Notes: generated by a model from the letters alone, not told the origin. 51,672 nt of DNA from Chloroflexota bacterium (GCA_005778035.1 SXKT01000040.1:1-51672), one strand, 5' to 3'. Numbered from the stretch's first letter, positions 1 through 51,672 are shown. Program-made: numbers and translations.

Positions 1-25
1 GAGCCAGGATCAAACTCTCCGCATA
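1..25 (-). rRNA. 16S ribosomal RNA, 5' end only (partial)
   Basis: The minus strand carries the conserved start of bacterial 16S rRNA, AGAGTTTGATCCTGGCTC, running off the left edge. Placing the AGAG at E. coli position 8 puts the mature 5' end near base 25. The rest of the gene lies outside the window, so it cannot be used to place the organism. Confidence 0.95.
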
Positions 26-269
26 ATTGTTCTATCACCCTCGCGGGTGCTTTATTTTTTTACGGAGTATTTCAAAAGATTGACATGGGGTTGTCGTACT
101 TTCTATCACTATTCAGTTGTCAAGGTCCTGGTTCGTCGCTTTTAGAGTCAAAAAACCCCGATGTTCACTATACCTTCAGCTCCCATCGGCGCTTCCTTTT
201 TCCTCTATCTTCAACTGTCATCCGTTCCGGCGTCTCCACCGCAACTACGCTCTTCCTTCAAGCTTGTCT

Positions 270-297
270 ATTATACAGATTCCAAGCTACCTGTCAA
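270..297 (-). promoter_or_regulatory. rRNA operon promoter (proximal)
   Basis: Minus strand: TTGACA at 292-297, a 16-base spacer, and TATAAT at 270-275. Both hexamers are perfect sigma-70 consensus. Transcription would start near 263 and run about 240 bases of leader into the 16S gene. Confidence 0.85.
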
Positions 298-354
298 GGG
301 TTTTCGTAACCTCTTCTACCACCAGTTACTTCCTCCACTCCCTCAGGGACACAA

Positions 355-382
355 ATAGTATCACACTCACTCTCCATGTCAA
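355..382 (-). promoter_or_regulatory. rRNA operon promoter (distal)
   Basis: Minus strand: TTGACA at 377-382, a 16-base spacer, and TACTAT at 355-360. It has the same -35 and spacing as the proximal promoter 85 bases downstream. Tandem promoters are usual for rRNA operons. Confidence 0.7.
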
Positions 383-541
383 GGTCAATTCTTCCATTGT
401 CTCTATGTCTTTTCTTCGATAAATGGTTCAAACCATATTTGGCCAGATTTTCCTCCCAGGGGATCCAAAACCCGTCCTATTTTGGACACAACAAATTTTT
501 TGCCTTGGTGTAAACAACCACAAAACCTGCTCCCAGTTAGG

Positions 542-550
542 TGGTATTAT
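542..550 (+). promoter_or_regulatory. probable extended -10 promoter of glgP
   Basis: TGGTATTAT (TG at 542-543, TATTAT at 545-550) is an extended -10 element about 32 bases before the glgP start. No clear -35 is visible. An AAAGG ribosome binding site follows at about 570-574. Confidence 0.4.
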
Positions 551-581
551 TACGACCGTCTGACAAAAGAAAGGTTATTTT

Positions 582-2720
582 ATGACTACTTTTAAAACAA
601 CGTTACCCGACTCTCTCGTATTGCCGCAACGGATCAACCGCCTTGCCGAACTTTCTTACAACCTTTGGTGGGTATGGAATCCAACTGCCCAGCGTCTGTT
701 CAACAAGATAGACAGCAATCTCTGGGAACGAGTGAACCATAATCCCTTCCTGTTCCTTCGCCAGATTCCCAACTCGGTATTAACCCATTACAGCCAGGAT
801 GGGCAATACCTGGCATTGTACGACCAGGTTTTCCAATTGTTCGACCAATATTTAAACAATAAAAATTCCTGGTTTGCTGAAAACTACCCCAAAGAGGGTG
901 GTACTATCGCGTATTTTTCAATGGAATTTGGCTTGCATGAGACACTGCCGATTTACTCGGGCGGGTTGGGAGTCCTCTCTGGTGATCACCTTAAAGAGGC
1001 CTCTGATATGGGATTACCCTTGGTTGGTGTTGGCCTACTTTATACCGAAGGATATTTTTCACAACGCATCTCTGAAGATGGGTGGCAGGAGTCGATCAAT
1101 AATCCAATTGAGTTTAACAACCTGCCGTTAAATATCGTCAGGCACCCAGATGGTTCTGAATTGTACATCGAGGTTGAGTTCCCGGATGGCACTGTAAAAG
1201 CCCGAATTTGGGAACTTCGGGTTGGCCGAACGCCATTGTTCCTTTTGGATACGAATATCGAAAGCAACAACCCACAAATTCGCCAACTTACTACCCGCCT
1301 TTATTGGTCCGACATCAACCTGCGTGTAATGCAAGAGGTGTTGTTGGGGGTTGGCGGCGTCCGCGCTCTGCGGGCATTGGGTTACAAACCAACGGCATGG
1401 CACATGAATGAAGGCCACGCTGCCTTTATGACAGTAGAACGCGCCCGCGAACTGGTTGCAACCGGAGTACCGTTTGAAGCCGCAATGGAGCAGTGCAAAG
1501 CCAGCAACATTTTCACCACCCACACACCCGTCCCCGCCGGGAATGACGAATTCCCGCTATGGCTTGTAGATAAGTATTTATCCACTTATTGGCCACAACT
1601 GAATATTAGCCGCGACACTTTCATCGATTTGGCCAAGCACCATGCCAATTGGGGCGAATCCTTTTCGATGCCAGTCCTCGCCCTTCGCTATTCGGAAGGA
1701 CGGAATGCGGTATCTGAACTGCATGGCAGCGTTAGCCGCAAGATGTGGAACAACATTTGGCCAGACCGTGATGTACATAATGTACCGATCACTCATGTGA
1801 CCAATGGCGTACACACAGGCACTTGGTTGGCAAGGCGCCTCGGCAACTTGTATTCCAAATATTTTGGCGCCAACTGGCAAGATCACATTGATGATCCTGA
1901 AATGTGGGTAAAGATCAAAGACATCCCTAACAATGAATTATGGGCGGTAAGAAATCATCTGAAACGAAAAATGACCCTTTACTTCCAGGAACGTGTTCGT
2001 CAACGCTGGATCAAGGGTGGTTACCATCCAGTTCAGGTGATCGCCAGCGGTGCCTTGCTTGACCCTTATGTTCTTACCATCGGCTTTGCCCGGCGTTTTG
2101 CAACTTATAAACGTGCCAGTTTGGTGATGGACGATTTTGATCGCTTGCTTTCCATCATCAACCAACCGAACCGTCCCGTGCAGATCATTTTCTCCGGCAA
2201 AGCACATCCAGCAGATGAACCCGGAAAATTATTGATCCAGGAAGTGTACAGAGCAGTAAAGAAAGCGGAAAATGGCGGTCGGATCGTTTTTTTGGAAGAT
2301 TACGATATGAACGTTGCCCGTTACCTGGTGCAAGGGGTAGATATTTGGATGAATACGCCCAAACGCCCTAACGAAGCCAGCGGTACCTCAGGCATGAAGG
2401 CCGCTGCCAATGGCGCACTCAATTTCTCGGTATTGGATGGCTGGTGGCGTGAAGCCTACAACGGTGAGAACGGCTGGGCTATTGGCCCAGATTCGGAAGT
2501 GCCGGATGCCGTTCAGGACCATACCGATGTCGAAAGCTTGTATAACACTTTGGAAAAAGAAATCATCCCACTGTATTATGAAAACCGCGACACCGACGAC
2601 GTGCCCAATCCTTGGGTAACGAGGGTAAAAGCTTCCCTTTCAACCGTAACACCCCAATTTAGCATGCGCAGAATGTTGAAGGAATATACGGCAAAACTTT
2701 ACATCCCCGCAATGAAGTAA
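582..2720 (+). CDS. glgP: alpha-glucan (glycogen/maltodextrin) phosphorylase
   Basis: The product (712 aa) is an alpha-glucan phosphorylase of the shorter DUF3417-containing type. It releases glucose-1-phosphate from storage glucan with pyridoxal phosphate in the cytoplasm. The N-terminal ~110 residues (AELSYNLWWVWNPTAQ) are the DUF3417 module. The phosphorylase motifs LPIYSGGLGVLSGDHLK and HMNEGHAAF follow. The PLP lysine lies in EASGTSGMKAAANGAL at K606. The length fits this subfamily and is shorter than the ~800 aa of classical GlgP. AAAGG precedes the ATG and a hairpin terminator follows. The gene stands alone, with no other glycogen genes in the window. Family assignment is firm; the preferred glucan length cannot be told from sequence. 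Confidence 0.93.
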   Translation: MTTFKTTLPDSLVLPQRINRLAELSYNLWWVWNPTAQRLFNKIDSNLWERVNHNPFLFLRQIPNSVLTHYSQDGQYLALYDQVFQLFDQYLNNKNSWFAENYPKEGGTIAYFSMEFGLHETLPIYSGGLGVLSGDHLKEASDMGLPLVGVGLLYTEGYFSQRISEDGWQESINNPIEFNNLPLNIVRHPDGSELYIEVEFPDGTVKARIWELRVGRTPLFLLDTNIESNNPQIRQLTTRLYWSDINLRVMQEVLLGVGGVRALRALGYKPTAWHMNEGHAAFMTVERARELVATGVPFEAAMEQCKASNIFTTHTPVPAGNDEFPLWLVDKYLSTYWPQLNISRDTFIDLAKHHANWGESFSMPVLALRYSEGRNAVSELHGSVSRKMWNNIWPDRDVHNVPITHVTNGVHTGTWLARRLGNLYSKYFGANWQDHIDDPEMWVKIKDIPNNELWAVRNHLKRKMTLYFQERVRQRWIKGGYHPVQVIASGALLDPYVLTIGFARRFATYKRASLVMDDFDRLLSIINQPNRPVQIIFSGKAHPADEPGKLLIQEVYRAVKKAENGGRIVFLEDYDMNVARYLVQGVDIWMNTPKRPNEASGTSGMKAAANGALNFSVLDGWWREAYNGENGWAIGPDSEVPDAVQDHTDVESLYNTLEKEIIPLYYENRDTDDVPNPWVTRVKASLSTVTPQFSMRRMLKEYTAKLYIPAMK

Positions 2721-2741
2721 CTCACGAAAAATCGAATCACC

Positions 2742-2774
2742 AGCCCTTGGGTATCATCATCCAGGGGCTTTTTT
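2742..2774 (+). terminator. rho-independent terminator of glgP
   Basis: A nine-pair stem (AGCCCTTGG / CCAGGGGCT, one G-T pair) with a ten-base loop is followed by six T, 22 bases after the glgP stop. Confidence 0.85.
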
Positions 2775-2812
2775 GAGTGTAGAATAACCATAACCGTTGA
2801 AAGGGAAAAAAT

Positions 2813-3343
2813 ATGGAATTAATCTTAACCACGGAAGCCCTCTTGGGTGCATTGACAATTTTTGGCTTACGCCTGGCAGATATGAGCCTGGATACCTTGC
2901 GGGTTCTTTTTGTAATGAAGGGCAAAAAGACCCCTGCATGGATTTTTGGGTTTTTCCAATCTTCAATATTTATAATTGCAATTACCTCTGTCCTCAGCGA
3001 AGGCGTGAACAACCCCATCAAACTGATCGGTTACGCAGCTGGTTTTGCAACCGGTAATGTACTCGGCATGGTCATTGAGGAAAAATTGGCAATCGGCCAC
3101 ATTCACCTCACCATTACCAGCCCACGTTTGGGTGTTTTACTGGCGGAGGAATTGCGCAATACCGGGTTTGCAGTTACCGAGATCAGCGCCCGCGGACGCG
3201 ATGGTATGGTGAGTATATTGTCAATGAGTGTTCTTCGGCGAAATGTTCAAACCGTGGAAGACATCGTCCACAAGCATGATCCAGAGTCATTTGTGTACTC
3301 TGAAGAAGTTCGAACCATTCACCGTGGCTTTTGGAGCTCATAG
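2813..3343 (+). CDS. UPF0316-like membrane protein (DUF5698/DUF2179)
   Basis: The 176-residue protein has about three hydrophobic membrane segments in its first ~85 residues (MSLDTLRVLFVMKG is typical of the family). A soluble C-terminal domain of the DUF2179 type follows (GFAVTEISARGRDGMVSILS), resembling small-molecule-binding C-terminal domains of YitT-like proteins. The biochemical role of the family is not established as far as I know. GAAAGGGAA precedes the ATG. The rhodanese gene starts six bases after its stop, so the two are probably co-transcribed. Family recognition is moderately confident and function is unknown. Confidence 0.75.
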   Translation: MELILTTEALLGALTIFGLRLADMSLDTLRVLFVMKGKKTPAWIFGFFQSSIFIIAITSVLSEGVNNPIKLIGYAAGFATGNVLGMVIEEKLAIGHIHLTITSPRLGVLLAEELRNTGFAVTEISARGRDGMVSILSMSVLRRNVQTVEDIVHKHDPESFVYSEEVRTIHRGFWSS

Positions 3344-3349
3344 GCAATC

Positions 3350-3697
3350 ATGGTTGAAGAAATTACAGTTGCTGAACTTTCGCGCGAAATTGCGGATGGC
3401 GATGATGGGCTTATGATCGTGGATATTCGAGAAAAATGGGAAGTTGACAAGGTTCATCTGCCAACAGGCCCTATAAGCTATCTGCCAATGAGCATCCTAT
3501 CCGTAGGGCAACTCAACGCAATTCCCAATGAACTGAAAGACCCAACCAAGCGGATCGTCCTCATGTGCCACCATGGCATTCGCTCAGGCTCGGTGGCTGC
3601 ATGGCTAAACCGCAATGGCTGGAAAAACGTCTTTAGCTTGCGCGGCGGAATCGATGCGTACGCCTTGGAGATCGACCCACAGATCGGTTTTTACTAA
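3350..3697 (+). CDS. rhodanese-like domain protein
   Basis: This single-domain rhodanese (115 aa) opens with the VDIREKWE motif. The active-site loop CHHGIRS puts the persulfide-carrying cysteine at C73. Such proteins transfer sulfane sulfur in the cytoplasm. The ERRMSILSVGQL-like middle segment found in related stand-alone rhodaneses is present here as MSILSVGQL. There is no second inactive domain and no signal peptide. The gene lies six bases downstream of the UPF0316-like gene and is convergent with the metalloregulator, leaving only ten bases between the stops. The sulfur acceptor cannot be inferred. Confidence 0.9.
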   Translation: MVEEITVAELSREIADGDDGLMIVDIREKWEVDKVHLPTGPISYLPMSILSVGQLNAIPNELKDPTKRIVLMCHHGIRSGSVAAWLNRNGWKNVFSLRGGIDAYALEIDPQIGFY

Positions 3698-3707
3698 ACC
3701 GACTTTT

Positions 3708-4388
3708 TCATTCAAGTTCAACAAAAATTTGGGATGCGGTTCGCAATCCAAGCGTATGTTCTTTTCCATTTGCCACTACTGTGCATGTCTGGTTGAATGG
3801 CAAGAAGTTTGCCAACGACAGCTGTTGACCGGGCAAAAGCTCGTTCTCAATTAAATATTCCAATAAATCGTGGTCATCTTCCGCATTTTCATGAATGCGG
3901 CGAATGATACCGGATTGGCCGGTTTTCATGCTCAATACAGGTTTCCAATTTGCCACAAATTCCTCAAAACCTGGCATCGGGTTTCCATGGGGGCACACTT
4001 TGGGGTCGCCGAGGATCTCGACCATTCGCTCTTCCAAGGTTTCACTAATGGCATGTTCCAGGCCATGGGCTTCATCGTGAACCTGGCGCAAAGGCACCTT
4101 GAATATTTTTATCAACAACCATTCGATCAGCATGTGGCGCCGGGTTACACTATATCCAAATTCCCTTCCCAAAGGGGTTAGGTGTAGTGTTTTTCCACCC
4201 CTTCCCACCACGTAGCCATCACGCTCCATACGGCGCAATGTCATGGCCACTGTCGGTGGGGCAACTTCCAATAATTCAGCCAATCGGGCAGAAACTATCG
4301 CCCCATGGTCACGCTCCATCACCAACATTCGCATTAGGTAATCTTCTACAGTGTGGGTGGGTTTTTGAGGTTGGTTTTCTTCTTTCAT
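3708..4388 (-). CDS. DtxR-family metal-dependent transcriptional regulator
   Basis: The 226-residue regulator has the DtxR/MntR/IdeR architecture. It starts with a winged helix-turn-helix (VSARLAELLEVAPPTVAMTLRRM, given here only as the region around residues 32-55). A dimerisation and metal-binding domain follows, with HGLEHAISETLEERM and DPKVCPHGNPMPG. The C-terminal ~75 residues form an FeoA/SH3-like domain. In this family Fe(II) or Mn(II) binding turns on DNA binding. AGGTG precedes the ATG. The gene is divergent from an FTR1 iron permease, and a perfect palindrome overlaps the permease -10 box. This supports an iron-responsive repressor, but Mn specificity is not excluded. Confidence 0.92.
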   Translation of the reverse strand: MKEENQPQKPTHTVEDYLMRMLVMERDHGAIVSARLAELLEVAPPTVAMTLRRMERDGYVVGRGGKTLHLTPLGREFGYSVTRRHMLIEWLLIKIFKVPLRQVHDEAHGLEHAISETLEERMVEILGDPKVCPHGNPMPGFEEFVANWKPVLSMKTGQSGIIRRIHENAEDDHDLLEYLIENELLPGQQLSLANFLPFNQTCTVVANGKEHTLGLRTASQIFVELE

Positions 4389-4422
4389 CGGGCACCTTTA
4401 TAAATAATTTTATCCAATTTCC

Positions 4423-4452
4423 TTGACAACTCAATGAATTAGTATATACTAA
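4423..4452 (+). promoter_or_regulatory. FTR1 promoter with overlapping palindromic operator
   Basis: TTGACA at 4423-4428, a 16-base spacer and TATACT at 4445-4450 form a strong promoter toward the iron permease. The perfect 14-base palindrome TTAGTATATACTAA (4439-4452) covers the -10. It has the TTAG...CTAA ends seen in DtxR-class operators. A protein bound here would block RNA polymerase. On the opposite strand TTGTCA (4424-4429) could be a -35 for the regulator gene. That the neighbouring DtxR protein binds here is inference. Confidence 0.7.
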
Positions 4453-4530
4453 TATTTAGTGTTAGTTATATATATTCTATATTTTATCTTGTTTTTACTC
4501 ACCAGTACAACAAGAGTAGGAGAAAAAGTT

Positions 4531-5355
4531 ATGGCATCCAGTTTTTTATTGGCTTTTAGAGAAGGTATCGAAGCCGCATTAATTGTAAGTATTCTTTTGG
4601 GTACTTTGGTCAAATTTGGCAAAAAGGAATTGATCGGGAAGGTTTGGTTGGGCGTTTTTGCAGCCATCATTGGTTGTGTTATTGCAGGCGCAGCCCTTAC
4701 CCTCCTGGGCATCCAAATGTCAGAAGAGTTCGAGCCTATTTATGAGGGTGTTTTATTGGCAGTTTCGGCAGGTTTATTGACTTGGGTTATCCTTTGGATC
4801 TCTAACAGTGGAAAAACCCTCAAAGCACAGATCACCAAAACCGCCCAAAACAATAATATTGGAACCGGCGTTTTTTCACTGGCTTTCTTCGCCATTTTCC
4901 GCGAAGGTTTGGAATTGGCATTATTCCTGGCGGCCTTGAACGCCAACACGGAGTTAACCGCCACGCTTGGTGGGACTTTGGCTGGGCTCATTCTGGCTGT
5001 ATTGATTGGCTGGCTTTTGTATCGTGGCACGATCCAGTTTGATTTGCGCAAATTCTTTTCAATTACCAATTCCTTGCTGGTTTTGATGGCAGCAGGGATG
5101 GCGGCAATGTCCATTCATGAATTTGCGGAAGCAGGTTTGTTCCCCTGGTTTGCATCCACAGCATGGGATATAAGCTGGTTGGTTAGCAAACAAAGCACCA
5201 CGGGTTTGCTCCTCAAGGCGATGTTTGGCTTCAACCCTGCCCCCAGCGCTGCCGAAGTAGCAGTGTACTTAGTCTATCTCACCGTTGTTGGCGGAATCTT
5301 GGTTTCCCGCTTCAGCAATATCGCCTCTTCACAACAAGAACCGGCATCGGCTTAA
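4531..5355 (+). CDS. FTR1-family high-affinity iron permease
   Basis: The product (274 aa from this start) is a polytopic membrane protein with about seven hydrophobic segments. It carries the two REGxE iron-handling motifs of the Ftr1/EfeU family: REGIE near residue 10 and REGLE near residue 128. These acidic motifs carry iron through the membrane in characterised members. An upstream in-frame ATG at 4459 would lie almost at the expected transcription start and adds a non-conserved leader. The ATG at 4531 follows GTAGGAGAAA and is preferred. No EfeO, EfeB or multicopper oxidase partner is encoded nearby. Regulation by iron through the adjacent DtxR-type gene is likely. A strong terminator follows. 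Confidence 0.92.
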   Translation: MASSFLLAFREGIEAALIVSILLGTLVKFGKKELIGKVWLGVFAAIIGCVIAGAALTLLGIQMSEEFEPIYEGVLLAVSAGLLTWVILWISNSGKTLKAQITKTAQNNNIGTGVFSLAFFAIFREGLELALFLAALNANTELTATLGGTLAGLILAVLIGWLLYRGTIQFDLRKFFSITNSLLVLMAAGMAAMSIHEFAEAGLFPWFASTAWDISWLVSKQSTTGLLLKAMFGFNPAPSAAEVAVYLVYLTVVGGILVSRFSNIASSQQEPASA

Positions 5356-5381
5356 GCGAGAAATCCCCGTGTGGGTTTTCC

Positions 5382-5427
5382 AAACGGTGCGTTTACAGGT
5401 GTTTCCTGTAAGTGCACCGTTTTTTTG
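5382..5427 (+). terminator. rho-independent terminator of the iron permease gene
   Basis: AAACGGTGC (5382-5390) pairs with GCACCGTTT, and an inner TTACAGG / CCTGTAA stem extends the hairpin. Seven T follow, ending at 5427. This places the longer upstream start of the next gene (5412) inside the terminator and argues against it. Confidence 0.9.
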
Positions 5428-5495
5428 TTATCATTTCCCAAATTACGCTACAATTTTTAAAGGTACAACAAGCCTTCGCTGAGATTGGAGACCCC

Positions 5496-6962
5496 ATGGA
5501 GATTTTGAATTACATCAATGGTGAGTGGTTAAAACCCGAAGCATCCAGTTATTTTGAGGTAATTAACCCAGCCACCGGCCAAATAGAGGCCAAGACCCCA
5601 ATTGGGTCCGCTTTGGATGTGGCAAAGGCGGCATTAGCCGCGCAAGCTGCATTAGCGGGCTGGAAACACACTCCCGCCCAAGACCGGATCCAATATCTAT
5701 TCAGGCTAAAAACATTACTCGAATCAAACATCGAGCAGCTCGCGGAGACAATCACCCGGGAGTGCGGTAAAACCTTGGAAGAAGCCCGTGCAGAAATGCG
5801 GCGCGCTATCGAGAACGTTGAGGTTGCCTGCGGAATTCCGATGATGAGCAAAGGGGAAGTGATCGAAGATATTGCCCCCGGTATCGACGAATTGATGTTA
5901 CGGCAACCAGTTGGTGTTTGCGCCACAATTGCGCCATTCAACTTCCCCGGTATGATCCCGTTTTGGTATTTACCCTATGCAATCGCGCTTGGCAATACCT
6001 ACATCATGAAGCCCTCAGAAAAAGTGCCAATGACCATGGTGTTGATCTTTCGCTTGATAGACCAACTGGGGCTGCCCAAAGGTGTGATCAACATGGTACA
6101 CGGCACAAAAGATGTAGTGGATGCACTGTTGGAACATCCCTCTGTTCGCGCCATCACATTTGTGGGTAGCAGCAACACAGCCCGTTATATTTACCGCAAG
6201 GCCGCTGAGCATGGCAAACGAGTCCAGGCACAGGGTGGCGCGAAAAACCCGGTGGTCATTTTGCCGGACGCGGATATGGAAATGGCGACCAAGATCATCG
6301 CGGATTCCGCTTTTGGTTGTGCCGGCCAACGTTGTTTGGCTGTCTCCTGGGCTGTCACGGTTGGGGAAGCGCGAAATCCTTTTTTGGAAAGCATTTGCGA
6401 TGCCGCCGCCACGCGCAAAGTGGGGTACGGTTTAGATGAAGGCACGCAAATGGGCCCGGTTATTAGCAGGGAAAACCAGCAACGCATAGAGCAATTGATC
6501 GGGTTGGGGGTTAAGAACGGCGCTGGCATACCTGTGGATGGCAGGAATGCCAAGGTGAGTGGTTACGAGAACGGAGCGTTCGTCCGCCCAACTATCCTCA
6601 CCGATGTTCAGCCGGACAATCCATTATCGACCACAGAGATCTTTGGGCCTGTGCTCAGCATGATCCACGCCACAAGCGTGGAAGAAGCGATAGCGTTGGC
6701 CAACAGAAACAGTTATGGCAACCAGGCCAGCATCTTCACATCCAGTGGAGCGGCTGCCCGTAAATTCCGCAATGAAGTTGAAGCGGGCAATATCGGCATC
6801 AATATCGGTGTTGCCGCCCCAATGGCGCAATTCCCATTTTCAGGGTGGAAGGATTCCTTCTTTGGCGATATGCACGGACAAGGAATGGATGCGGTTGAGT
6901 TCTTTACCCAAAAGAAGGTAATTGTAGAACGCTGGCCCAGGGATTGGGCGCGAAAATTTTAG
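5496..6962 (+). CDS. mmsA: CoA-acylating methylmalonate-semialdehyde dehydrogenase
   Basis: The 488-residue enzyme belongs to the aldehyde dehydrogenase superfamily. It converts methylmalonate or malonate semialdehyde with CoA and NAD+ to propionyl- or acetyl-CoA (valine, inositol and pyrimidine breakdown). The signature [12 protein letters not shown] contains the catalytic cysteine C280. The N-terminal [22 protein letters not shown] and the cofactor segment [12 protein letters not shown] are typical. The start at 5496 follows GGAG and gives the family's usual length. A longer frame from 5412 overlaps a terminator. No other valine or inositol catabolic gene is adjacent, so its pathway here is open. 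A bidirectional terminator separates it from the convergent aminopeptidase gene. Confidence 0.93.
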
Positions 6963-6970
6963 TGAAAAAC

Positions 6971-7001
6971 AAAAGCAGCTCAGTATCATAGAGCTGCTTT
7001 T
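6971..7001. terminator. bidirectional terminator
   Basis: AAAAGCAGCTC and GAGCTGCTTTT form a perfect 11-pair stem with a nine-base loop. The A run on one side and T run on the other let it act for both mmsA (plus) and the aminopeptidase gene (minus). Confidence 0.85.
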
Positions 7002-7030
7002 ATGTAAAAGCCAATTGCTATGGAATTTGG

Positions 7031-8131
7031 TTAAACAAACTGGCCATTCTTATACAATAGGTCACCATCCGCCCTGATCTCGGAATCGTTCCGCATATCA
7101 CAGATCATATCCCAATGAATGGTGGACTTATTGGTGGAGCCGGTTTCAGGGTAACCCGCGCCAAGAGCCATATGGAAGGAACCGCCGATCTTTTCATCAA
7201 ACAGAATATTGCCAGTGAATTTGTTGATCTCAAAATTGGTGCCAATGGCAAACTCGCCCAAATACCGAGAACCTGAATCTGAATCCAACATTTGTAACAG
7301 GTATTTTTCGTTGGAGGTTGCGGTGGCTTTTACAACTTTGCCAGCCTCAAAGAACAATTCAATGCCCTCAACAGCGACACCGTTATAAATTGCGGGATAA
7401 GTGTACTTAACCCATCCACTCGCGCTATTCTCAACTGGCCCGGTAAAAACTTCACCATCCGGCATATTTTTATCTCCACAGCAGTTGATAAAACTGCGCC
7501 CTTTGGTGGAGATCTTGAGGTCAACATTAGGACCTTGCAAGGTAAACCACTCCCTGCCATTTACCCGCTTGACGATCTCATCCTGATCAGTTTTTACTTT
7601 TTCCCAAAATGCCACCGGATCCGCTTCATTAACATGGCAAGCGCCAAATACAAAATCCTCGTATTCCGCAAGGGTCATATTTGCTTCTTTGGCGTAGCCG
7701 ATGGTTGGATACAACGTTGTATTCCATTTCAATTCACCTGTAGCACCTCGGCGCATTTGAGCTTCCAAAATTGACCTCATGGCTTTTTGGCGCATTCCCA
7801 ACCGGGCTGGGTCCACTTTGCCCAGTGCCCGGGGGTCAAGGGATGACATAATGCTGATACGCGACTCAAAATGGTCGTAGGCATGTTCCAAAAAAGGCGG
7901 TTTAAAATTCAATTGATCATCATTGCCCTTGCTGAGCAAGATCTCATTCTGCTCAGGAAACTCCATTAATACCTGTGGGAACCCGCCAACCTCCAACACT
8001 TTGGCGTACAAGGCTTTTACCAATGGCTCAGCCGCGCTGGTAGCACTTATCAATACCCTGTCTCCCGGCACTATACGGGTAGAATATTTCACCAATACAT
8101 CTGCAAAACGCTCAACGCGAATATCGGTCAT
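7031..8131 (-). CDS. M29-family (thermophilic-type) metalloaminopeptidase
   Basis: The 366-residue protein matches the M29 aminopeptidases (AmpS/aminopeptidase T type), which trim N-terminal residues from peptides with a two-metal centre. The C-terminal metal-ligand segments are visible: GEFAIGTN (Glu), FDEKIGGSFHMALG (Glu and His) and STIHWDMICD (His and Asp). The N-terminal half carries the family pattern PGDRVLISATSAAEPLVKAL. The start at 8131 is preceded by GGAGGT at good spacing; an upstream start at 8161 would add ten unlikely residues. The gene is monocistronic, convergent with mmsA and divergent from the two-domain dehydrogenase. It has no signal peptide, so it is cytoplasmic. Confidence 0.9.
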   Translation of the reverse strand: MTDIRVERFADVLVKYSTRIVPGDRVLISATSAAEPLVKALYAKVLEVGGFPQVLMEFPEQNEILLSKGNDDQLNFKPPFLEHAYDHFESRISIMSSLDPRALGKVDPARLGMRQKAMRSILEAQMRRGATGELKWNTTLYPTIGYAKEANMTLAEYEDFVFGACHVNEADPVAFWEKVKTDQDEIVKRVNGREWFTLQGPNVDLKISTKGRSFINCCGDKNMPDGEVFTGPVENSASGWVKYTYPAIYNGVAVEGIELFFEAGKVVKATATSNEKYLLQMLDSDSGSRYLGEFAIGTNFEINKFTGNILFDEKIGGSFHMALGAGYPETGSTNKSTIHWDMICDMRNDSEIRADGDLLYKNGQFV

Positions 8132-8242
8132 ATTGACCTCCAAAAAAAAGAATGACAACAAAAAAATTATATCAATCCCAATTAGGATTTCAACCCAGCG
8201 GACCGGTTCGTGTCTTATAATTCAGTTCGACAAGGAACCAAT

Positions 8243-10402
8243 ATGAAACAAGTCACCCAAAATATGCGCGACGGAAAAACGACCATCCTCGATGTGCCCA
8301 TCCCTACTCCCCGTTCAGGTGTGGCACTTGTCAAGATAGCCAATTCGCTTGTCTCTGCCGGAACTGAACGGATGTTGGTAGAGTTTGGCGAAAAAAACCT
8401 GCTGGGAAAAGCCCAGTCACGGCCAGACCTGGTTAAGCAAGTGCTGGATAAGATCAAGCGCGAAGGCTTGGTGCCTACCCTGGAAGCAACCTTTAACCGC
8501 CTGGATACACCCATGGCGTTGGGCTATTCTTCCTCCGGGGTAATCGTTGAAGTTGGCGCCGGAATGGAACCATTCAAACCCGGCGACAGGGTGGCGTGTT
8601 CAGGTGGCAATTTCGCGGTACACGCGGAATACAACCTCGTGCCCAAAAACCTGCTTACCTTGGTACCGGAGAATGTAGATCTGGAGAGCGCCGCCTTTAC
8701 CACCCTGGGTGCTATCGCCTTGCACGGTTTCAGGCTTGCCCAACCCCAGATCGGCGAATCGGTGGCCGTTATTGGATTGGGTTTATTGGGCCTAATGGCC
8801 GCCCAAATCGCCACTGCTGCCGGTTGCAAGGTGTTTGGTATCGATACACAAACCACCCGTGTCGCCTTGGCCAATAAATTGGGTATTGCTGGCTGCCTGC
8901 GAGAAGCCGCGCTTGAACAAGGGGCTGCCTTTTCCCATCACACCGGTTTTGATATGGTACTCATTTGTGCCGATACCCAATCCAATGACCCAATTGAATT
9001 GGCCGGCCAACTGGCCCGTGACCGAGGCAAGGTTGTAGCTACCGGGGCCATTGGCCTTACGATGCCCCGCAAGGTCTACTACGAAAAAGAACTCTCTTTT
9101 ATCAATTCAAGGTCTTACGGCCCCGGCCGTTACGACCCAACCTACGAGGAAAAAGGGGTAGATTATCCATCCAGCTATGTGCGCTGGACAGAAGGGCGCA
9201 ATTTCCTAACCATTCTTGATCTGCTCTCCAGCGGAGGATTATCGGTCAAGCCACTCGTCTCCCACCGCTTTAAGATAACCGAAGCTGTGAAAGCATATGA
9301 AGTGATCACCGGCAAAGCCAGGGAACCATTCCTTGGTGTGGTACTTGAATATCCCTTTGGGGATTCATCAGACCTACCGGCCAACAGGCGAGTTGAATTC
9401 AACCCTTCGCGGCAGAGTAATGGATCAAAAACAACCGTTGGGGTGATCGGTGCCGGATTATATGCAAATGCCACATTGTTGCCTGTCATGCAAAAGGTGC
9501 CAGGCATCGCCACCGTGGCGATCTCTTCTTCCAACGGGCTAAACGCTTCTCACAGCGCCAAAAAGTTTGGATTCCAGTATGCTACCAGTGGGGAAAAAGA
9601 CATCCTTGCTGATCCAAATATCAACAGTGTCGTCATTCTCACCCGGCATAACAACCATGCCGAACTTACCGCAAATGCTCTTGCGGCTGGCAAACATGTA
9701 TTTGTAGAAAAACCACTTGCCCTAACCAATACTGAGTTGGCAGATGTTGTAAACGCATCGAACCAAAACGCGGATCAGGTCCTGATGGTTGGTTACAATC
9801 GCAGGTTTTCCCCGCATGCCATTGCCATCAAACAATTCTTTGGCATTCGTGCAGAACCGGCATACCTACATTACCGTGTGAATGCCGGCTTTATCCCTGC
9901 CAACCATTGGACGCAGGACCCCGCGATTGGCGGTGGCCGCGTCATTGGCGAGGCATGTCACTTTATGGATATGCTCGTGTACCTTACAGGCAGCCTCATC
10001 CACTCTGTAACCGCGACCTCGCTCCCAAATGCTGGCAAATATAATAACGATAACATCAGCATGACCTTTAAGTTCGAGGATGGCTCTGTTGGCGTTGTAG
10101 ATTACCTTGCCAACGGCGACAAATCGGTGCAAAAAGAATTCCTGGAAGTATTTTGCGGCGGCAAGATTGCCATATTAAATGATTACCAACAAACAGAATT
10201 GATCCATAACGGCAACCGGCAAAAGAAGACCTTTTCTGGCCGCCAAGACAAAGGACACAAGGGTGGGCTCGAAGCCTTCGCCCAGTCTGTATCCGGTGGG
10301 CCGCTGCCCATCAGCCTGGCAGAGCTGGTCAATGTTTCGTTGGCATCGTTTGCTGTCGTTCGCTCTGCTGCATCGGCAGGCGCTGTTGAGATAGTTGAAT
10401 AA
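8243..10402 (+). CDS. two-domain oxidoreductase: MDR-type dehydrogenase fused to Gfo/Idh/MocA dehydrogenase
   Basis: This 719-residue protein joins two NAD(P)-binding dehydrogenases. Residues ~1-365 are a medium-chain (alcohol dehydrogenase-like) unit with Rossmann motif GLGLLGLMAAQIA. Its catalytic-zinc region reads SAGTERM, so the usual zinc cysteine is absent. From about residue 395, VGVIGAGLYANATLLP begins a Gfo/Idh/MocA unit with the conserved EKPLAL. Such bi-domain proteins are often found in surface polysaccharide loci and are thought to act on nucleotide or free sugars. The start at 8243 follows AAGGA. The next gene, a sulfotransferase, begins 15 bases downstream, suggesting a two-gene unit. 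The substrate is unknown. Confidence 0.85.
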   Translation: MKQVTQNMRDGKTTILDVPIPTPRSGVALVKIANSLVSAGTERMLVEFGEKNLLGKAQSRPDLVKQVLDKIKREGLVPTLEATFNRLDTPMALGYSSSGVIVEVGAGMEPFKPGDRVACSGGNFAVHAEYNLVPKNLLTLVPENVDLESAAFTTLGAIALHGFRLAQPQIGESVAVIGLGLLGLMAAQIATAAGCKVFGIDTQTTRVALANKLGIAGCLREAALEQGAAFSHHTGFDMVLICADTQSNDPIELAGQLARDRGKVVATGAIGLTMPRKVYYEKELSFINSRSYGPGRYDPTYEEKGVDYPSSYVRWTEGRNFLTILDLLSSGGLSVKPLVSHRFKITEAVKAYEVITGKAREPFLGVVLEYPFGDSSDLPANRRVEFNPSRQSNGSKTTVGVIGAGLYANATLLPVMQKVPGIATVAISSSNGLNASHSAKKFGFQYATSGEKDILADPNINSVVILTRHNNHAELTANALAAGKHVFVEKPLALTNTELADVVNASNQNADQVLMVGYNRRFSPHAIAIKQFFGIRAEPAYLHYRVNAGFIPANHWTQDPAIGGGRVIGEACHFMDMLVYLTGSLIHSVTATSLPNAGKYNNDNISMTFKFEDGSVGVVDYLANGDKSVQKEFLEVFCGGKIAILNDYQQTELIHNGNRQKKTFSGRQDKGHKGGLEAFAQSVSGGPLPISLAELVNVSLASFAVVRSAASAGAVEIVE

Positions 10403-10417
10403 CCCCGCGGATGTTCG

Positions 10418-11671
10418 ATGCCAATTGACTTGCGGTTGTTGTTCTCCTTATTAGCGAAATCGATCTTCCAATCCCAGGCAACGGTTGCCCGATTGGGCAA
10501 ACGACGGATCCTATTCTTGATCATCTTTGTTTTCGTATGGCCGTTATATCAGCTGATCACGTGGTTTTTTTTAGGGCTGGATGAGATCTTCTTCCCTGGC
10601 TACCGAAAACAGGCCATTGTTAAGCCCTTGTTCATCATTGGCAATTTTCGTAGCGGTTCCACTTTCTTACATCGATTGCTATCTCGGGATCAACGAACCT
10701 TTACCAGCATGCGCACCGCCGATATCTTCCTTATGCCATCGGTGACCCAACGTAAGATCTTCCGGTTTTTTTCATTTTTAGATAACCGGCTGGGCGCGCC
10801 GGTAAATAAAACCATTCGGGGTGTAGACGACAAATCACTGGGCAAAGTGCGCATCCATAAGATAGGAATGTTTGAACCTGAAGAAGATGAGAATATCCTG
10901 CTGCACATATTTTCAACCTTTTTCGTCAGTTTCCTTTTCCCATTCCTGGAAGACCTCCCTCCGTTCGTCAAATTCGACGAAGAGATGCCTGAAAAAGACA
11001 AAATTAGGATCATGCGGTTTTACCGTGGTTGTGTCCAACGGCATTTATTTGCGCATGGCGGTCAGATCCATTTTGTCTCCAAGAGCCCTGCCAATAGTTC
11101 CAAGGTGTTGGCGCTGCGAAAAACTTTCCCCGATTGCCGGATCATCTATTTAGCCCGGGACCCAGCCGAAATGGTACCATCGACCATCAGTTGGTTGAGT
11201 TACGCATGGGGTATTTTCAATGACACCCAAGGCAGGTATATCAACCAACCCCAAATTCTTCAAATTTCCAAATATTGGTTCAGTTACCCATTACGAGTGA
11301 TCGATGAATTGGACAGCGCGCAATGCAAGATCATGGAGTATCAGGCACTGATCGACCAACCTGAAGATTGCATTCGGGCGATCTATTCTGATTTTGGCTA
11401 TCCTGAAAATTCTGGGCTCAGAAAAACGATCAAAAGGGCGGTTGAAGAAACCAAAAGTTTCCTAAGCGAACATCATTACGATCTGGCCAGTGTAGGGATA
11501 GAAAAAGGACAGATCGATCAGATTTTTTCGGAAGAATATTCACGCTTCGGTTTCCAAAATAATCACGCTCGGCATACCACCGTTACCACCCAGCGAAATT
11601 CAGTAGGCAGCGAAGACCAAAAGAAAAAGGGCGACATAGCCGCCCTTTCTGCTCCCCAGGTAAATCGCTAA
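10418..11671 (+). CDS. sulfotransferase-family protein, membrane-associated
   Basis: The 417-residue protein has the PAPS-binding signatures of sulfotransferases. GNFRSGSTFLHRLLS (near residues 73-87) fits the 5'-phosphosulfate loop, and YLARDPAEMVPS (near residue 241) fits the 3'-phosphate motif with its RDP core. A hydrophobic segment at about residues 29-50 (LIIFVFVWPLYQLITWFFLG) suggests membrane attachment. It would move sulfate from PAPS to a lipid, glycan or other acceptor. It follows the two-domain sugar-type dehydrogenase by 15 bases, so a glycan or glycolipid substrate is plausible but unproven. Its last codons contain the terminator of the convergent lgt gene; the two stops are four bases apart. 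Confidence 0.8.
   Translation: MPIDLRLLFSLLAKSIFQSQATVARLGKRRILFLIIFVFVWPLYQLITWFFLGLDEIFFPGYRKQAIVKPLFIIGNFRSGSTFLHRLLSRDQRTFTSMRTADIFLMPSVTQRKIFRFFSFLDNRLGAPVNKTIRGVDDKSLGKVRIHKIGMFEPEEDENILLHIFSTFFVSFLFPFLEDLPPFVKFDEEMPEKDKIRIMRFYRGCVQRHLFAHGGQIHFVSKSPANSSKVLALRKTFPDCRIIYLARDPAEMVPSTISWLSYAWGIFNDTQGRYINQPQILQISKYWFSYPLRVIDELDSAQCKIMEYQALIDQPEDCIRAIYSDFGYPENSGLRKTIKRAVEETKSFLSEHHYDLASVGIEKGQIDQIFSEEYSRFGFQNNHARHTTVTTQRNSVGSEDQKKKGDIAALSAPQVNR
11621..11648 (-). terminator. terminator of lgt, inside the sulfotransferase gene
   Basis: On the minus strand the stem AAAGGGCG / CGCCCTTT (eight pairs, seven-base loop, 11626-11648) is followed by a T-rich run. It lies 27 bases after the lgt stop and within the 3' end of the convergent coding sequence. 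Confidence 0.75.
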
Positions 11672-11675
11672 AAAC

Positions 11676-12539
11676 TTACTCTCTCACTTGATAATTGGAC
11701 GGGAAAATTTTGCCAGCGGCCCGTAACTTGCCAGCTTTGCCAAGAAGCAGGATCAGCCCAGCGATCGCCATCAAGAATGAAACCAGCATCGAAGTGGTCA
11801 GCCAACCCGCAGCCACAACGGGTTGGTCCGGCCGAAAGAACTCCACAATAGTGCGCCCTGCTCCTGCAACAACCAGCCAAAGCACAAAAGCGAGGCCGGG
11901 TTTCTTATTGCCGCCCATTTTGTACAAAATAAGCATGATCACGCCAAAACCGATCAAATTCCAGAGCATCTCGTAGGCGAAGGTCGGATGGAAACGAGTT
12001 GTTGCCACCGGGTAAACCTGCAGGTCAGCAAATTGTGCCAATCGATGGCCCCCATCAATTTTGATCCCCCATGGAAGTGAGGTCGGAGGGCCGTACAACT
12101 CCTGATTAATATAGTTCGCTGGCCGCGCCAGTGCTTGGCCCAATAGCGCCGCAGGGGCGATCGAATCCAAGAAAAGCCAAAAATCAAGTTTCTTATTCTT
12201 TAAATAAACGTATAAGGTAGCCGCCCCGGCAAGCAAACCACCAAAAAAATGCAAACCACCCTGTGGAATATTGAGTATCTGCAACGGTTGTTGCAAGTAA
12301 TAATCATTGCCACCGGCAATCGAATTGCCTACATACCACAAACGTGCGCCAATAACCCCTGCGGGCAACAACCACATCATCGCGTCCCACAAGACATCGG
12401 GGTCACCTCCGCGCCACTCGATCTGTTTTGCAGCCACCATTGCGCCAACCAGAACCCCAAACATCACCAATACGCCATACCACCTAAGGGCGAATGTAAA
12501 AGCGCCAATTTCAAAACTAAAGATCACAGGGTCGATCAT
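11676..12539 (-). CDS. lgt: prolipoprotein diacylglyceryl transferase
   Basis: This 287-residue polytopic membrane enzyme transfers diacylglycerol from phosphatidylglycerol to the lipobox cysteine of prolipoproteins, the first step of lipoprotein maturation. Visible Lgt motifs include GARLWYV, GGLHFFGGLLAG, NYINQELYG and HPTFAYEMLWNL. The start at 12539 (MIDPVIFSF) matches the family N-terminus; a longer frame reaching 12635 adds hydrophilic sequence that overlaps the upstream gene. Its ATG overlaps the TGA of the lipoyl-acyltransferase gene (ATGA), which implies translational coupling. A likely client encoded in the window is the lipoprotein penicillin-binding protein at 39311-41536. The hairpin at 11621-11648 ends the transcript. 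Confidence 0.95.
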   Translation of the reverse strand: MIDPVIFSFEIGAFTFALRWYGVLVMFGVLVGAMVAAKQIEWRGGDPDVLWDAMMWLLPAGVIGARLWYVGNSIAGGNDYYLQQPLQILNIPQGGLHFFGGLLAGAATLYVYLKNKKLDFWLFLDSIAPAALLGQALARPANYINQELYGPPTSLPWGIKIDGGHRLAQFADLQVYPVATTRFHPTFAYEMLWNLIGFGVIMLILYKMGGNKKPGLAFVLWLVVAGAGRTIVEFFRPDQPVVAAGWLTTSMLVSFLMAIAGLILLLGKAGKLRAAGKIFPSNYQVRE

Positions 12540-13633
12540 TTTCCTCCAAATTCGTTGTTCCAAACTTTGCCGGCCGGAATAATGGTCTTTGCCGGTACAT
12601 CGGCGAGCAATATTGCGCCATTCCCAATTCTGCAACCTTCTCCAATGCTTATACCAATGGCAGTCGTAACACCCATTCCCAGTAGCACATTTTTCCCGAT
12701 CCGAACGCCACCGGCAAGCATCGCGCCTGGCGCAATATGGGTCATTTCTCCAATTTCACAATCATGGCTCACAATCGCGCCAGTATTGACCATGCACATC
12801 CTCTCCAGTACCACATCTGTACCAATATAAGCGTTGGCAAAGACCTGCACACCATCGGCCACTTTTGCTGAAGCTTCAATGGTAGCCCTTGGATGAATTA
12901 TCGCCGGGATGGTAAAACCGGCAGCCAATATTCGCTCAAATATCTTTCTGCGCACAGCGAGGTTGATAATACCCCCGACACCATTTGCGGCAATACCTAT
13001 TCCCTGGCTTCTTAGCTTATCCAACAATTCCCCGCCACCACTCACGGGGTAGCCTAAAATGGTTCGATTCTCCTGGGCAGGGTCATCATCCAATACCGCT
13101 ACTACCTGGTATTGGCCAGCGGCAATGATCATCTCCAAAATTGCTTTGGCATGCCCACCCGCCCCATAGAGAATGATCTTGGTGTGATCTACTGGTTTGT
13201 TCTGTACATTTTTTCCACCGGCAATGGCTCTAACTACCGATTCCGTCACCAGTCGATCTGCTGGCATTTCCTCCAGGCTCACTCCCAATTGAGCTGCCAG
13301 CTGTTTGGCCGGTTCTGTGATACGCATGGAAGTGGACACGTTGGATGGAGGAGTTGGTTCCACCTGAATTTCAACTTCTGGCAAGGCTTCAGCGGCTTCA
13401 TCGGTTATGTATGCCAGCAAACTCCCCACTTGCAGAACTGTCCCCGCCAGGGCGATCGGACGAAAAAAACCCGAATGCTCCGCTTCAACATCGGCAGCTG
13501 CTTTGGTTGTTTCAATAGTCATCAGGATTTGGCCAACTTCGACCTTTTGTCCATCCTTGGCAAGGATTTCGACCAAGGTGGCTTCAGGCTCGTTTGCGTT
13601 CAACATCGGAACAGTTATTTTATGATTTGCCAT
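12536..13633 (-). CDS. lipoyl domain fused to a NeuD/PglD-like left-handed beta-helix acyltransferase
   Basis: The 365-residue protein starts like a 2-oxoacid dehydrogenase E2. A lipoyl domain spans residues ~3-78, with the lipoylation lysine K44 in ETTKAAADVEA. A segment at ~104-138 resembles a peripheral-subunit-binding domain but lacks the usual glycine-rich GRI loop. The expected E2 acyltransferase core is missing. Instead residues ~152-365 are a NeuD/PglD-type acyltransferase: Rossmann-like start KIILYGAGGHAKAIL, then hexapeptide repeats with the catalytic-type histidine in IVSHDCEIG. The start at 13633 is the first ATG; a TTG at 13651 would add six residues. E1 beta and E1 alpha genes lie upstream on the same strand, beyond one opposite-strand gene. 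I infer acyl transfer from lipoyl to an amino acceptor. Confidence 0.85.
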   Translation of the reverse strand: MANHKITVPMLNANEPEATLVEILAKDGQKVEVGQILMTIETTKAAADVEAEHSGFFRPIALAGTVLQVGSLLAYITDEAAEALPEVEIQVEPTPPSNVSTSMRITEPAKQLAAQLGVSLEEMPADRLVTESVVRAIAGGKNVQNKPVDHTKIILYGAGGHAKAILEMIIAAGQYQVVAVLDDDPAQENRTILGYPVSGGGELLDKLRSQGIGIAANGVGGIINLAVRRKIFERILAAGFTIPAIIHPRATIEASAKVADGVQVFANAYIGTDVVLERMCMVNTGAIVSHDCEIGEMTHIAPGAMLAGGVRIGKNVLLGMGVTTAIGISIGEGCRIGNGAILLADVPAKTIIPAGKVWNNEFGGK

Positions 13634-13711
13634 TTTTTGCCAATAATTCAATATTTGTATTTTTTCTAATTTTATTCCATAATAAATGAAATTCTATATG
13701 GAGGCGCTATT

Positions 13712-14422
13712 ATGGATATTAATCGCAGCATCACTTTCATTTTCAACGATCCAGACTGGATCAAAAAACTTGCCATCGCCGGTTTGATCAGCCTAATCCC
13801 GGTTGTAGGCATTTTTGTTCTATTGGGTTGGTCTCTAGAGATCACCCGCAGGGTGATCATGGGCGATAACGAAGTATTGCCAGATTTTGGCGATTTTGGC
13901 GGAATGATGGGCAATGGCTTTAAGGTCTTTGTTGTCCAATTTCTGTATTCCTTGCCAATAATTTTACTTTTTGGTTGTATGTACGCGCTTATGTTTGCGG
14001 GTACTTTGGCAATGGGTGGCGACTTTGAATCGATGGACGGGGTCATGGGCGGGGGCATGATGGTGGTCGTTGCATGCGTGGTCTGCCTCACCATCCCGTT
14101 GGCCATAATGGTCGGCTTGGGCAATCAGGCCGCACGTGGTATTTTGGCCGAAACCGGTGAGATCAGCCAGGCTCTTAAATTTGGCAAAGTGATGGAGATA
14201 GTGAAAAAAGGGGTTGGCAAATACTTGTTAGCCTATTTGGTGATCATCCTCGCTGCAACGATTCTCTCTCCGATTGGCGGCCTGTTATGCGGTATTGGCG
14301 CGTTGTTCACCTCCGCTTTCATCGTCGCTTTCGATGCCCATTTGGTTGGCCAGATCTACAAGTTTGCCAACCCGAACGCAACCGCGCCGGCAACAACCCC
14401 CGGTACAGTTGAGATCCTGTAA
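13712..14422 (+). CDS. DUF4013 membrane protein
   Basis: The 236-residue protein contains several hydrophobic segments (about residues 20-45, 68-95, 105-135, 170-205) and matches the DUF4013 pattern, including the N-terminal FNDPDWIKKLAIAGLISLIPVVGI and the glycine-rich GWSLEITRRVI. The family is common in archaea and Chloroflexota and has no assigned function. GGAGG at 13699-13703 precedes the ATG. The gene sits on the plus strand between the minus-strand E1 beta and lipoyl-acyltransferase genes, splitting what would otherwise be a normal oxoacid dehydrogenase operon. It ends in a perfect hairpin terminator. Confidence 0.8.
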   Translation: MDINRSITFIFNDPDWIKKLAIAGLISLIPVVGIFVLLGWSLEITRRVIMGDNEVLPDFGDFGGMMGNGFKVFVVQFLYSLPIILLFGCMYALMFAGTLAMGGDFESMDGVMGGGMMVVVACVVCLTIPLAIMVGLGNQAARGILAETGEISQALKFGKVMEIVKKGVGKYLLAYLVIILAATILSPIGGLLCGIGALFTSAFIVAFDAHLVGQIYKFANPNATAPATTPGTVEIL

Positions 14423-14438
14423 ACAAATTTGGTGTACC

Positions 14439-14467
14439 ACGGGGGAGGCGCGTGCCTCCCCCGTTTT
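14439..14467. terminator. terminator between the DUF4013 and E1 beta genes
   Basis: ACGGGGGAGGC (14439-14449) and GCCTCCCCCGT (14454-14464) form a perfect 11-pair stem with a four-base loop and a short T run on the plus strand. It lies between convergent stops. Confidence 0.85.
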
Positions 14468-14470
14468 TAT

Positions 14471-15490
14471 TTAATTCAACTTTAGCATCTCACGGATGGA
14501 TTGAACGATCTTCTGTTCAGAAGGAAGGATCACATCTTCCAAGGCTTTGGAATTGCCGATGGGCAGGTCAATTGCCGCAACGCGTTTTACAAGCAAATCC
14601 GGTTGCCCCTCACAAGCCTGTGCAATAACCTCACTCCCCCATCCCAAGGTTAATCCAGCCTCTTCAATCGTCACCAGTTTTTTGGTCTTTTTCAGGCTTG
14701 CTTCGATCGCAGCTAAATCAAACGGTGAGAGTTGGCTAAGCACAATGATCTCGCAAAAGATCTCGTCATTGTATGCCAATTCAACCGCTGCTTTTTTAGC
14801 TAATTCAAGGTTGTAACCGTACGTAGCGATGGTGCAGTGGTGTTTCGTAACACCTGAGAAACCCAATGTTGCGGTTGGGTATTTTGCCCCATCTACTTCC
14901 AACGAAAAATCGACCCAGTCTCCCTGGCCTATTTTGGCAATTGAGCTGGTATATAAAAGCTTGTGTTCCACGAACAAGATCGGTCCGGTGCTCTCTAAAA
15001 TCGCGGTACCAAGCAGGTCCCCGGCGTCTATCACGGAGTTGGGAGCGATCACTGTTAGCCCAGGTATGCCCAAAAAATGTTTTTCGAGAGATTGGCTGTG
15101 GGTTGGGCCATACCCCCTGCGACCACCCATGGGTGTGCGGACCACCAAAGGTACATCCACACTTTCGTTGTACATCCAATGAAATTTGGACGCATGGTTG
15201 AGGATTTGGTCCATTGCCAAAGTGATAAAGTCACCGAACATGATCTCAACGACCGGCCGTTTACCCGACATAGCCAGGCCATTCGCAATTCCAAGCATGG
15301 CAGCTTCCGAAATGGGTGTCGTGAAAACCCTTTCCGGAAACTCAGTGGAACAGCCTTTGGTCACCTTAAAAGCGCCGCCATAAGGGTCCAAAATATCTTC
15401 ACCCAGCAGAATCACATTTGGGTCTTTGCGCATCGCGGTTCGCAATCCCTCGTTCAGGCTTTCCAATACTGTGGTTACGGTTTTGGTCAT
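14471..15490 (-). CDS. 2-oxoacid dehydrogenase E1 component, beta subunit
   Basis: The 339-residue protein is a transketolase-like E1 beta subunit (pyruvate, acetoin or branched-chain oxoacid type). LGEDILDPYGGAFKVTKG, FTTPISEAAMLGIANGLA and MGGRRGYGPTHSQSLEKHF are characteristic, and the C-terminal transketolase domain carries the usual VTIEEA segment. With E1 alpha it forms the thiamine diphosphate enzyme that decarboxylates a 2-oxoacid and acylates a lipoyl group. The start overlaps the E1 alpha stop (ATGA). The substrate cannot be set from sequence. The only lipoyl protein seen nearby is the NeuD-like fusion at 12536-13633. No E3 gene is in the cluster. Confidence 0.92.
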   Translation of the reverse strand: MTKTVTTVLESLNEGLRTAMRKDPNVILLGEDILDPYGGAFKVTKGCSTEFPERVFTTPISEAAMLGIANGLAMSGKRPVVEIMFGDFITLAMDQILNHASKFHWMYNESVDVPLVVRTPMGGRRGYGPTHSQSLEKHFLGIPGLTVIAPNSVIDAGDLLGTAILESTGPILFVEHKLLYTSSIAKIGQGDWVDFSLEVDGAKYPTATLGFSGVTKHHCTIATYGYNLELAKKAAVELAYNDEIFCEIIVLSQLSPFDLAAIEASLKKTKKLVTIEEAGLTLGWGSEVIAQACEGQPDLLVKRVAAIDLPIGNSKALEDVILPSEQKIVQSIREMLKLN

Positions 15491-16392
15491 GCAGGCCTCC
15501 CATTCAACGATGGAAGATCGGCGGAATTTGCATGGAAGAAAGCAGCATCGATCAGCTGGTTCACTTCCGCCTCACAAGGCTCCTTGTCAGCCGTGTCTAA
15601 TCGTAGGCCATGGATCTGCAAGGGGTCATATTTTTGCCTCAGTTTCTTCACCATTTCCTTGTCGCGAGTATCATCTCCCTTGCTATGCGCCATAAATCGG
15701 TGTGTATTCAAGATAATGGCAGCAGGACAACCGGTTGAACGGATCTTACCGATCACTTGTTCCGCAACTGGCAATATCTCTAGAACATCGCTGGTAAATA
15801 GTTCTGTCGCATTTATTCCAAAACCTTCAAATCTGCCTACTATTGAACCGGCAATTGCCATTTCAACCGGAGTGGTTTGGGCAAAATGGTTATTCTCTAC
15901 CACGAACAAGATCGGTAGCTGCCACAGGGCGGCGATATTCATCGTCTCGTAAACCACCCCCTGGCCCAACGTTCCATCACCGATGAATACCGCCGAGATG
16001 GAACCGCGGCCATCGATCTTGGATGAAAGTGCCATTCCGGCTGCATTGGGTACGATCCCACCCTGAATACCGTTGGAGAAAAAATTTTTCCAATGGATGT
16101 GTTGGCTGCCACCGCGCCCCCCTACGATACCAGTGGATTTTCCCATCAATTCCGCCGCCAAGGCTGCTGGTTCGCCGCCATATGCCAAAAAATGCCCATG
16201 GCATCGGTGGTTGCTCCATACTACATCTTCAGATTTGAGATTGGAAATGACGCCCACCGCATTAGCCTCCTGGCCAATGTAAGCATGGGTGGTCCCTACC
16301 AATTTTCCGGTAGAAAACTCAGCCAACGCTTGCTCTTCAAAACGGCGGATCAGGTACATTGTTCTGTATAGTTCTATGTGGCTGCTCATCAT
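15487..16392 (-). CDS. 2-oxoacid dehydrogenase E1 component, alpha subunit
   Basis: The 301-residue protein is the thiamine diphosphate-binding E1 alpha subunit. The TPP motif runs from IGDGTLGQG to ENN, and RRFEEQALAEFSTGKLVG and GRGGSQHIH match the family. It is slightly shorter than typical E1 alpha (~320-360 aa), ending soon after the E1 beta contact region. Two tandem ATG codons start the frame. An extended -10 element lies so close that the transcript should begin at or next to the first ATG, so translation is probably leaderless. Its stop overlaps the E1 beta start. The 2-oxoacid substrate is unknown; the acetoin or pyruvate class is most similar in style. Confidence 0.92.
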   Translation of the reverse strand: MMSSHIELYRTMYLIRRFEEQALAEFSTGKLVGTTHAYIGQEANAVGVISNLKSEDVVWSNHRCHGHFLAYGGEPAALAAELMGKSTGIVGGRGGSQHIHWKNFFSNGIQGGIVPNAAGMALSSKIDGRGSISAVFIGDGTLGQGVVYETMNIAALWQLPILFVVENNHFAQTTPVEMAIAGSIVGRFEGFGINATELFTSDVLEILPVAEQVIGKIRSTGCPAAIILNTHRFMAHSKGDDTRDKEMVKKLRQKYDPLQIHGLRLDTADKEPCEAEVNQLIDAAFFHANSADLPSLNGRPA

Positions 16393-16398
16393 TTTTGG

Positions 16399-16407
16399 AT
16401 TATAGCA
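16399..16407 (-). promoter_or_regulatory. extended -10 promoter of the E1 alpha/E1 beta genes
   Basis: Minus strand TGCTATAAT (TG then TATAAT at 16399-16404). Only six bases separate the hexamer from the ATG at 16392, so the start site coincides with the start codon. No -35 is recognisable. Confidence 0.65.
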
Positions 16408-16434
16408 TCAACAGGCTCTTCGGTATTGCGTGGA

Positions 16435-16443
16435 TGGTATAAT
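16435..16443 (+). promoter_or_regulatory. extended -10 promoter of the LysM protein gene
   Basis: TGGTATAAT (TATAAT at 16438-16443) lies ten bases before the ATG at 16454, so the leader would be only a few bases. It is divergent from the similar E1 alpha promoter. It also rules out the upstream in-frame ATG at 16430. Confidence 0.65.
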
Positions 16444-16453
16444 TTACAACTGT

Positions 16454-17608
16454 ATGAATACGAATAAAACTCAAAAACCAAATAAAACCATTTGCCCAAC
16501 CTGCGGCACTCATCTCTCTGAGAACGCGAGTATCTGCCCGGTTTGTGGAACAGAGATCCAAAAAATTGGCAAAGCCAAAAAACCAGAAATGGTACAAGCA
16601 AGCCGCATCCCCGAAGTAACCCTAAGCTTGCCGGCGGCGATCGGTCTGCTGGCTTTGTTTTTGATCGTTGGAGCGGTTTTGGTGTATCTGGTGATCGGCA
16701 TGACGGCTGCCAATGGCGATAATGCCGCAGCCACCGCCACGCCTGAAACCACGGCCACCATGACGGTGATCCCAACAGAAGCTGCGACATTCACTCCCCA
16801 ACCAACTGCCACTAATGAACCACCGGTGGATTACACCATCGCATCTGGCGACACTTGTACTTCTATCGCGGTTTTTTTCAACGTATCTGTCCAAAGCATC
16901 GTAACTCTCAACAATCTTCCCGCGGCATGTAACACCCTTTCGGTTGGACAGGTCATCAAGGTTCCAAAACCAACCCCCACCCCGTTGCCCGCAGCCACCA
17001 ATACATTAGAGCCCGCTGCGGCCACATTGGCAGCCTGTGAAAAAGTAATTTACACAGTACAAGCCAACGACACGCTTGCTTCCATCGCCGCCAACTATGC
17101 CGTTCCATCCGATGCCATCAAGAACTATAACGGCTTGCCCACCGACACGGTCTATTTGGGTATGCCGCTAACCATTCCACTTTGCGAGCGTGAAGCCACA
17201 CCAGGCCCAACACCCACCCCTACCAACCCGCCACCTTACCCTGCGGCCAACCTTTTATTGCCCGCCGATGGAGCATCGTTTACTCTGGCCAGCGACACAA
17301 TTACCCTGCAATGGGCATCCATTGGCACGCTGCGTGAAAATGAACGCTATATGGTCGTGGTTGAGGATGTTACGGAAGGCACAGGCCGACGCTTGGTTGA
17401 TTACGTTTCCGACACCAAGTACATCATCCCGCCGAGTTTCAGGCCAAACGACACAGCACCACATATCTTCCGTTGGCACATTATCAGCGTGCGCCAATCC
17501 GGCTCTGATGACCAAGGCGAGCCTATCTGGGTGGACGCAGGCGAGATGTCCCTTCAGCGAGTATTCTCTTGGCAGGGAATAGCTCCGGCAGCGACGCCGG
17601 CACAGTAA
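16454..17608 (+). CDS. membrane-anchored LysM protein with N-terminal zinc ribbon
   Basis: The 384-residue protein begins with a zinc-ribbon (CPTCG ... CPVCG, within the first ~35 residues) in the cytoplasm. One membrane segment (about residues 58-85) follows, then a Thr/Pro/Ala-rich linker. Two LysM-like modules start YTIASGDTCTSIAVFFNVS and YTVQANDTLASIAANYAVP. LysM modules bind peptidoglycan or chitin-like glycans, so the outer part probably contacts the cell wall. The last ~130 residues look like an immunoglobulin-fold domain without a recognised activity. There is no Shine-Dalgarno sequence, consistent with a near-leaderless transcript. A terminator follows. Its role may be wall sensing or scaffolding; this is inference. 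Confidence 0.8.
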   Translation: MNTNKTQKPNKTICPTCGTHLSENASICPVCGTEIQKIGKAKKPEMVQASRIPEVTLSLPAAIGLLALFLIVGAVLVYLVIGMTAANGDNAAATATPETTATMTVIPTEAATFTPQPTATNEPPVDYTIASGDTCTSIAVFFNVSVQSIVTLNNLPAACNTLSVGQVIKVPKPTPTPLPAATNTLEPAAATLAACEKVIYTVQANDTLASIAANYAVPSDAIKNYNGLPTDTVYLGMPLTIPLCEREATPGPTPTPTNPPPYPAANLLLPADGASFTLASDTITLQWASIGTLRENERYMVVVEDVTEGTGRRLVDYVSDTKYIIPPSFRPNDTAPHIFRWHIISVRQSGSDDQGEPIWVDAGEMSLQRVFSWQGIAPAATPAQ

Positions 17609-17615
17609 TAATCAC

Positions 17616-17652
17616 AAGGCCTCGCTTCCCACCGGTTCGAGGTCTTTTTTTT
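17616..17652 (+). terminator. rho-independent terminator of the LysM gene
   Basis: AAGGCCTCG (17616-17624) pairs with CGAGGTCTT (17638-17646, one G-T pair) followed by a run of T to 17652. Confidence 0.8.
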
Positions 17653-17687
17653 GGTTGGCTTCAACCATGCATGGAAAGAAGGTTTTT

Positions 17688-18164
17688 ATGACAACACCTA
17701 ACCTGATAGGCCTAAAAAAGCGCATCGCTTTGGTAGCCCACGACAATAAAAAGAAGGACCTGCTGGAATGGGCAAAATACAACCGCGAAACCCTTAGCCG
17801 CCACCATCTGTTTGGCACCGGCACCACCGGCGGAATGTTAGAGCGGGAATTAAGCCTGCCCATTACCCAGTTCAAAAGCGGCCCGATCGGCGGAGACCAA
17901 CAGATCGGCGCCAAGATCGCCGAAGGCAAGATCGATTTCCTGATATTCTTTTGGGACCCGCTGGAGCAACAACCCCACGACCCTGATATCAAAGCTCTTC
18001 TTCGGTTGGCTGTTCTGTATAACATTCCAACTGCATCCAACCGAGCCACTGCCGATTTCATCATCAGTAGTGACCTAATGAACCATGAATATGAGAATAA
18101 AACCCCAGATCTGGAAGAGTACCTTGCTAAACGCAATTTACCCAAGTTTGATGAAGTATCATAA
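17688..18164 (+). CDS. mgsA: methylglyoxal synthase
   Basis: The 158-residue enzyme converts dihydroxyacetone phosphate to methylglyoxal and phosphate, a glycolytic bypass. The family blocks GTGTTGGML, SGPIGGDQQIGA and FFWDPLEQQPHDPDIKAL contain the phosphate-binding loop and the two conserved catalytic aspartates. The start at 17688 follows GAAGGT; the longer frame from 17655 begins three bases after the upstream terminator and adds eleven non-family residues. The C-terminus (about residues 140-158) is slightly longer than in E. coli MgsA. No glyoxalase gene is visible nearby. Confidence 0.95.
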   Translation: MTTPNLIGLKKRIALVAHDNKKKDLLEWAKYNRETLSRHHLFGTGTTGGMLERELSLPITQFKSGPIGGDQQIGAKIAEGKIDFLIFFWDPLEQQPHDPDIKALLRLAVLYNIPTASNRATADFIISSDLMNHEYENKTPDLEEYLAKRNLPKFDEVS

Positions 18165-18187
18165 CGCCTTGTCTGCTTTAGCAAACA

Positions 18188-18219
18188 AAAACTGGTTGCC
18201 GCTTGGCAACCAGTTTTTT
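18188..18219. terminator. bidirectional terminator between mgsA and citrate synthase
   Basis: AAAACTGGTTGCC and GGCAACCAGTTTT form a perfect 13-pair stem with a four-base loop, flanked by A and T runs. It fits both convergent genes. Confidence 0.9.
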
Positions 18220-18235
18220 ATAGGCATTTAGATTC

Positions 18236-19552
18236 TTATGCGGCTTGTGAAGCCTTGACAATGTCTTCCAGCATTTTGGTGGAAAGGCTCTTTGGACGCT
18301 CGATGGGCTGGCCAAGCGCGCGAGCCCAAACATAATTGGGGGTCACGCCCAGGGCACGTCCAACACCGAATAGTACAGTATAGAAATCGAAATCGCGTAC
18401 ACCGTAGAAATACTGCAAGGTGCCAGAGATAGCATCTACGTTGGGGGCGGGGTTCTTTGCCTTACCCTGTTCCTTCAATACAGCTGGAACCACATCAAAG
18501 ACCAGATCCGCAAGCTGTACAAGGTCATCCTGCGGGAATCGTTCTTTGGCGAATTTCATCTGGGCGGTATAACGGGGATCGGGCACCCGCAGGACCGCAT
18601 GTCCATACCCAGGGATGACCTTGCCGCTGTTGAGGGTATCCCAGGCGAATTTATACAACTCATCACGGCTGGGGACCTTCTTGAACATTTTATACACATC
18701 CAACAACCAACCCAAACACTCTTGGTTGGCTAAGCCGTGTAAGGGGCCAGCCAAGCCATTAAGGGCGGCACTGTACGATAAGAACGGATCGGACAAAGCG
18801 GAACCGACCAAGTGCATCGTATGGGCGGACACATTGCCAGATTCATGGTCGCTATGCAAGATGAAGTACAACCTTGAAAGCTCAGCGTAACCTTTCTTGT
18901 CGGCAACACCCATCATTTTGGAGAAATTAGCACCGTAATCTAACTTGGCATTGTATCTGGGTTTTTTGGTTTCACCAAAATACTTAAATCGGTAAATAAA
19001 GGCCGCGATCACAGGCAATTTGGCAGTCAGCGAAAGGCTGTCTTCCAACGCGGCTTCCCAATACACGTCCTTCTTCATGCCGGCATGGTATCCCTTGGCA
19101 AAGGCGCTGTCGTTTTGCAATGCCAATACCGCCTGCGAAAGCAGCGTCATCGGGTGGGTTTCCTTCGGCATCGACCTGATCATTTTGTAGACATGATCGG
19201 GCACTTCCGCACGGGCTGCCCATTCGGCTTCTACCAACATCGCTTGTTCGCGGGTAGGCACTTCACCGATCATCAACAGATAGTACAAGCCTCCCACCAG
19301 CGGGATCTTGTTGCCGCGCGCTTTGGGTAATTGCTTCAACACTTCCGGAATTGACTTGCCCCGGAAGCGAATGCCTTCCGCCGGATCAACGAACGAGATA
19401 TCGGTTACGAGTGATTTGATGTCGCGCATGCCACCAACAACCTGGCCAACGGTCACCTTGTCCACCACAACCTCGGCATGTTCCTTGGCAAGCGCCTTAT
19501 AACGCTCACGCCAGGCGGGGAGTTGCTCTGCGATCTTCTCTTTTAAAATCAT
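18236..19552 (-). CDS. citrate synthase (mitochondrial-type)
   Basis: The 438-residue enzyme condenses acetyl-CoA with oxaloacetate to citrate. It resembles the eukaryotic/mitochondrial-type branch more than the short GltA type. The active-site blocks GPLHGLANQE (catalytic His), GYGHAVLRVPDPR (second His) and NVDAISG (catalytic Asp) are intact. The N-terminal ~60 residues include GMRDIKSLVTDISFVDPAEGIRFRG, typical of this branch. AGGAGCTAAAC precedes the ATG. A terminator separates it from mdh upstream, so these two neighbouring TCA genes are probably transcribed separately. Confidence 0.94.
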   Translation of the reverse strand: MILKEKIAEQLPAWRERYKALAKEHAEVVVDKVTVGQVVGGMRDIKSLVTDISFVDPAEGIRFRGKSIPEVLKQLPKARGNKIPLVGGLYYLLMIGEVPTREQAMLVEAEWAARAEVPDHVYKMIRSMPKETHPMTLLSQAVLALQNDSAFAKGYHAGMKKDVYWEAALEDSLSLTAKLPVIAAFIYRFKYFGETKKPRYNAKLDYGANFSKMMGVADKKGYAELSRLYFILHSDHESGNVSAHTMHLVGSALSDPFLSYSAALNGLAGPLHGLANQECLGWLLDVYKMFKKVPSRDELYKFAWDTLNSGKVIPGYGHAVLRVPDPRYTAQMKFAKERFPQDDLVQLADLVFDVVPAVLKEQGKAKNPAPNVDAISGTLQYFYGVRDFDFYTVLFGVGRALGVTPNYVWARALGQPIERPKSLSTKMLEDIVKASQAA

Positions 19553-19571
19553 GTTTAGCTCCTATGGGTTG

Positions 19572-19610
19572 AAAAAACAGAGGGGCCATAACCAGCTCCC
19601 TCTGTTTTTT
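19572..19610 (-). terminator. terminator of mdh
   Basis: AAAAAACAGAGGG (19572-19584) pairs with CCCTCTGTTTTTT (19598-19610). On the minus strand it lies just after the mdh stop, with a T run after the stem. Confidence 0.85.
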
Positions 19611-19618
19611 ATAAATGC

Positions 19619-20554
19619 TTAAAGTTTCACCAAGCTCTTAAGGGCTTCAATGGTCTCTTTAACCGAGGCAGCCGATTTGTCAAAAGCGGCCTTTTCCTCT
19701 GCATCCAACTTGTATTCCACGATCCGCTCAATGCCTTTTCGGCCAAGCTGAACAGGTACACCAAAGAACATATCGTTCAGGCCATATTCGCCATTCATAA
19801 AGGCCGCGCACGGAACGATCAGATGCTTGTCCTTGAGAATGGCCTCTACCATTTGGGCAATTGCGGCGGAAGGAGCATAAAATGCGGAACCGGTCTTAAG
19901 CAGGTTTACGATCTCGCCACCGCCCTTACGGGTTCGATTTACGATCGCTTCCAATTTCTCTGCCGGGATGTAATCGCGCAGGGGGATGCCGGCGATATTG
20001 GATGCCTTGGTCAGGGGTACCATTTCATCTCCATGGCCACCCAACACGAAGCAATTAATGTTCTCTACACTCACGCCAGTTTCCATCGCCACAAACGCAC
20101 GCATGCGGGCAGAATCAAGAATGCCAGCCTGGCCGATCACACGGTGGGCAGGCAGGTTTCCAACCTTCATAGTAAGGTAGGCCATGGTGTCTAACGGGTT
20201 GGTTAGCACAACATAGATGGCGTTGGGCGAATATTTTAAGGTTTCGGTGGTCGCCTTGCCAACGATCTCGGCATTGGCGGTGAGCAGGTCATCGCGGCTC
20301 ATGCCAGGTTTCCGGGGCAAGCCAGCGGTGATCACAATAATGTCAGAATCCTTGGTGGCAGCGTAGTCGTTGGAACCAACGATCTCAACATCTTTACCAA
20401 TGATCGGCATTGCCTCAAACATATCCAAGGCTTTCCCTTGTGGCATACCCTCCAGTACATCCACAAGGACAATATCAGCTAATTCGCGCTCTGCCAACCA
20501 GTGCGCAGTCGTGGCGCCTGTCATCCCAGCGCCAATAATAGAAACCTTTGCCAT
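19619..20554 (-). CDS. mdh: malate dehydrogenase (LDH-like type)
   Basis: The 311-residue enzyme interconverts malate and oxaloacetate with NAD. The nucleotide-binding start GAGMTGATTAHWLAE and the substrate-site residues in GLPRKPGMSRDDLL, LTNPLDTMAYL and GGHGDEMVPL (catalytic His) place it in the tetrameric lactate-dehydrogenase-like malate dehydrogenases found in Chloroflexota and many other bacteria. GGAGGAAGC precedes the ATG. It lies next to citrate synthase on the same strand but has its own terminator. Arginines in the substrate loop (PRKPGMSR) support malate rather than lactate specificity. Confidence 0.94.
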   Translation of the reverse strand: MAKVSIIGAGMTGATTAHWLAERELADIVLVDVLEGMPQGKALDMFEAMPIIGKDVEIVGSNDYAATKDSDIIVITAGLPRKPGMSRDDLLTANAEIVGKATTETLKYSPNAIYVVLTNPLDTMAYLTMKVGNLPAHRVIGQAGILDSARMRAFVAMETGVSVENINCFVLGGHGDEMVPLTKASNIAGIPLRDYIPAEKLEAIVNRTRKGGGEIVNLLKTGSAFYAPSAAIAQMVEAILKDKHLIVPCAAFMNGEYGLNDMFFGVPVQLGRKGIERIVEYKLDAEEKAAFDKSAASVKETIEALKSLVKL

Positions 20555-20613
20555 GCTTCCTCCAAAGCGAACAATATTCGTTGGCTCATGCCAACTTTGT
20601 TATGGTATTTTAA

Positions 20614-20647
20614 GACAAAAAGGAACTAATTGTTAGTTCCTTTTGTC
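20614..20647 (-). repeat. inverted repeat between trxB and mdh (possible terminator)
   Basis: GACAAAAAGGAACTA pairs with TAGTTCCTTTTGTC except for one bulged A. It lies about 45 bases beyond the trxB stop. The U tract after the stem is weak, so termination is only possible. Confidence 0.5.
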
Positions 20648-20692
20648 ATATATAGGGCAAAATATTGTAATTTTAGCCACTTTCGGAAATTT

Positions 20693-21661
20693 TCAGGACT
20701 CTTTTTCCAGGAAGTGTGTCGCCTGGATCGCTGCCGCAGCACCCATTCCGGCAGATGTGATCACCTGCCTAAAATGGGAATCGGCTACCTCGCCAGCAAC
20801 AAAAACGCCTGGTTTATTGGTTTCCATGTACATATTCGAATGGATATAACCAAGGTCGTCCATATCTAACTGGCCGACGAACATTTGTGTGTTTGGGGTA
20901 TGGCCAATGAAAATGAACAAGCCTTCCGTTTCATGGTTTGTACTTTCACCCGTTTCCAAATTTCGAAGCTTTAATAGGGCGAGTTTTTCAGTTCCAGTAG
21001 CCTCTTCCACAACGGTGTTCCAAATAAACTCGATCTTTGGGTTGTCAAATGCACGTTTCTGCAACACCTTGCCAGCCCTTAATGAATCGCGACGATGAAT
21101 GATCGTCACCTTGGTTGCAAATCGTGTCAGAAATATCGCCTCTTCAAGGGCGCTGTCTCCGCCGCCAACCACAACCACCCGCTTGTCTTTGAAAAACCAT
21201 CCATCACAGGTGGCACAATAACTCACACCCTTGCCGGTCAATTCAACCTCGCCTGGAATATTCAAATGGTTTGAACGGGCACCCGTGGCGATGACGAGCG
21301 AATCTGCAAGGTAAGTACCATTGTCAGCGACCACCTTGTACGGCCGGGAGGAAAGGTCCACCGAGTTAGCGGTGTCAAACTCAACTTTGGCTCCGAACCG
21401 CTCCGCCTGCCGTTGAAACAGGTCCCCCAGTTCAGACCCGCCCACCCCGTCCGGAAAACCAGGGTAATTTTCAATCGTGTGGGTCAAAGCGGCCTGCCCG
21501 CCAAACTCCATGCCCGTCAATACAACCGGCTCCAATTCCGCTCGTGCAGCGTATAAGGCAGCGGTTAGCCCGGCAGGGCCGGAACCCAAAACTAAAACTT
21601 TTACTTTTTTTTCTTCGCCTGATGGCGCCGATTTTGAAAAAGAACCCAAACTAAATGACAT
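20693..21661 (-). CDS. trxB: thioredoxin reductase
   Basis: The 322-residue flavoenzyme reduces thioredoxin with NADPH. It has the FAD motif VLVLGSGPAGLTAALYAA, the redox disulfide in SYCATCDGWFF, and the NADPH motif VVVVGGGDSALEEA followed by HRRDSLRA, whose arginines indicate NADPH. The C-terminal FAD block reads PGVFVAGEVAD, with Glu where Asp is usual. An N-terminal extension of about 18 Ser/Lys/Glu-rich residues precedes the core. AGAGGATC precedes the start. No thioredoxin gene is adjacent. It is not a lipoamide dehydrogenase: the length and CxxC type differ, so it does not supply the E3 missing from the oxoacid dehydrogenase cluster. Confidence 0.94.
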   Translation of the reverse strand: MSFSLGSFSKSAPSGEEKKVKVLVLGSGPAGLTAALYAARAELEPVVLTGMEFGGQAALTHTIENYPGFPDGVGGSELGDLFQRQAERFGAKVEFDTANSVDLSSRPYKVVADNGTYLADSLVIATGARSNHLNIPGEVELTGKGVSYCATCDGWFFKDKRVVVVGGGDSALEEAIFLTRFATKVTIIHRRDSLRAGKVLQKRAFDNPKIEFIWNTVVEEATGTEKLALLKLRNLETGESTNHETEGLFIFIGHTPNTQMFVGQLDMDDLGYIHSNMYMETNKPGVFVAGEVADSHFRQVITSAGMGAAAAIQATHFLEKES

Positions 21662-21749
21662 GTTGATCCTCTCAGTTGATGAATATCCAATTAGATATCA
21701 GATGGCTAAAATTGTTACACAAAAACCGGCTCCTGTTGTTGGAATATCG

Positions 21750-22268
21750 TTAAAAAATGTGCTTTGCCCATATGTGCAAAGGTAGCAGCGGATAGAGATC
21801 AATGCGATATTTTGGGCCGGCATGTTGTCGCATCAATGCCCGCGCCTCCCGCAATATTGACAGGTCGTAACCCAAAGGTAATTGAAGCAAACGAGATATC
21901 AGCGGAGACGGTTGCGATTTGGTGAGCGACTGGTATATTCCAAAACCAACCTGCCAGGCTTCCAATTCACCATATACCGAAAATGCCGTTAGAGGGCCTT
22001 GACGCAAGTGGCAAACTTCGTGGCAAATCACTGAGATCCACCAAGCATCCAGACTGGTCTCCTCATTGGGATATTGGTCCTTGTTGAGAATGATCGATCC
22101 CCAGAGCGTCCAAATTGCGCTTTTGCTTGCGCCAATTCCACCAGTAAATATTGGGGTTTTGTGCGCAACCAAATAATCGGCTGTTGGCCGATCTGCTTTT
22201 TCAAGCAAGGAAATGATAACCTGCAATTTCTCGCCATAGATCTTTTTCATCTTGTTAATTTTAGCCAA
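21750..22268 (-). CDS. hypothetical HExxH-motif protein
   Basis: This 172-residue soluble protein is not recognised as a named family. Residues around 83-90 read VICHEVCHLRQG, an HExxH motif in the sequence context of zinc metallopeptidases (helix WWISVICHEVCHL). Nearby GELEAWQVGFGIYQSL offers a Glu that could be a third ligand. The remainder has no signal peptide or membrane segment. It lies upstream of trxB on the same strand with an 88-base gap and divergent from the UvrA paralogue. A short metallopeptidase or a protein with only the fold is possible. Confidence 0.65.
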   Translation of the reverse strand: MAKINKMKKIYGEKLQVIISLLEKADRPTADYLVAHKTPIFTGGIGASKSAIWTLWGSIILNKDQYPNEETSLDAWWISVICHEVCHLRQGPLTAFSVYGELEAWQVGFGIYQSLTKSQPSPLISRLLQLPLGYDLSILREARALMRQHAGPKYRIDLYPLLPLHIWAKHIF

Positions 22269-22316
22269 ATAATGGTCAGGCTGCCATTTTTTTATCCAAA
22301 CTGGTCTAAAGAAATA

Positions 22317-22331
22317 GGATAAAATTTATCC
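22317..22331. repeat. short palindrome upstream of the UvrA paralogue
   Basis: GGATAAA-A-TTTATCC is a perfect seven-base inverted repeat with one central base, 59 bases before the UvrA-like start. It could be an operator. No regulator gene is adjacent, and the match may be chance in an AT-rich gap. Confidence 0.3.
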
Positions 22332-22389
22332 GATCGACCGCTGATTTAATATTCCAGCACACTCACAACATACATCCAGGAGGATCACA

Positions 22390-24654
22390 ATGCCTGATCG
22401 CGACTACATTGAAATCCGCGGAGCCCGCGAGAACAACCTAAAGAATGTTGACCTTAAGATACCCAAACGGAAAATCACCATTTTTACGGGGGTATCTGGT
22501 TCTGGCAAATCCTCATTGGTGTTCGATACCATCGCCGCCGAGGCACGTAGACAACTGAACGACACCTTTAGCACCTTTGTGCGTAATTTTTTACCCCGTT
22601 ATTCCCAACCGGAAGCTGATGCGATTGACAACTTGAGTATGGCCATCATAGTGGACCAAAAACATCTCGGAGGTGGTTCCCACTCCACGGTTGGAACGAT
22701 CACCGACATTTATTCCTTTATGCGTTTGTTGTTTTCCCGTGCTGGCTCACCCAAGGTTGCCTTCCCCACCGCCTTTTCCTTCAATGAGCCGCAAGGTTGG
22801 TGCCCTGAATGCAACGGCTTGGGCAGAAAATTGGGCGTCGATATGGATCGATTTTTGGACCCGCGGCGTTCGCTCAACCAAGGCGCGATCTTGTTCCCTG
22901 AATACGCTGTAGATTCATGGGGTTGGAATGTCTTGCAGCAATCTGGTTTATTTGATATGGATAAACCGGTAGATCAATACACCGCGGCGGAGCTTCAAAC
23001 CCTTTTGTATGCTGAGCCATACAAGGTGAAGATCAATATGGGCGGCAAAAGCATGAACCTCAGCATGGAAGGCATCATCGACAGGTTCCGAAGTAAGTAC
23101 ATCAACCGCGACCTGAAGACCATGTCTGAACGAACCCAAAAAAGCGTGGAACCTTTTATGACAATGGGACCTTGCACTACGTGCAATGGCGCCCGGCTCA
23201 ACCGGTCTGCATTAGCCTGCAAGATCAACGGGCTCACTATTGCCGAAATGGCCAACATGGAAGTCGATGACCTGATCGGTGTGATCAGCGCCATCCAAGA
23301 CCCTCTTACCGCTCCGATCGTTGCGGCTATTGTAGACAGGCTGCAACATATGATCGATATCGGCTTGGAATATCTCAGCCTTGACCGCGCTACAGACACT
23401 TTGTCCGGCGGTGAATCCCAACGGATCAAGATGGTCAAACACCTTGGCAGCAGCCTCGTGGATGTGATGTATGTTTTTGACGAACCCAGCATTGGTATGC
23501 ACCCCCGCGATGTTCACCGCCTAAACGAGCTGCTCCAAAAACTGCGCGACAAGGGCAACACGGTGCTCGTTGTGGAACATGATCCTGATGTGATAAGGTT
23601 TGCCGACCATATTGTTGATGTTGGCCCGCGTGCCGGCAAAGCCGGGGGTAATATCGTTTTCCAAGGCAACTACCTCGGCCTGTTGCAATCGGGTACCCTT
23701 ACCGGTAAATTTTTGGCAACGCACCAACCAGTTAAAACCAATTGCCGGATCCCTCAAGGCCATCTTGCTATTCGTGATGCCAATGCCAACAACCTTAAAA
23801 ACCTAAATGTGGATATCCCTGCCGGGATTCTCACGGTGGTAACCGGTGTTGCCGGTTCTGGCAAAAGCACCCTCATCAACCAGGTTTTCTTATCCCAGCA
23901 TCCCGGTGCCATCGTCATCGACCAATCACCCATCGGTGTCTCCAGCCGCTCAAATCCCGCCACGTACACGGGGATCCTGGATGAGGTACGAAAGGCATTT
24001 GCGTCCGCAAACAAGGTAAATGCTTCTTTGTTCAGTTTCAATTCCAAAGGCGCATGCGAGACCTGCCAAGGGCTTGGCGTGGTTTATACCGACCTTGCAT
24101 ATATGGACGAAGTAAAGAGCCCATGCGAAACCTGCGGTGGAAAACGATTCAAAGATGAGGTACTCTCATACAAACTAAACGGTCTTTCGATCGCCGATGT
24201 GCTTGCGTTGTCTGTTGAAGATGCTATGGCGCTGCTGGAGATCAAAGAGATCCATAAAAAACTGGCCGCGTTGGTAGATGTCGGCCTGCATTACCTAACA
24301 CTGGGGCAACCGCTCAGCACCCTATCAGGTGGTGAGTGCCAAAGGATCAAGCTGGCCAGCGAGTTGCATAAAAAAGGCAGTGTCTACGTAATGGATGAAC
24401 CAACTACCGGCCTGCACATGTCAGATATTGGCCATTTATTGGCGATAATGGATCGGTTGGTAGATACTGGGAATACAGTGATCGTGATCGAACACAACCT
24501 CGAGATCATCAGGAACGCCGATTGGATCATCGATATGGGACCGGAAGGCGGCCATAAGGGCGGCGAGGTGATCTTTGAAGGCACCCCCCAGGAACTGCTC
24601 CGCTGTGAACGGTCGTTAACAAGCGCTTACTTGCGCCGATCGGTTCTGAGTTAA
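22390..24654 (+). CDS. UvrA paralogue lacking the UvrB-binding domain
   Basis: The 754-residue protein has the two ABC modules of UvrA: Walker A GVSGSGKS at residues 34-41 and GVAGSGKS in the second half, signatures LSGGESQRI and LSGGECQRI. After residue ~120 (LLFSRAGSP) it passes within about ten residues to FSFNEPQGWCPECNGLG. Canonical UvrA (~940 aa) has the UvrB-binding domain and the first half of the N-terminal zinc module there. The second zinc module (CETCQG ... CETCGG) is intact. Such short UvrA forms occur as repair accessories or in antibiotic self-protection. It cannot be assumed to recruit UvrB. AGGAGG precedes the ATG. The gene appears to be transcribed alone. Confidence 0.88.
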   Translation: MPDRDYIEIRGARENNLKNVDLKIPKRKITIFTGVSGSGKSSLVFDTIAAEARRQLNDTFSTFVRNFLPRYSQPEADAIDNLSMAIIVDQKHLGGGSHSTVGTITDIYSFMRLLFSRAGSPKVAFPTAFSFNEPQGWCPECNGLGRKLGVDMDRFLDPRRSLNQGAILFPEYAVDSWGWNVLQQSGLFDMDKPVDQYTAAELQTLLYAEPYKVKINMGGKSMNLSMEGIIDRFRSKYINRDLKTMSERTQKSVEPFMTMGPCTTCNGARLNRSALACKINGLTIAEMANMEVDDLIGVISAIQDPLTAPIVAAIVDRLQHMIDIGLEYLSLDRATDTLSGGESQRIKMVKHLGSSLVDVMYVFDEPSIGMHPRDVHRLNELLQKLRDKGNTVLVVEHDPDVIRFADHIVDVGPRAGKAGGNIVFQGNYLGLLQSGTLTGKFLATHQPVKTNCRIPQGHLAIRDANANNLKNLNVDIPAGILTVVTGVAGSGKSTLINQVFLSQHPGAIVIDQSPIGVSSRSNPATYTGILDEVRKAFASANKVNASLFSFNSKGACETCQGLGVVYTDLAYMDEVKSPCETCGGKRFKDEVLSYKLNGLSIADVLALSVEDAMALLEIKEIHKKLAALVDVGLHYLTLGQPLSTLSGGECQRIKLASELHKKGSVYVMDEPTTGLHMSDIGHLLAIMDRLVDTGNTVIVIEHNLEIIRNADWIIDMGPEGGHKGGEVIFEGTPQELLRCERSLTSAYLRRSVLS

Positions 24655-24748
24655 ACCCAACAGGGCCAAAACCATAAATTGGTAGGCTTTGATAGGGTTG
24701 GCGCATACAATAAACAGTGATGAACCGAAGAAAGGATAACGGCCAATT

Positions 24749-25906
24749 ATGAGACAAGTAGCGATCTTGGGGATCGGCCAAACTGCCATTGATGAACACT
24801 GGGATAAATCGCTTAAAGAGTTGGCTGGTGAAGCCTGCTTTTTGGCGATGGAAGACGCAAACCTGCGCAAACCTGATGCTTTGTATGTTGGAAATATGCT
24901 CAGCCCATCTATTGGCGGCCAAAACCAGTTGGGAACTTACATTGCCGACTGGGTAGGTATGTGGGGGAGCGAGGCCAGCAAAGTTGAGTCCGCTTGCTCA
25001 TCCGGCAGCGCCGCTTTCAGATCGGCCGTCATGGCGGTTGCCTCAGGAGAAGTTGAAAGCGCACTGGCTGTTGGAGTTGAAAAAATGACCGACAGGGCAG
25101 GAAAGGAGGTCACCGCAGCACTTGCTACCGCCGCAGACGCTGACCAGGAGGTGGAACAAGGGGTCTCGTTCGTCGGCCTTAACGCCCTCATCATGCGCCG
25201 ATATATGTTCGAATATGGCTGGAAACACGCCGATTTTGCCCCATTTTCAATCAATTCTCACAGCAACGCGCTCCACAACCCCTATGCCCGGCTGCACGAG
25301 AAAATTGATATCGATACCTTCGAACGGTCTTCCATGGTGGCTACTCCGATCAATCTGTTAGATGCCTCCCCTATCGGGGATGGAGCAGCGGCGGCCATTA
25401 TCGTTCCAGCCGGGGTGGTTCGGTCTTCAACATCCCGACCCAAGATATTGGTGGCTGGTTCTGCCTCCAGTACCGATACGATAGCGGTTCACAGTCGCAA
25501 AGATCCGTTATTCCTCACTGCGGCTTATACCTCAGCCAAAAAAGCCTATGCTATGGCCGGCATAGACCAACACCAAGTGGACTTATTTGAGTTGCACGAC
25601 GCATTCTCAATCATGGCAGCTTTATCATTGGAAGCCTGTGGATTTGCCGACCGTGGCAAAGGCCCCGCGCTGGGTTTGGACGGAAAGATCGGAATAAATG
25701 GGGAGATACCTGTATGCACGCGCGGGGGTCTTAAAGCGCGTGGCCATCCCGTAGGCGCAACCGGAATGTACCAGATAGTAGAGGTTGCCCAGCAATTGCG
25801 TGGAGAATGCGGCGAAACCCAAGTGGAAAATGCCATCATCGGTATGGCCCAAAATATTGGCGGAAGTGGCGCCTCCATTTTGACCCACATTTTACGAAAA
25901 GAATAA
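24749..25906 (+). CDS. thiolase-family acyltransferase (archaeal/SCPx type)
   Basis: The 385-residue protein belongs to the thiolase superfamily branch related to archaeal acetyl-CoA acetyltransferases and SCPx thiolases. The nucleophile is in VESACSSGSAAF. The second conserved block is HDAFS, and the C-terminal block is CTRGGLKARGHPVGATG. In archaea this type often works with HMG-CoA synthase and a DUF35 OB-fold protein, but neither is encoded nearby. It could make or split acetoacetyl-CoA or a 3-ketoacyl-CoA. AAAGGA precedes the ATG. A hairpin follows the stop. It is probably monocistronic. Confidence 0.88.
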   Translation: MRQVAILGIGQTAIDEHWDKSLKELAGEACFLAMEDANLRKPDALYVGNMLSPSIGGQNQLGTYIADWVGMWGSEASKVESACSSGSAAFRSAVMAVASGEVESALAVGVEKMTDRAGKEVTAALATAADADQEVEQGVSFVGLNALIMRRYMFEYGWKHADFAPFSINSHSNALHNPYARLHEKIDIDTFERSSMVATPINLLDASPIGDGAAAAIIVPAGVVRSSTSRPKILVAGSASSTDTIAVHSRKDPLFLTAAYTSAKKAYAMAGIDQHQVDLFELHDAFSIMAALSLEACGFADRGKGPALGLDGKIGINGEIPVCTRGGLKARGHPVGATGMYQIVEVAQQLRGECGETQVENAIIGMAQNIGGSGASILTHILRKE

Positions 25907-25913
25907 GGTCATA

Positions 25914-25941
25914 ACAGCCCGCAAATTGCATTGCGGGCTGT
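25914..25941 (+). terminator. probable terminator of the thiolase gene
   Basis: ACAGCCCGCAA (25914-25924) and TTGCGGGCTGT (25931-25941) form a perfect 11-pair stem with a six-base loop. The following sequence is only moderately T-rich. Nothing else is seen in the gap to 26053. Confidence 0.65.
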
Positions 25942-26053
25942 ATCTTATCTGTATCCGATCTTAATATTTTCCCTCACCAAGAGATTTGGTTTTCATTAAT
26001 CGCTGGATCTGTCTTCACACCTCTGATTTCAAGGTGATGTTTAAAACCATAAC

Positions 26054-27052
26054 TCAAAAAGAGATGCCCCTTATGCGTTGCCGGATCTTGTACAGGGAAT
26101 ACAACAATGGGATCAGCGGTTTATCCATGGCTGGGAACGAGCGGCGTACCACGCCCCCAAAACCCCGTTTGAACCTGTAAACTCCCCACAACCCATCACT
26201 CCTTGTCTCAAAATCCCGCTCCAGCTTTTCTTCGGGCTCGTCGGGAATACCCCAAAGGTCGTACGTCCTGCATCCTTGCTCTTTTGCCCACAACATGGCC
26301 TTCCATTGCAACAAATAAGCCGGCATGCGGTTACGTTCCCGGTCAGAAGATGCCCCATACAAATACCAGCTTCGCTCTCCAACGCAAAAAACCATCAAAC
26401 CCGCCAGAGGGAGACCATCGACCTCGGCTATCAGTAAGGCTACTCTGCCAGTTGGCCAAAAAAGGTCGAGGCCCTTTTGGTAATATTCTCGGGTGTGGAC
26501 CTCAAAACCATCTCTCCCACCCGTTTCTTGCATGAGCTCATAAAAAGCATCCATCGTGTTGTGTTCAACAACGAAAACATCCTTTTTTTCTGCCAACCGA
26601 ATGTTATACCGGCATTTTTGTTTCATCCGGGCAAGGATCTCTTCAACCTGTGCGCTGATGTCTACGGTGATGGTTCGCAACGGTTGAATGGCATGCTGAG
26701 AGAGCGTATAACCAAACAGCGGTAGTTGGTATTCATCATCCCAGCAATCCAACTCCACTTTTATAAAAACCGCCCTTTGTTTCCGGCATTCCTCCTCAAT
26801 AAGTTTGCCCAACTCGCCCGTTTGCATTTGCGCAAAGTTCCGCGTAGAAACCTTGGGAACATATGCAACGCTAAAACCAAATGGTAATGGCTTAAATAAA
26901 ATTTGCGCTCCAAATTGGCCCGCTACCAATCTGGTAGCACTCCATCCAAATTGGCATTTCAAATCACCCCATTCCGCGGTTTGCAAAAGGTGGTGGTTCG
27001 GTTCGGTGGCCTCCAAAAAAATTTTCCACGAGGCGCTATCCATCAAGGGCAT
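26054..27052 (-). CDS. FemAB/FemX-family aminoacyltransferase-like protein
   Basis: The 332-residue protein matches the FemXAB family, which uses aminoacyl-tRNA to add residues to peptidoglycan precursors. The GNAT-fold signatures are MKQKCRYNIRLAEKKDV and YLYGASSDRERNRMPAYLLQW, and the conserved YDLWGIP segment follows. There is no inserted coiled-coil arm. It is the last gene of the exopolysaccharide run, six bases after the CapD-like gene, with GAGGT before the ATG. FemAB-like proteins in polysaccharide loci may have roles outside peptidoglycan bridges, so its substrate is open. Chloroflexota interpeptide bridges would be one use. Confidence 0.85.
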   Translation of the reverse strand: MPLMDSASWKIFLEATEPNHHLLQTAEWGDLKCQFGWSATRLVAGQFGAQILFKPLPFGFSVAYVPKVSTRNFAQMQTGELGKLIEEECRKQRAVFIKVELDCWDDEYQLPLFGYTLSQHAIQPLRTITVDISAQVEEILARMKQKCRYNIRLAEKKDVFVVEHNTMDAFYELMQETGGRDGFEVHTREYYQKGLDLFWPTGRVALLIAEVDGLPLAGLMVFCVGERSWYLYGASSDRERNRMPAYLLQWKAMLWAKEQGCRTYDLWGIPDEPEEKLERDFETRSDGLWGVYRFKRGFGGVVRRSFPAMDKPLIPLLYSLYKIRQRIRGISF

Positions 27053-27058
27053 TCAACC

Positions 27059-28945
27059 TCATTCGCTCATACTCATAATATCGGTGTTTGCCATCGTTTC
27101 TCTGATGGAGCAATTGGGAAGAGTACCGTCCAATAAGTCGATGATCTGTGCATCATTTTTACTCTTTACCATTGCAGCCAGCCGGAGCATTAACCCATCA
27201 AGATCAAAATGGATTTCCTCATTGCTTTCAGCCGAGCGAAAAATGTCTGGATGCTCTGTCTTGCTGTAGGTTTTGTCCTTTTCCCACAACTCTTCCCTAA
27301 TCTTTTCTCCCGGCCGTATACCGGAGAAAATGATCTCGATATCCCGTCCCGGCTCCAAACCGGATAGGCGGATCAGGTCTTCCGCCAAGTCTACGATCCG
27401 AACCTGTTCACCCATATTCAACAAAAATGCCTCACCACCATCGCCCATTGAGGCCGCTTGCAAGACCAAATGAACTGCTTCAGGGATGGTCATAAAAAAA
27501 CGGGCCATATCGGGATGGGTGATTTGGATCGGTCCGCCTGCTGCAATCATTTTTTTAAAGAGGGGAACAACTGAACCGCGGCTGCCCAGCACATTGCCGA
27601 ACCGTACAACCGAAAACGAGCTGCCAGTTTTTTTCGCAGCATCAAGCGTCAATAATTCTGCCAACCGTTTGGATGCTCCATACACGTTGGCTGGCCTCAC
27701 AGCCTTGTCAGTTGAGATCAGAACCAATCGCTCTACCCCAAAGGTGTGCGCAGCCTGCAATACGTTTTGAGTACCAAAGACATTGTTTGTGATCGCGTCT
27801 GAGATATTTGCCTGCATTAAAGGTACGTGCTTGTGTGCTGCGGTATGGAACACAACTTGGGGTTGTTGTAATGAAAACACCTCATTCAGCCGTCTCTCGT
27901 CCCGGATATCCGCGATCACAGGGATCAAAGCAAGGCTAGCATAATCCTGTTTGAGCTCAAGCATTGCCTCAAAGATGCTGTTCTCCCCATGGCCAAGTAA
28001 TGTCAGGCTTTCAGGTTCCCATCTGGCGATCTGTCTGCACAACTCCCTGCCGATCGAACCACCTGCCCCGGTGACCAAAACGCGCTTCCCCTTCAACACT
28101 TTTCCGATCCAGTCTTCATGGATGCGTACCGGTTCCCGACGTAGCAAGTCGGTGATCTCTACCTCGCGCAGCCGATTGACATTAACCCTGCCGCCCAACA
28201 ACTCGTAAATGCCAGGCATTGTACGGAAGGGAACACCCAATGGACGGCAAACATCGGCGACCGCCCTGACCACCTTGCCTGGGGCTGATGGGATTGCGAT
28301 GATCACTTCATCGACTGAATTATTTTCCAAAATTTGTGGCAATTCTTGAATTGGGCCAAACACTTGCAACCCTAACAGGGCATGCCCTTTTTTGTCCGGG
28401 TCGTCATCCAAAAAGCCGATCGGTTTTAAGTTGATCTGGGTATTTCTCAACATTTCTCGCGCCATGATCGCGCCAGCATCGCCGGCGCCTATGACCAGTA
28501 CCTTCTTCTGTTTATCACCACCATTTGGTCGCCGGGTTTCAGCCAATACCCGATACATCAATCGGGAACCACCGATCAGAAGTAGCGATATGATCCAGTC
28601 GATCGCCAAAACTGAGCGTGAAAAACCTGGTCCGAACCAGCCCATCCAAAAGACCAAATTCATGATCACGGTAACCAAAACGGATGCTGCGGTCACCGAC
28701 ATTGCTATCAATTTCAATTCACTGATGGAAGCGTAGATCCATAGTCGTCGGTACAATCCAAAATAAAAAAATACCAGCGGTTTAATAACAACTGAAACTA
28801 CCGTCAAGTAGATCGCCCCTTGCAGGTAGTAACGCACAAAATCGAGTGGATACTCCAACCGAAGTGAGTAACTGATGATCACCGAAAGCAAGATCACCAA
28901 CAGATCGGCTAATAGCACAAACCGATTGCGGATGTGGAAATTCAT
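27059..28945 (-). CDS. CapD/WbpM-like NDP-sugar 4,6-dehydratase, membrane-bound
   Basis: This 628-residue protein has four to five N-terminal membrane segments (residues ~10-125). A CoA-binding-like Rossmann unit (VLVIGAGDAGAIMARE) and the catalytic short-chain dehydrogenase domain (VLVTGAGGSIGRELCRQ) follow. The segment STDKAVRPANVYGASKR is typical of the FlaA1/WbpM/CapD dehydratases. They convert UDP-GlcNAc to 4-keto-6-deoxy sugars at the start of amino-sugar pathways. The length fits the long membrane forms. It begins one base after the GalE-like stop and is part of the exopolysaccharide operon. A keto sugar from this enzyme could be aminated and then N-acylated. Confidence 0.93.
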   Translation of the reverse strand: MNFHIRNRFVLLADLLVILLSVIISYSLRLEYPLDFVRYYLQGAIYLTVVSVVIKPLVFFYFGLYRRLWIYASISELKLIAMSVTAASVLVTVIMNLVFWMGWFGPGFSRSVLAIDWIISLLLIGGSRLMYRVLAETRRPNGGDKQKKVLVIGAGDAGAIMAREMLRNTQINLKPIGFLDDDPDKKGHALLGLQVFGPIQELPQILENNSVDEVIIAIPSAPGKVVRAVADVCRPLGVPFRTMPGIYELLGGRVNVNRLREVEITDLLRREPVRIHEDWIGKVLKGKRVLVTGAGGSIGRELCRQIARWEPESLTLLGHGENSIFEAMLELKQDYASLALIPVIADIRDERRLNEVFSLQQPQVVFHTAAHKHVPLMQANISDAITNNVFGTQNVLQAAHTFGVERLVLISTDKAVRPANVYGASKRLAELLTLDAAKKTGSSFSVVRFGNVLGSRGSVVPLFKKMIAAGGPIQITHPDMARFFMTIPEAVHLVLQAASMGDGGEAFLLNMGEQVRIVDLAEDLIRLSGLEPGRDIEIIFSGIRPGEKIREELWEKDKTYSKTEHPDIFRSAESNEEIHFDLDGLMLRLAAMVKSKNDAQIIDLLDGTLPNCSIRETMANTDIMSMSE

Positions 28946-28946
28946 G

Positions 28947-29879
28947 TTACGCGGAAGTCCCTCTCATCCAGTCCACCACCGCTTTTAAGCCTTCCTTCAA
29001 GGAAGTGTCCGTCGTGAAGCCTAACATCTCTGCCGCTTTGGTGGGGTCCCCGAGAGAACGGTAAATATCTCCTTGCCGTGCCGGAAAATAGGCCGGCAAG
29101 GAAGCCTGAGGAAAATTGCTCAATAGCTCATCTACCAGCGCATTGATCGTGATCTCTGCCCCGGAGCTGACATTAAAAACCTGGCCAGGCGCGGCGGGGT
29201 GATTCGCTGCCGCCAAATTGGCCTTGACGACATCGCCAACATATACCAAATCTCGGGTTTGTAACCCATCCCCGTAAATGCTCACCGTTTGGCCATCCAT
29301 CAACCGTCGCGCAAAGATCGGCACGGCTGCCGCATACATACTATCTGGCCGTTGCCGCGGACCATAAACATTAAAATACCGCAACGCCACCACATCCAAC
29401 CCAAAAGATCGAGTGTACATCTCGGCATAAATTTCTGTAACGCGTTTGGAAACCGCATAAGGAGACAGAGGATACAAAGCACCATCTTCACCCAGGGGAA
29501 TTTGGTCGGAATCTCCGTATACCGCTGCCGATGATGCTAAAACAACACGGCGAACCCCGGCATGCCTGGCAGATTCCAAGATCGTTTCGGTTCCGCGCTG
29601 ATTAATATCAAAACACGAAGTAGGGTCTTCCATCGAAAGCGGTACGGAGACAAAGGCAGCCTGATGGAAAACAACCTCGATTCCTGCCATCGCCGCATCC
29701 ACCACTGCCCGGTCGCGGATGTCTCCTTCTACAAATTCAACCGGCAGGTTGCCAAGGTTTTCTTTTTTACCGCTGGAGAGGTTATCGATCACGCGAACAC
29801 GGTCGCCCCGTTGGCAAAGGGCAGAACATAAGTGCGAGCCGATAAAACCCGCACCTCCGGTTACCAAGACATTTGCCAT
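28947..29879 (-). CDS. NAD-dependent epimerase/dehydratase (UDP-glucose 4-epimerase-like)
   Basis: The 310-residue extended short-chain dehydrogenase starts with LVTGGAGFIGSHLCSAL. Its catalytic YAVSK motif follows the conserved SSAAVYGDSD. It most resembles GalE-like UDP-sugar 4-epimerases, probably supplying UDP-galactose, UDP-N-acetylgalactosamine or a related sugar to the polysaccharide. Its ATG overlaps the TAA of the sugar transferase gene by one base (TAATG), suggesting translational coupling. The exact sugar cannot be read from the sequence. Confidence 0.9.
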   Translation of the reverse strand: MANVLVTGGAGFIGSHLCSALCQRGDRVRVIDNLSSGKKENLGNLPVEFVEGDIRDRAVVDAAMAGIEVVFHQAAFVSVPLSMEDPTSCFDINQRGTETILESARHAGVRRVVLASSAAVYGDSDQIPLGEDGALYPLSPYAVSKRVTEIYAEMYTRSFGLDVVALRYFNVYGPRQRPDSMYAAAVPIFARRLMDGQTVSIYGDGLQTRDLVYVGDVVKANLAAANHPAAPGQVFNVSSGAEITINALVDELLSNFPQASLPAYFPARQGDIYRSLGDPTKAAEMLGFTTDTSLKEGLKAVVDWMRGTSA

Positions 29880-31303
29880 TATCGCCCCTTTCTGCCCAAC
29901 ACCGTACCAACGGTACGAAGCAGGATAACAATATCCATAAAAACCGACCTGTGTTTGATATAGTACAAGTCGTATTCCAATTTTACGGACGTATCTTCAA
30001 CCGTGGCGGCATATCCATAATTGATCTGCGCCCAACCACTGATACCAGGTTTTACCAAAAGGCGAGAACGATAGAATGGGATCTGTTGCTCAAAAGTGGC
30101 AACCCATTGGGCGCGTTCGGCCCGCGGACCGACCATGCTCATTTCGCCGCTTAATACATTCCAAAATTGGGGGATCTCATCGATCCGGGTGACCCGCAGA
30201 AAATTGCCAACTTTGGTTATGCGCGGATCTTGCTCGCCAGCCATTTGCGCCGCGCCTTCTTTCTCGGCATCCCTGCGCATGGTCCTAAATTTTAGAATAT
30301 CGAAAGAGCGCGCCCCACGCCCCAAACGCTCTTGCTTGTAAAAGATCGGCAATCCATCATCGATAACGATCGCCAGGGCGACGAAAGGTAATATCACCAG
30401 GAAGCCAACCATTCCGATGATCGAGCCAATAATATCCAGTAAGCGCTTAAAAAATTCGTAAATCACGCCTCCGTTGATATCATCGACAAAAGCCCTCAGT
30501 ATCCAGTCATACTCCAAATGGTGGACGGGTACCCGGCCAAGTAATTCCTCATAAAGGGTTGGCATTCGGGTGATCTCGACACCCTTTTCCTGCAACTCCA
30601 AAATTGTACGAAAGGTCTCACCTTTCATCTCTCCAGTAATAGAAACGATCAGATCGGTGATCATCAACTCATCGACCAGTTTTCCAACTGTCTCACTATT
30701 ACCGATCACGGTATAGCCTTCAATGTCGGTACCCAGTTTTGTGGGGTCGTCATCGATGTAAGCGATCAAATTAAACGGTGCCGGGACGATAGACCTGTAA
30801 ATCTCAGCCAAGGTGCGCCCATTTGAGCCTGCCCCAATAACGAACGCGCGGCGTTGTTCTCCATGCGAGATGATCAGCTTAATGTAATACCAACGCCAAA
30901 CAAGGGTAAGAATGGTCGAAAGCGCGATGAACACACCAACAGCACGGCGATTCACACGGCCAGGGATCTCTGCGAGGAAATATACCGAAAGGTAAATTAA
31001 TAACGCAACCAATCCGGCCAGCAATATCGCGCGCAAGGTACGGGTCCAGTTTGCGGCACGGTGGAGGTCATAGGTTTCAATAAGTAACAAGATCCAAGAG
31101 AAGGGTAAGAAATAAAACCAAAATTGCACCCGGAGCCTGAAAAACTCAAGGTCAAAAACTTGCAGCCATGCATCGCCTGCCCACCAAACGTAAATACCCG
31201 CCAACAATGCCACAGAGGCCATCAAAAAATCCCCAAAGACCAACAATGCTCGTTGTTCTCCGGGTTTTAGCCGCCAAGTGGATTTATTCAGGTCTATGGT
31301 CAT
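29879..31303 (-). CDS. polyprenyl-phosphate sugar-1-phosphate transferase (WbaP/WcaJ-like)
   Basis: The 474-residue protein has five N-terminal membrane segments, a CoA-binding-like middle domain (FVIGAGSNGRTLAEIY) and a C-terminal bacterial sugar transferase domain. The last contains KRLLDIIGS, KFRTMRRDA, RIDEIPQFWNVLSGEMSMVGPR and KPGISGWAQI. It loads the first sugar phosphate onto undecaprenyl phosphate to start a repeat unit. The start is uncertain: ATG at 31303 is chosen, but an in-frame GTG at 31315 is possible, and neither has a clear ribosome binding site. It lies between the GT2 and GalE-like genes. Confidence 0.92.
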   Translation of the reverse strand: MTIDLNKSTWRLKPGEQRALLVFGDFLMASVALLAGIYVWWAGDAWLQVFDLEFFRLRVQFWFYFLPFSWILLLIETYDLHRAANWTRTLRAILLAGLVALLIYLSVYFLAEIPGRVNRRAVGVFIALSTILTLVWRWYYIKLIISHGEQRRAFVIGAGSNGRTLAEIYRSIVPAPFNLIAYIDDDPTKLGTDIEGYTVIGNSETVGKLVDELMITDLIVSITGEMKGETFRTILELQEKGVEITRMPTLYEELLGRVPVHHLEYDWILRAFVDDINGGVIYEFFKRLLDIIGSIIGMVGFLVILPFVALAIVIDDGLPIFYKQERLGRGARSFDILKFRTMRRDAEKEGAAQMAGEQDPRITKVGNFLRVTRIDEIPQFWNVLSGEMSMVGPRAERAQWVATFEQQIPFYRSRLLVKPGISGWAQINYGYAATVEDTSVKLEYDLYYIKHRSVFMDIVILLRTVGTVLGRKGR

Positions 31304-31319
31304 ACAGTTGGGCACATGT

Positions 31320-32318
31320 TCATTTAAGAAAAATACTCACCAAAAACCCAGCTCCCCAGGAAAAGTGCATCGAAACGACAGCCAGAGGAAATCCGGTAAT
31401 GAGTGCCGCGTCCTTTTTTCGCACCGCTTCATAAATGCCAGCGGCAACTATGCACAATAGGTACACGAGCAATTCCAATTCTACCATTATAAAAAATGGG
31501 GCATACACCAGCGAGATCAGACTTCCAAATATCAGGCTTAGCAGAAACAGTGGGGGCAATGCTTGCCGCCACAAGATGGTTTTGGGGTACCGCTTCAGCA
31601 TCTTATACTTCCAAAACCCATAGCGATAATATTGTTTGATCAGTTTTGTCAGGCTGTCGCGGGAGTAGTACACGCACTGGATCGCGGGGTCCAGCCAGAT
31701 CTTTCCGCCGGCATTGCGAACCCGAGTATTAAATTCGTAGTCTTCATTGGTTAGCAGCGTTTCATCGAACATTCCAATTCGGTCGATCAGTCTGCGATAA
31801 AAACAGCCAAATGGAACAGTATCTACATAACCGGCATGATCAGTATAGCGGTATCGGGCATTGCCAACACCGATGGGGTTCGCAGCAGCAACCGATATAG
31901 CTCTGCTGATCCAGTCGGATTTTGACTGTTTAATGATCCAAATGCCGCCAACATTGTCACCCTTTCCCTGAACCAAGGCTTCAACAGATAAAGTGATGTA
32001 ATCCGGCATTGGCGCCGAGTGGGCATCCAATCTCAAGATCACTTCCCCGGTCGATGACTGGATCGCCCGATTAAGCGCGGAAGGAATGGTCACACTCGGA
32101 TTTTCAATGATTTTGATCTGGAGCAATGGGTTGGAACTCGCGAAATTTGTGACCACTTCGCGGGTGTTGTCCGTTGATCCGCCATCGGCGATGGTGATAT
32201 CCAATTTCTCCAACGGGTAGGTTTGGGCCGCGATCGCATCCAATAGCAAACGTATCCGCTTGCTCTCATTGAGGCACGGAACGATCACCGAAACGGTTGG
32301 AAATGATTCAGCAAGCAT
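31320..32318 (-). CDS. family 2 glycosyltransferase (ExoA-like)
   Basis: The 332-residue GT2 enzyme has the N-terminal GT-A fold (VSVIVPCLNESKRI, IADGGSTDNT), a DxH-type metal site in LRLDAHSAP, and the acceptor motif NEDYEFNTRVR. About three hydrophobic segments close the C-terminus (from residue ~248). It resembles ExoA-type enzymes that add glucose or a similar sugar to a lipid-linked intermediate at the inner face of the membrane. It lies 12 bases after ridA and directly upstream of the sugar transferase gene. Confidence 0.88.
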   Translation of the reverse strand: MLAESFPTVSVIVPCLNESKRIRLLLDAIAAQTYPLEKLDITIADGGSTDNTREVVTNFASSNPLLQIKIIENPSVTIPSALNRAIQSSTGEVILRLDAHSAPMPDYITLSVEALVQGKGDNVGGIWIIKQSKSDWISRAISVAAANPIGVGNARYRYTDHAGYVDTVPFGCFYRRLIDRIGMFDETLLTNEDYEFNTRVRNAGGKIWLDPAIQCVYYSRDSLTKLIKQYYRYGFWKYKMLKRYPKTILWRQALPPLFLLSLIFGSLISLVYAPFFIMVELELLVYLLCIVAAGIYEAVRKKDAALITGFPLAVVSMHFSWGAGFLVSIFLK

Positions 32319-32330
32319 GGATTGTAATGG

Positions 32331-32714
32331 TTAACCCTTTGCGGCGGCGATCACTTCGATTTCGATCAGGCCGCCTTTAGGCAAAGCCGCAACCGCGATG
32401 GTGGAACGGGCGGGGTAATCCCCTGAAAAGTAGGCGCCATAAACGGCATTGACCGATGGAAAATCTTTCATATCCGTCAAAAAGATGGTCGTTTTAACAA
32501 TATCCTCCATTCCGCAGCCAGCAGATTGCAGAACAAAGCGAATGTTTTCCAGCGCTTGCCGGGCTTGTTGTTCTACCCCGCCCTCAACCAATTCGCCTGT
32601 AAGCGGGCTTAAACCCAACTGGCCAGAACAAAATAGAAATCCGGCAGATTTTACGGCTATGGAATATGGACCAAGGGCTTTGGGTGCATTTTCTGAAGTT
32701 ATGATTGTTTTCAT
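32331..32714 (-). CDS. ridA: RidA-family enamine/imine deaminase
   Basis: The 127-residue protein matches RidA (YjgF/YER057c/UK114), which hydrolyses reactive 2-aminoacrylate and related enamines from PLP enzymes. The signature PARSTIAVAALPKGGLIEIE includes the conserved arginine, and GPYSIAVKSAGFLFCSGQ is typical. AGGAAG precedes the ATG. It sits between the MFS transporter and the GT2 gene, an odd place for a metabolite-repair enzyme. It may be a passenger in the polysaccharide operon or guard against by-products of sugar aminotransferases. Confidence 0.93.
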   Translation of the reverse strand: MKTIITSENAPKALGPYSIAVKSAGFLFCSGQLGLSPLTGELVEGGVEQQARQALENIRFVLQSAGCGMEDIVKTTIFLTDMKDFPSVNAVYGAYFSGDYPARSTIAVAALPKGGLIEIEVIAAAKG

Positions 32715-32753
32715 GGTTACTTCCTTTATTCTGTTAAATATGCTGTGCTAATT

Positions 32754-33971
32754 TTAACTTACTTTGGCAGGAAGCCTGCCGTTGCGCTGAATACGGCTAA
32801 AAATTACCAGGCTTGCCAAACCGATCAAATTAAATACGATCGAGATTCCAGTAACCGCGGCAAAACCAAACTGCTGATAAACGGGTTGCGATAGGAACGC
32901 ACCTACCCCTCTTCCGATTGAGAATCCCAAAATGTTCATCGACATTGCAGTAGCCCTGGCAGAAGGAAGAACTTCACTCATCAAAGGCAAATGGCTTACC
33001 ATCACAAATTCAAAAGCGATGTAAAAAAAGAACAAACCTGCCAGCGCTCCGGTTTGGGTTGTTGCCAACAAGGGCAAAGCAATAGCGGCGAGAATGCTGG
33101 ATAGGATGCCGATCATCAACGCTTTCCTTTTTCCCAGCTTGTCGGTGAAGGTTGCCACTAATCCCTCTCCACCCAGTTCAGAAAGTCCGATGATGGCAGA
33201 CGCGGCGGCCAGGGCCGTCAGTTTCACCTGAAATGCATCTTCCAGCCAAACGCCAAAAACCATATTCACAATCTCATTCCCCGCGGTTGTCCACAGGCCG
33301 ATCGAAAGCGCGGCTACCAATCGGATATCCTTGCCGGTGGTTAAAAGGTTGGATAAATGGAATCGTGGAGCTTCAGGGTGCGGCGGCGTTGCTGGCAACA
33401 AGAAGATGATCCCGATGACACCTGCCACCCCTAATATGGCAAAAGCAATATAAGGCGAAACCCACCCGAAGCGCGAGATCCCCCAGGCTGTCAGCGGCAT
33501 TCCAACAATAAAAGCCAATGACCAGCCAGTTTCGTTGATCGAAATATATTTTCCTCGTTGGCTATAAGCCACGCGGTCTCCAATGTATGCCATCACACTG
33601 GGGTCATACAGGTATTTACCCAAAACACCCAGCAGCAAACACAACCAAAAGGTAACCACCCCCGGGAAAAAGACAAGCAGCAACGACGCCATTATGAACA
33701 ATGCCAACCCGCTGATAAGTCCGGTTTTTCGGCCATAGGTATCAGAAAGGGGAGAAATAAATGGCGCAAGCAAGCCAACAAAGGCCCTTGATGATACTGC
33801 CATCGATAATACCGCAACCTCCACGCCCATTGCCCTCGCCATGACCCCCAAAAAGGGATACGCCATTCTGTGGGCAGTATTCAGCACCACCCGGATGATG
33901 GTGAGCAATGCCAAATGGCGAGGAAAATCGGCATTTATTTGGTTAGCCTGGGCTCGCAATACACCTGACAT
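32754..33971 (-). CDS. major facilitator superfamily transporter
   Basis: The 405-residue protein has about twelve hydrophobic segments. The loop motif after TM2 reads SPLSDTYGRKTGL, the MFS motif A, and its second-half counterpart is FTDKLGKRKAL. No family-specific substrate signature is visible. Its start codon overlaps the stop of the six-TM gene upstream (TAATG), so the two are translationally coupled. A role in polysaccharide export is unlikely for an MFS protein; drug or metabolite efflux is more usual. Confidence 0.88.
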   Translation of the reverse strand: MSGVLRAQANQINADFPRHLALLTIIRVVLNTAHRMAYPFLGVMARAMGVEVAVLSMAVSSRAFVGLLAPFISPLSDTYGRKTGLISGLALFIMASLLLVFFPGVVTFWLCLLLGVLGKYLYDPSVMAYIGDRVAYSQRGKYISINETGWSLAFIVGMPLTAWGISRFGWVSPYIAFAILGVAGVIGIIFLLPATPPHPEAPRFHLSNLLTTGKDIRLVAALSIGLWTTAGNEIVNMVFGVWLEDAFQVKLTALAAASAIIGLSELGGEGLVATFTDKLGKRKALMIGILSSILAAIALPLLATTQTGALAGLFFFYIAFEFVMVSHLPLMSEVLPSARATAMSMNILGFSIGRGVGAFLSQPVYQQFGFAAVTGISIVFNLIGLASLVIFSRIQRNGRLPAKVS

Positions 33972-34606
33972 TATCGCGCGGCGATCTTTCGATAACTAAT
34001 ACTGGCGACCAAAATGGCCGAAAAAAAGGTGAGCAAAATGAGGGTTACAAAATAAAAAATGAGTACATAATTTCCAGAATTGAATATTGGCGAAGGCGGC
34101 GGGTGCATTACGTTTGCGGCATTCGCAAACAATACCCTTAAGAAAACAATATAGGCAATATTTCCGAGTGCTGCCAAAACACTATGATTCATGATCCACA
34201 AACCTGCTTGCAACAGCAAACCCACTACCGCAAAGGTCAATGCTAATCTAAAACGCGGTTCCGCCAAAAACAAACCATTCCAGTTCGATTGCATCGCCAA
34301 CATCGACAACGGAAGATAGCTGATCCAGTAGATCAAACCAGTGATCCCAAGCGCCTGTGACCAAGCGTGCAAATCCGCTGCCTTGGATAACAACCCTGTA
34401 TATGGGGCGATCAGGGCACCTACAGCAACAACGCCAGCCAACATAAACGCCAGTTCCGCTGCCAATACCCAAGCCCCATGCAGGTATACCAATTTTACGT
34501 TGCGTCCAAGATCTTTTTCTTCTGGCCCCAACAAGCTGAGCACCACGATCAAAAGGATGGTAACTACCAACAATATGTTTGTGTTTTCAAAAATCTTCTT
34601 CACCAT
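33971..34606 (-). CDS. six-TM membrane protein of unknown function
   Basis: The 211-residue protein has six hydrophobic segments at about residues 10-27, 48-70, 83-105, 120-140, 146-165 and 180-205. The stretch VKLVYLHGAWVLAAELAF recalls the beginning of CcmC-type heme-handling proteins, but the tryptophan-rich WWD motif is absent, so I do not call it a cytochrome maturation protein. GAGGTGAA precedes the ATG. It is the first gene of the minus-strand run and overlaps the MFS gene, which suggests the two proteins act together. A divergent small membrane protein gene begins 108 bases away. Confidence 0.6.
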   Translation of the reverse strand: MVKKIFENTNILLVVTILLIVVLSLLGPEEKDLGRNVKLVYLHGAWVLAAELAFMLAGVVAVGALIAPYTGLLSKAADLHAWSQALGITGLIYWISYLPLSMLAMQSNWNGLFLAEPRFRLALTFAVVGLLLQAGLWIMNHSVLAALGNIAYIVFLRVLFANAANVMHPPPSPIFNSGNYVLIFYFVTLILLTFFSAILVASISYRKIAAR

Positions 34607-34714
34607 TTCACCTCATTCAGAATGACGTTTATAAAGTCTTTAATCGTTCCTCACAAAATCCTCACAATTTACTATGCCTCAAATGATACTATTTGCGCAT
34701 AAAGGAGTAATAAA

Positions 34715-35107
34715 ATGAAAAATAAATGGATTTGGATCATCCTTGCTGTCATTTTGGTTTTCTTGGTTGGTGCTGTAGCTTTATGGTTCGTTGGCCACAA
34801 TTATATGGCCTTTCAGATGGGGCAACCTGGCGATTTTTCCCAATTCCAACAACGGCCATTTATGGGCAACAATAATTTCCATCGTGGAATGCAAGGTTTC
34901 TCACGGCCAGGATCTTTCGGCTTTTTTGGCATCGGAATGTTCTCGCTTATGTTTGTTTTCAAACTAATTCCCTGGGCCCTGCTGGGGTTGCTATTTTGGG
35001 GAGTATATTCTCTGGGCAAACAGGCTGGCCAAAGAAATAACCCAGTAGCCAACAACGCTGCCCAGGCATCCGTTGAACCTGCATCAGCAGACACCGCCAA
35101 AGAATAG
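34715..35107 (+). CDS. small two-TM membrane protein, unknown function
   Basis: The 130-residue protein has a hydrophobic N-terminal segment (residues 5-27), a Gln/Phe/Gly/Asn-rich loop (about 30-68), a second hydrophobic segment (about 69-95) and a polar Ala/Asn/Pro-rich tail. No family is recognised. AAGGAG precedes the ATG at good spacing, and a strong terminator follows the stop, so this is very probably a real gene of its own. The loop composition recalls low-complexity linkers, not a catalytic domain. Confidence 0.7.
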   Translation: MKNKWIWIILAVILVFLVGAVALWFVGHNYMAFQMGQPGDFSQFQQRPFMGNNNFHRGMQGFSRPGSFGFFGIGMFSLMFVFKLIPWALLGLLFWGVYSLGKQAGQRNNPVANNAAQASVEPASADTAKE

Positions 35108-35125
35108 CCAAGCAATGTTTCATTC

Positions 35126-35160
35126 AAACGCCCTGAGATTGTGTTTCAGGGCGTTTTTTT
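35126..35160 (+). terminator. rho-independent terminator after the small membrane protein gene
   Basis: AAACGCCCTGA (35126-35136) pairs with TCAGGGCGTTT (35146-35156), followed by T to 35160. It may also serve the convergent ettA gene. Confidence 0.9.
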
Positions 35161-35161
35161 G

Positions 35162-36838
35162 TTATCTTTTCAAGGTTCGGTATTGTACCCGTTTCGGCAC
35201 ATCCACCGACTTTCCATACCTTTCATGGTAATCTTTTTCGTAATCAGACCAATTCCCCAAAAATAATCTTGCCGAGCTGTCTCCCTCGAATGCCAAGATG
35301 TGGGTGCAAATACGGTCTAAAAACCAGCGGTCATGGCTAACAACGATCCCACATCCGGCAAATTCTTCCAGTGCTTCTTCAAGGGCCCGCAGGGTATTGA
35401 TATCCAGATCATTGGTCGGTTCGTCCAATAAGATCACGTTCGCCCCTTCCTTGATGGACTTTGCCAAATGCACACGGTTACGTTCCCCGCCAGAGAGCAT
35501 CTTGATCTGCTTTTGTTGGTCTACTCCCTGAAAATTAAATGATGAACAGTATCCTCGTGAATTGATCTTACGGTTCCCCAACTCCAAAAATTCAGCACCG
35601 CCAGAGATCTCTTCATACACAGTTTTTTCAGGATCCAGGCTTCTGCTTTGGTCTGCGTATACCATTTGCACGGTTTCGCCGATCCGTATCTCGCCTGCGT
35701 CGGGCTTTTCTACCCCGGTGATCATTTTTAGCAATGTGGTTTTACCAGCACCATTTGGGCCAACAATGCCAACTATTGACCCAGCAGGGATATTTGCGCT
35801 GAAATTATCAAGGATCAATCTGTCGTCAAAAGACTTGCTGATGTTCTCCAAGTCGATCACCACTGTTCCTAACCGTGGTCCGGCAGGGATATAGATCTCA
35901 AGGTCTTCTCGCACCTTCTCGTGCTCTTGGTTGAGCAGTTTTTCGTAGGCATTAACGCGTGCCTGCCCCTTGGATTGGCGTGCCTTGGGAGACATACGGA
36001 TCCATTCCAATTCGCGCTCAAGGGTTTTCTGCCGCCGCGACTCTGATTTTTCTTCCTGTCGAAGCCTTTCCCCTTTTTGCTCCAACCAAGATGAGTAGTT
36101 GCCTTTCCACGGAATGCCATACCCGCGGTCCAATTCCAAGATCCAGCCAGCAACATTATCCAAAAAGTAGCGATCATGTGTTACCGCGATCACTGTCCCT
36201 TTGTATTCCCGCAGGTGATGTTCCAACCATGCTACCGACTCGGCATCCAGGTGGTTGGTGGGTTCATCCAGCAGCAAGATATCCGGCTCGGTCAGTAGCA
36301 AGCGGGTCAGCGCCACACGCCTGCGTTCGCCACCCGAACAGATCTTGATAGGAGTATCAGCCGCCGGACAACGCATCGCTTCCATGGCCACCCCCAGATG
36401 AGATTCCAGGTTCCAGGCATCCACTTTATCAAGGGCATCTTGAAGCTTGCCTTGTTCTTCGATCAGTGCGTCAAAATCAGCATCCGGTTCCGCAAATTTG
36501 GCATTTACTTCATCAAAGCGGGCAAGCATTTCCACGATCGGTTGCACAGCCTCCTTGATGATCTCCATTACGGTTTTGGTATCATCCAACGTTGGCTCTT
36601 GCTCCAGCAAGCCAACAGAATATCCTTTGGAGATGGAGATCTCACCGATATAGTCCGTATCAACCCCCGCCATTATACGTAACAAGGTAGACTTTCCCGC
36701 CCCGTTTAGGCCCAACACGCCGATCTTGGCACCGTAATAAAAACCCAGCGATATATCCCTGAGTACTTGTTTGTTATTGGGTTGGACCACTTTGCCAACC
36801 TTGTTCATCGAATAGATCACCTGAGTATCAGACGGCAT
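35162..36838 (-). CDS. ettA: energy-dependent translational throttle protein EttA (ABC-F)
   Basis: The 558-residue ABC-F ATPase has two nucleotide-binding domains: Walker A GLNGAGKST and GPNGAGKTT, signatures CSGGERRRVAL and LSGGERNRVHLA. The arm and linker are of the EttA type (LEWIRMSPKARQSKGQAR), and the diagnostic stretch SFNFQGVDQQKQIKMLSGG is present. EttA binds the ribosomal E site and links translation start to the ATP/ADP ratio. It has no membrane domain. It is convergent with the small membrane protein gene and 44 bases downstream of the alkyltransferase-like gene. AAGGA is about 13 bases before the ATG, rather distant. Confidence 0.95.
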   Translation of the reverse strand: MPSDTQVIYSMNKVGKVVQPNNKQVLRDISLGFYYGAKIGVLGLNGAGKSTLLRIMAGVDTDYIGEISISKGYSVGLLEQEPTLDDTKTVMEIIKEAVQPIVEMLARFDEVNAKFAEPDADFDALIEEQGKLQDALDKVDAWNLESHLGVAMEAMRCPAADTPIKICSGGERRRVALTRLLLTEPDILLLDEPTNHLDAESVAWLEHHLREYKGTVIAVTHDRYFLDNVAGWILELDRGYGIPWKGNYSSWLEQKGERLRQEEKSESRRQKTLERELEWIRMSPKARQSKGQARVNAYEKLLNQEHEKVREDLEIYIPAGPRLGTVVIDLENISKSFDDRLILDNFSANIPAGSIVGIVGPNGAGKTTLLKMITGVEKPDAGEIRIGETVQMVYADQSRSLDPEKTVYEEISGGAEFLELGNRKINSRGYCSSFNFQGVDQQKQIKMLSGGERNRVHLAKSIKEGANVILLDEPTNDLDINTLRALEEALEEFAGCGIVVSHDRWFLDRICTHILAFEGDSSARLFLGNWSDYEKDYHERYGKSVDVPKRVQYRTLKR

Positions 36839-36882
36839 GTCGTTGTTCTGTTCCTTTGTTTTTCAAATGTTGTGGCGGGTAA

Positions 36883-37236
36883 TTACTGGCCATCCCAACC
36901 ATAAACGCGCAGGTCAATTGCTCCGTTGGGTTTGAATTTTACACCGTCTGCAACCAATAATTCCTGTTGTTTTTGGGCGCCTGGCCGTGGACTTACCCTC
37001 CCTTGCGAATTGACAACCCTGTGCCACGGTAAATTATCAGGGCAGTTCGCCATCGCACCCCCTACCCAACGCGCTGAAAGAATATCATACACCCGCGGGT
37101 CAATGCCAGGCGGGTAGGCCAGGAGCCGGGCCAATTGGCCGTATGTAGCCACCTTGCCAACAGGGATCCTTGCCACCAATTGGTAGACGGTTTGGTAAAA
37201 AACAGCAGCGTCGGGGGGTAAAGTAAACAGGCTCAT
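36883..37236 (-). CDS. alkyltransferase-like protein (MGMT family, Cys replaced by Trp)
   Basis: The 117-residue protein has the DNA-binding domain of O6-alkylguanine-DNA alkyltransferase (IPVGKVATYGQLARLLAYP, GGAMANCPDNLPWHRVVNSQG). The active site reads PWHRV where MGMT has PCHRV. The acceptor cysteine is replaced by tryptophan, as in the ATL proteins that flag O6-alkylguanine for nucleotide excision repair. The start at 37236 is the first ATG; a GTG at 37275 would add 13 residues. It is the last gene of the maf-PBP-rsgA-holB run. It may hand lesions to UvrA, although the UvrA paralogue in this window lacks the UvrB-binding domain. Confidence 0.9.
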   Translation of the reverse strand: MSLFTLPPDAAVFYQTVYQLVARIPVGKVATYGQLARLLAYPPGIDPRVYDILSARWVGGAMANCPDNLPWHRVVNSQGRVSPRPGAQKQQELLVADGVKFKPNGAIDLRVYGWDGQ

Positions 37237-37296
37237 CCAATATCCATCAAGCCAAGCTTCAAAAAAAATCACCACCCAATAAATGGTGAATCTTGG

Positions 37297-38394
37297 TTAT
37301 CCTTTCTGTGGAAGGTCGAGGAACAAACACTCCAAGACCATCCTTTTGTTCCCATCAGCCCTCATTTGAAACAATGCCTTTTCTATGGCACCATAACAAA
37401 GATCGGTGGCTGCAAAACCCAGTTTGTGGGAATACTGTTCAATTTGGTCAGTCTGATCAATATTGGTGATACTCGCGGTACTGCCCAAGGCCCTAATGCG
37501 CAGATCGCCGCACAGGTGCAACCAATAGAGCAACCAGCGCTCTGCCAGGCCTTCTTCCAAAGGGTCATCTTCTTCCAACCCTTCTTCGGCAAGATCCTTG
37601 GTCCCTGACTTTAATTTTTTGGCTCTGGTCTTGGCTTGTTCGCGGGCCTTCGTATCTTTTCTAACCAGTTGGTCTGCCAAATTAAAACGCTCGTGCAGTT
37701 TCAATGAAAGGACAGAAAAAAAGGTGTCAAGTGCTTCCCTTCGTTCCCGCAAGATCTCGTCGCCTTCCTTGGCCAACCTAAACGCGATACCGGGGCTTCC
37801 ATCTGCGATGTGGCTGATCAGGTCTGTGGTTTGCGGCTCTGCAGCCAAATGAACCAGATAGTCGCGCATTTCCTGCAGGCCAACTGGCCGCAATTCCAAT
37901 TTCTCGCAGCGAGACAAAACGGTAGGCAGCAAACTTTGGGGTTGTTGGGTCAACAAGATCAGCACGGCATAGGGCGGCGCTTCTTCCAGTGTTTTCAACA
38001 AAGCGTTTTGGGTGTTCCCATTTGCCAGGTCAAAATCCTGAAAGATGACCACTTTTTTTTCTGCCGCATAGGGCGTAATACGCAAAAAGGCTTCTGCTTC
38101 CCGCACTTGGTCGATCAAAATTTCACGCTTCCCAGGAATGCGCTGGATCATCTTGAGATCAAACCCTTGGCCTTGCTCTACCTTTTTACAGCTTGGGCAA
38201 ACCCCACAAGGCTCTCCTTTGATGCCGCTTTGGCAAAAAATGGCACTCGCGAACTTGAGCGCCAAAGTACGCTTGCCAACACCATCCTGGCCATGGATCA
38301 GGTACGCATGCCGTACTTTTCCACCGGCTACATGCTTTTGTATTAAAGAGACTGCCCACGCATTGCCAAAAAAAGACCAGCTTGGTCTGTTCAT
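37297..38394 (-). CDS. holB: DNA polymerase III delta' subunit
   Basis: The 365-residue AAA+ protein is a clamp-loader delta' subunit. It has a P-loop (GQDGVGKRTLAL), a small zinc module with CGVCPSCKK, and the sensor regions NALLKTLEEAPPYAVLILLT and LLPTVLSRCEKLEL. A charged insertion in the C-terminal half (Lys/Glu/Asp-rich, around residues 255-290) is unusual in composition. The start at 38394 overlaps the rsgA stop (ATGA) and gives the usual length. A longer frame reaching 38502 is not conserved in character. Confidence 0.93.
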   Translation of the reverse strand: MNRPSWSFFGNAWAVSLIQKHVAGGKVRHAYLIHGQDGVGKRTLALKFASAIFCQSGIKGEPCGVCPSCKKVEQGQGFDLKMIQRIPGKREILIDQVREAEAFLRITPYAAEKKVVIFQDFDLANGNTQNALLKTLEEAPPYAVLILLTQQPQSLLPTVLSRCEKLELRPVGLQEMRDYLVHLAAEPQTTDLISHIADGSPGIAFRLAKEGDEILRERREALDTFFSVLSLKLHERFNLADQLVRKDTKAREQAKTRAKKLKSGTKDLAEEGLEEDDPLEEGLAERWLLYWLHLCGDLRIRALGSTASITNIDQTDQIEQYSHKLGFAATDLCYGAIEKALFQMRADGNKRMVLECLFLDLPQKG

Positions 38395-39308
38395 TCCTGG
38401 CCTTCCCTTAATCGTAAGTAAGAATCGTACCTTTGGCTGCTTACCTGGCCTGTTTTTACACCATCTACCACTGCGCAGCCAGGCTCGTGGGTGTGCGAGC
38501 AATCACTAAATTTGCAGTTCTCTACCAATGGCGCAATTTCAGGGAAATATCCATCCACCTCTTCAGGATAGGTATCCCACAGCGCCAACGACTTCCACCC
38601 GGGGGTATCCGCCACCCATCCACCACCACTTAGCGGTAATAGTTGCCTAAAGTTGGTGGTGTGTTTGCCTTTTTCTGTAAAGTGGCTAATATTATCTACG
38701 CGCACACCTATCCGCGGTTCAATGGCGTTCATCAAGCTCGACTTGCCCACCCCCGATGGCCCAGCCAACGCCGACAACCTGCCGGCCATTTTCGCGCGCA
38801 ACGCTTCTATACCGGTTCCAAGCATCACCGACGTGAACAAGATCGGGTAGCCGATCCGCTCGTAATATCCATATTTTTCCCGCATCATTGCTTCATCCAC
38901 CAAATCGGCCTTGTTGAACACAATAATGGATGGTATTCTCGCTTTTTCGGCGATAACCAAAAACCTGTCCAACATCCGAACATGCGGCTCTGGTTTGGCG
39001 CAAGCAAAGACGAAGATGGCCTGGTCCGCGTTGGTCAGCAGAATTTGCCGATAATCTCCTTGTGGCCGTGGGTCTAACCGCACGATCTCATTTTTTCGCG
39101 GCATGATCTCATCGATCATGCCAGAACCATCCTCATTTCTAAAAAAACCTACCCGGTCTCCAATGGCCGCCAAATCTCCCGACCGTGGCCCTTTCCGAAA
39201 TCTGCCCCTCAATTGGCAGGTTACCATCATGGTTCCGCCATCAGGCAAGACCTCGTAAAAACCCGATTGGGCTTTAATGATCTGGCCGGTGGTCGCAGAA
39301 TTCGGCAT
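38391..39308 (-). CDS. rsgA: ribosome small-subunit-dependent GTPase A
   Basis: The 305-residue protein is a circularly permuted GTPase that checks late 30S subunit assembly. Its motifs run in permuted order: NKADLV (G4), GPSGVGKSSLMNAI (G1), the switch TTNFRQL (G2) and DTPGWKSL (G3). An N-terminal OB-fold and the C-terminal zinc site CKFSDCSHTHEPGC are present. It lies two bases after the PBP gene and overlaps holB by four bases, so it is in the same operon. Confidence 0.95.
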   Translation of the reverse strand: MPNSATTGQIIKAQSGFYEVLPDGGTMMVTCQLRGRFRKGPRSGDLAAIGDRVGFFRNEDGSGMIDEIMPRKNEIVRLDPRPQGDYRQILLTNADQAIFVFACAKPEPHVRMLDRFLVIAEKARIPSIIVFNKADLVDEAMMREKYGYYERIGYPILFTSVMLGTGIEALRAKMAGRLSALAGPSGVGKSSLMNAIEPRIGVRVDNISHFTEKGKHTTNFRQLLPLSGGGWVADTPGWKSLALWDTYPEEVDGYFPEIAPLVENCKFSDCSHTHEPGCAVVDGVKTGQVSSQRYDSYLRLREGQE

Positions 39309-39310
39309 GC

Positions 39311-41536
39311 TTATTCCGGCTTCGGTGTTTCGGTGACCAACGGGGTGGGCGTACGGGTTACCCCAATGTTAGCTTCCCACCAATATGGGCTCAGTGGCCG
39401 GCCATTAAAGTAGGCTTCAACCACGCGTTTAAATACCGGCGCCCCATATTCAGAACCTTCGCCCGAGTTTTCAATGATCACCGCAATGGCAATATCAGGG
39501 AGCGCCGGGTTGTTGGCATCTGTATACCCCGCGAACCATGCATGCGGAAGGCCAGTGTTATTTTGGGCCGTGCCCGTCTTTCCATAAACCGGGGTTTTCA
39601 GGTTGGTAAACCGATTGTAGGCCGTCCCTCTGGGGTTACGCACAACTTCCTGCATGGCTGCACGCAACGCGGCCAGGGTCTCTGGCCGAATTGGCAACAC
39701 ACCTTTGGCTTCTGGAGAAAATACCTGGTTTGTTGCCCCGCTTGCGTAAACTACTTTCTCGATCAACTGCGGACGGTATAAGGTTCCGCCATTGCCAATG
39801 GCAGCCATAAAGTTGGCCACCTGCAATGGGGTTACCAAAACATCCCCCTGGCCAATAGACTGGTTTACAGCATCCAGAGGGGTTGGCGGGTCGATGATCG
39901 CCCCAGCCGACTCCTCCACAGCGCCAATACCTGTTGGCGAGCCCAGACCAAACCCTCTGGCCATGGTAGCGATCGCGCTTACGCGCCCCTGGTTATATAG
40001 GTCCAGCCCTATGTGGTAAAAATATGGGTTGCAGCTTCGCATTAATGCGCCGGTCAGGGTCAATTCGCCAGATGGCCTGGTTGTGCCTTCACCCGTAGCC
40101 GCAAATTCTTTTTGGTACTTCTCCCAGGTCCAATCGTACAAAGTGCGGTCCGGAAGTTCATTCCATTCGTATCCACACTCATATTTGGTCTCGGTGGTAT
40201 AGGTTTCGCTTTCCAACGCCGCCGCAAAAGTGATCACCTTGAACACGGAGCCCAACGGGTATTGTCCGTTGACGGAGCGGTCCAGCAAGGGAGTGCGCGG
40301 GTCGTTCATTAATTCGCCCAGCGAATACCCACTATTGACATTATTGGGGTCGAACAGGTTGGGGTCATATTTGGGAGATGATGCCAATGCCAAGACCCGT
40401 CCGGTATCTCGTTCTACAACCGCGATGGCGCCGTTATATCCACCCAACGCGAGCTGTGCTTGCATTTGCAGATTTTTATCCAGCGTAAGCGCTATGGAAG
40501 AGGATTGGACAGGGTCGGACTTGCCCAAAGTGGATACAACCACCCCACTTGCGTCCACCAGATACAGCGAGCCTCCTGGCTTGCCTGCCAATGTCTCTTC
40601 GCCCCACCGTTCTATTCCGGTTTGGCCAACCACGGCTGAGCGCAGGTAGCCTTTTCTCAGGTAATTTTGCAATTGCTCTTGAGATATGGGCGAAACATAA
40701 CCCACCGTTTGTGGAGCGATCCCGTTTTCAAAATAATAGCGGCTGGTGTATTGGCTCATCACCACTCCACCCAGGGCAGAGAGCAAACCAAATTGCTTGT
40801 TGATCTCCTCCAGCGACGCCTCGCCCACCGGGATGTACCAATCCGTGCCTCGCTTGTCGTCATACAAGGCCTTGATCATCCCCGGATACTTGCCGGTGAG
40901 GTCTGCCAGCGTAGTGATCAACACCCCCTCGGTATCTTCCACGATCTGGTTCGGGATCACGCCGATCGCGACCACCTCGGTTTGTGAGACCAAAGGCTCC
41001 AGCTGGTTATCTAAAATAAACCCGCGCGACGGGCTGGAACTGTCCAATTGCAGCCGTAGCCCACCTTTCAGGTCGGGGAAGATCAAAGACTCATCCCACG
41101 CGATCCGCCATCCGTTATCTTCCAAAACCAATGGCAACACCACCTCGCGCTCAAAAGTTCCAAACAAGTTGGTCACGTATTCCATTTTTAGCGTCACCGA
41201 GGCACTATCGCCAACGGTCACCGGTTGGCCAACCTGAATAATTCGCAACTCCGCCAGGGTCATGGCATCGTATGCGGCAGCATATTTGGCCGAAAACTCT
41301 TCCGCGCCAAGGGTTTGTTGCACATTCGCGCTGACCAAAGAATGCAATCCGGTGTAATCCGCTGCTGCCAGCCTGGCCTGGTATTCATCCAGCGTTTGGG
41401 AGATCGGCAGTACCGATGTCACTCGCACAACCGGTGTTGGTAAATTTTGTGTGGTGGAAGGCTGATTCTGGGGCAGGGCAGCAGAACAAGCGGAAAGCGC
41501 CACGAATAGCAATATGTTGATGATGCGTTTTATCAT
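39311..41536 (-). CDS. lipoprotein class B penicillin-binding protein (MecA-like N-terminus)
   Basis: The 741-residue D,D-transpeptidase cross-links peptidoglycan. The N-terminal signal ends in the lipobox LSAC, so it is probably a lipoprotein, unlike the usual uncleaved anchor. Residues ~45-145 resemble the NTF2-like MecA/PBP3 N-terminal domain. The dimerisation domain follows (SRGFILDNQLEPL), then the transpeptidase with active-site SVFK, SCN and KTG (YGKTGTAQNN). MecA-like architecture is known in low-affinity PBPs of Firmicutes, but resistance cannot be inferred. The tail is Thr/Pro-rich. It lies in the maf-rsgA-holB run and is probably matured through the Lgt at 11676-12539. Confidence 0.92.
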   Translation of the reverse strand: MIKRIINILLFVALSACSAALPQNQPSTTQNLPTPVVRVTSVLPISQTLDEYQARLAAADYTGLHSLVSANVQQTLGAEEFSAKYAAAYDAMTLAELRIIQVGQPVTVGDSASVTLKMEYVTNLFGTFEREVVLPLVLEDNGWRIAWDESLIFPDLKGGLRLQLDSSSPSRGFILDNQLEPLVSQTEVVAIGVIPNQIVEDTEGVLITTLADLTGKYPGMIKALYDDKRGTDWYIPVGEASLEEINKQFGLLSALGGVVMSQYTSRYYFENGIAPQTVGYVSPISQEQLQNYLRKGYLRSAVVGQTGIERWGEETLAGKPGGSLYLVDASGVVVSTLGKSDPVQSSSIALTLDKNLQMQAQLALGGYNGAIAVVERDTGRVLALASSPKYDPNLFDPNNVNSGYSLGELMNDPRTPLLDRSVNGQYPLGSVFKVITFAAALESETYTTETKYECGYEWNELPDRTLYDWTWEKYQKEFAATGEGTTRPSGELTLTGALMRSCNPYFYHIGLDLYNQGRVSAIATMARGFGLGSPTGIGAVEESAGAIIDPPTPLDAVNQSIGQGDVLVTPLQVANFMAAIGNGGTLYRPQLIEKVVYASGATNQVFSPEAKGVLPIRPETLAALRAAMQEVVRNPRGTAYNRFTNLKTPVYGKTGTAQNNTGLPHAWFAGYTDANNPALPDIAIAVIIENSGEGSEYGAPVFKRVVEAYFNGRPLSPYWWEANIGVTRTPTPLVTETPKPE

Positions 41537-41545
41537 TTTCGTTAG

Positions 41546-42211
41546 TTAACCCGCCAGGTATTTTGAAAAAACAGGGCACTGGTAATCGAGGAGGTCCTGG
41601 CAACGTTCCTCCACGCCAGCCTTTAATGCCTTGCCAGTTTTGGTAAGCAGTTTTTGTACAGCGCAGATCGGAAAACCCATCACCGAGGCATAACACTGCC
41701 GCATGCCGATGACCGGCCTAAACGAGGCATTTTGAATCCCATAAGCGCCGGCCTTGTCCATGGGGTCGCCTGTCGCAATGTAGGCGTCAATTTCTTCATC
41801 CGAGTAATCGCGCATTGGCACTTCGGTTTCCACCACTTCCATGTATTCAGTAGATGTGCCGGCGACAACCACCGCCACCGCCGTATATACCTGGTGCTTG
41901 CGGTTGCGAAGGTCGATCAGCATTCTTTTGGCATCAGCCTCATCGACAGGTTTGGCCAAAATTGCGCCATCCAGCGCAACGGTGGTGTCAGAGCCCAACA
42001 CAAGCGCGCCTGCCTCGGCCCGTTCGGCAACCTTGCGGGCCTTTTGTAATGCCAATCGGCCAACATAGTCTCTTGGTTGTTCACCCGCGGTCTCTGTTTC
42101 GTCAATATCTGCGGCTTCTACATTAAATGGCAACAAGCCAAGGCCCAGCAATTGTTTGCGCCTTGGCGAGGTTGAACCCAAAACAAGTTGGGGGGGAGAT
42201 GTTATTTGCAT
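41546..42211 (-). CDS. maf: Maf-family nucleoside triphosphate pyrophosphatase
   Basis: The 221-residue protein has the Maf signature LGSTSPRRKQLL at the N-terminus, and the GSDTTVALDGAILAKP and GAYGIQ blocks. Maf proteins hydrolyse non-canonical or modified nucleoside triphosphates (dTTP/UTP or 7-methyl-GTP subtypes). The C-terminal ~25 residues extend beyond the usual family end. It is nine bases upstream of the PBP gene and appears to begin the operon down to the alkyltransferase-like gene. No ribosome binding site is obvious. Confidence 0.93.
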   Translation of the reverse strand: MQITSPPQLVLGSTSPRRKQLLGLGLLPFNVEAADIDETETAGEQPRDYVGRLALQKARKVAERAEAGALVLGSDTTVALDGAILAKPVDEADAKRMLIDLRNRKHQVYTAVAVVVAGTSTEYMEVVETEVPMRDYSDEEIDAYIATGDPMDKAGAYGIQNASFRPVIGMRQCYASVMGFPICAVQKLLTKTGKALKAGVEERCQDLLDYQCPVFSKYLAG

Positions 42212-42266
42212 GAATTAAATTCTAACATACCACAATTGGCAACCAAACAAGGCACCAATGTTGCAG

Positions 42267-43127
42267 TTAGCGAATTGCCCAAACACCCAGTTTGGAATCC
42301 CGCGCTTTCTTTTCTGCCTGTTTCAACAAGTCAAAACAAGAGCTGTTCGGTGCCGGATCATAGGTGGTTAGCAACCCTTGCTCTAACAGGGCTACTGCCG
42401 GCATCTTCCCATCCAACACCACCCACCGCAAATAGATCCCGGTAGGGTCGGTATCTTGCGCGTCTTTATACAACAAAACATCGCGGCCAAAAGCAAGGCT
42501 GCCGTTGGTGTTGGTTGAAACCAACCCATAACCGGCATCGGCGGGGGCTTCGACCCCTATATACTGCACTATGTAGGCATACTCGCCTACCAATACCTTT
42601 AGCACATTGCCGCTAATAACATCCAAAACCCGGCCAGTTTGCGGTGTACCTTTGGGCAAACAAGCCAGCCCAGCCGAGGCAGCCACTCCTTCACTTCCGC
42701 CAGCGATGCTTGCTGTCGGTGTCGCCTGTTCTGGCACAGCCACTACCTCGGGCGTCGCGGTTGGCAACACAAACGGGGTCGCGCTTGGCAAAGGTGTATC
42801 CGTAGGCAGTACCGTAAACCCTTCCGGCAACGGTGTCTCCGTAAAAAATAACTCGGCCAGTGGCTGGGTGGTGATGGTGGGAGGCACGCTGGCGGTGGCA
42901 TAGTACATTTTTAAGATCGCCTGCTCTGCTGCCTGGGTCATCAGCACTTTGGGTTCAGTGGTAGGGGTAGGGAAGATATTGCCCAACAAACCGCCAAAGG
43001 ATTTGCCTTCCGGCATTCTGAACAGGAATACGACCAAAGCCGTAACGCCAATGAACAACAAGGACGTATGGATAAGGATCAGTTTGTTGACAAAATCTTT
43101 TTTCCAAAATTTTAAAAATTCTTGCAT
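42267..43127 (-). CDS. membrane-anchored protein with degenerate staphylococcal-nuclease-like domain
   Basis: The 286-residue protein has one membrane segment (about residues 15-36), then a Thr/Pro/Ala-rich linker of about 100 residues. The C-terminal domain has the order of a thermonuclease (SNase) fold: GRVLDVISGNVLKVL, VQYIGVEAP, GIYLRWVVLDGKMPAVALLEQGLL, AEKKARDSKLGVW. The arginine expected before IGV is Gln, and the GR of the DxYGR segment is GI. Two of the catalytic positions therefore look lost, and nuclease activity is doubtful. The start at 43127 is the first ATG with the membrane segment near the N-terminus. It lies downstream of the protease-cytochrome fusion gene and is probably surface exposed. 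Confidence 0.75.
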   Translation of the reverse strand: MQEFLKFWKKDFVNKLILIHTSLLFIGVTALVVFLFRMPEGKSFGGLLGNIFPTPTTEPKVLMTQAAEQAILKMYYATASVPPTITTQPLAELFFTETPLPEGFTVLPTDTPLPSATPFVLPTATPEVVAVPEQATPTASIAGGSEGVAASAGLACLPKGTPQTGRVLDVISGNVLKVLVGEYAYIVQYIGVEAPADAGYGLVSTNTNGSLAFGRDVLLYKDAQDTDPTGIYLRWVVLDGKMPAVALLEQGLLTTYDPAPNSSCFDLLKQAEKKARDSKLGVWAIR

Positions 43128-43156
43128 AAGGTCAATTTCATTTTTCCTAAAAGTTG

Positions 43157-43190
43157 TGTGCCTCAATTCCTCAACGGAAATGAGGCACAC
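43157..43190 (-). terminator. hairpin after the protease-cytochrome fusion gene (possible terminator)
   Basis: GTGTGCCTCA (43157-43166) and TGAGGCACAC (43181-43190) form a perfect ten-pair stem, 27 bases beyond the stop. The following minus-strand sequence is only weakly T-rich, so some read-through into the next gene is possible. Confidence 0.55.
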
Positions 43191-43217
43191 GGATGGATAG
43201 CCTCTGTGAAGATCGAA

Positions 43218-46200
43218 TTATGGCGTGGTCGTGGCGGTTGGGGTTGCGGCCATAAATCCATTGGGATATTTTACCGGTGTTCCACTTTCCACCACGGTGG
43301 TTGTATAGGTATGCGTGTGGCATTTGATACAACTCTGGCCGGTGTAATCGATCGGCGTGGGTGTTGGTGTTCCGGCGCCTACCGGTTCTGCGGCGTGCCC
43401 GCTTCCGCCAGTATGGCTGGTTGTTAGGCCAATATGGCAGGCAACACATAACGCTGAACTCGTACCGGTATTATCAAATGAGTTTGCGCCGGTTAGGCTG
43501 GTAAATGTTACCGCGTCGGTTAGCCGCGTCATCGATGTGAAATTGGTAGGCCTTTGGCCGCTATACAGGTTGGCGCGAACACTAAAAATATTGCCGGTAT
43601 TTCCATGAGAATCATGGCACTGAATGCACAATAACTCAAAATCTGCTTCTGCCTTGCCGCTGTAATGAAGGTTGGAATGGGTCACAACCACAGTTGCCGA
43701 ACCGGATGCGCTGTGGCAGGTAAGGCAGAAATCATTGTTCTCATAACTGGAAGAAGGATAGCTTAGGATATCCCCTGCCGATTGGGCGGAATGCACGCGG
43801 TGGCACAAAGCACACGCATCTGTGGAAGTGCTGAAAGAACCGTGTGGGCCGTTATCATGATTGACCGTAATGCTCAACGCGGCACTGGTGGTGGTCTGGT
43901 TTTCACTATCCGTCACTGTGGCGGTTATGCTGTGTGTGCCGGGGGTTAATGTGCTGCTATTCAGCGTAGTGCCAGAGGCCAAATAGCCATCAATATCTGA
44001 GTACCAGCGGATCGCGCTGCCTGTGATCACCCCATCTTCAGCATCCTGCGCGGACGCGGTCAGGGTGACGGTATCACCTTTGTCATACGTGCTCGTAGCG
44101 CCGGGTGTCAGTTCAATGGTAGGAGCCACAGCGATCTTTACCAGCGGCAGCTGGTTGGCGGTCACTTCCAGTTTCACCTGGTCGAACCTGATCTGGATCG
44201 TTTCAGCCTGGTTGTTGGGACCCTGGCCAACGGCCAGCAAACGCAGCCTGAACTGTTTTAGGCGCGCGTTGGTATTGATAACGTCGCTCACATCATCCAC
44301 GTAGACATTGGCGTTGGCGCTTAATGGCGGCGGGTTGGTGGCATTGAAGGAAGAAATGGTCACCCAGCTATATCCATCATCAGGCGAGATCTGCAAGGCA
44401 TACTCATCGTCAGCCCATGTGGAAGCTCCATCAGCCTCAAAATAGAAGCGCGCGTTTAAGACCACTTTTTCAATCACCGGGATGCTGGTCGATGCCTGGC
44501 TATTCACCTTGACAAAATCGGGGATCAGCCATGAACCACCGCTGGCAAAGGTGCCTGCGCAGGTAGCCCAGGTATTGTCAAACCCTTCCGCGGCATCCGG
44601 GAATTCCGGCCCAATGGCGTTCGCGCCAATATCGCTGATGGTCAGGGAAATGGCCAAATTATCGGTACAGCTTTGTTCACGAGGGTCAATGTAAGATGGG
44701 TCTGCATCCTCGTTATAGGCCCAAAATTCTTCATACTGGGGCAGGTTAAAACCATCCGGCGGTTCTGGCATGGTGGTTGAAGCGGCAGTGGGGCCAGGGG
44801 TTGGTGTTACAAAGCCAGCGCCCAGTGTCATTGCCAAATACACTTGCGGCATGCCCGCGCCAAAAGAGTTGGATGAACCCAGTTCCTTGGCGGTGCCATA
44901 CAAGGCAGCAGCCACTTTGTCTGGGGTGTCGAATGAGGTTCCCTGGTTGGCCAACAACGCGACCAAACCGCTGACCTGGGCAGAAGAAACAGACGTGCCG
45001 CTCCAACCGGCGTAACCGCCGCCAGGAACCGCGGATAAGATCCCCGAACCCGGTGCAACCAGATCGACAGCAATGCCGAAGGTTGAAAAACTTGCCAAGT
45101 TGGTAAACGATGAATCTACCGCGCCAACACCTATGACGTGCGGGTTGGCCGCCGGGAACAAGGCCGCGTCGGTACCGGTATTGCCGGTTGCGGCAATCAC
45201 GGTCACATTGTTTGCGTAAGCGTAATTGGTGGCTTCAAGCAGGGCGTCGCTATTATACTCACCAGCAAAACCCAGCTGGATCACATCCGCGCCGTTATCT
45301 ACCGCGTAATGAATGGCGGCAACCACATCTGAGTACTTGCCGTAGCCAGATTCATTGAGCGCCTTAAGGACCATCACCTTGGCGCCGGGCGCCACGCCAA
45401 CCATTCCTTGGCCATCGTTATTGGCGGCGATGATGCCCGCCGTGTGGGTGCCATGGCCGTTTTGGTCGGTCAGTACATCTGGGCTGCCATCCACAAAGTT
45501 CCAACCGTGGGTGTCATCCACATAACCGTTGTTATCGTTATCGCCGTTTCCAGCGTTATCATCATTGGTCCAAATCCGGCCCAATAGTTCAGGGTGGGCA
45601 GAAGATACTCCGGTATCGATCACGGCAACCACGCTGCCGGTGCCGGTAGAAATATCCCACGCTTCAACGCCTGTTTGCATGGCGGCCAGATTTTGCTGAT
45701 GCCCATCCAAATAATAGGTATCGGTGGGGGGGGTACCGGCCAATTGGCCAACATAATCCGGCTCGGCATATTCCACAAACAGGTTCCCGTTCAGGTCTTC
45801 CAACACGCTATCCACCGAGCCCGCGGGCACATCCATGATGGTAATACCGGCTTGCTTCAGCTTGCCGGTCACATCACCTTCCGCAAGGTCGATCAAGATC
45901 TTCTCGATCACTACCGGAACAAACGGCCTGAACTTGACGATCACGGATTCGGATAGCTCCGGGTCGCCGGTTTCGGGGTCGGGCACATACGGTGTCGGCA
46001 TCGCGGTAGGCTGCTCTGCGGTAACAGTTGGGCTGGGTTGTTCTGTAATGGTAGCCAACGGGGTGGGTGTCTCTGTGCCATCCAGCACCGGCTGGGTTTC
46101 TTCCACCACCAGGGTGGGCTGGGCTTCAAGCGTTTGTGTCACCGCCGCGTTGGGGGTGATGGTGGGCGCCTGGGTGGCAGTCGCCTCTGGCGTGTGGGTA

Positions 46201-47303
46201 GGTTCAGCCACTGTTGGCTGGGCAGTGGGGGTTGCAAATTCATTACCCAGCACCATTTGGGCTGCCTTGCTGGTATCTTGCAAGGCTGTTTCCAGGTTGG
46301 CGATATCTACCGCGTCTACATTGCTGATGGTATCCACATATTTGATCGCGCCCTGGCAGCCTTCATCAAATTGGCCGGAAATATTTTTCCAATTAAAGGC
46401 CATGTTCAGGCGCGCGGTTTTCTTCACCGCAGATTCAATACAACCTGGCCCGGCATTGTAATTTGAGGCAGCAAGGCGCCAAATATCAGACCGGCCGATC
46501 GTTTCGATCGATTTGGTGGAATGGGAATCTAAAATGGAGAAAGCATTGTTGTAATTGGCCCGCAAAGCAGCCGCGATCACCGGAATGCTGGTTTTTGCCT
46601 GGGTAAGGTTTACGCCGCCGGCGCAGTGCTCACAATCGCCACTTACGGAACGCAATACCGCGCCGCGCAGGGTGGCTTTTTCTTTATCGGGCAGCCAGGT
46701 ATAGGGTTTTTCGCAGGTCTTGGCGGTAAACACAGACCGGCAGAATTGTGTATAGGTTTCAGGGTTCCAATGCAAAATGGTATCGGCACCCATCTGGGTG
46801 ATGTGCCCCAAACCGTATTCGTAGTAACCATAAATGGTCATATGGCGCGATGGCCAAAACTGGCTTTCAATTGCCAGGATATTTTTAAGGAGATAGGGTG
46901 GAACATTATTGGCCTTGGCAGCGAGCAAGATCTGCTCGTCGTACTGGTTCTGCCACAAGATCACAGCGTCGCGCGCGGCGATCTCGCCACACGGGCTGGC
47001 ATTGCCATTGCCCATCAGGCCATTTCCAGGGCAACTTTTGGCGTTCACCAAACCCAGGTTGATCAATTTTCCGGCCAAAATGGCGTAAGAGCGGTCGGTC
47101 GCCAAGGCGTCCGCCGTCTTGGCCTCATCCAGCCAGGAGGGTGGTTCAGCTTGTTGGTTGCCTGAAACAAAAGGACGCAATGCGCTGGCAGGGTTGGCAC
47201 CCCCCAGCAGGGAAAGCAATATAACAAAAATGGCCAACAGGGCAAACCCCGGTTGGTTCCTCTTGCTACCGTTAGCGTATCTTTCCAGTCGATTATTTTT
47301 CAC
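43218..47303 (-). CDS. secreted lytic transglycosylase - subtilase - pentaheme cytochrome fusion protein
   Basis: The 1361-residue protein has a signal or anchor segment at residues ~19-38. Residues ~120-330 are an SLT-type lytic transglycosylase domain: catalytic Glu in ILAIESQFW (E146), then YGLGHITQ and NYNAGPG. A Thr/Pro-rich linker (355-440) leads to a propeptide-like region (450-520) and an S8 subtilase with triad D563 (VIDTG), H617 (GHGTH) and S771 (GTSVSS), plus oxyanion N708. Residues ~850-1050 may be a beta-rich binding domain; 1052-1147 are Ig/PKD-like. Five CxxCH motifs at 1164, 1193, 1226, 1286 and 1325 would bind c-type heme outside the cell. The heme tail is homologous to the adjacent cytochrome at 47556-49145. 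All catalytic residues look intact. Confidence 0.88.
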   Translation of the reverse strand: MKNNRLERYANGSKRNQPGFALLAIFVILLSLLGGANPASALRPFVSGNQQAEPPSWLDEAKTADALATDRSYAILAGKLINLGLVNAKSCPGNGLMGNGNASPCGEIAARDAVILWQNQYDEQILLAAKANNVPPYLLKNILAIESQFWPSRHMTIYGYYEYGLGHITQMGADTILHWNPETYTQFCRSVFTAKTCEKPYTWLPDKEKATLRGAVLRSVSGDCEHCAGGVNLTQAKTSIPVIAAALRANYNNAFSILDSHSTKSIETIGRSDIWRLAASNYNAGPGCIESAVKKTARLNMAFNWKNISGQFDEGCQGAIKYVDTISNVDAVDIANLETALQDTSKAAQMVLGNEFATPTAQPTVAEPTHTPEATATQAPTITPNAAVTQTLEAQPTLVVEETQPVLDGTETPTPLATITEQPSPTVTAEQPTAMPTPYVPDPETGDPELSESVIVKFRPFVPVVIEKILIDLAEGDVTGKLKQAGITIMDVPAGSVDSVLEDLNGNLFVEYAEPDYVGQLAGTPPTDTYYLDGHQQNLAAMQTGVEAWDISTGTGSVVAVIDTGVSSAHPELLGRIWTNDDNAGNGDNDNNGYVDDTHGWNFVDGSPDVLTDQNGHGTHTAGIIAANNDGQGMVGVAPGAKVMVLKALNESGYGKYSDVVAAIHYAVDNGADVIQLGFAGEYNSDALLEATNYAYANNVTVIAATGNTGTDAALFPAANPHVIGVGAVDSSFTNLASFSTFGIAVDLVAPGSGILSAVPGGGYAGWSGTSVSSAQVSGLVALLANQGTSFDTPDKVAAALYGTAKELGSSNSFGAGMPQVYLAMTLGAGFVTPTPGPTAASTTMPEPPDGFNLPQYEEFWAYNEDADPSYIDPREQSCTDNLAISLTISDIGANAIGPEFPDAAEGFDNTWATCAGTFASGGSWLIPDFVKVNSQASTSIPVIEKVVLNARFYFEADGASTWADDEYALQISPDDGYSWVTISSFNATNPPPLSANANVYVDDVSDVINTNARLKQFRLRLLAVGQGPNNQAETIQIRFDQVKLEVTANQLPLVKIAVAPTIELTPGATSTYDKGDTVTLTASAQDAEDGVITGSAIRWYSDIDGYLASGTTLNSSTLTPGTHSITATVTDSENQTTTSAALSITVNHDNGPHGSFSTSTDACALCHRVHSAQSAGDILSYPSSSYENNDFCLTCHSASGSATVVVTHSNLHYSGKAEADFELLCIQCHDSHGNTGNIFSVRANLYSGQRPTNFTSMTRLTDAVTFTSLTGANSFDNTGTSSALCVACHIGLTTSHTGGSGHAAEPVGAGTPTPTPIDYTGQSCIKCHTHTYTTTVVESGTPVKYPNGFMAATPTATTTP

Positions 47304-47340
47304 TGCAACTTTTTTCTCTTTTTATTTTATCAACACCGAA

Positions 47341-47388
47341 GGGAATGGCAGTTTTTCAATGAGATCGACGATGCCTCTGCCGATTCCC
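47341..47388 (-). promoter_or_regulatory. hairpin in the leader of the fusion gene
   Basis: GGGAATGGCAG (47341-47351) pairs with CTGCC-G-ATTCCC (47377-47388, one bulged base), giving an 11-pair stem about 38 bases before the start codon. It could affect transcript stability or act with the upstream element. Function is unknown. Confidence 0.5.
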
Positions 47389-47405
47389 CTCGGTTGTCAG
47401 GTTTT

Positions 47406-47490
47406 CCGTGAAAGTCAACCATCCTTAGCCAGGACCCATTGGCATCGGACGGCCGTAAGCATTTCTTTCAGGAGGTGAATACCCTCACGG
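47406..47490 (-). other. possible structured RNA element in the fusion gene leader
   Basis: On the minus strand an 85-base segment is closed by CCGTGA / TCACGG. Inside are a GCCA/TGGC stem flanked by GTCC/GGAT pairs and a CTAAGGATGG stretch. The pairing is from eye only. It matches no riboswitch consensus that I can confirm. Confidence 0.35.
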
Positions 47491-47509
47491 CTTTAACCTG
47501 TACTGCTGG

Positions 47510-47535
47510 GGGGAGGGCCGGGCCTGGCCCTCCCC
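47510..47535. repeat. GC-rich inverted repeat after the hexaheme cytochrome gene
   Basis: GGGGAGGGCC and GGCCCTCCCC form a perfect ten-pair stem with a six-base loop, 20 bases beyond the cytochrome stop on the minus strand. No T run follows on that strand, so it may be a processing or stability hairpin that lets the downstream fusion gene be co-transcribed. Confidence 0.55.
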
Positions 47536-47555
47536 AAAATAGTGAAGATCAAAAA

Positions 47556-49145
47556 CTACGGCCAAGCGGTTGGGGTTGCAGCCTCACCAACATATTGGAA
47601 GTTGACGCCGTGACCATGGCATTTTACACACATGGTCCGTTCATCAGTCTTCAACAGGTAACTGCCGGAGGTTGTCAGGCTGGCATTCGGATAGATGGTG
47701 TTGGTCTGATCCATGACCGCGGAGGAACCGTGGGCGCTATGGCAATCCACACAGGAGACCGAACCACCGGCGCTGTGGCGATACATGAAGTATGCGTCGC
47801 CAGAAGCATTTTCACGGCTTGTAGTGCCGCCAGCGGCAAAGTATCGGTCGTGGCATTGGGCACAGAAGAAGCTGACCGTTGCGCGACCAGCGCTACTACC
47901 GCCGGTCCCAATCAAGGTAGTGTAATTGTTGTTGAACTTAACAATACCAGGGGCTTGGGTGGGGCAGGGGAAAATCAGAGCGTTGTAATCGTAATCAGTA
48001 CCCTGCCTTGGGGCTGCCAAAACACCAGGAGTAGCAGTGACCTGAATGGCGTTGACCGCGGAAAGATCAGGCAAGGTGCCTGTTCCATCGTTCTTATAAC
48101 AAGTGTATAAGGAGGATGGTCGAGCACCTGGTGTACCAACTGCGCCCGGAGTGGCAAAAACGAATTCGGACGGCTTGATGGCCGGTAACTGGTAACCCCA
48201 ACTACGGAAAGCGGTATCACCCTTTTGTTGTGAATAATTGGACCACGTACCCCAGGCGCCATTTTCAAAGCGGGAGCGGAACATACCAACGGAAGGATCC
48301 CGATCGGCTTCACTATTGGCGGTATACCAATAATTTACCGCAGTTCCAGTAGTAGGCGCTGCAGGGGCAGCTTCGCGCACGGTAAAGCCTAAGGTGGTCT
48401 CAGCAGCAGTGTTCCATTGCGTCAAAGTATTGCCAGATGTAACTTCCATACCATTTGAACCAGAAGGCTGGAAGCGCAACAGGCGGTACGATGGGATCGG
48501 CATACCTTCATAAACACCACCCTTGCCAGTATTCAAAGTAGTCGCGGTAGCAGAAGAACTGCGTCCAGCGTTACCATGGGGATCATGGCAGGAAGTACAT
48601 TCCAATTCGGTTGAGGTGGTAGCCGCTGCCCCAGCAAAGAAGCTGGCGCTGTTGTTACCAGAACCCCAATAGGTCATGCCGGTGTAGCCATCACTGCCAC
48701 CCAAACCCGCAACAGAGTGGGTTGAGGTTGTGGCTGTTTGGCCCGGGTAACCGGCTGCATAATCGTAACCATTCAAGCCATTAAAAGTATGGACATTGGA
48801 TGAGTTTACGAAACCGCCACCGAACAACGGAGCATTCGCCACACCTTGCGAACCAAGTGGAGATGCGAGGGTACCAGAACCGGTGATGGAACCCATATAA
48901 TAGCCATCTTTCACATTGGTGTAAGCACCAGCGCCATCATGACAGGTCAGACAGGCCTCGGTAACATCAGTGTTGACCAACAGAAAACCATCACTGGAGA
49001 CAGCGCTGTGCATACGGTGGCAACCGGCGCAGTTAGGGGTTGAGGTGGAGAATCCACCGTGAGGGCCGTTATCAGCCATTACGGTAGTTCCGAGCGCCGC
49101 AACGAACAATAAAGCTAAAATTGTTGCAAATATAAATTTCTTCAT
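47556..49145 (-). CDS. secreted multiheme c-type cytochrome (six CxxCH)
   Basis: The 529-residue protein has a clear signal peptide (residues 1-24, ending VMA). It has six CxxCH heme motifs at residues 39, 65, 183, 428, 465 and 506. They lie in N-terminal (39-187) and C-terminal (428-510) groups, separated by about 240 heme-free residues rich in Thr, Ser, Gly and Trp/Tyr. The first ~190 residues are homologous to the heme tail of the neighbouring protease fusion: both contain NGPHGxFSTSTxxCxxCH. No membrane anchor is seen at the C-terminus. The start at 49145 gives the signal peptide directly; ATGs at 49157 and 49181 are in frame, and the AGGAG lies between them, leaving the start uncertain. 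An extracellular electron-transfer role is inferred. Confidence 0.88.
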   Translation of the reverse strand: MKKFIFATILALLFVAALGTTVMADNGPHGGFSTSTPNCAGCHRMHSAVSSDGFLLVNTDVTEACLTCHDGAGAYTNVKDGYYMGSITGSGTLASPLGSQGVANAPLFGGGFVNSSNVHTFNGLNGYDYAAGYPGQTATTSTHSVAGLGGSDGYTGMTYWGSGNNSASFFAGAAATTSTELECTSCHDPHGNAGRSSSATATTLNTGKGGVYEGMPIPSYRLLRFQPSGSNGMEVTSGNTLTQWNTAAETTLGFTVREAAPAAPTTGTAVNYWYTANSEADRDPSVGMFRSRFENGAWGTWSNYSQQKGDTAFRSWGYQLPAIKPSEFVFATPGAVGTPGARPSSLYTCYKNDGTGTLPDLSAVNAIQVTATPGVLAAPRQGTDYDYNALIFPCPTQAPGIVKFNNNYTTLIGTGGSSAGRATVSFFCAQCHDRYFAAGGTTSRENASGDAYFMYRHSAGGSVSCVDCHSAHGSSAVMDQTNTIYPNASLTTSGSYLLKTDERTMCVKCHGHGVNFQYVGEAATPTAWP

Positions 49146-49228
49146 TGTAGAAAACATTCTCCTTTCAAAGGATTCAAACATTGTTTTGGGTCCAGGTTAC
49201 TATTCATTACAATTTTTCACCTCCGAGC

Positions 49229-50482
49229 TTAGTAAGACCAAATTTGAACACGGTTGTTCGCCCTGTCAGCGATGTACAACCGACCGGTTCCATCCATAAC
49301 AATATCGTTGGGGTAATACAGGTTCCCAATATCACTCCCCAAACCTCCGATCTTGTAAGCAAAGGAAGGTTCCTCGCTGGAAAGATCATAAGCCATGATA
49401 TTCGCGCCAAGCGCATCCGCTACAAGCAGGCAATCCCTTGGATCAACCCACATTCCCCGGGGAAGGTTTAAAGCGCCTTCGGTTGACCCAAAGGCAAAGA
49501 AAGTCTTATATGCCATGGTTGTATCAAAAGCGGAAATTCTGGAATTATTGCCATCAGCTACATAGTAATTTCCAGCAGAATCTTGAACGACGGTCTGAGG
49601 AAAAGCCAGCTCTCCGGCAGCATTGCCAAATTTGCCAGCGAACTTAAATTCCGGAGCATACGTTTTCAAATCCACGAGCGCGGTATGGTCGACGATCACA
49701 AAACCATGTTTTCCTGGCGACGCATCTGTATAAAGCAGGTCGCCAGTCTCATTGAAACGTACTCCCATAGGCGTAAATTGGTTAACATTATCCAAAATTA
49801 CGTCCATCGGTTCCTGGGCGGTTTCCCCCATCTGATAGTAGATCTTATGGTTAGCTGAATCATATCTGAGGAGGACCAACCCCTCGAGGGATGCGACCCC
49901 ATTCGTACTGAGATACTTGGTAATGGTCATGTTTGCCGCAATGATGGCATCGATAAAATTTCCATCCGCATCGTAAACATTGATGGAGTTGCTGTAACGA
50001 TCCACTGCAAATAACCGGCCGTCTGGCGCAGTTGCCATATATAAAGGGTCGCGGCTAGATTTTGTCGTCGCGATCGGCGCAAACTGAAAGGCAAAATTTC
50101 CATCACGGTCGAACATTTTGATCATACGCTCACCACCAGCTTCAGCGATATAAATTCGCTGGGAATCTGGCGAAACCGCGACCCCGATCGGCTTTTCAAG
50201 CCCGTCAATACTGAATTTGTACGTTGGCGCATAACAGTTATTTCCAAGAACATTTACAGGAAGAACTTCACTGATCGGCCTCGGGTTGAAAATGTAACTG
50301 ATCAGAAAGAAACCCACCAAAATTATTGCGCCCAATAATCCCAATTGCAATAGTAAGAGGAAACGACGTTTCCCTTCATCCAACGGGGTATCATCGTCCT
50401 CTACAACTTCAACCAGGTCGTATTGGTCCGGATTGAGTTCTTCAGGGGTATATTCGTCGTTTGGTTTGTTATCCAATGTCAT
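49229..50482 (-). CDS. membrane-anchored NHL-repeat beta-propeller protein
   Basis: The 417-residue protein has a charged cytoplasmic N-terminus (residues 1-40), one membrane segment (41-65) and a large outer domain of NHL/six-bladed beta-propeller repeats. Repeat cores include GLEKPIGVAVSPDSQRIYIAE, with similar LAFPQTVVQDSAGNYYVAD and LNLPRGMWVDPRDCLLVAD, and the final blade ends ADRANNRVQIW. NHL propellers bind proteins or glycans and often accompany multiheme cytochromes in metal-reducing bacteria. It lies 13 bases downstream of the TPR gene and 83 bases upstream of the cytochrome. It may be a docking platform. No enzymatic motif is seen. Confidence 0.85.
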   Translation of the reverse strand: MTLDNKPNDEYTPEELNPDQYDLVEVVEDDDTPLDEGKRRFLLLLQLGLLGAIILVGFFLISYIFNPRPISEVLPVNVLGNNCYAPTYKFSIDGLEKPIGVAVSPDSQRIYIAEAGGERMIKMFDRDGNFAFQFAPIATTKSSRDPLYMATAPDGRLFAVDRYSNSINVYDADGNFIDAIIAANMTITKYLSTNGVASLEGLVLLRYDSANHKIYYQMGETAQEPMDVILDNVNQFTPMGVRFNETGDLLYTDASPGKHGFVIVDHTALVDLKTYAPEFKFAGKFGNAAGELAFPQTVVQDSAGNYYVADGNNSRISAFDTTMAYKTFFAFGSTEGALNLPRGMWVDPRDCLLVADALGANIMAYDLSSEEPSFAYKIGGLGSDIGNLYYPNDIVMDGTGRLYIADRANNRVQIWSY

Positions 50483-50495
50483 TTTAAAGATCCCA

Positions 50496-51455
50496 TTATT
50501 TATTTAACAAAATAGTAATTCGACCATAACCGGTTTTGGCGGGAATATAGTTTGGGTCAATTGATAACGCATTTTCGTAACCGATCAAGGCGTTTTCATA
50601 ATCCTGAACAGCTTCATATACCATTCCCAAGCCGTTGTAAATGGGTGCCTGGGAAGAATCCGCTTCCAATGCCTTTTGCAATAATTCCTTGGCTTTATCA
50701 AAATCATTATCACAATAGGCGATCATGCCTTTTGAATAATCAGCCAAGGCATCCTGGCCAGTTGCTTCAAAAATGGAAAGTTCGCCTTCATATGCTTCCT
50801 TAAAATCTGGAACAAACTCAGTCGCTTTGTGAAATAACTTCAATGCATCCTCATTATTTCCATTACCGGCGTACGCAGTGGCCAGTTTTACCATTGTGTC
50901 AGCATCCATCTTGTTCCACTGGTAGTTTTGTTCCAAAACCACGATCGCGTTTCCCCATTGTTCAAGTTGGATGAAGCTGTCGCCCAGATAATACGCCGCA
51001 GATTGTAATTGCTTATTTAAACCCGGCATGTCCGCATCTTTATTTAACTCAATAAATTTTTGCAGTGGCTCAATAGCCAGATCTGGCTGATTGGATTTTG
51101 CGTACGCAATGCCCAGGATTATTAATCCTCGTGGATTATCTTGTTCGATGATCAGCACACTCGTTACAAGTGAGATAGCCTGTTCATATTTTTGGTTAAC
51201 CAGATAGGTATCTGCGAGTGCAAGCCGTTTATCCAAATTGTTTGGGTCTTCCCTAACTGCTGCTTCACCAGCTTCGATACCCTCAACAGCAAGGCTTTGT
51301 TCAGGGGTGTAATAGCGATCGTAAAAGTAATACCCAACCGTTGAACCAGCTAACAAAACTAAAACCACACCAGATAGTATGACGATCCGTTGTAGTTGTG
51401 CGGTGCTAGAAAACAATCCGCCAAATGTATCGAGAAAATTTTTATTCTTATTCAT
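50496..51455 (-). CDS. membrane-anchored TPR protein
   Basis: The 319-residue protein has one membrane segment (residues 24-44) and then about seven tetratricopeptide-like repeats. Examples are NPRGLIILGIAYAKSNQPDLA and, near the C-terminus, APIYNGLGMVYEAVQDYENAL followed by a further repeat. TPR arrays act as protein-protein scaffolds. The anchor orientation puts the repeats on the outside if the N-terminus is cytoplasmic. The start at 51455 is an ATG; a TTG one codon upstream is also possible. It lies 30 bases downstream of the partial cytochrome gene and 13 bases upstream of the NHL gene. An assembly role for surface cytochromes is inferred. Confidence 0.85.
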   Translation of the reverse strand: MNKNKNFLDTFGGLFSSTAQLQRIVILSGVVLVLLAGSTVGYYFYDRYYTPEQSLAVEGIEAGEAAVREDPNNLDKRLALADTYLVNQKYEQAISLVTSVLIIEQDNPRGLIILGIAYAKSNQPDLAIEPLQKFIELNKDADMPGLNKQLQSAAYYLGDSFIQLEQWGNAIVVLEQNYQWNKMDADTMVKLATAYAGNGNNEDALKLFHKATEFVPDFKEAYEGELSIFEATGQDALADYSKGMIAYCDNDFDKAKELLQKALEADSSQAPIYNGLGMVYEAVQDYENALIGYENALSIDPNYIPAKTGYGRITILLNK

Positions 51456-51485
51456 CAATTACAAGTCTCTCTTAAAAGTAGTTTT

Positions 51486-51672
51486 TTACGGTATCGATTC
51501 CGAAACGCCCGCCGAATGGCACTTGGCACAAGTCACTTGTTGGTGGCAGGTTTGGCAAACTTGCTCGCCCACACGGCCAACTTCCGCCCCGTGGGTAAAG
51601 GCCATATTTTCGGGGTGTTCCAGGTTATGGCAGGCGCCGTTGTTACAAAAGCCGGTACCGTGGCACAGGTAA
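51486..51672 (-). CDS. multiheme c-type cytochrome, C-terminal fragment (partial at window edge)
   Basis: The minus strand has an open frame from the right edge to a TAA at 51486-51488, encoding the last 61 residues of a protein whose start is outside the window. It is dense in heme motifs: a leading LCH that probably completes a CxxCH, then CNNGACH (a CX4CH spacing), CQTCH and CAKCH. Histidines in NLEHP and FTHG could be distal ligands. It is probably the first visible gene of the TPR-NHL-cytochrome operon, 30 bases upstream of the TPR gene. A plus-strand frame over the same bases is a shadow. Confidence 0.85.
   Translation of the reverse strand, partial: YLCHGTGFCNNGACHNLEHPENMAFTHGAEVGRVGEQVCQTCHQQVTCAKCHSAGVSESIP

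Follow-up and report, generated by a model that had tools for sequence, protein, structure and literature searches.

Our analysis of a 51,672-nucleotide stretch of DNA (hereafter the window) identified a gene, at 43218..47303 on the minus strand, that joins a predicted lytic transglycosylase (LT), a protease and a multihaem cytochrome in a single open reading frame, and on the sequence evidence this is a real fusion that is conserved in relatives. The gene opens with GTG and runs through 1361 residues without an internal stop, exactly as a preliminary description of this DNA had placed it, and its parts were assigned from Pfam matches and from an architecture that recurs in relatives. From the N-terminus they are a signal peptide, an SLT-like LT domain, a Thr/Pro linker, a fervidolysin-like propeptide, a subtilase, two beta-rich domains and five CxxCH motifs. 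The three parts named in the preliminary description stand, but it missed the propeptide (residues 453-516), the two beta domains (~861-1147) and the absence of a haem module that most relatives carry. This three-part architecture, within a locus of the electron-export type, is apparently new to the literature; in a search that covered open-access papers, we found no cytochrome-protease or cytochrome-transglycosylase fusion. We propose, with a probability of about 0.5, that the product is a secreted preproprotein which puts in place, and finishes, the outermost section of a conduit for exporting electrons across an envelope that contains peptidoglycan.

The window corresponds to contig C30 in a draft bin of 1.63 Mb, made up of 89 contigs and 64% complete, and the sequence contains a Thr/Pro-rich linker (residues ~356-440; 45984..46238, minus strand) whose repetitive equivalents do break the assemblies of relatives. 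Both facts speak for an assembly error or frameshift that merged separate genes, a reading that we find hardly credible and reject, because homologues were assembled independently and the overlaps in their linkers are in frame. The window gene itself is a single open frame throughout. Eleven uninterrupted LT-protease-multihaem proteins of 1361-2266 aa, with the same order of parts, are present in ten genomes of one family, namely the window protein and ten others of 1496-2266 aa with 7 or 15 CxxCH (L057, L058, L059, L060, L115, L116, L118, L119, L120 and L121). Four further genomes (G001, G049, G058 and G393) have the fusion across a contig break, and in a fifth (G304) it is N-terminally cut, before the protease. 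In G001, G049 and G058 the break falls within the repetitive linker; the contig ends share an exact overlap of 89 bases in G001 and of 20 bases in G058, and both read in frame. In G393 the contig is cut after the protease, and the haem tail opens another contig. The possibility raised in the preliminary description, that homologues are always split into separate proteins, is thus contradicted by fusions that are whole in relatives. Carriers occur in five genera of the family, although only about one tenth of its genomes carry the fusion, and the catalytic residues are invariant across the fusion family.

The N-terminus was read by eye as a Sec signal peptide (residues 1-42, ending in PASA before LR; 47178..47303, minus strand). 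The LT domain that follows (residues 54-335; 46299..47144, minus strand), delimited by Pfam, family alignment and profile comparison, is the least secure of the three parts and the weakest leg of the assignment. Its earlier designation as SLT-type is upheld by an invariant E146 and by the matches of the family to SLT, but not by the window protein's own score, which falls below the Pfam cut-off of 21.3 both for the whole protein (14.7 bits) and for the domain alone (19.9). SLT was matched by 12/12 members of the LT family that were tested, at best with 1.3e-5, and no serious competing Pfam family appeared for the domain. The predicted catalytic Glu, E146 (IESQFWP; 46866..46868, minus strand), is invariant in 48/48 relatives. 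Most of the eight Cys are likewise invariant, and the others nearly so. Compared by profile, the family aligns E146 with the catalytic Glu of canonical SLT domains from the same genomes (E 9e-4, with a probability of only 23%). As in the SLT-type enzymes (PF01464), the Glu lies in an ES motif and is accompanied, in the same order, by GLxxxT-like and YNAG-like motifs, which agrees with the GLMQ / YNAG order of SLT domains; a NYNAGPG-type motif is kept in the LT relatives. The domain differs from those enzymes in its length of ~280 residues, in its eight conserved Cys and in its score, and forms a diverged family of its own. Searched as a profile against solved structures, the LT family gave a weak match to the YNAG motif and no solved relative, and a single-sequence structure model of the domain was unusable (pLDDT 35). 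We predict that it is a diverged but active SLT-like lytic transglycosylase.

The LT family is found in a second context. The nearest stand-alone relative of the LT in the window genome (L086:4305-6065) lies directly behind ccmC in a System I cytochrome c maturation operon with ccmF, ccmH, a tlpA-like gene, ccmA, ccmB and ccmC. A stand-alone LT follows ccmABC directly in 5/5 genomes of the family that were checked, but the order does not recur in the three loci examined in two other families. Judged by gene order, the stand-alone LT beside ccm is a second, independent tie of the LT family to cytochromes c, so that the family would be linked twice to cytochrome c biogenesis, once by fusion and once as a neighbour of the maturation operon.

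The fervidolysin-type propeptide (residues 453-516; 45756..45947, minus strand) is marginal in the window, at 20.8 bits vs a Pfam cut-off of 21, and above the cut-off, at 25-38 bits, in the scanned relatives that keep the subtilase; in the triple fusions its place is after the LT and ahead of the protease. The Peptidase S8 catalytic domain (residues 554-817; 44853..45644, minus strand) scores 149.5 bits vs a cut-off of 21.8, and has the triad D563/H617/S771, with the very residue numbers of the preliminary description, together with N708 as the oxyanion Asn. These four residues are invariant in 17 aligned relatives, D563 being absent from one row that is cut by a contig end. The closest solved structures are the AK.1 protease and thermitase, and the domain resembles subtilases of this type (Peptidase_S8) with a fervidolysin-type propeptide in its triad, its oxyanion Asn and the order of predicted propeptide and protease; to our knowledge, such subtilases are not otherwise known joined to LT and haem domains. 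Subtilases normally cut themselves between propeptide and catalytic domain. In the fusion the propeptide separates LT from protease. We therefore predict that the precursor cuts itself into an LT piece and a protease-cytochrome piece, and two polypeptides may make up the mature product; the earlier picture of one polypeptide at the surface, sound as regards the fusion of three activities, may then hold for the precursor only. We regard it as somewhat unlikely that the protein stays uncleaved, as a surface enzyme-cytochrome in which LT and propeptide serve as a wall-binding anchor for the protease and the haem tail, with little or no cutting of the wall. Such an anchor would suit the divergence and weak score of the LT domain, the long and flexible Thr/Pro linker, and one genome (G415) that joins LT to tail without a protease; the retention of E146 and of the NYNAGPG-type motif in relatives argues against it, as does the propeptide itself, since self-cleavage is the normal consequence of having a propeptide next to an intact protease, as is established for subtilases.

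The C-terminal five-haem module (residues 1149-1345; 43269..43859, minus strand) carries CxxCH at 1164, 1193, 1226, 1286 and 1325, in agreement with the five motifs counted earlier near the C-terminus. Five CxxCH between 1164 and 1329 were reached in 0/20,000 shuffles of that stretch, in which the maximum was two. Paired_CXXCH_1 is above its cut-off (22.8 vs 20.6), and the module shares 38-46% identity with the opening part of the relatives that have 15 haems. With its five CxxCH, a signal peptide and a ccm operon in the genome, the protein has the attributes of a multihaem c-type cytochrome. Between protease and haems lie a beta-rich domain (residues 861-1055; 44139..44723, minus strand), delimited by blastp matches and present again in several relatives, and a weak PKD/Ig-like domain (residues 1059-1147; 43863..44129, minus strand), to which Big_7 and PKD_4 both match below cut-off; a single-sequence structure model of the beta region was unusable (pLDDT 34).

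The window protein is the smallest copy in its family, with five haems as against 7 or 15 in relatives, and lacks CYT7, the haem module of most of them. CYT7 was detected in 15/152 genomes of the family, and the window genome has the fusion without it. The simplest reading of the sequences is that the window copy lost CYT7 and kept the first five haem motifs. That the protein is a degenerate copy, decaying after the loss of its main haem module, appears to us quite improbable. It would account for the only complete form with five haems and without CYT7, for the long end branches of its LT and S8 domains, and for the failure to find CYT7 elsewhere in the bin, an absence that is weak evidence because the bin is 64% complete. 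Decay is hard to reconcile, however, with the retention of all catalytic residues and all five haem motifs, and there is no stop or frameshift, nor any haem remnant in any frame behind the fusion's stop, where the next gene begins only 27 bases on.

Elsewhere in the class and phylum, genomes hold partial builds in the same slot. A CYT7 tail without LT or protease is found there in G895, G805, G1044, G1090, G842, G959 and three genomes of family f44, protease plus tail in G610, G1051 and G887, and LT plus tail in G415. Because of these partial builds, the simplest reading is that the fusion was probably assembled stepwise, the tail being joined by the protease and then by the LT. Relatives that have the haem tail but lack the LT or the protease also indicate that the locus does not depend on either enzyme. 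A single clade of fused LTs was not rejected (AU p 0.27).

In family members with long enough flanks, the fusion always lies at a decahaem/octahaem/cytochrome-b locus. The order of genes is a sensor histidine kinase, a DmsE-like decahaem cytochrome, a cytochrome b of the cytochrome b561 / formate dehydrogenase gamma (FdnI-like) type, an octahaem cytochrome resembling the NapC/NrfH anchors, a TPR protein, an NHL protein, one to four hexa/heptahaem cytochromes, the fusion and an SNase-like protein. In the window genome the locus is split between the window and contig C2, which ends inside the octahaem gene; the two do not overlap, so that their join is one we infer from synteny. The window holds, all on the minus strand, the C-terminal tail of the octahaem cytochrome (51486..51671; the remainder lies at the end of contig C2, L085:12120-12866), the membrane-anchored TPR protein (50496..51458) and the membrane-anchored NHL beta-propeller protein (49229..50482), both conserved at the locus, a secreted hexahaem cytochrome (47556..49181) that is a paralogue (53%) of the fusion's haem module and its candidate partner, and, behind the fusion, the SNase-like secreted or membrane protein (42267..43190) that follows it in most relatives. 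The locus looks like an electron-export conduit, and its gene content, quinol-side membrane cytochromes and extracellular multihaem proteins as predicted from sequence, fits one. It is improbable, in our judgement, that the protein is instead a degradative, nutrient-scavenging exoenzyme whose protease digests external protein and whose haem module has an accessory redox or haem-binding function without a respiratory role. Secreted subtilases are common in the lineage (many S8 matches have no haem motifs), and beta/PKD-type domains are typical of exoenzymes; yet the constant association with this locus counts against such a role, and so does the grouping of haem-linked proteases together and apart from ordinary subtilases (support 87/88, suggestive and not decisive). 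A scan of named genome contigs for such proteases returned only ordinary haem-free subtilases, and a search of viral contigs gave nothing useful.

For the reading that we favour, a secreted preproprotein that completes the outer part of the conduit, we infer LT activity, cleavage, substrates, electron transfer and the order of flow as follows. The protein would be exported by Sec, and the System I Ccm machinery would attach haem on the outer side of the membrane. The propeptide would aid the folding of the subtilase, which would then cut near residue 520 and yield an LT piece of ~51 kDa and a protease-cytochrome piece of ~87 kDa. The LT piece may locally open glycan strands, so that bulky cytochromes pass or are seated, and the protease may trim itself and perhaps also the neighbouring hexahaem cytochromes. 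Electrons drawn from quinol at the step of cytochrome b / the octahaem NapC/NrfH-like protein would move on through the decahaem cytochrome and reach the hexahaem cytochromes and the haem tail of the fusion, the putative outer end of the conduit. More tentatively, and with clearly less assurance than we give to the general reading, we suggest that the conduit is self-installing: the precursor would carry its own wall-opening enzyme, maturation protease and terminal haem wire, would cleave itself after export, and would build an electron passage through peptidoglycan in a cell that has no outer-membrane porin-cytochrome complex.

What would such a protein mean for electron export? The finding bears on the passage of electrons through a peptidoglycan wall where there is no porin-cytochrome complex, and a conserved precursor that combines a wall opener, a maturation protease and a haem wire would be a concrete, testable answer. 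The natural variants that lack one module each are ready comparisons for the role of each module. The protein differs from the outer-membrane cytochromes MtrC and OmcA in falling below the cut-off for MtrC/MtrF domain II/IV (23.7 bits vs 30, which some relatives pass) and in its surroundings, where no MtrB-type porin gene was recognised among the identified locus genes.

In Geobacter sulfurreducens, the subtilisin-like protease OzpA trims the octahaem nanowire cytochrome OmcZ (PMC9473688), in a system that has a prolyl isomerase in addition to these two genes (PMC11208441). The preliminary description aptly cited this protease-cytochrome pairing as a precedent by analogy, and we consider it the nearest functional analogy, since in both cases a subtilisin-type protease is genetically coupled to a predicted or known extracellular multihaem cytochrome. 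Membership of that system is rejected: the fusion's haem modules have no sequence match to OmcZ or to any solved nanowire cytochrome, no prolyl isomerase gene was recognised beside the fusion, and the protease is part of a single polypeptide with an LT domain, whereas OzpA and OmcZ are encoded by separate genes. Anaerolineales (Chloroflexi), thought to be without a Gram-negative envelope, have very large multihaem cytochromes that vary in haem number, and lack a porin-cytochrome complex (PMC7399161). The window itself probably comes from an Anaerolineales-like member of the Chloroflexota. Its protein is like these cytochromes, compared by description and not as families, in being a large multihaem protein, of a kind that varies in haem number, with no porin gene recognised among the identified locus genes, and unlike them in its protease and wall-hydrolase domains, which the text of that report does not mention. 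In ANME archaea, S-layer/multihaem-cytochrome fusions carry electrons across the outermost layer of cells that lack an outer membrane (PMC9012536), and these are the nearest architectural analogy: in both, a multihaem cytochrome is fused to a domain that would serve to cross the outer cell layer, with structural S-layer domains in the archaeal proteins and two predicted hydrolases in the protein described here.

In most relatives of the fusion protein, the haem tail with seven CxxCH motifs (CYT7) is closed, within the last ~25 residues, by a conserved non-canonical CxxxCH (e.g. L058:8715-13205, a locus with an uninterrupted fusion). This motif, which comes after the seven CxxCH, suggests that CYT7 binds an eighth haem; the terminal CxxxCH is absent from the window fusion. 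Ahead of the fusion gene, and directly behind the hexahaem cytochrome gene, lies a perfect, GC-rich inverted repeat of 10 bp (window 47510-47535; GGGGAGGGCC-AGGCCC-GGCCCTCCCC), which is followed by no T-run on the coding strand and may perhaps act as an mRNA stabiliser or attenuator. More multihaem cytochrome genes, with 7 and 9 CxxCH, are found on contig C2 of the same genome (L085:3914-6403), a few kilobases upstream of the cytochrome locus divided between that contig and the window.

Contig C2 also carries a stand-alone relative of the fusion's predicted lytic transglycosylase domain (L086:4305-6065), placed behind ccmC (L086:6172-6861). A complete ccm operon with this relative at its end was present in all five family genomes checked; this was not so at the loci checked in families f13 and f14. 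The window further encodes a FemAB-type peptidyltransferase (26054-27052), consistent with a peptidoglycan bearing branched peptides.

Two window ORFs each combine two domains. One (8210-10402), adjoining a sulfotransferase gene (10418-11671), joins a zinc-type alcohol dehydrogenase to a GFO/IDH/MocA oxidoreductase. In the other (12536-13651), which adjoins E1-type dehydrogenase genes (14471-16392), a biotin/lipoyl domain is fused with a hexapeptide acyltransferase of the PglD type; the product would be an odd replacement for a classical E2.
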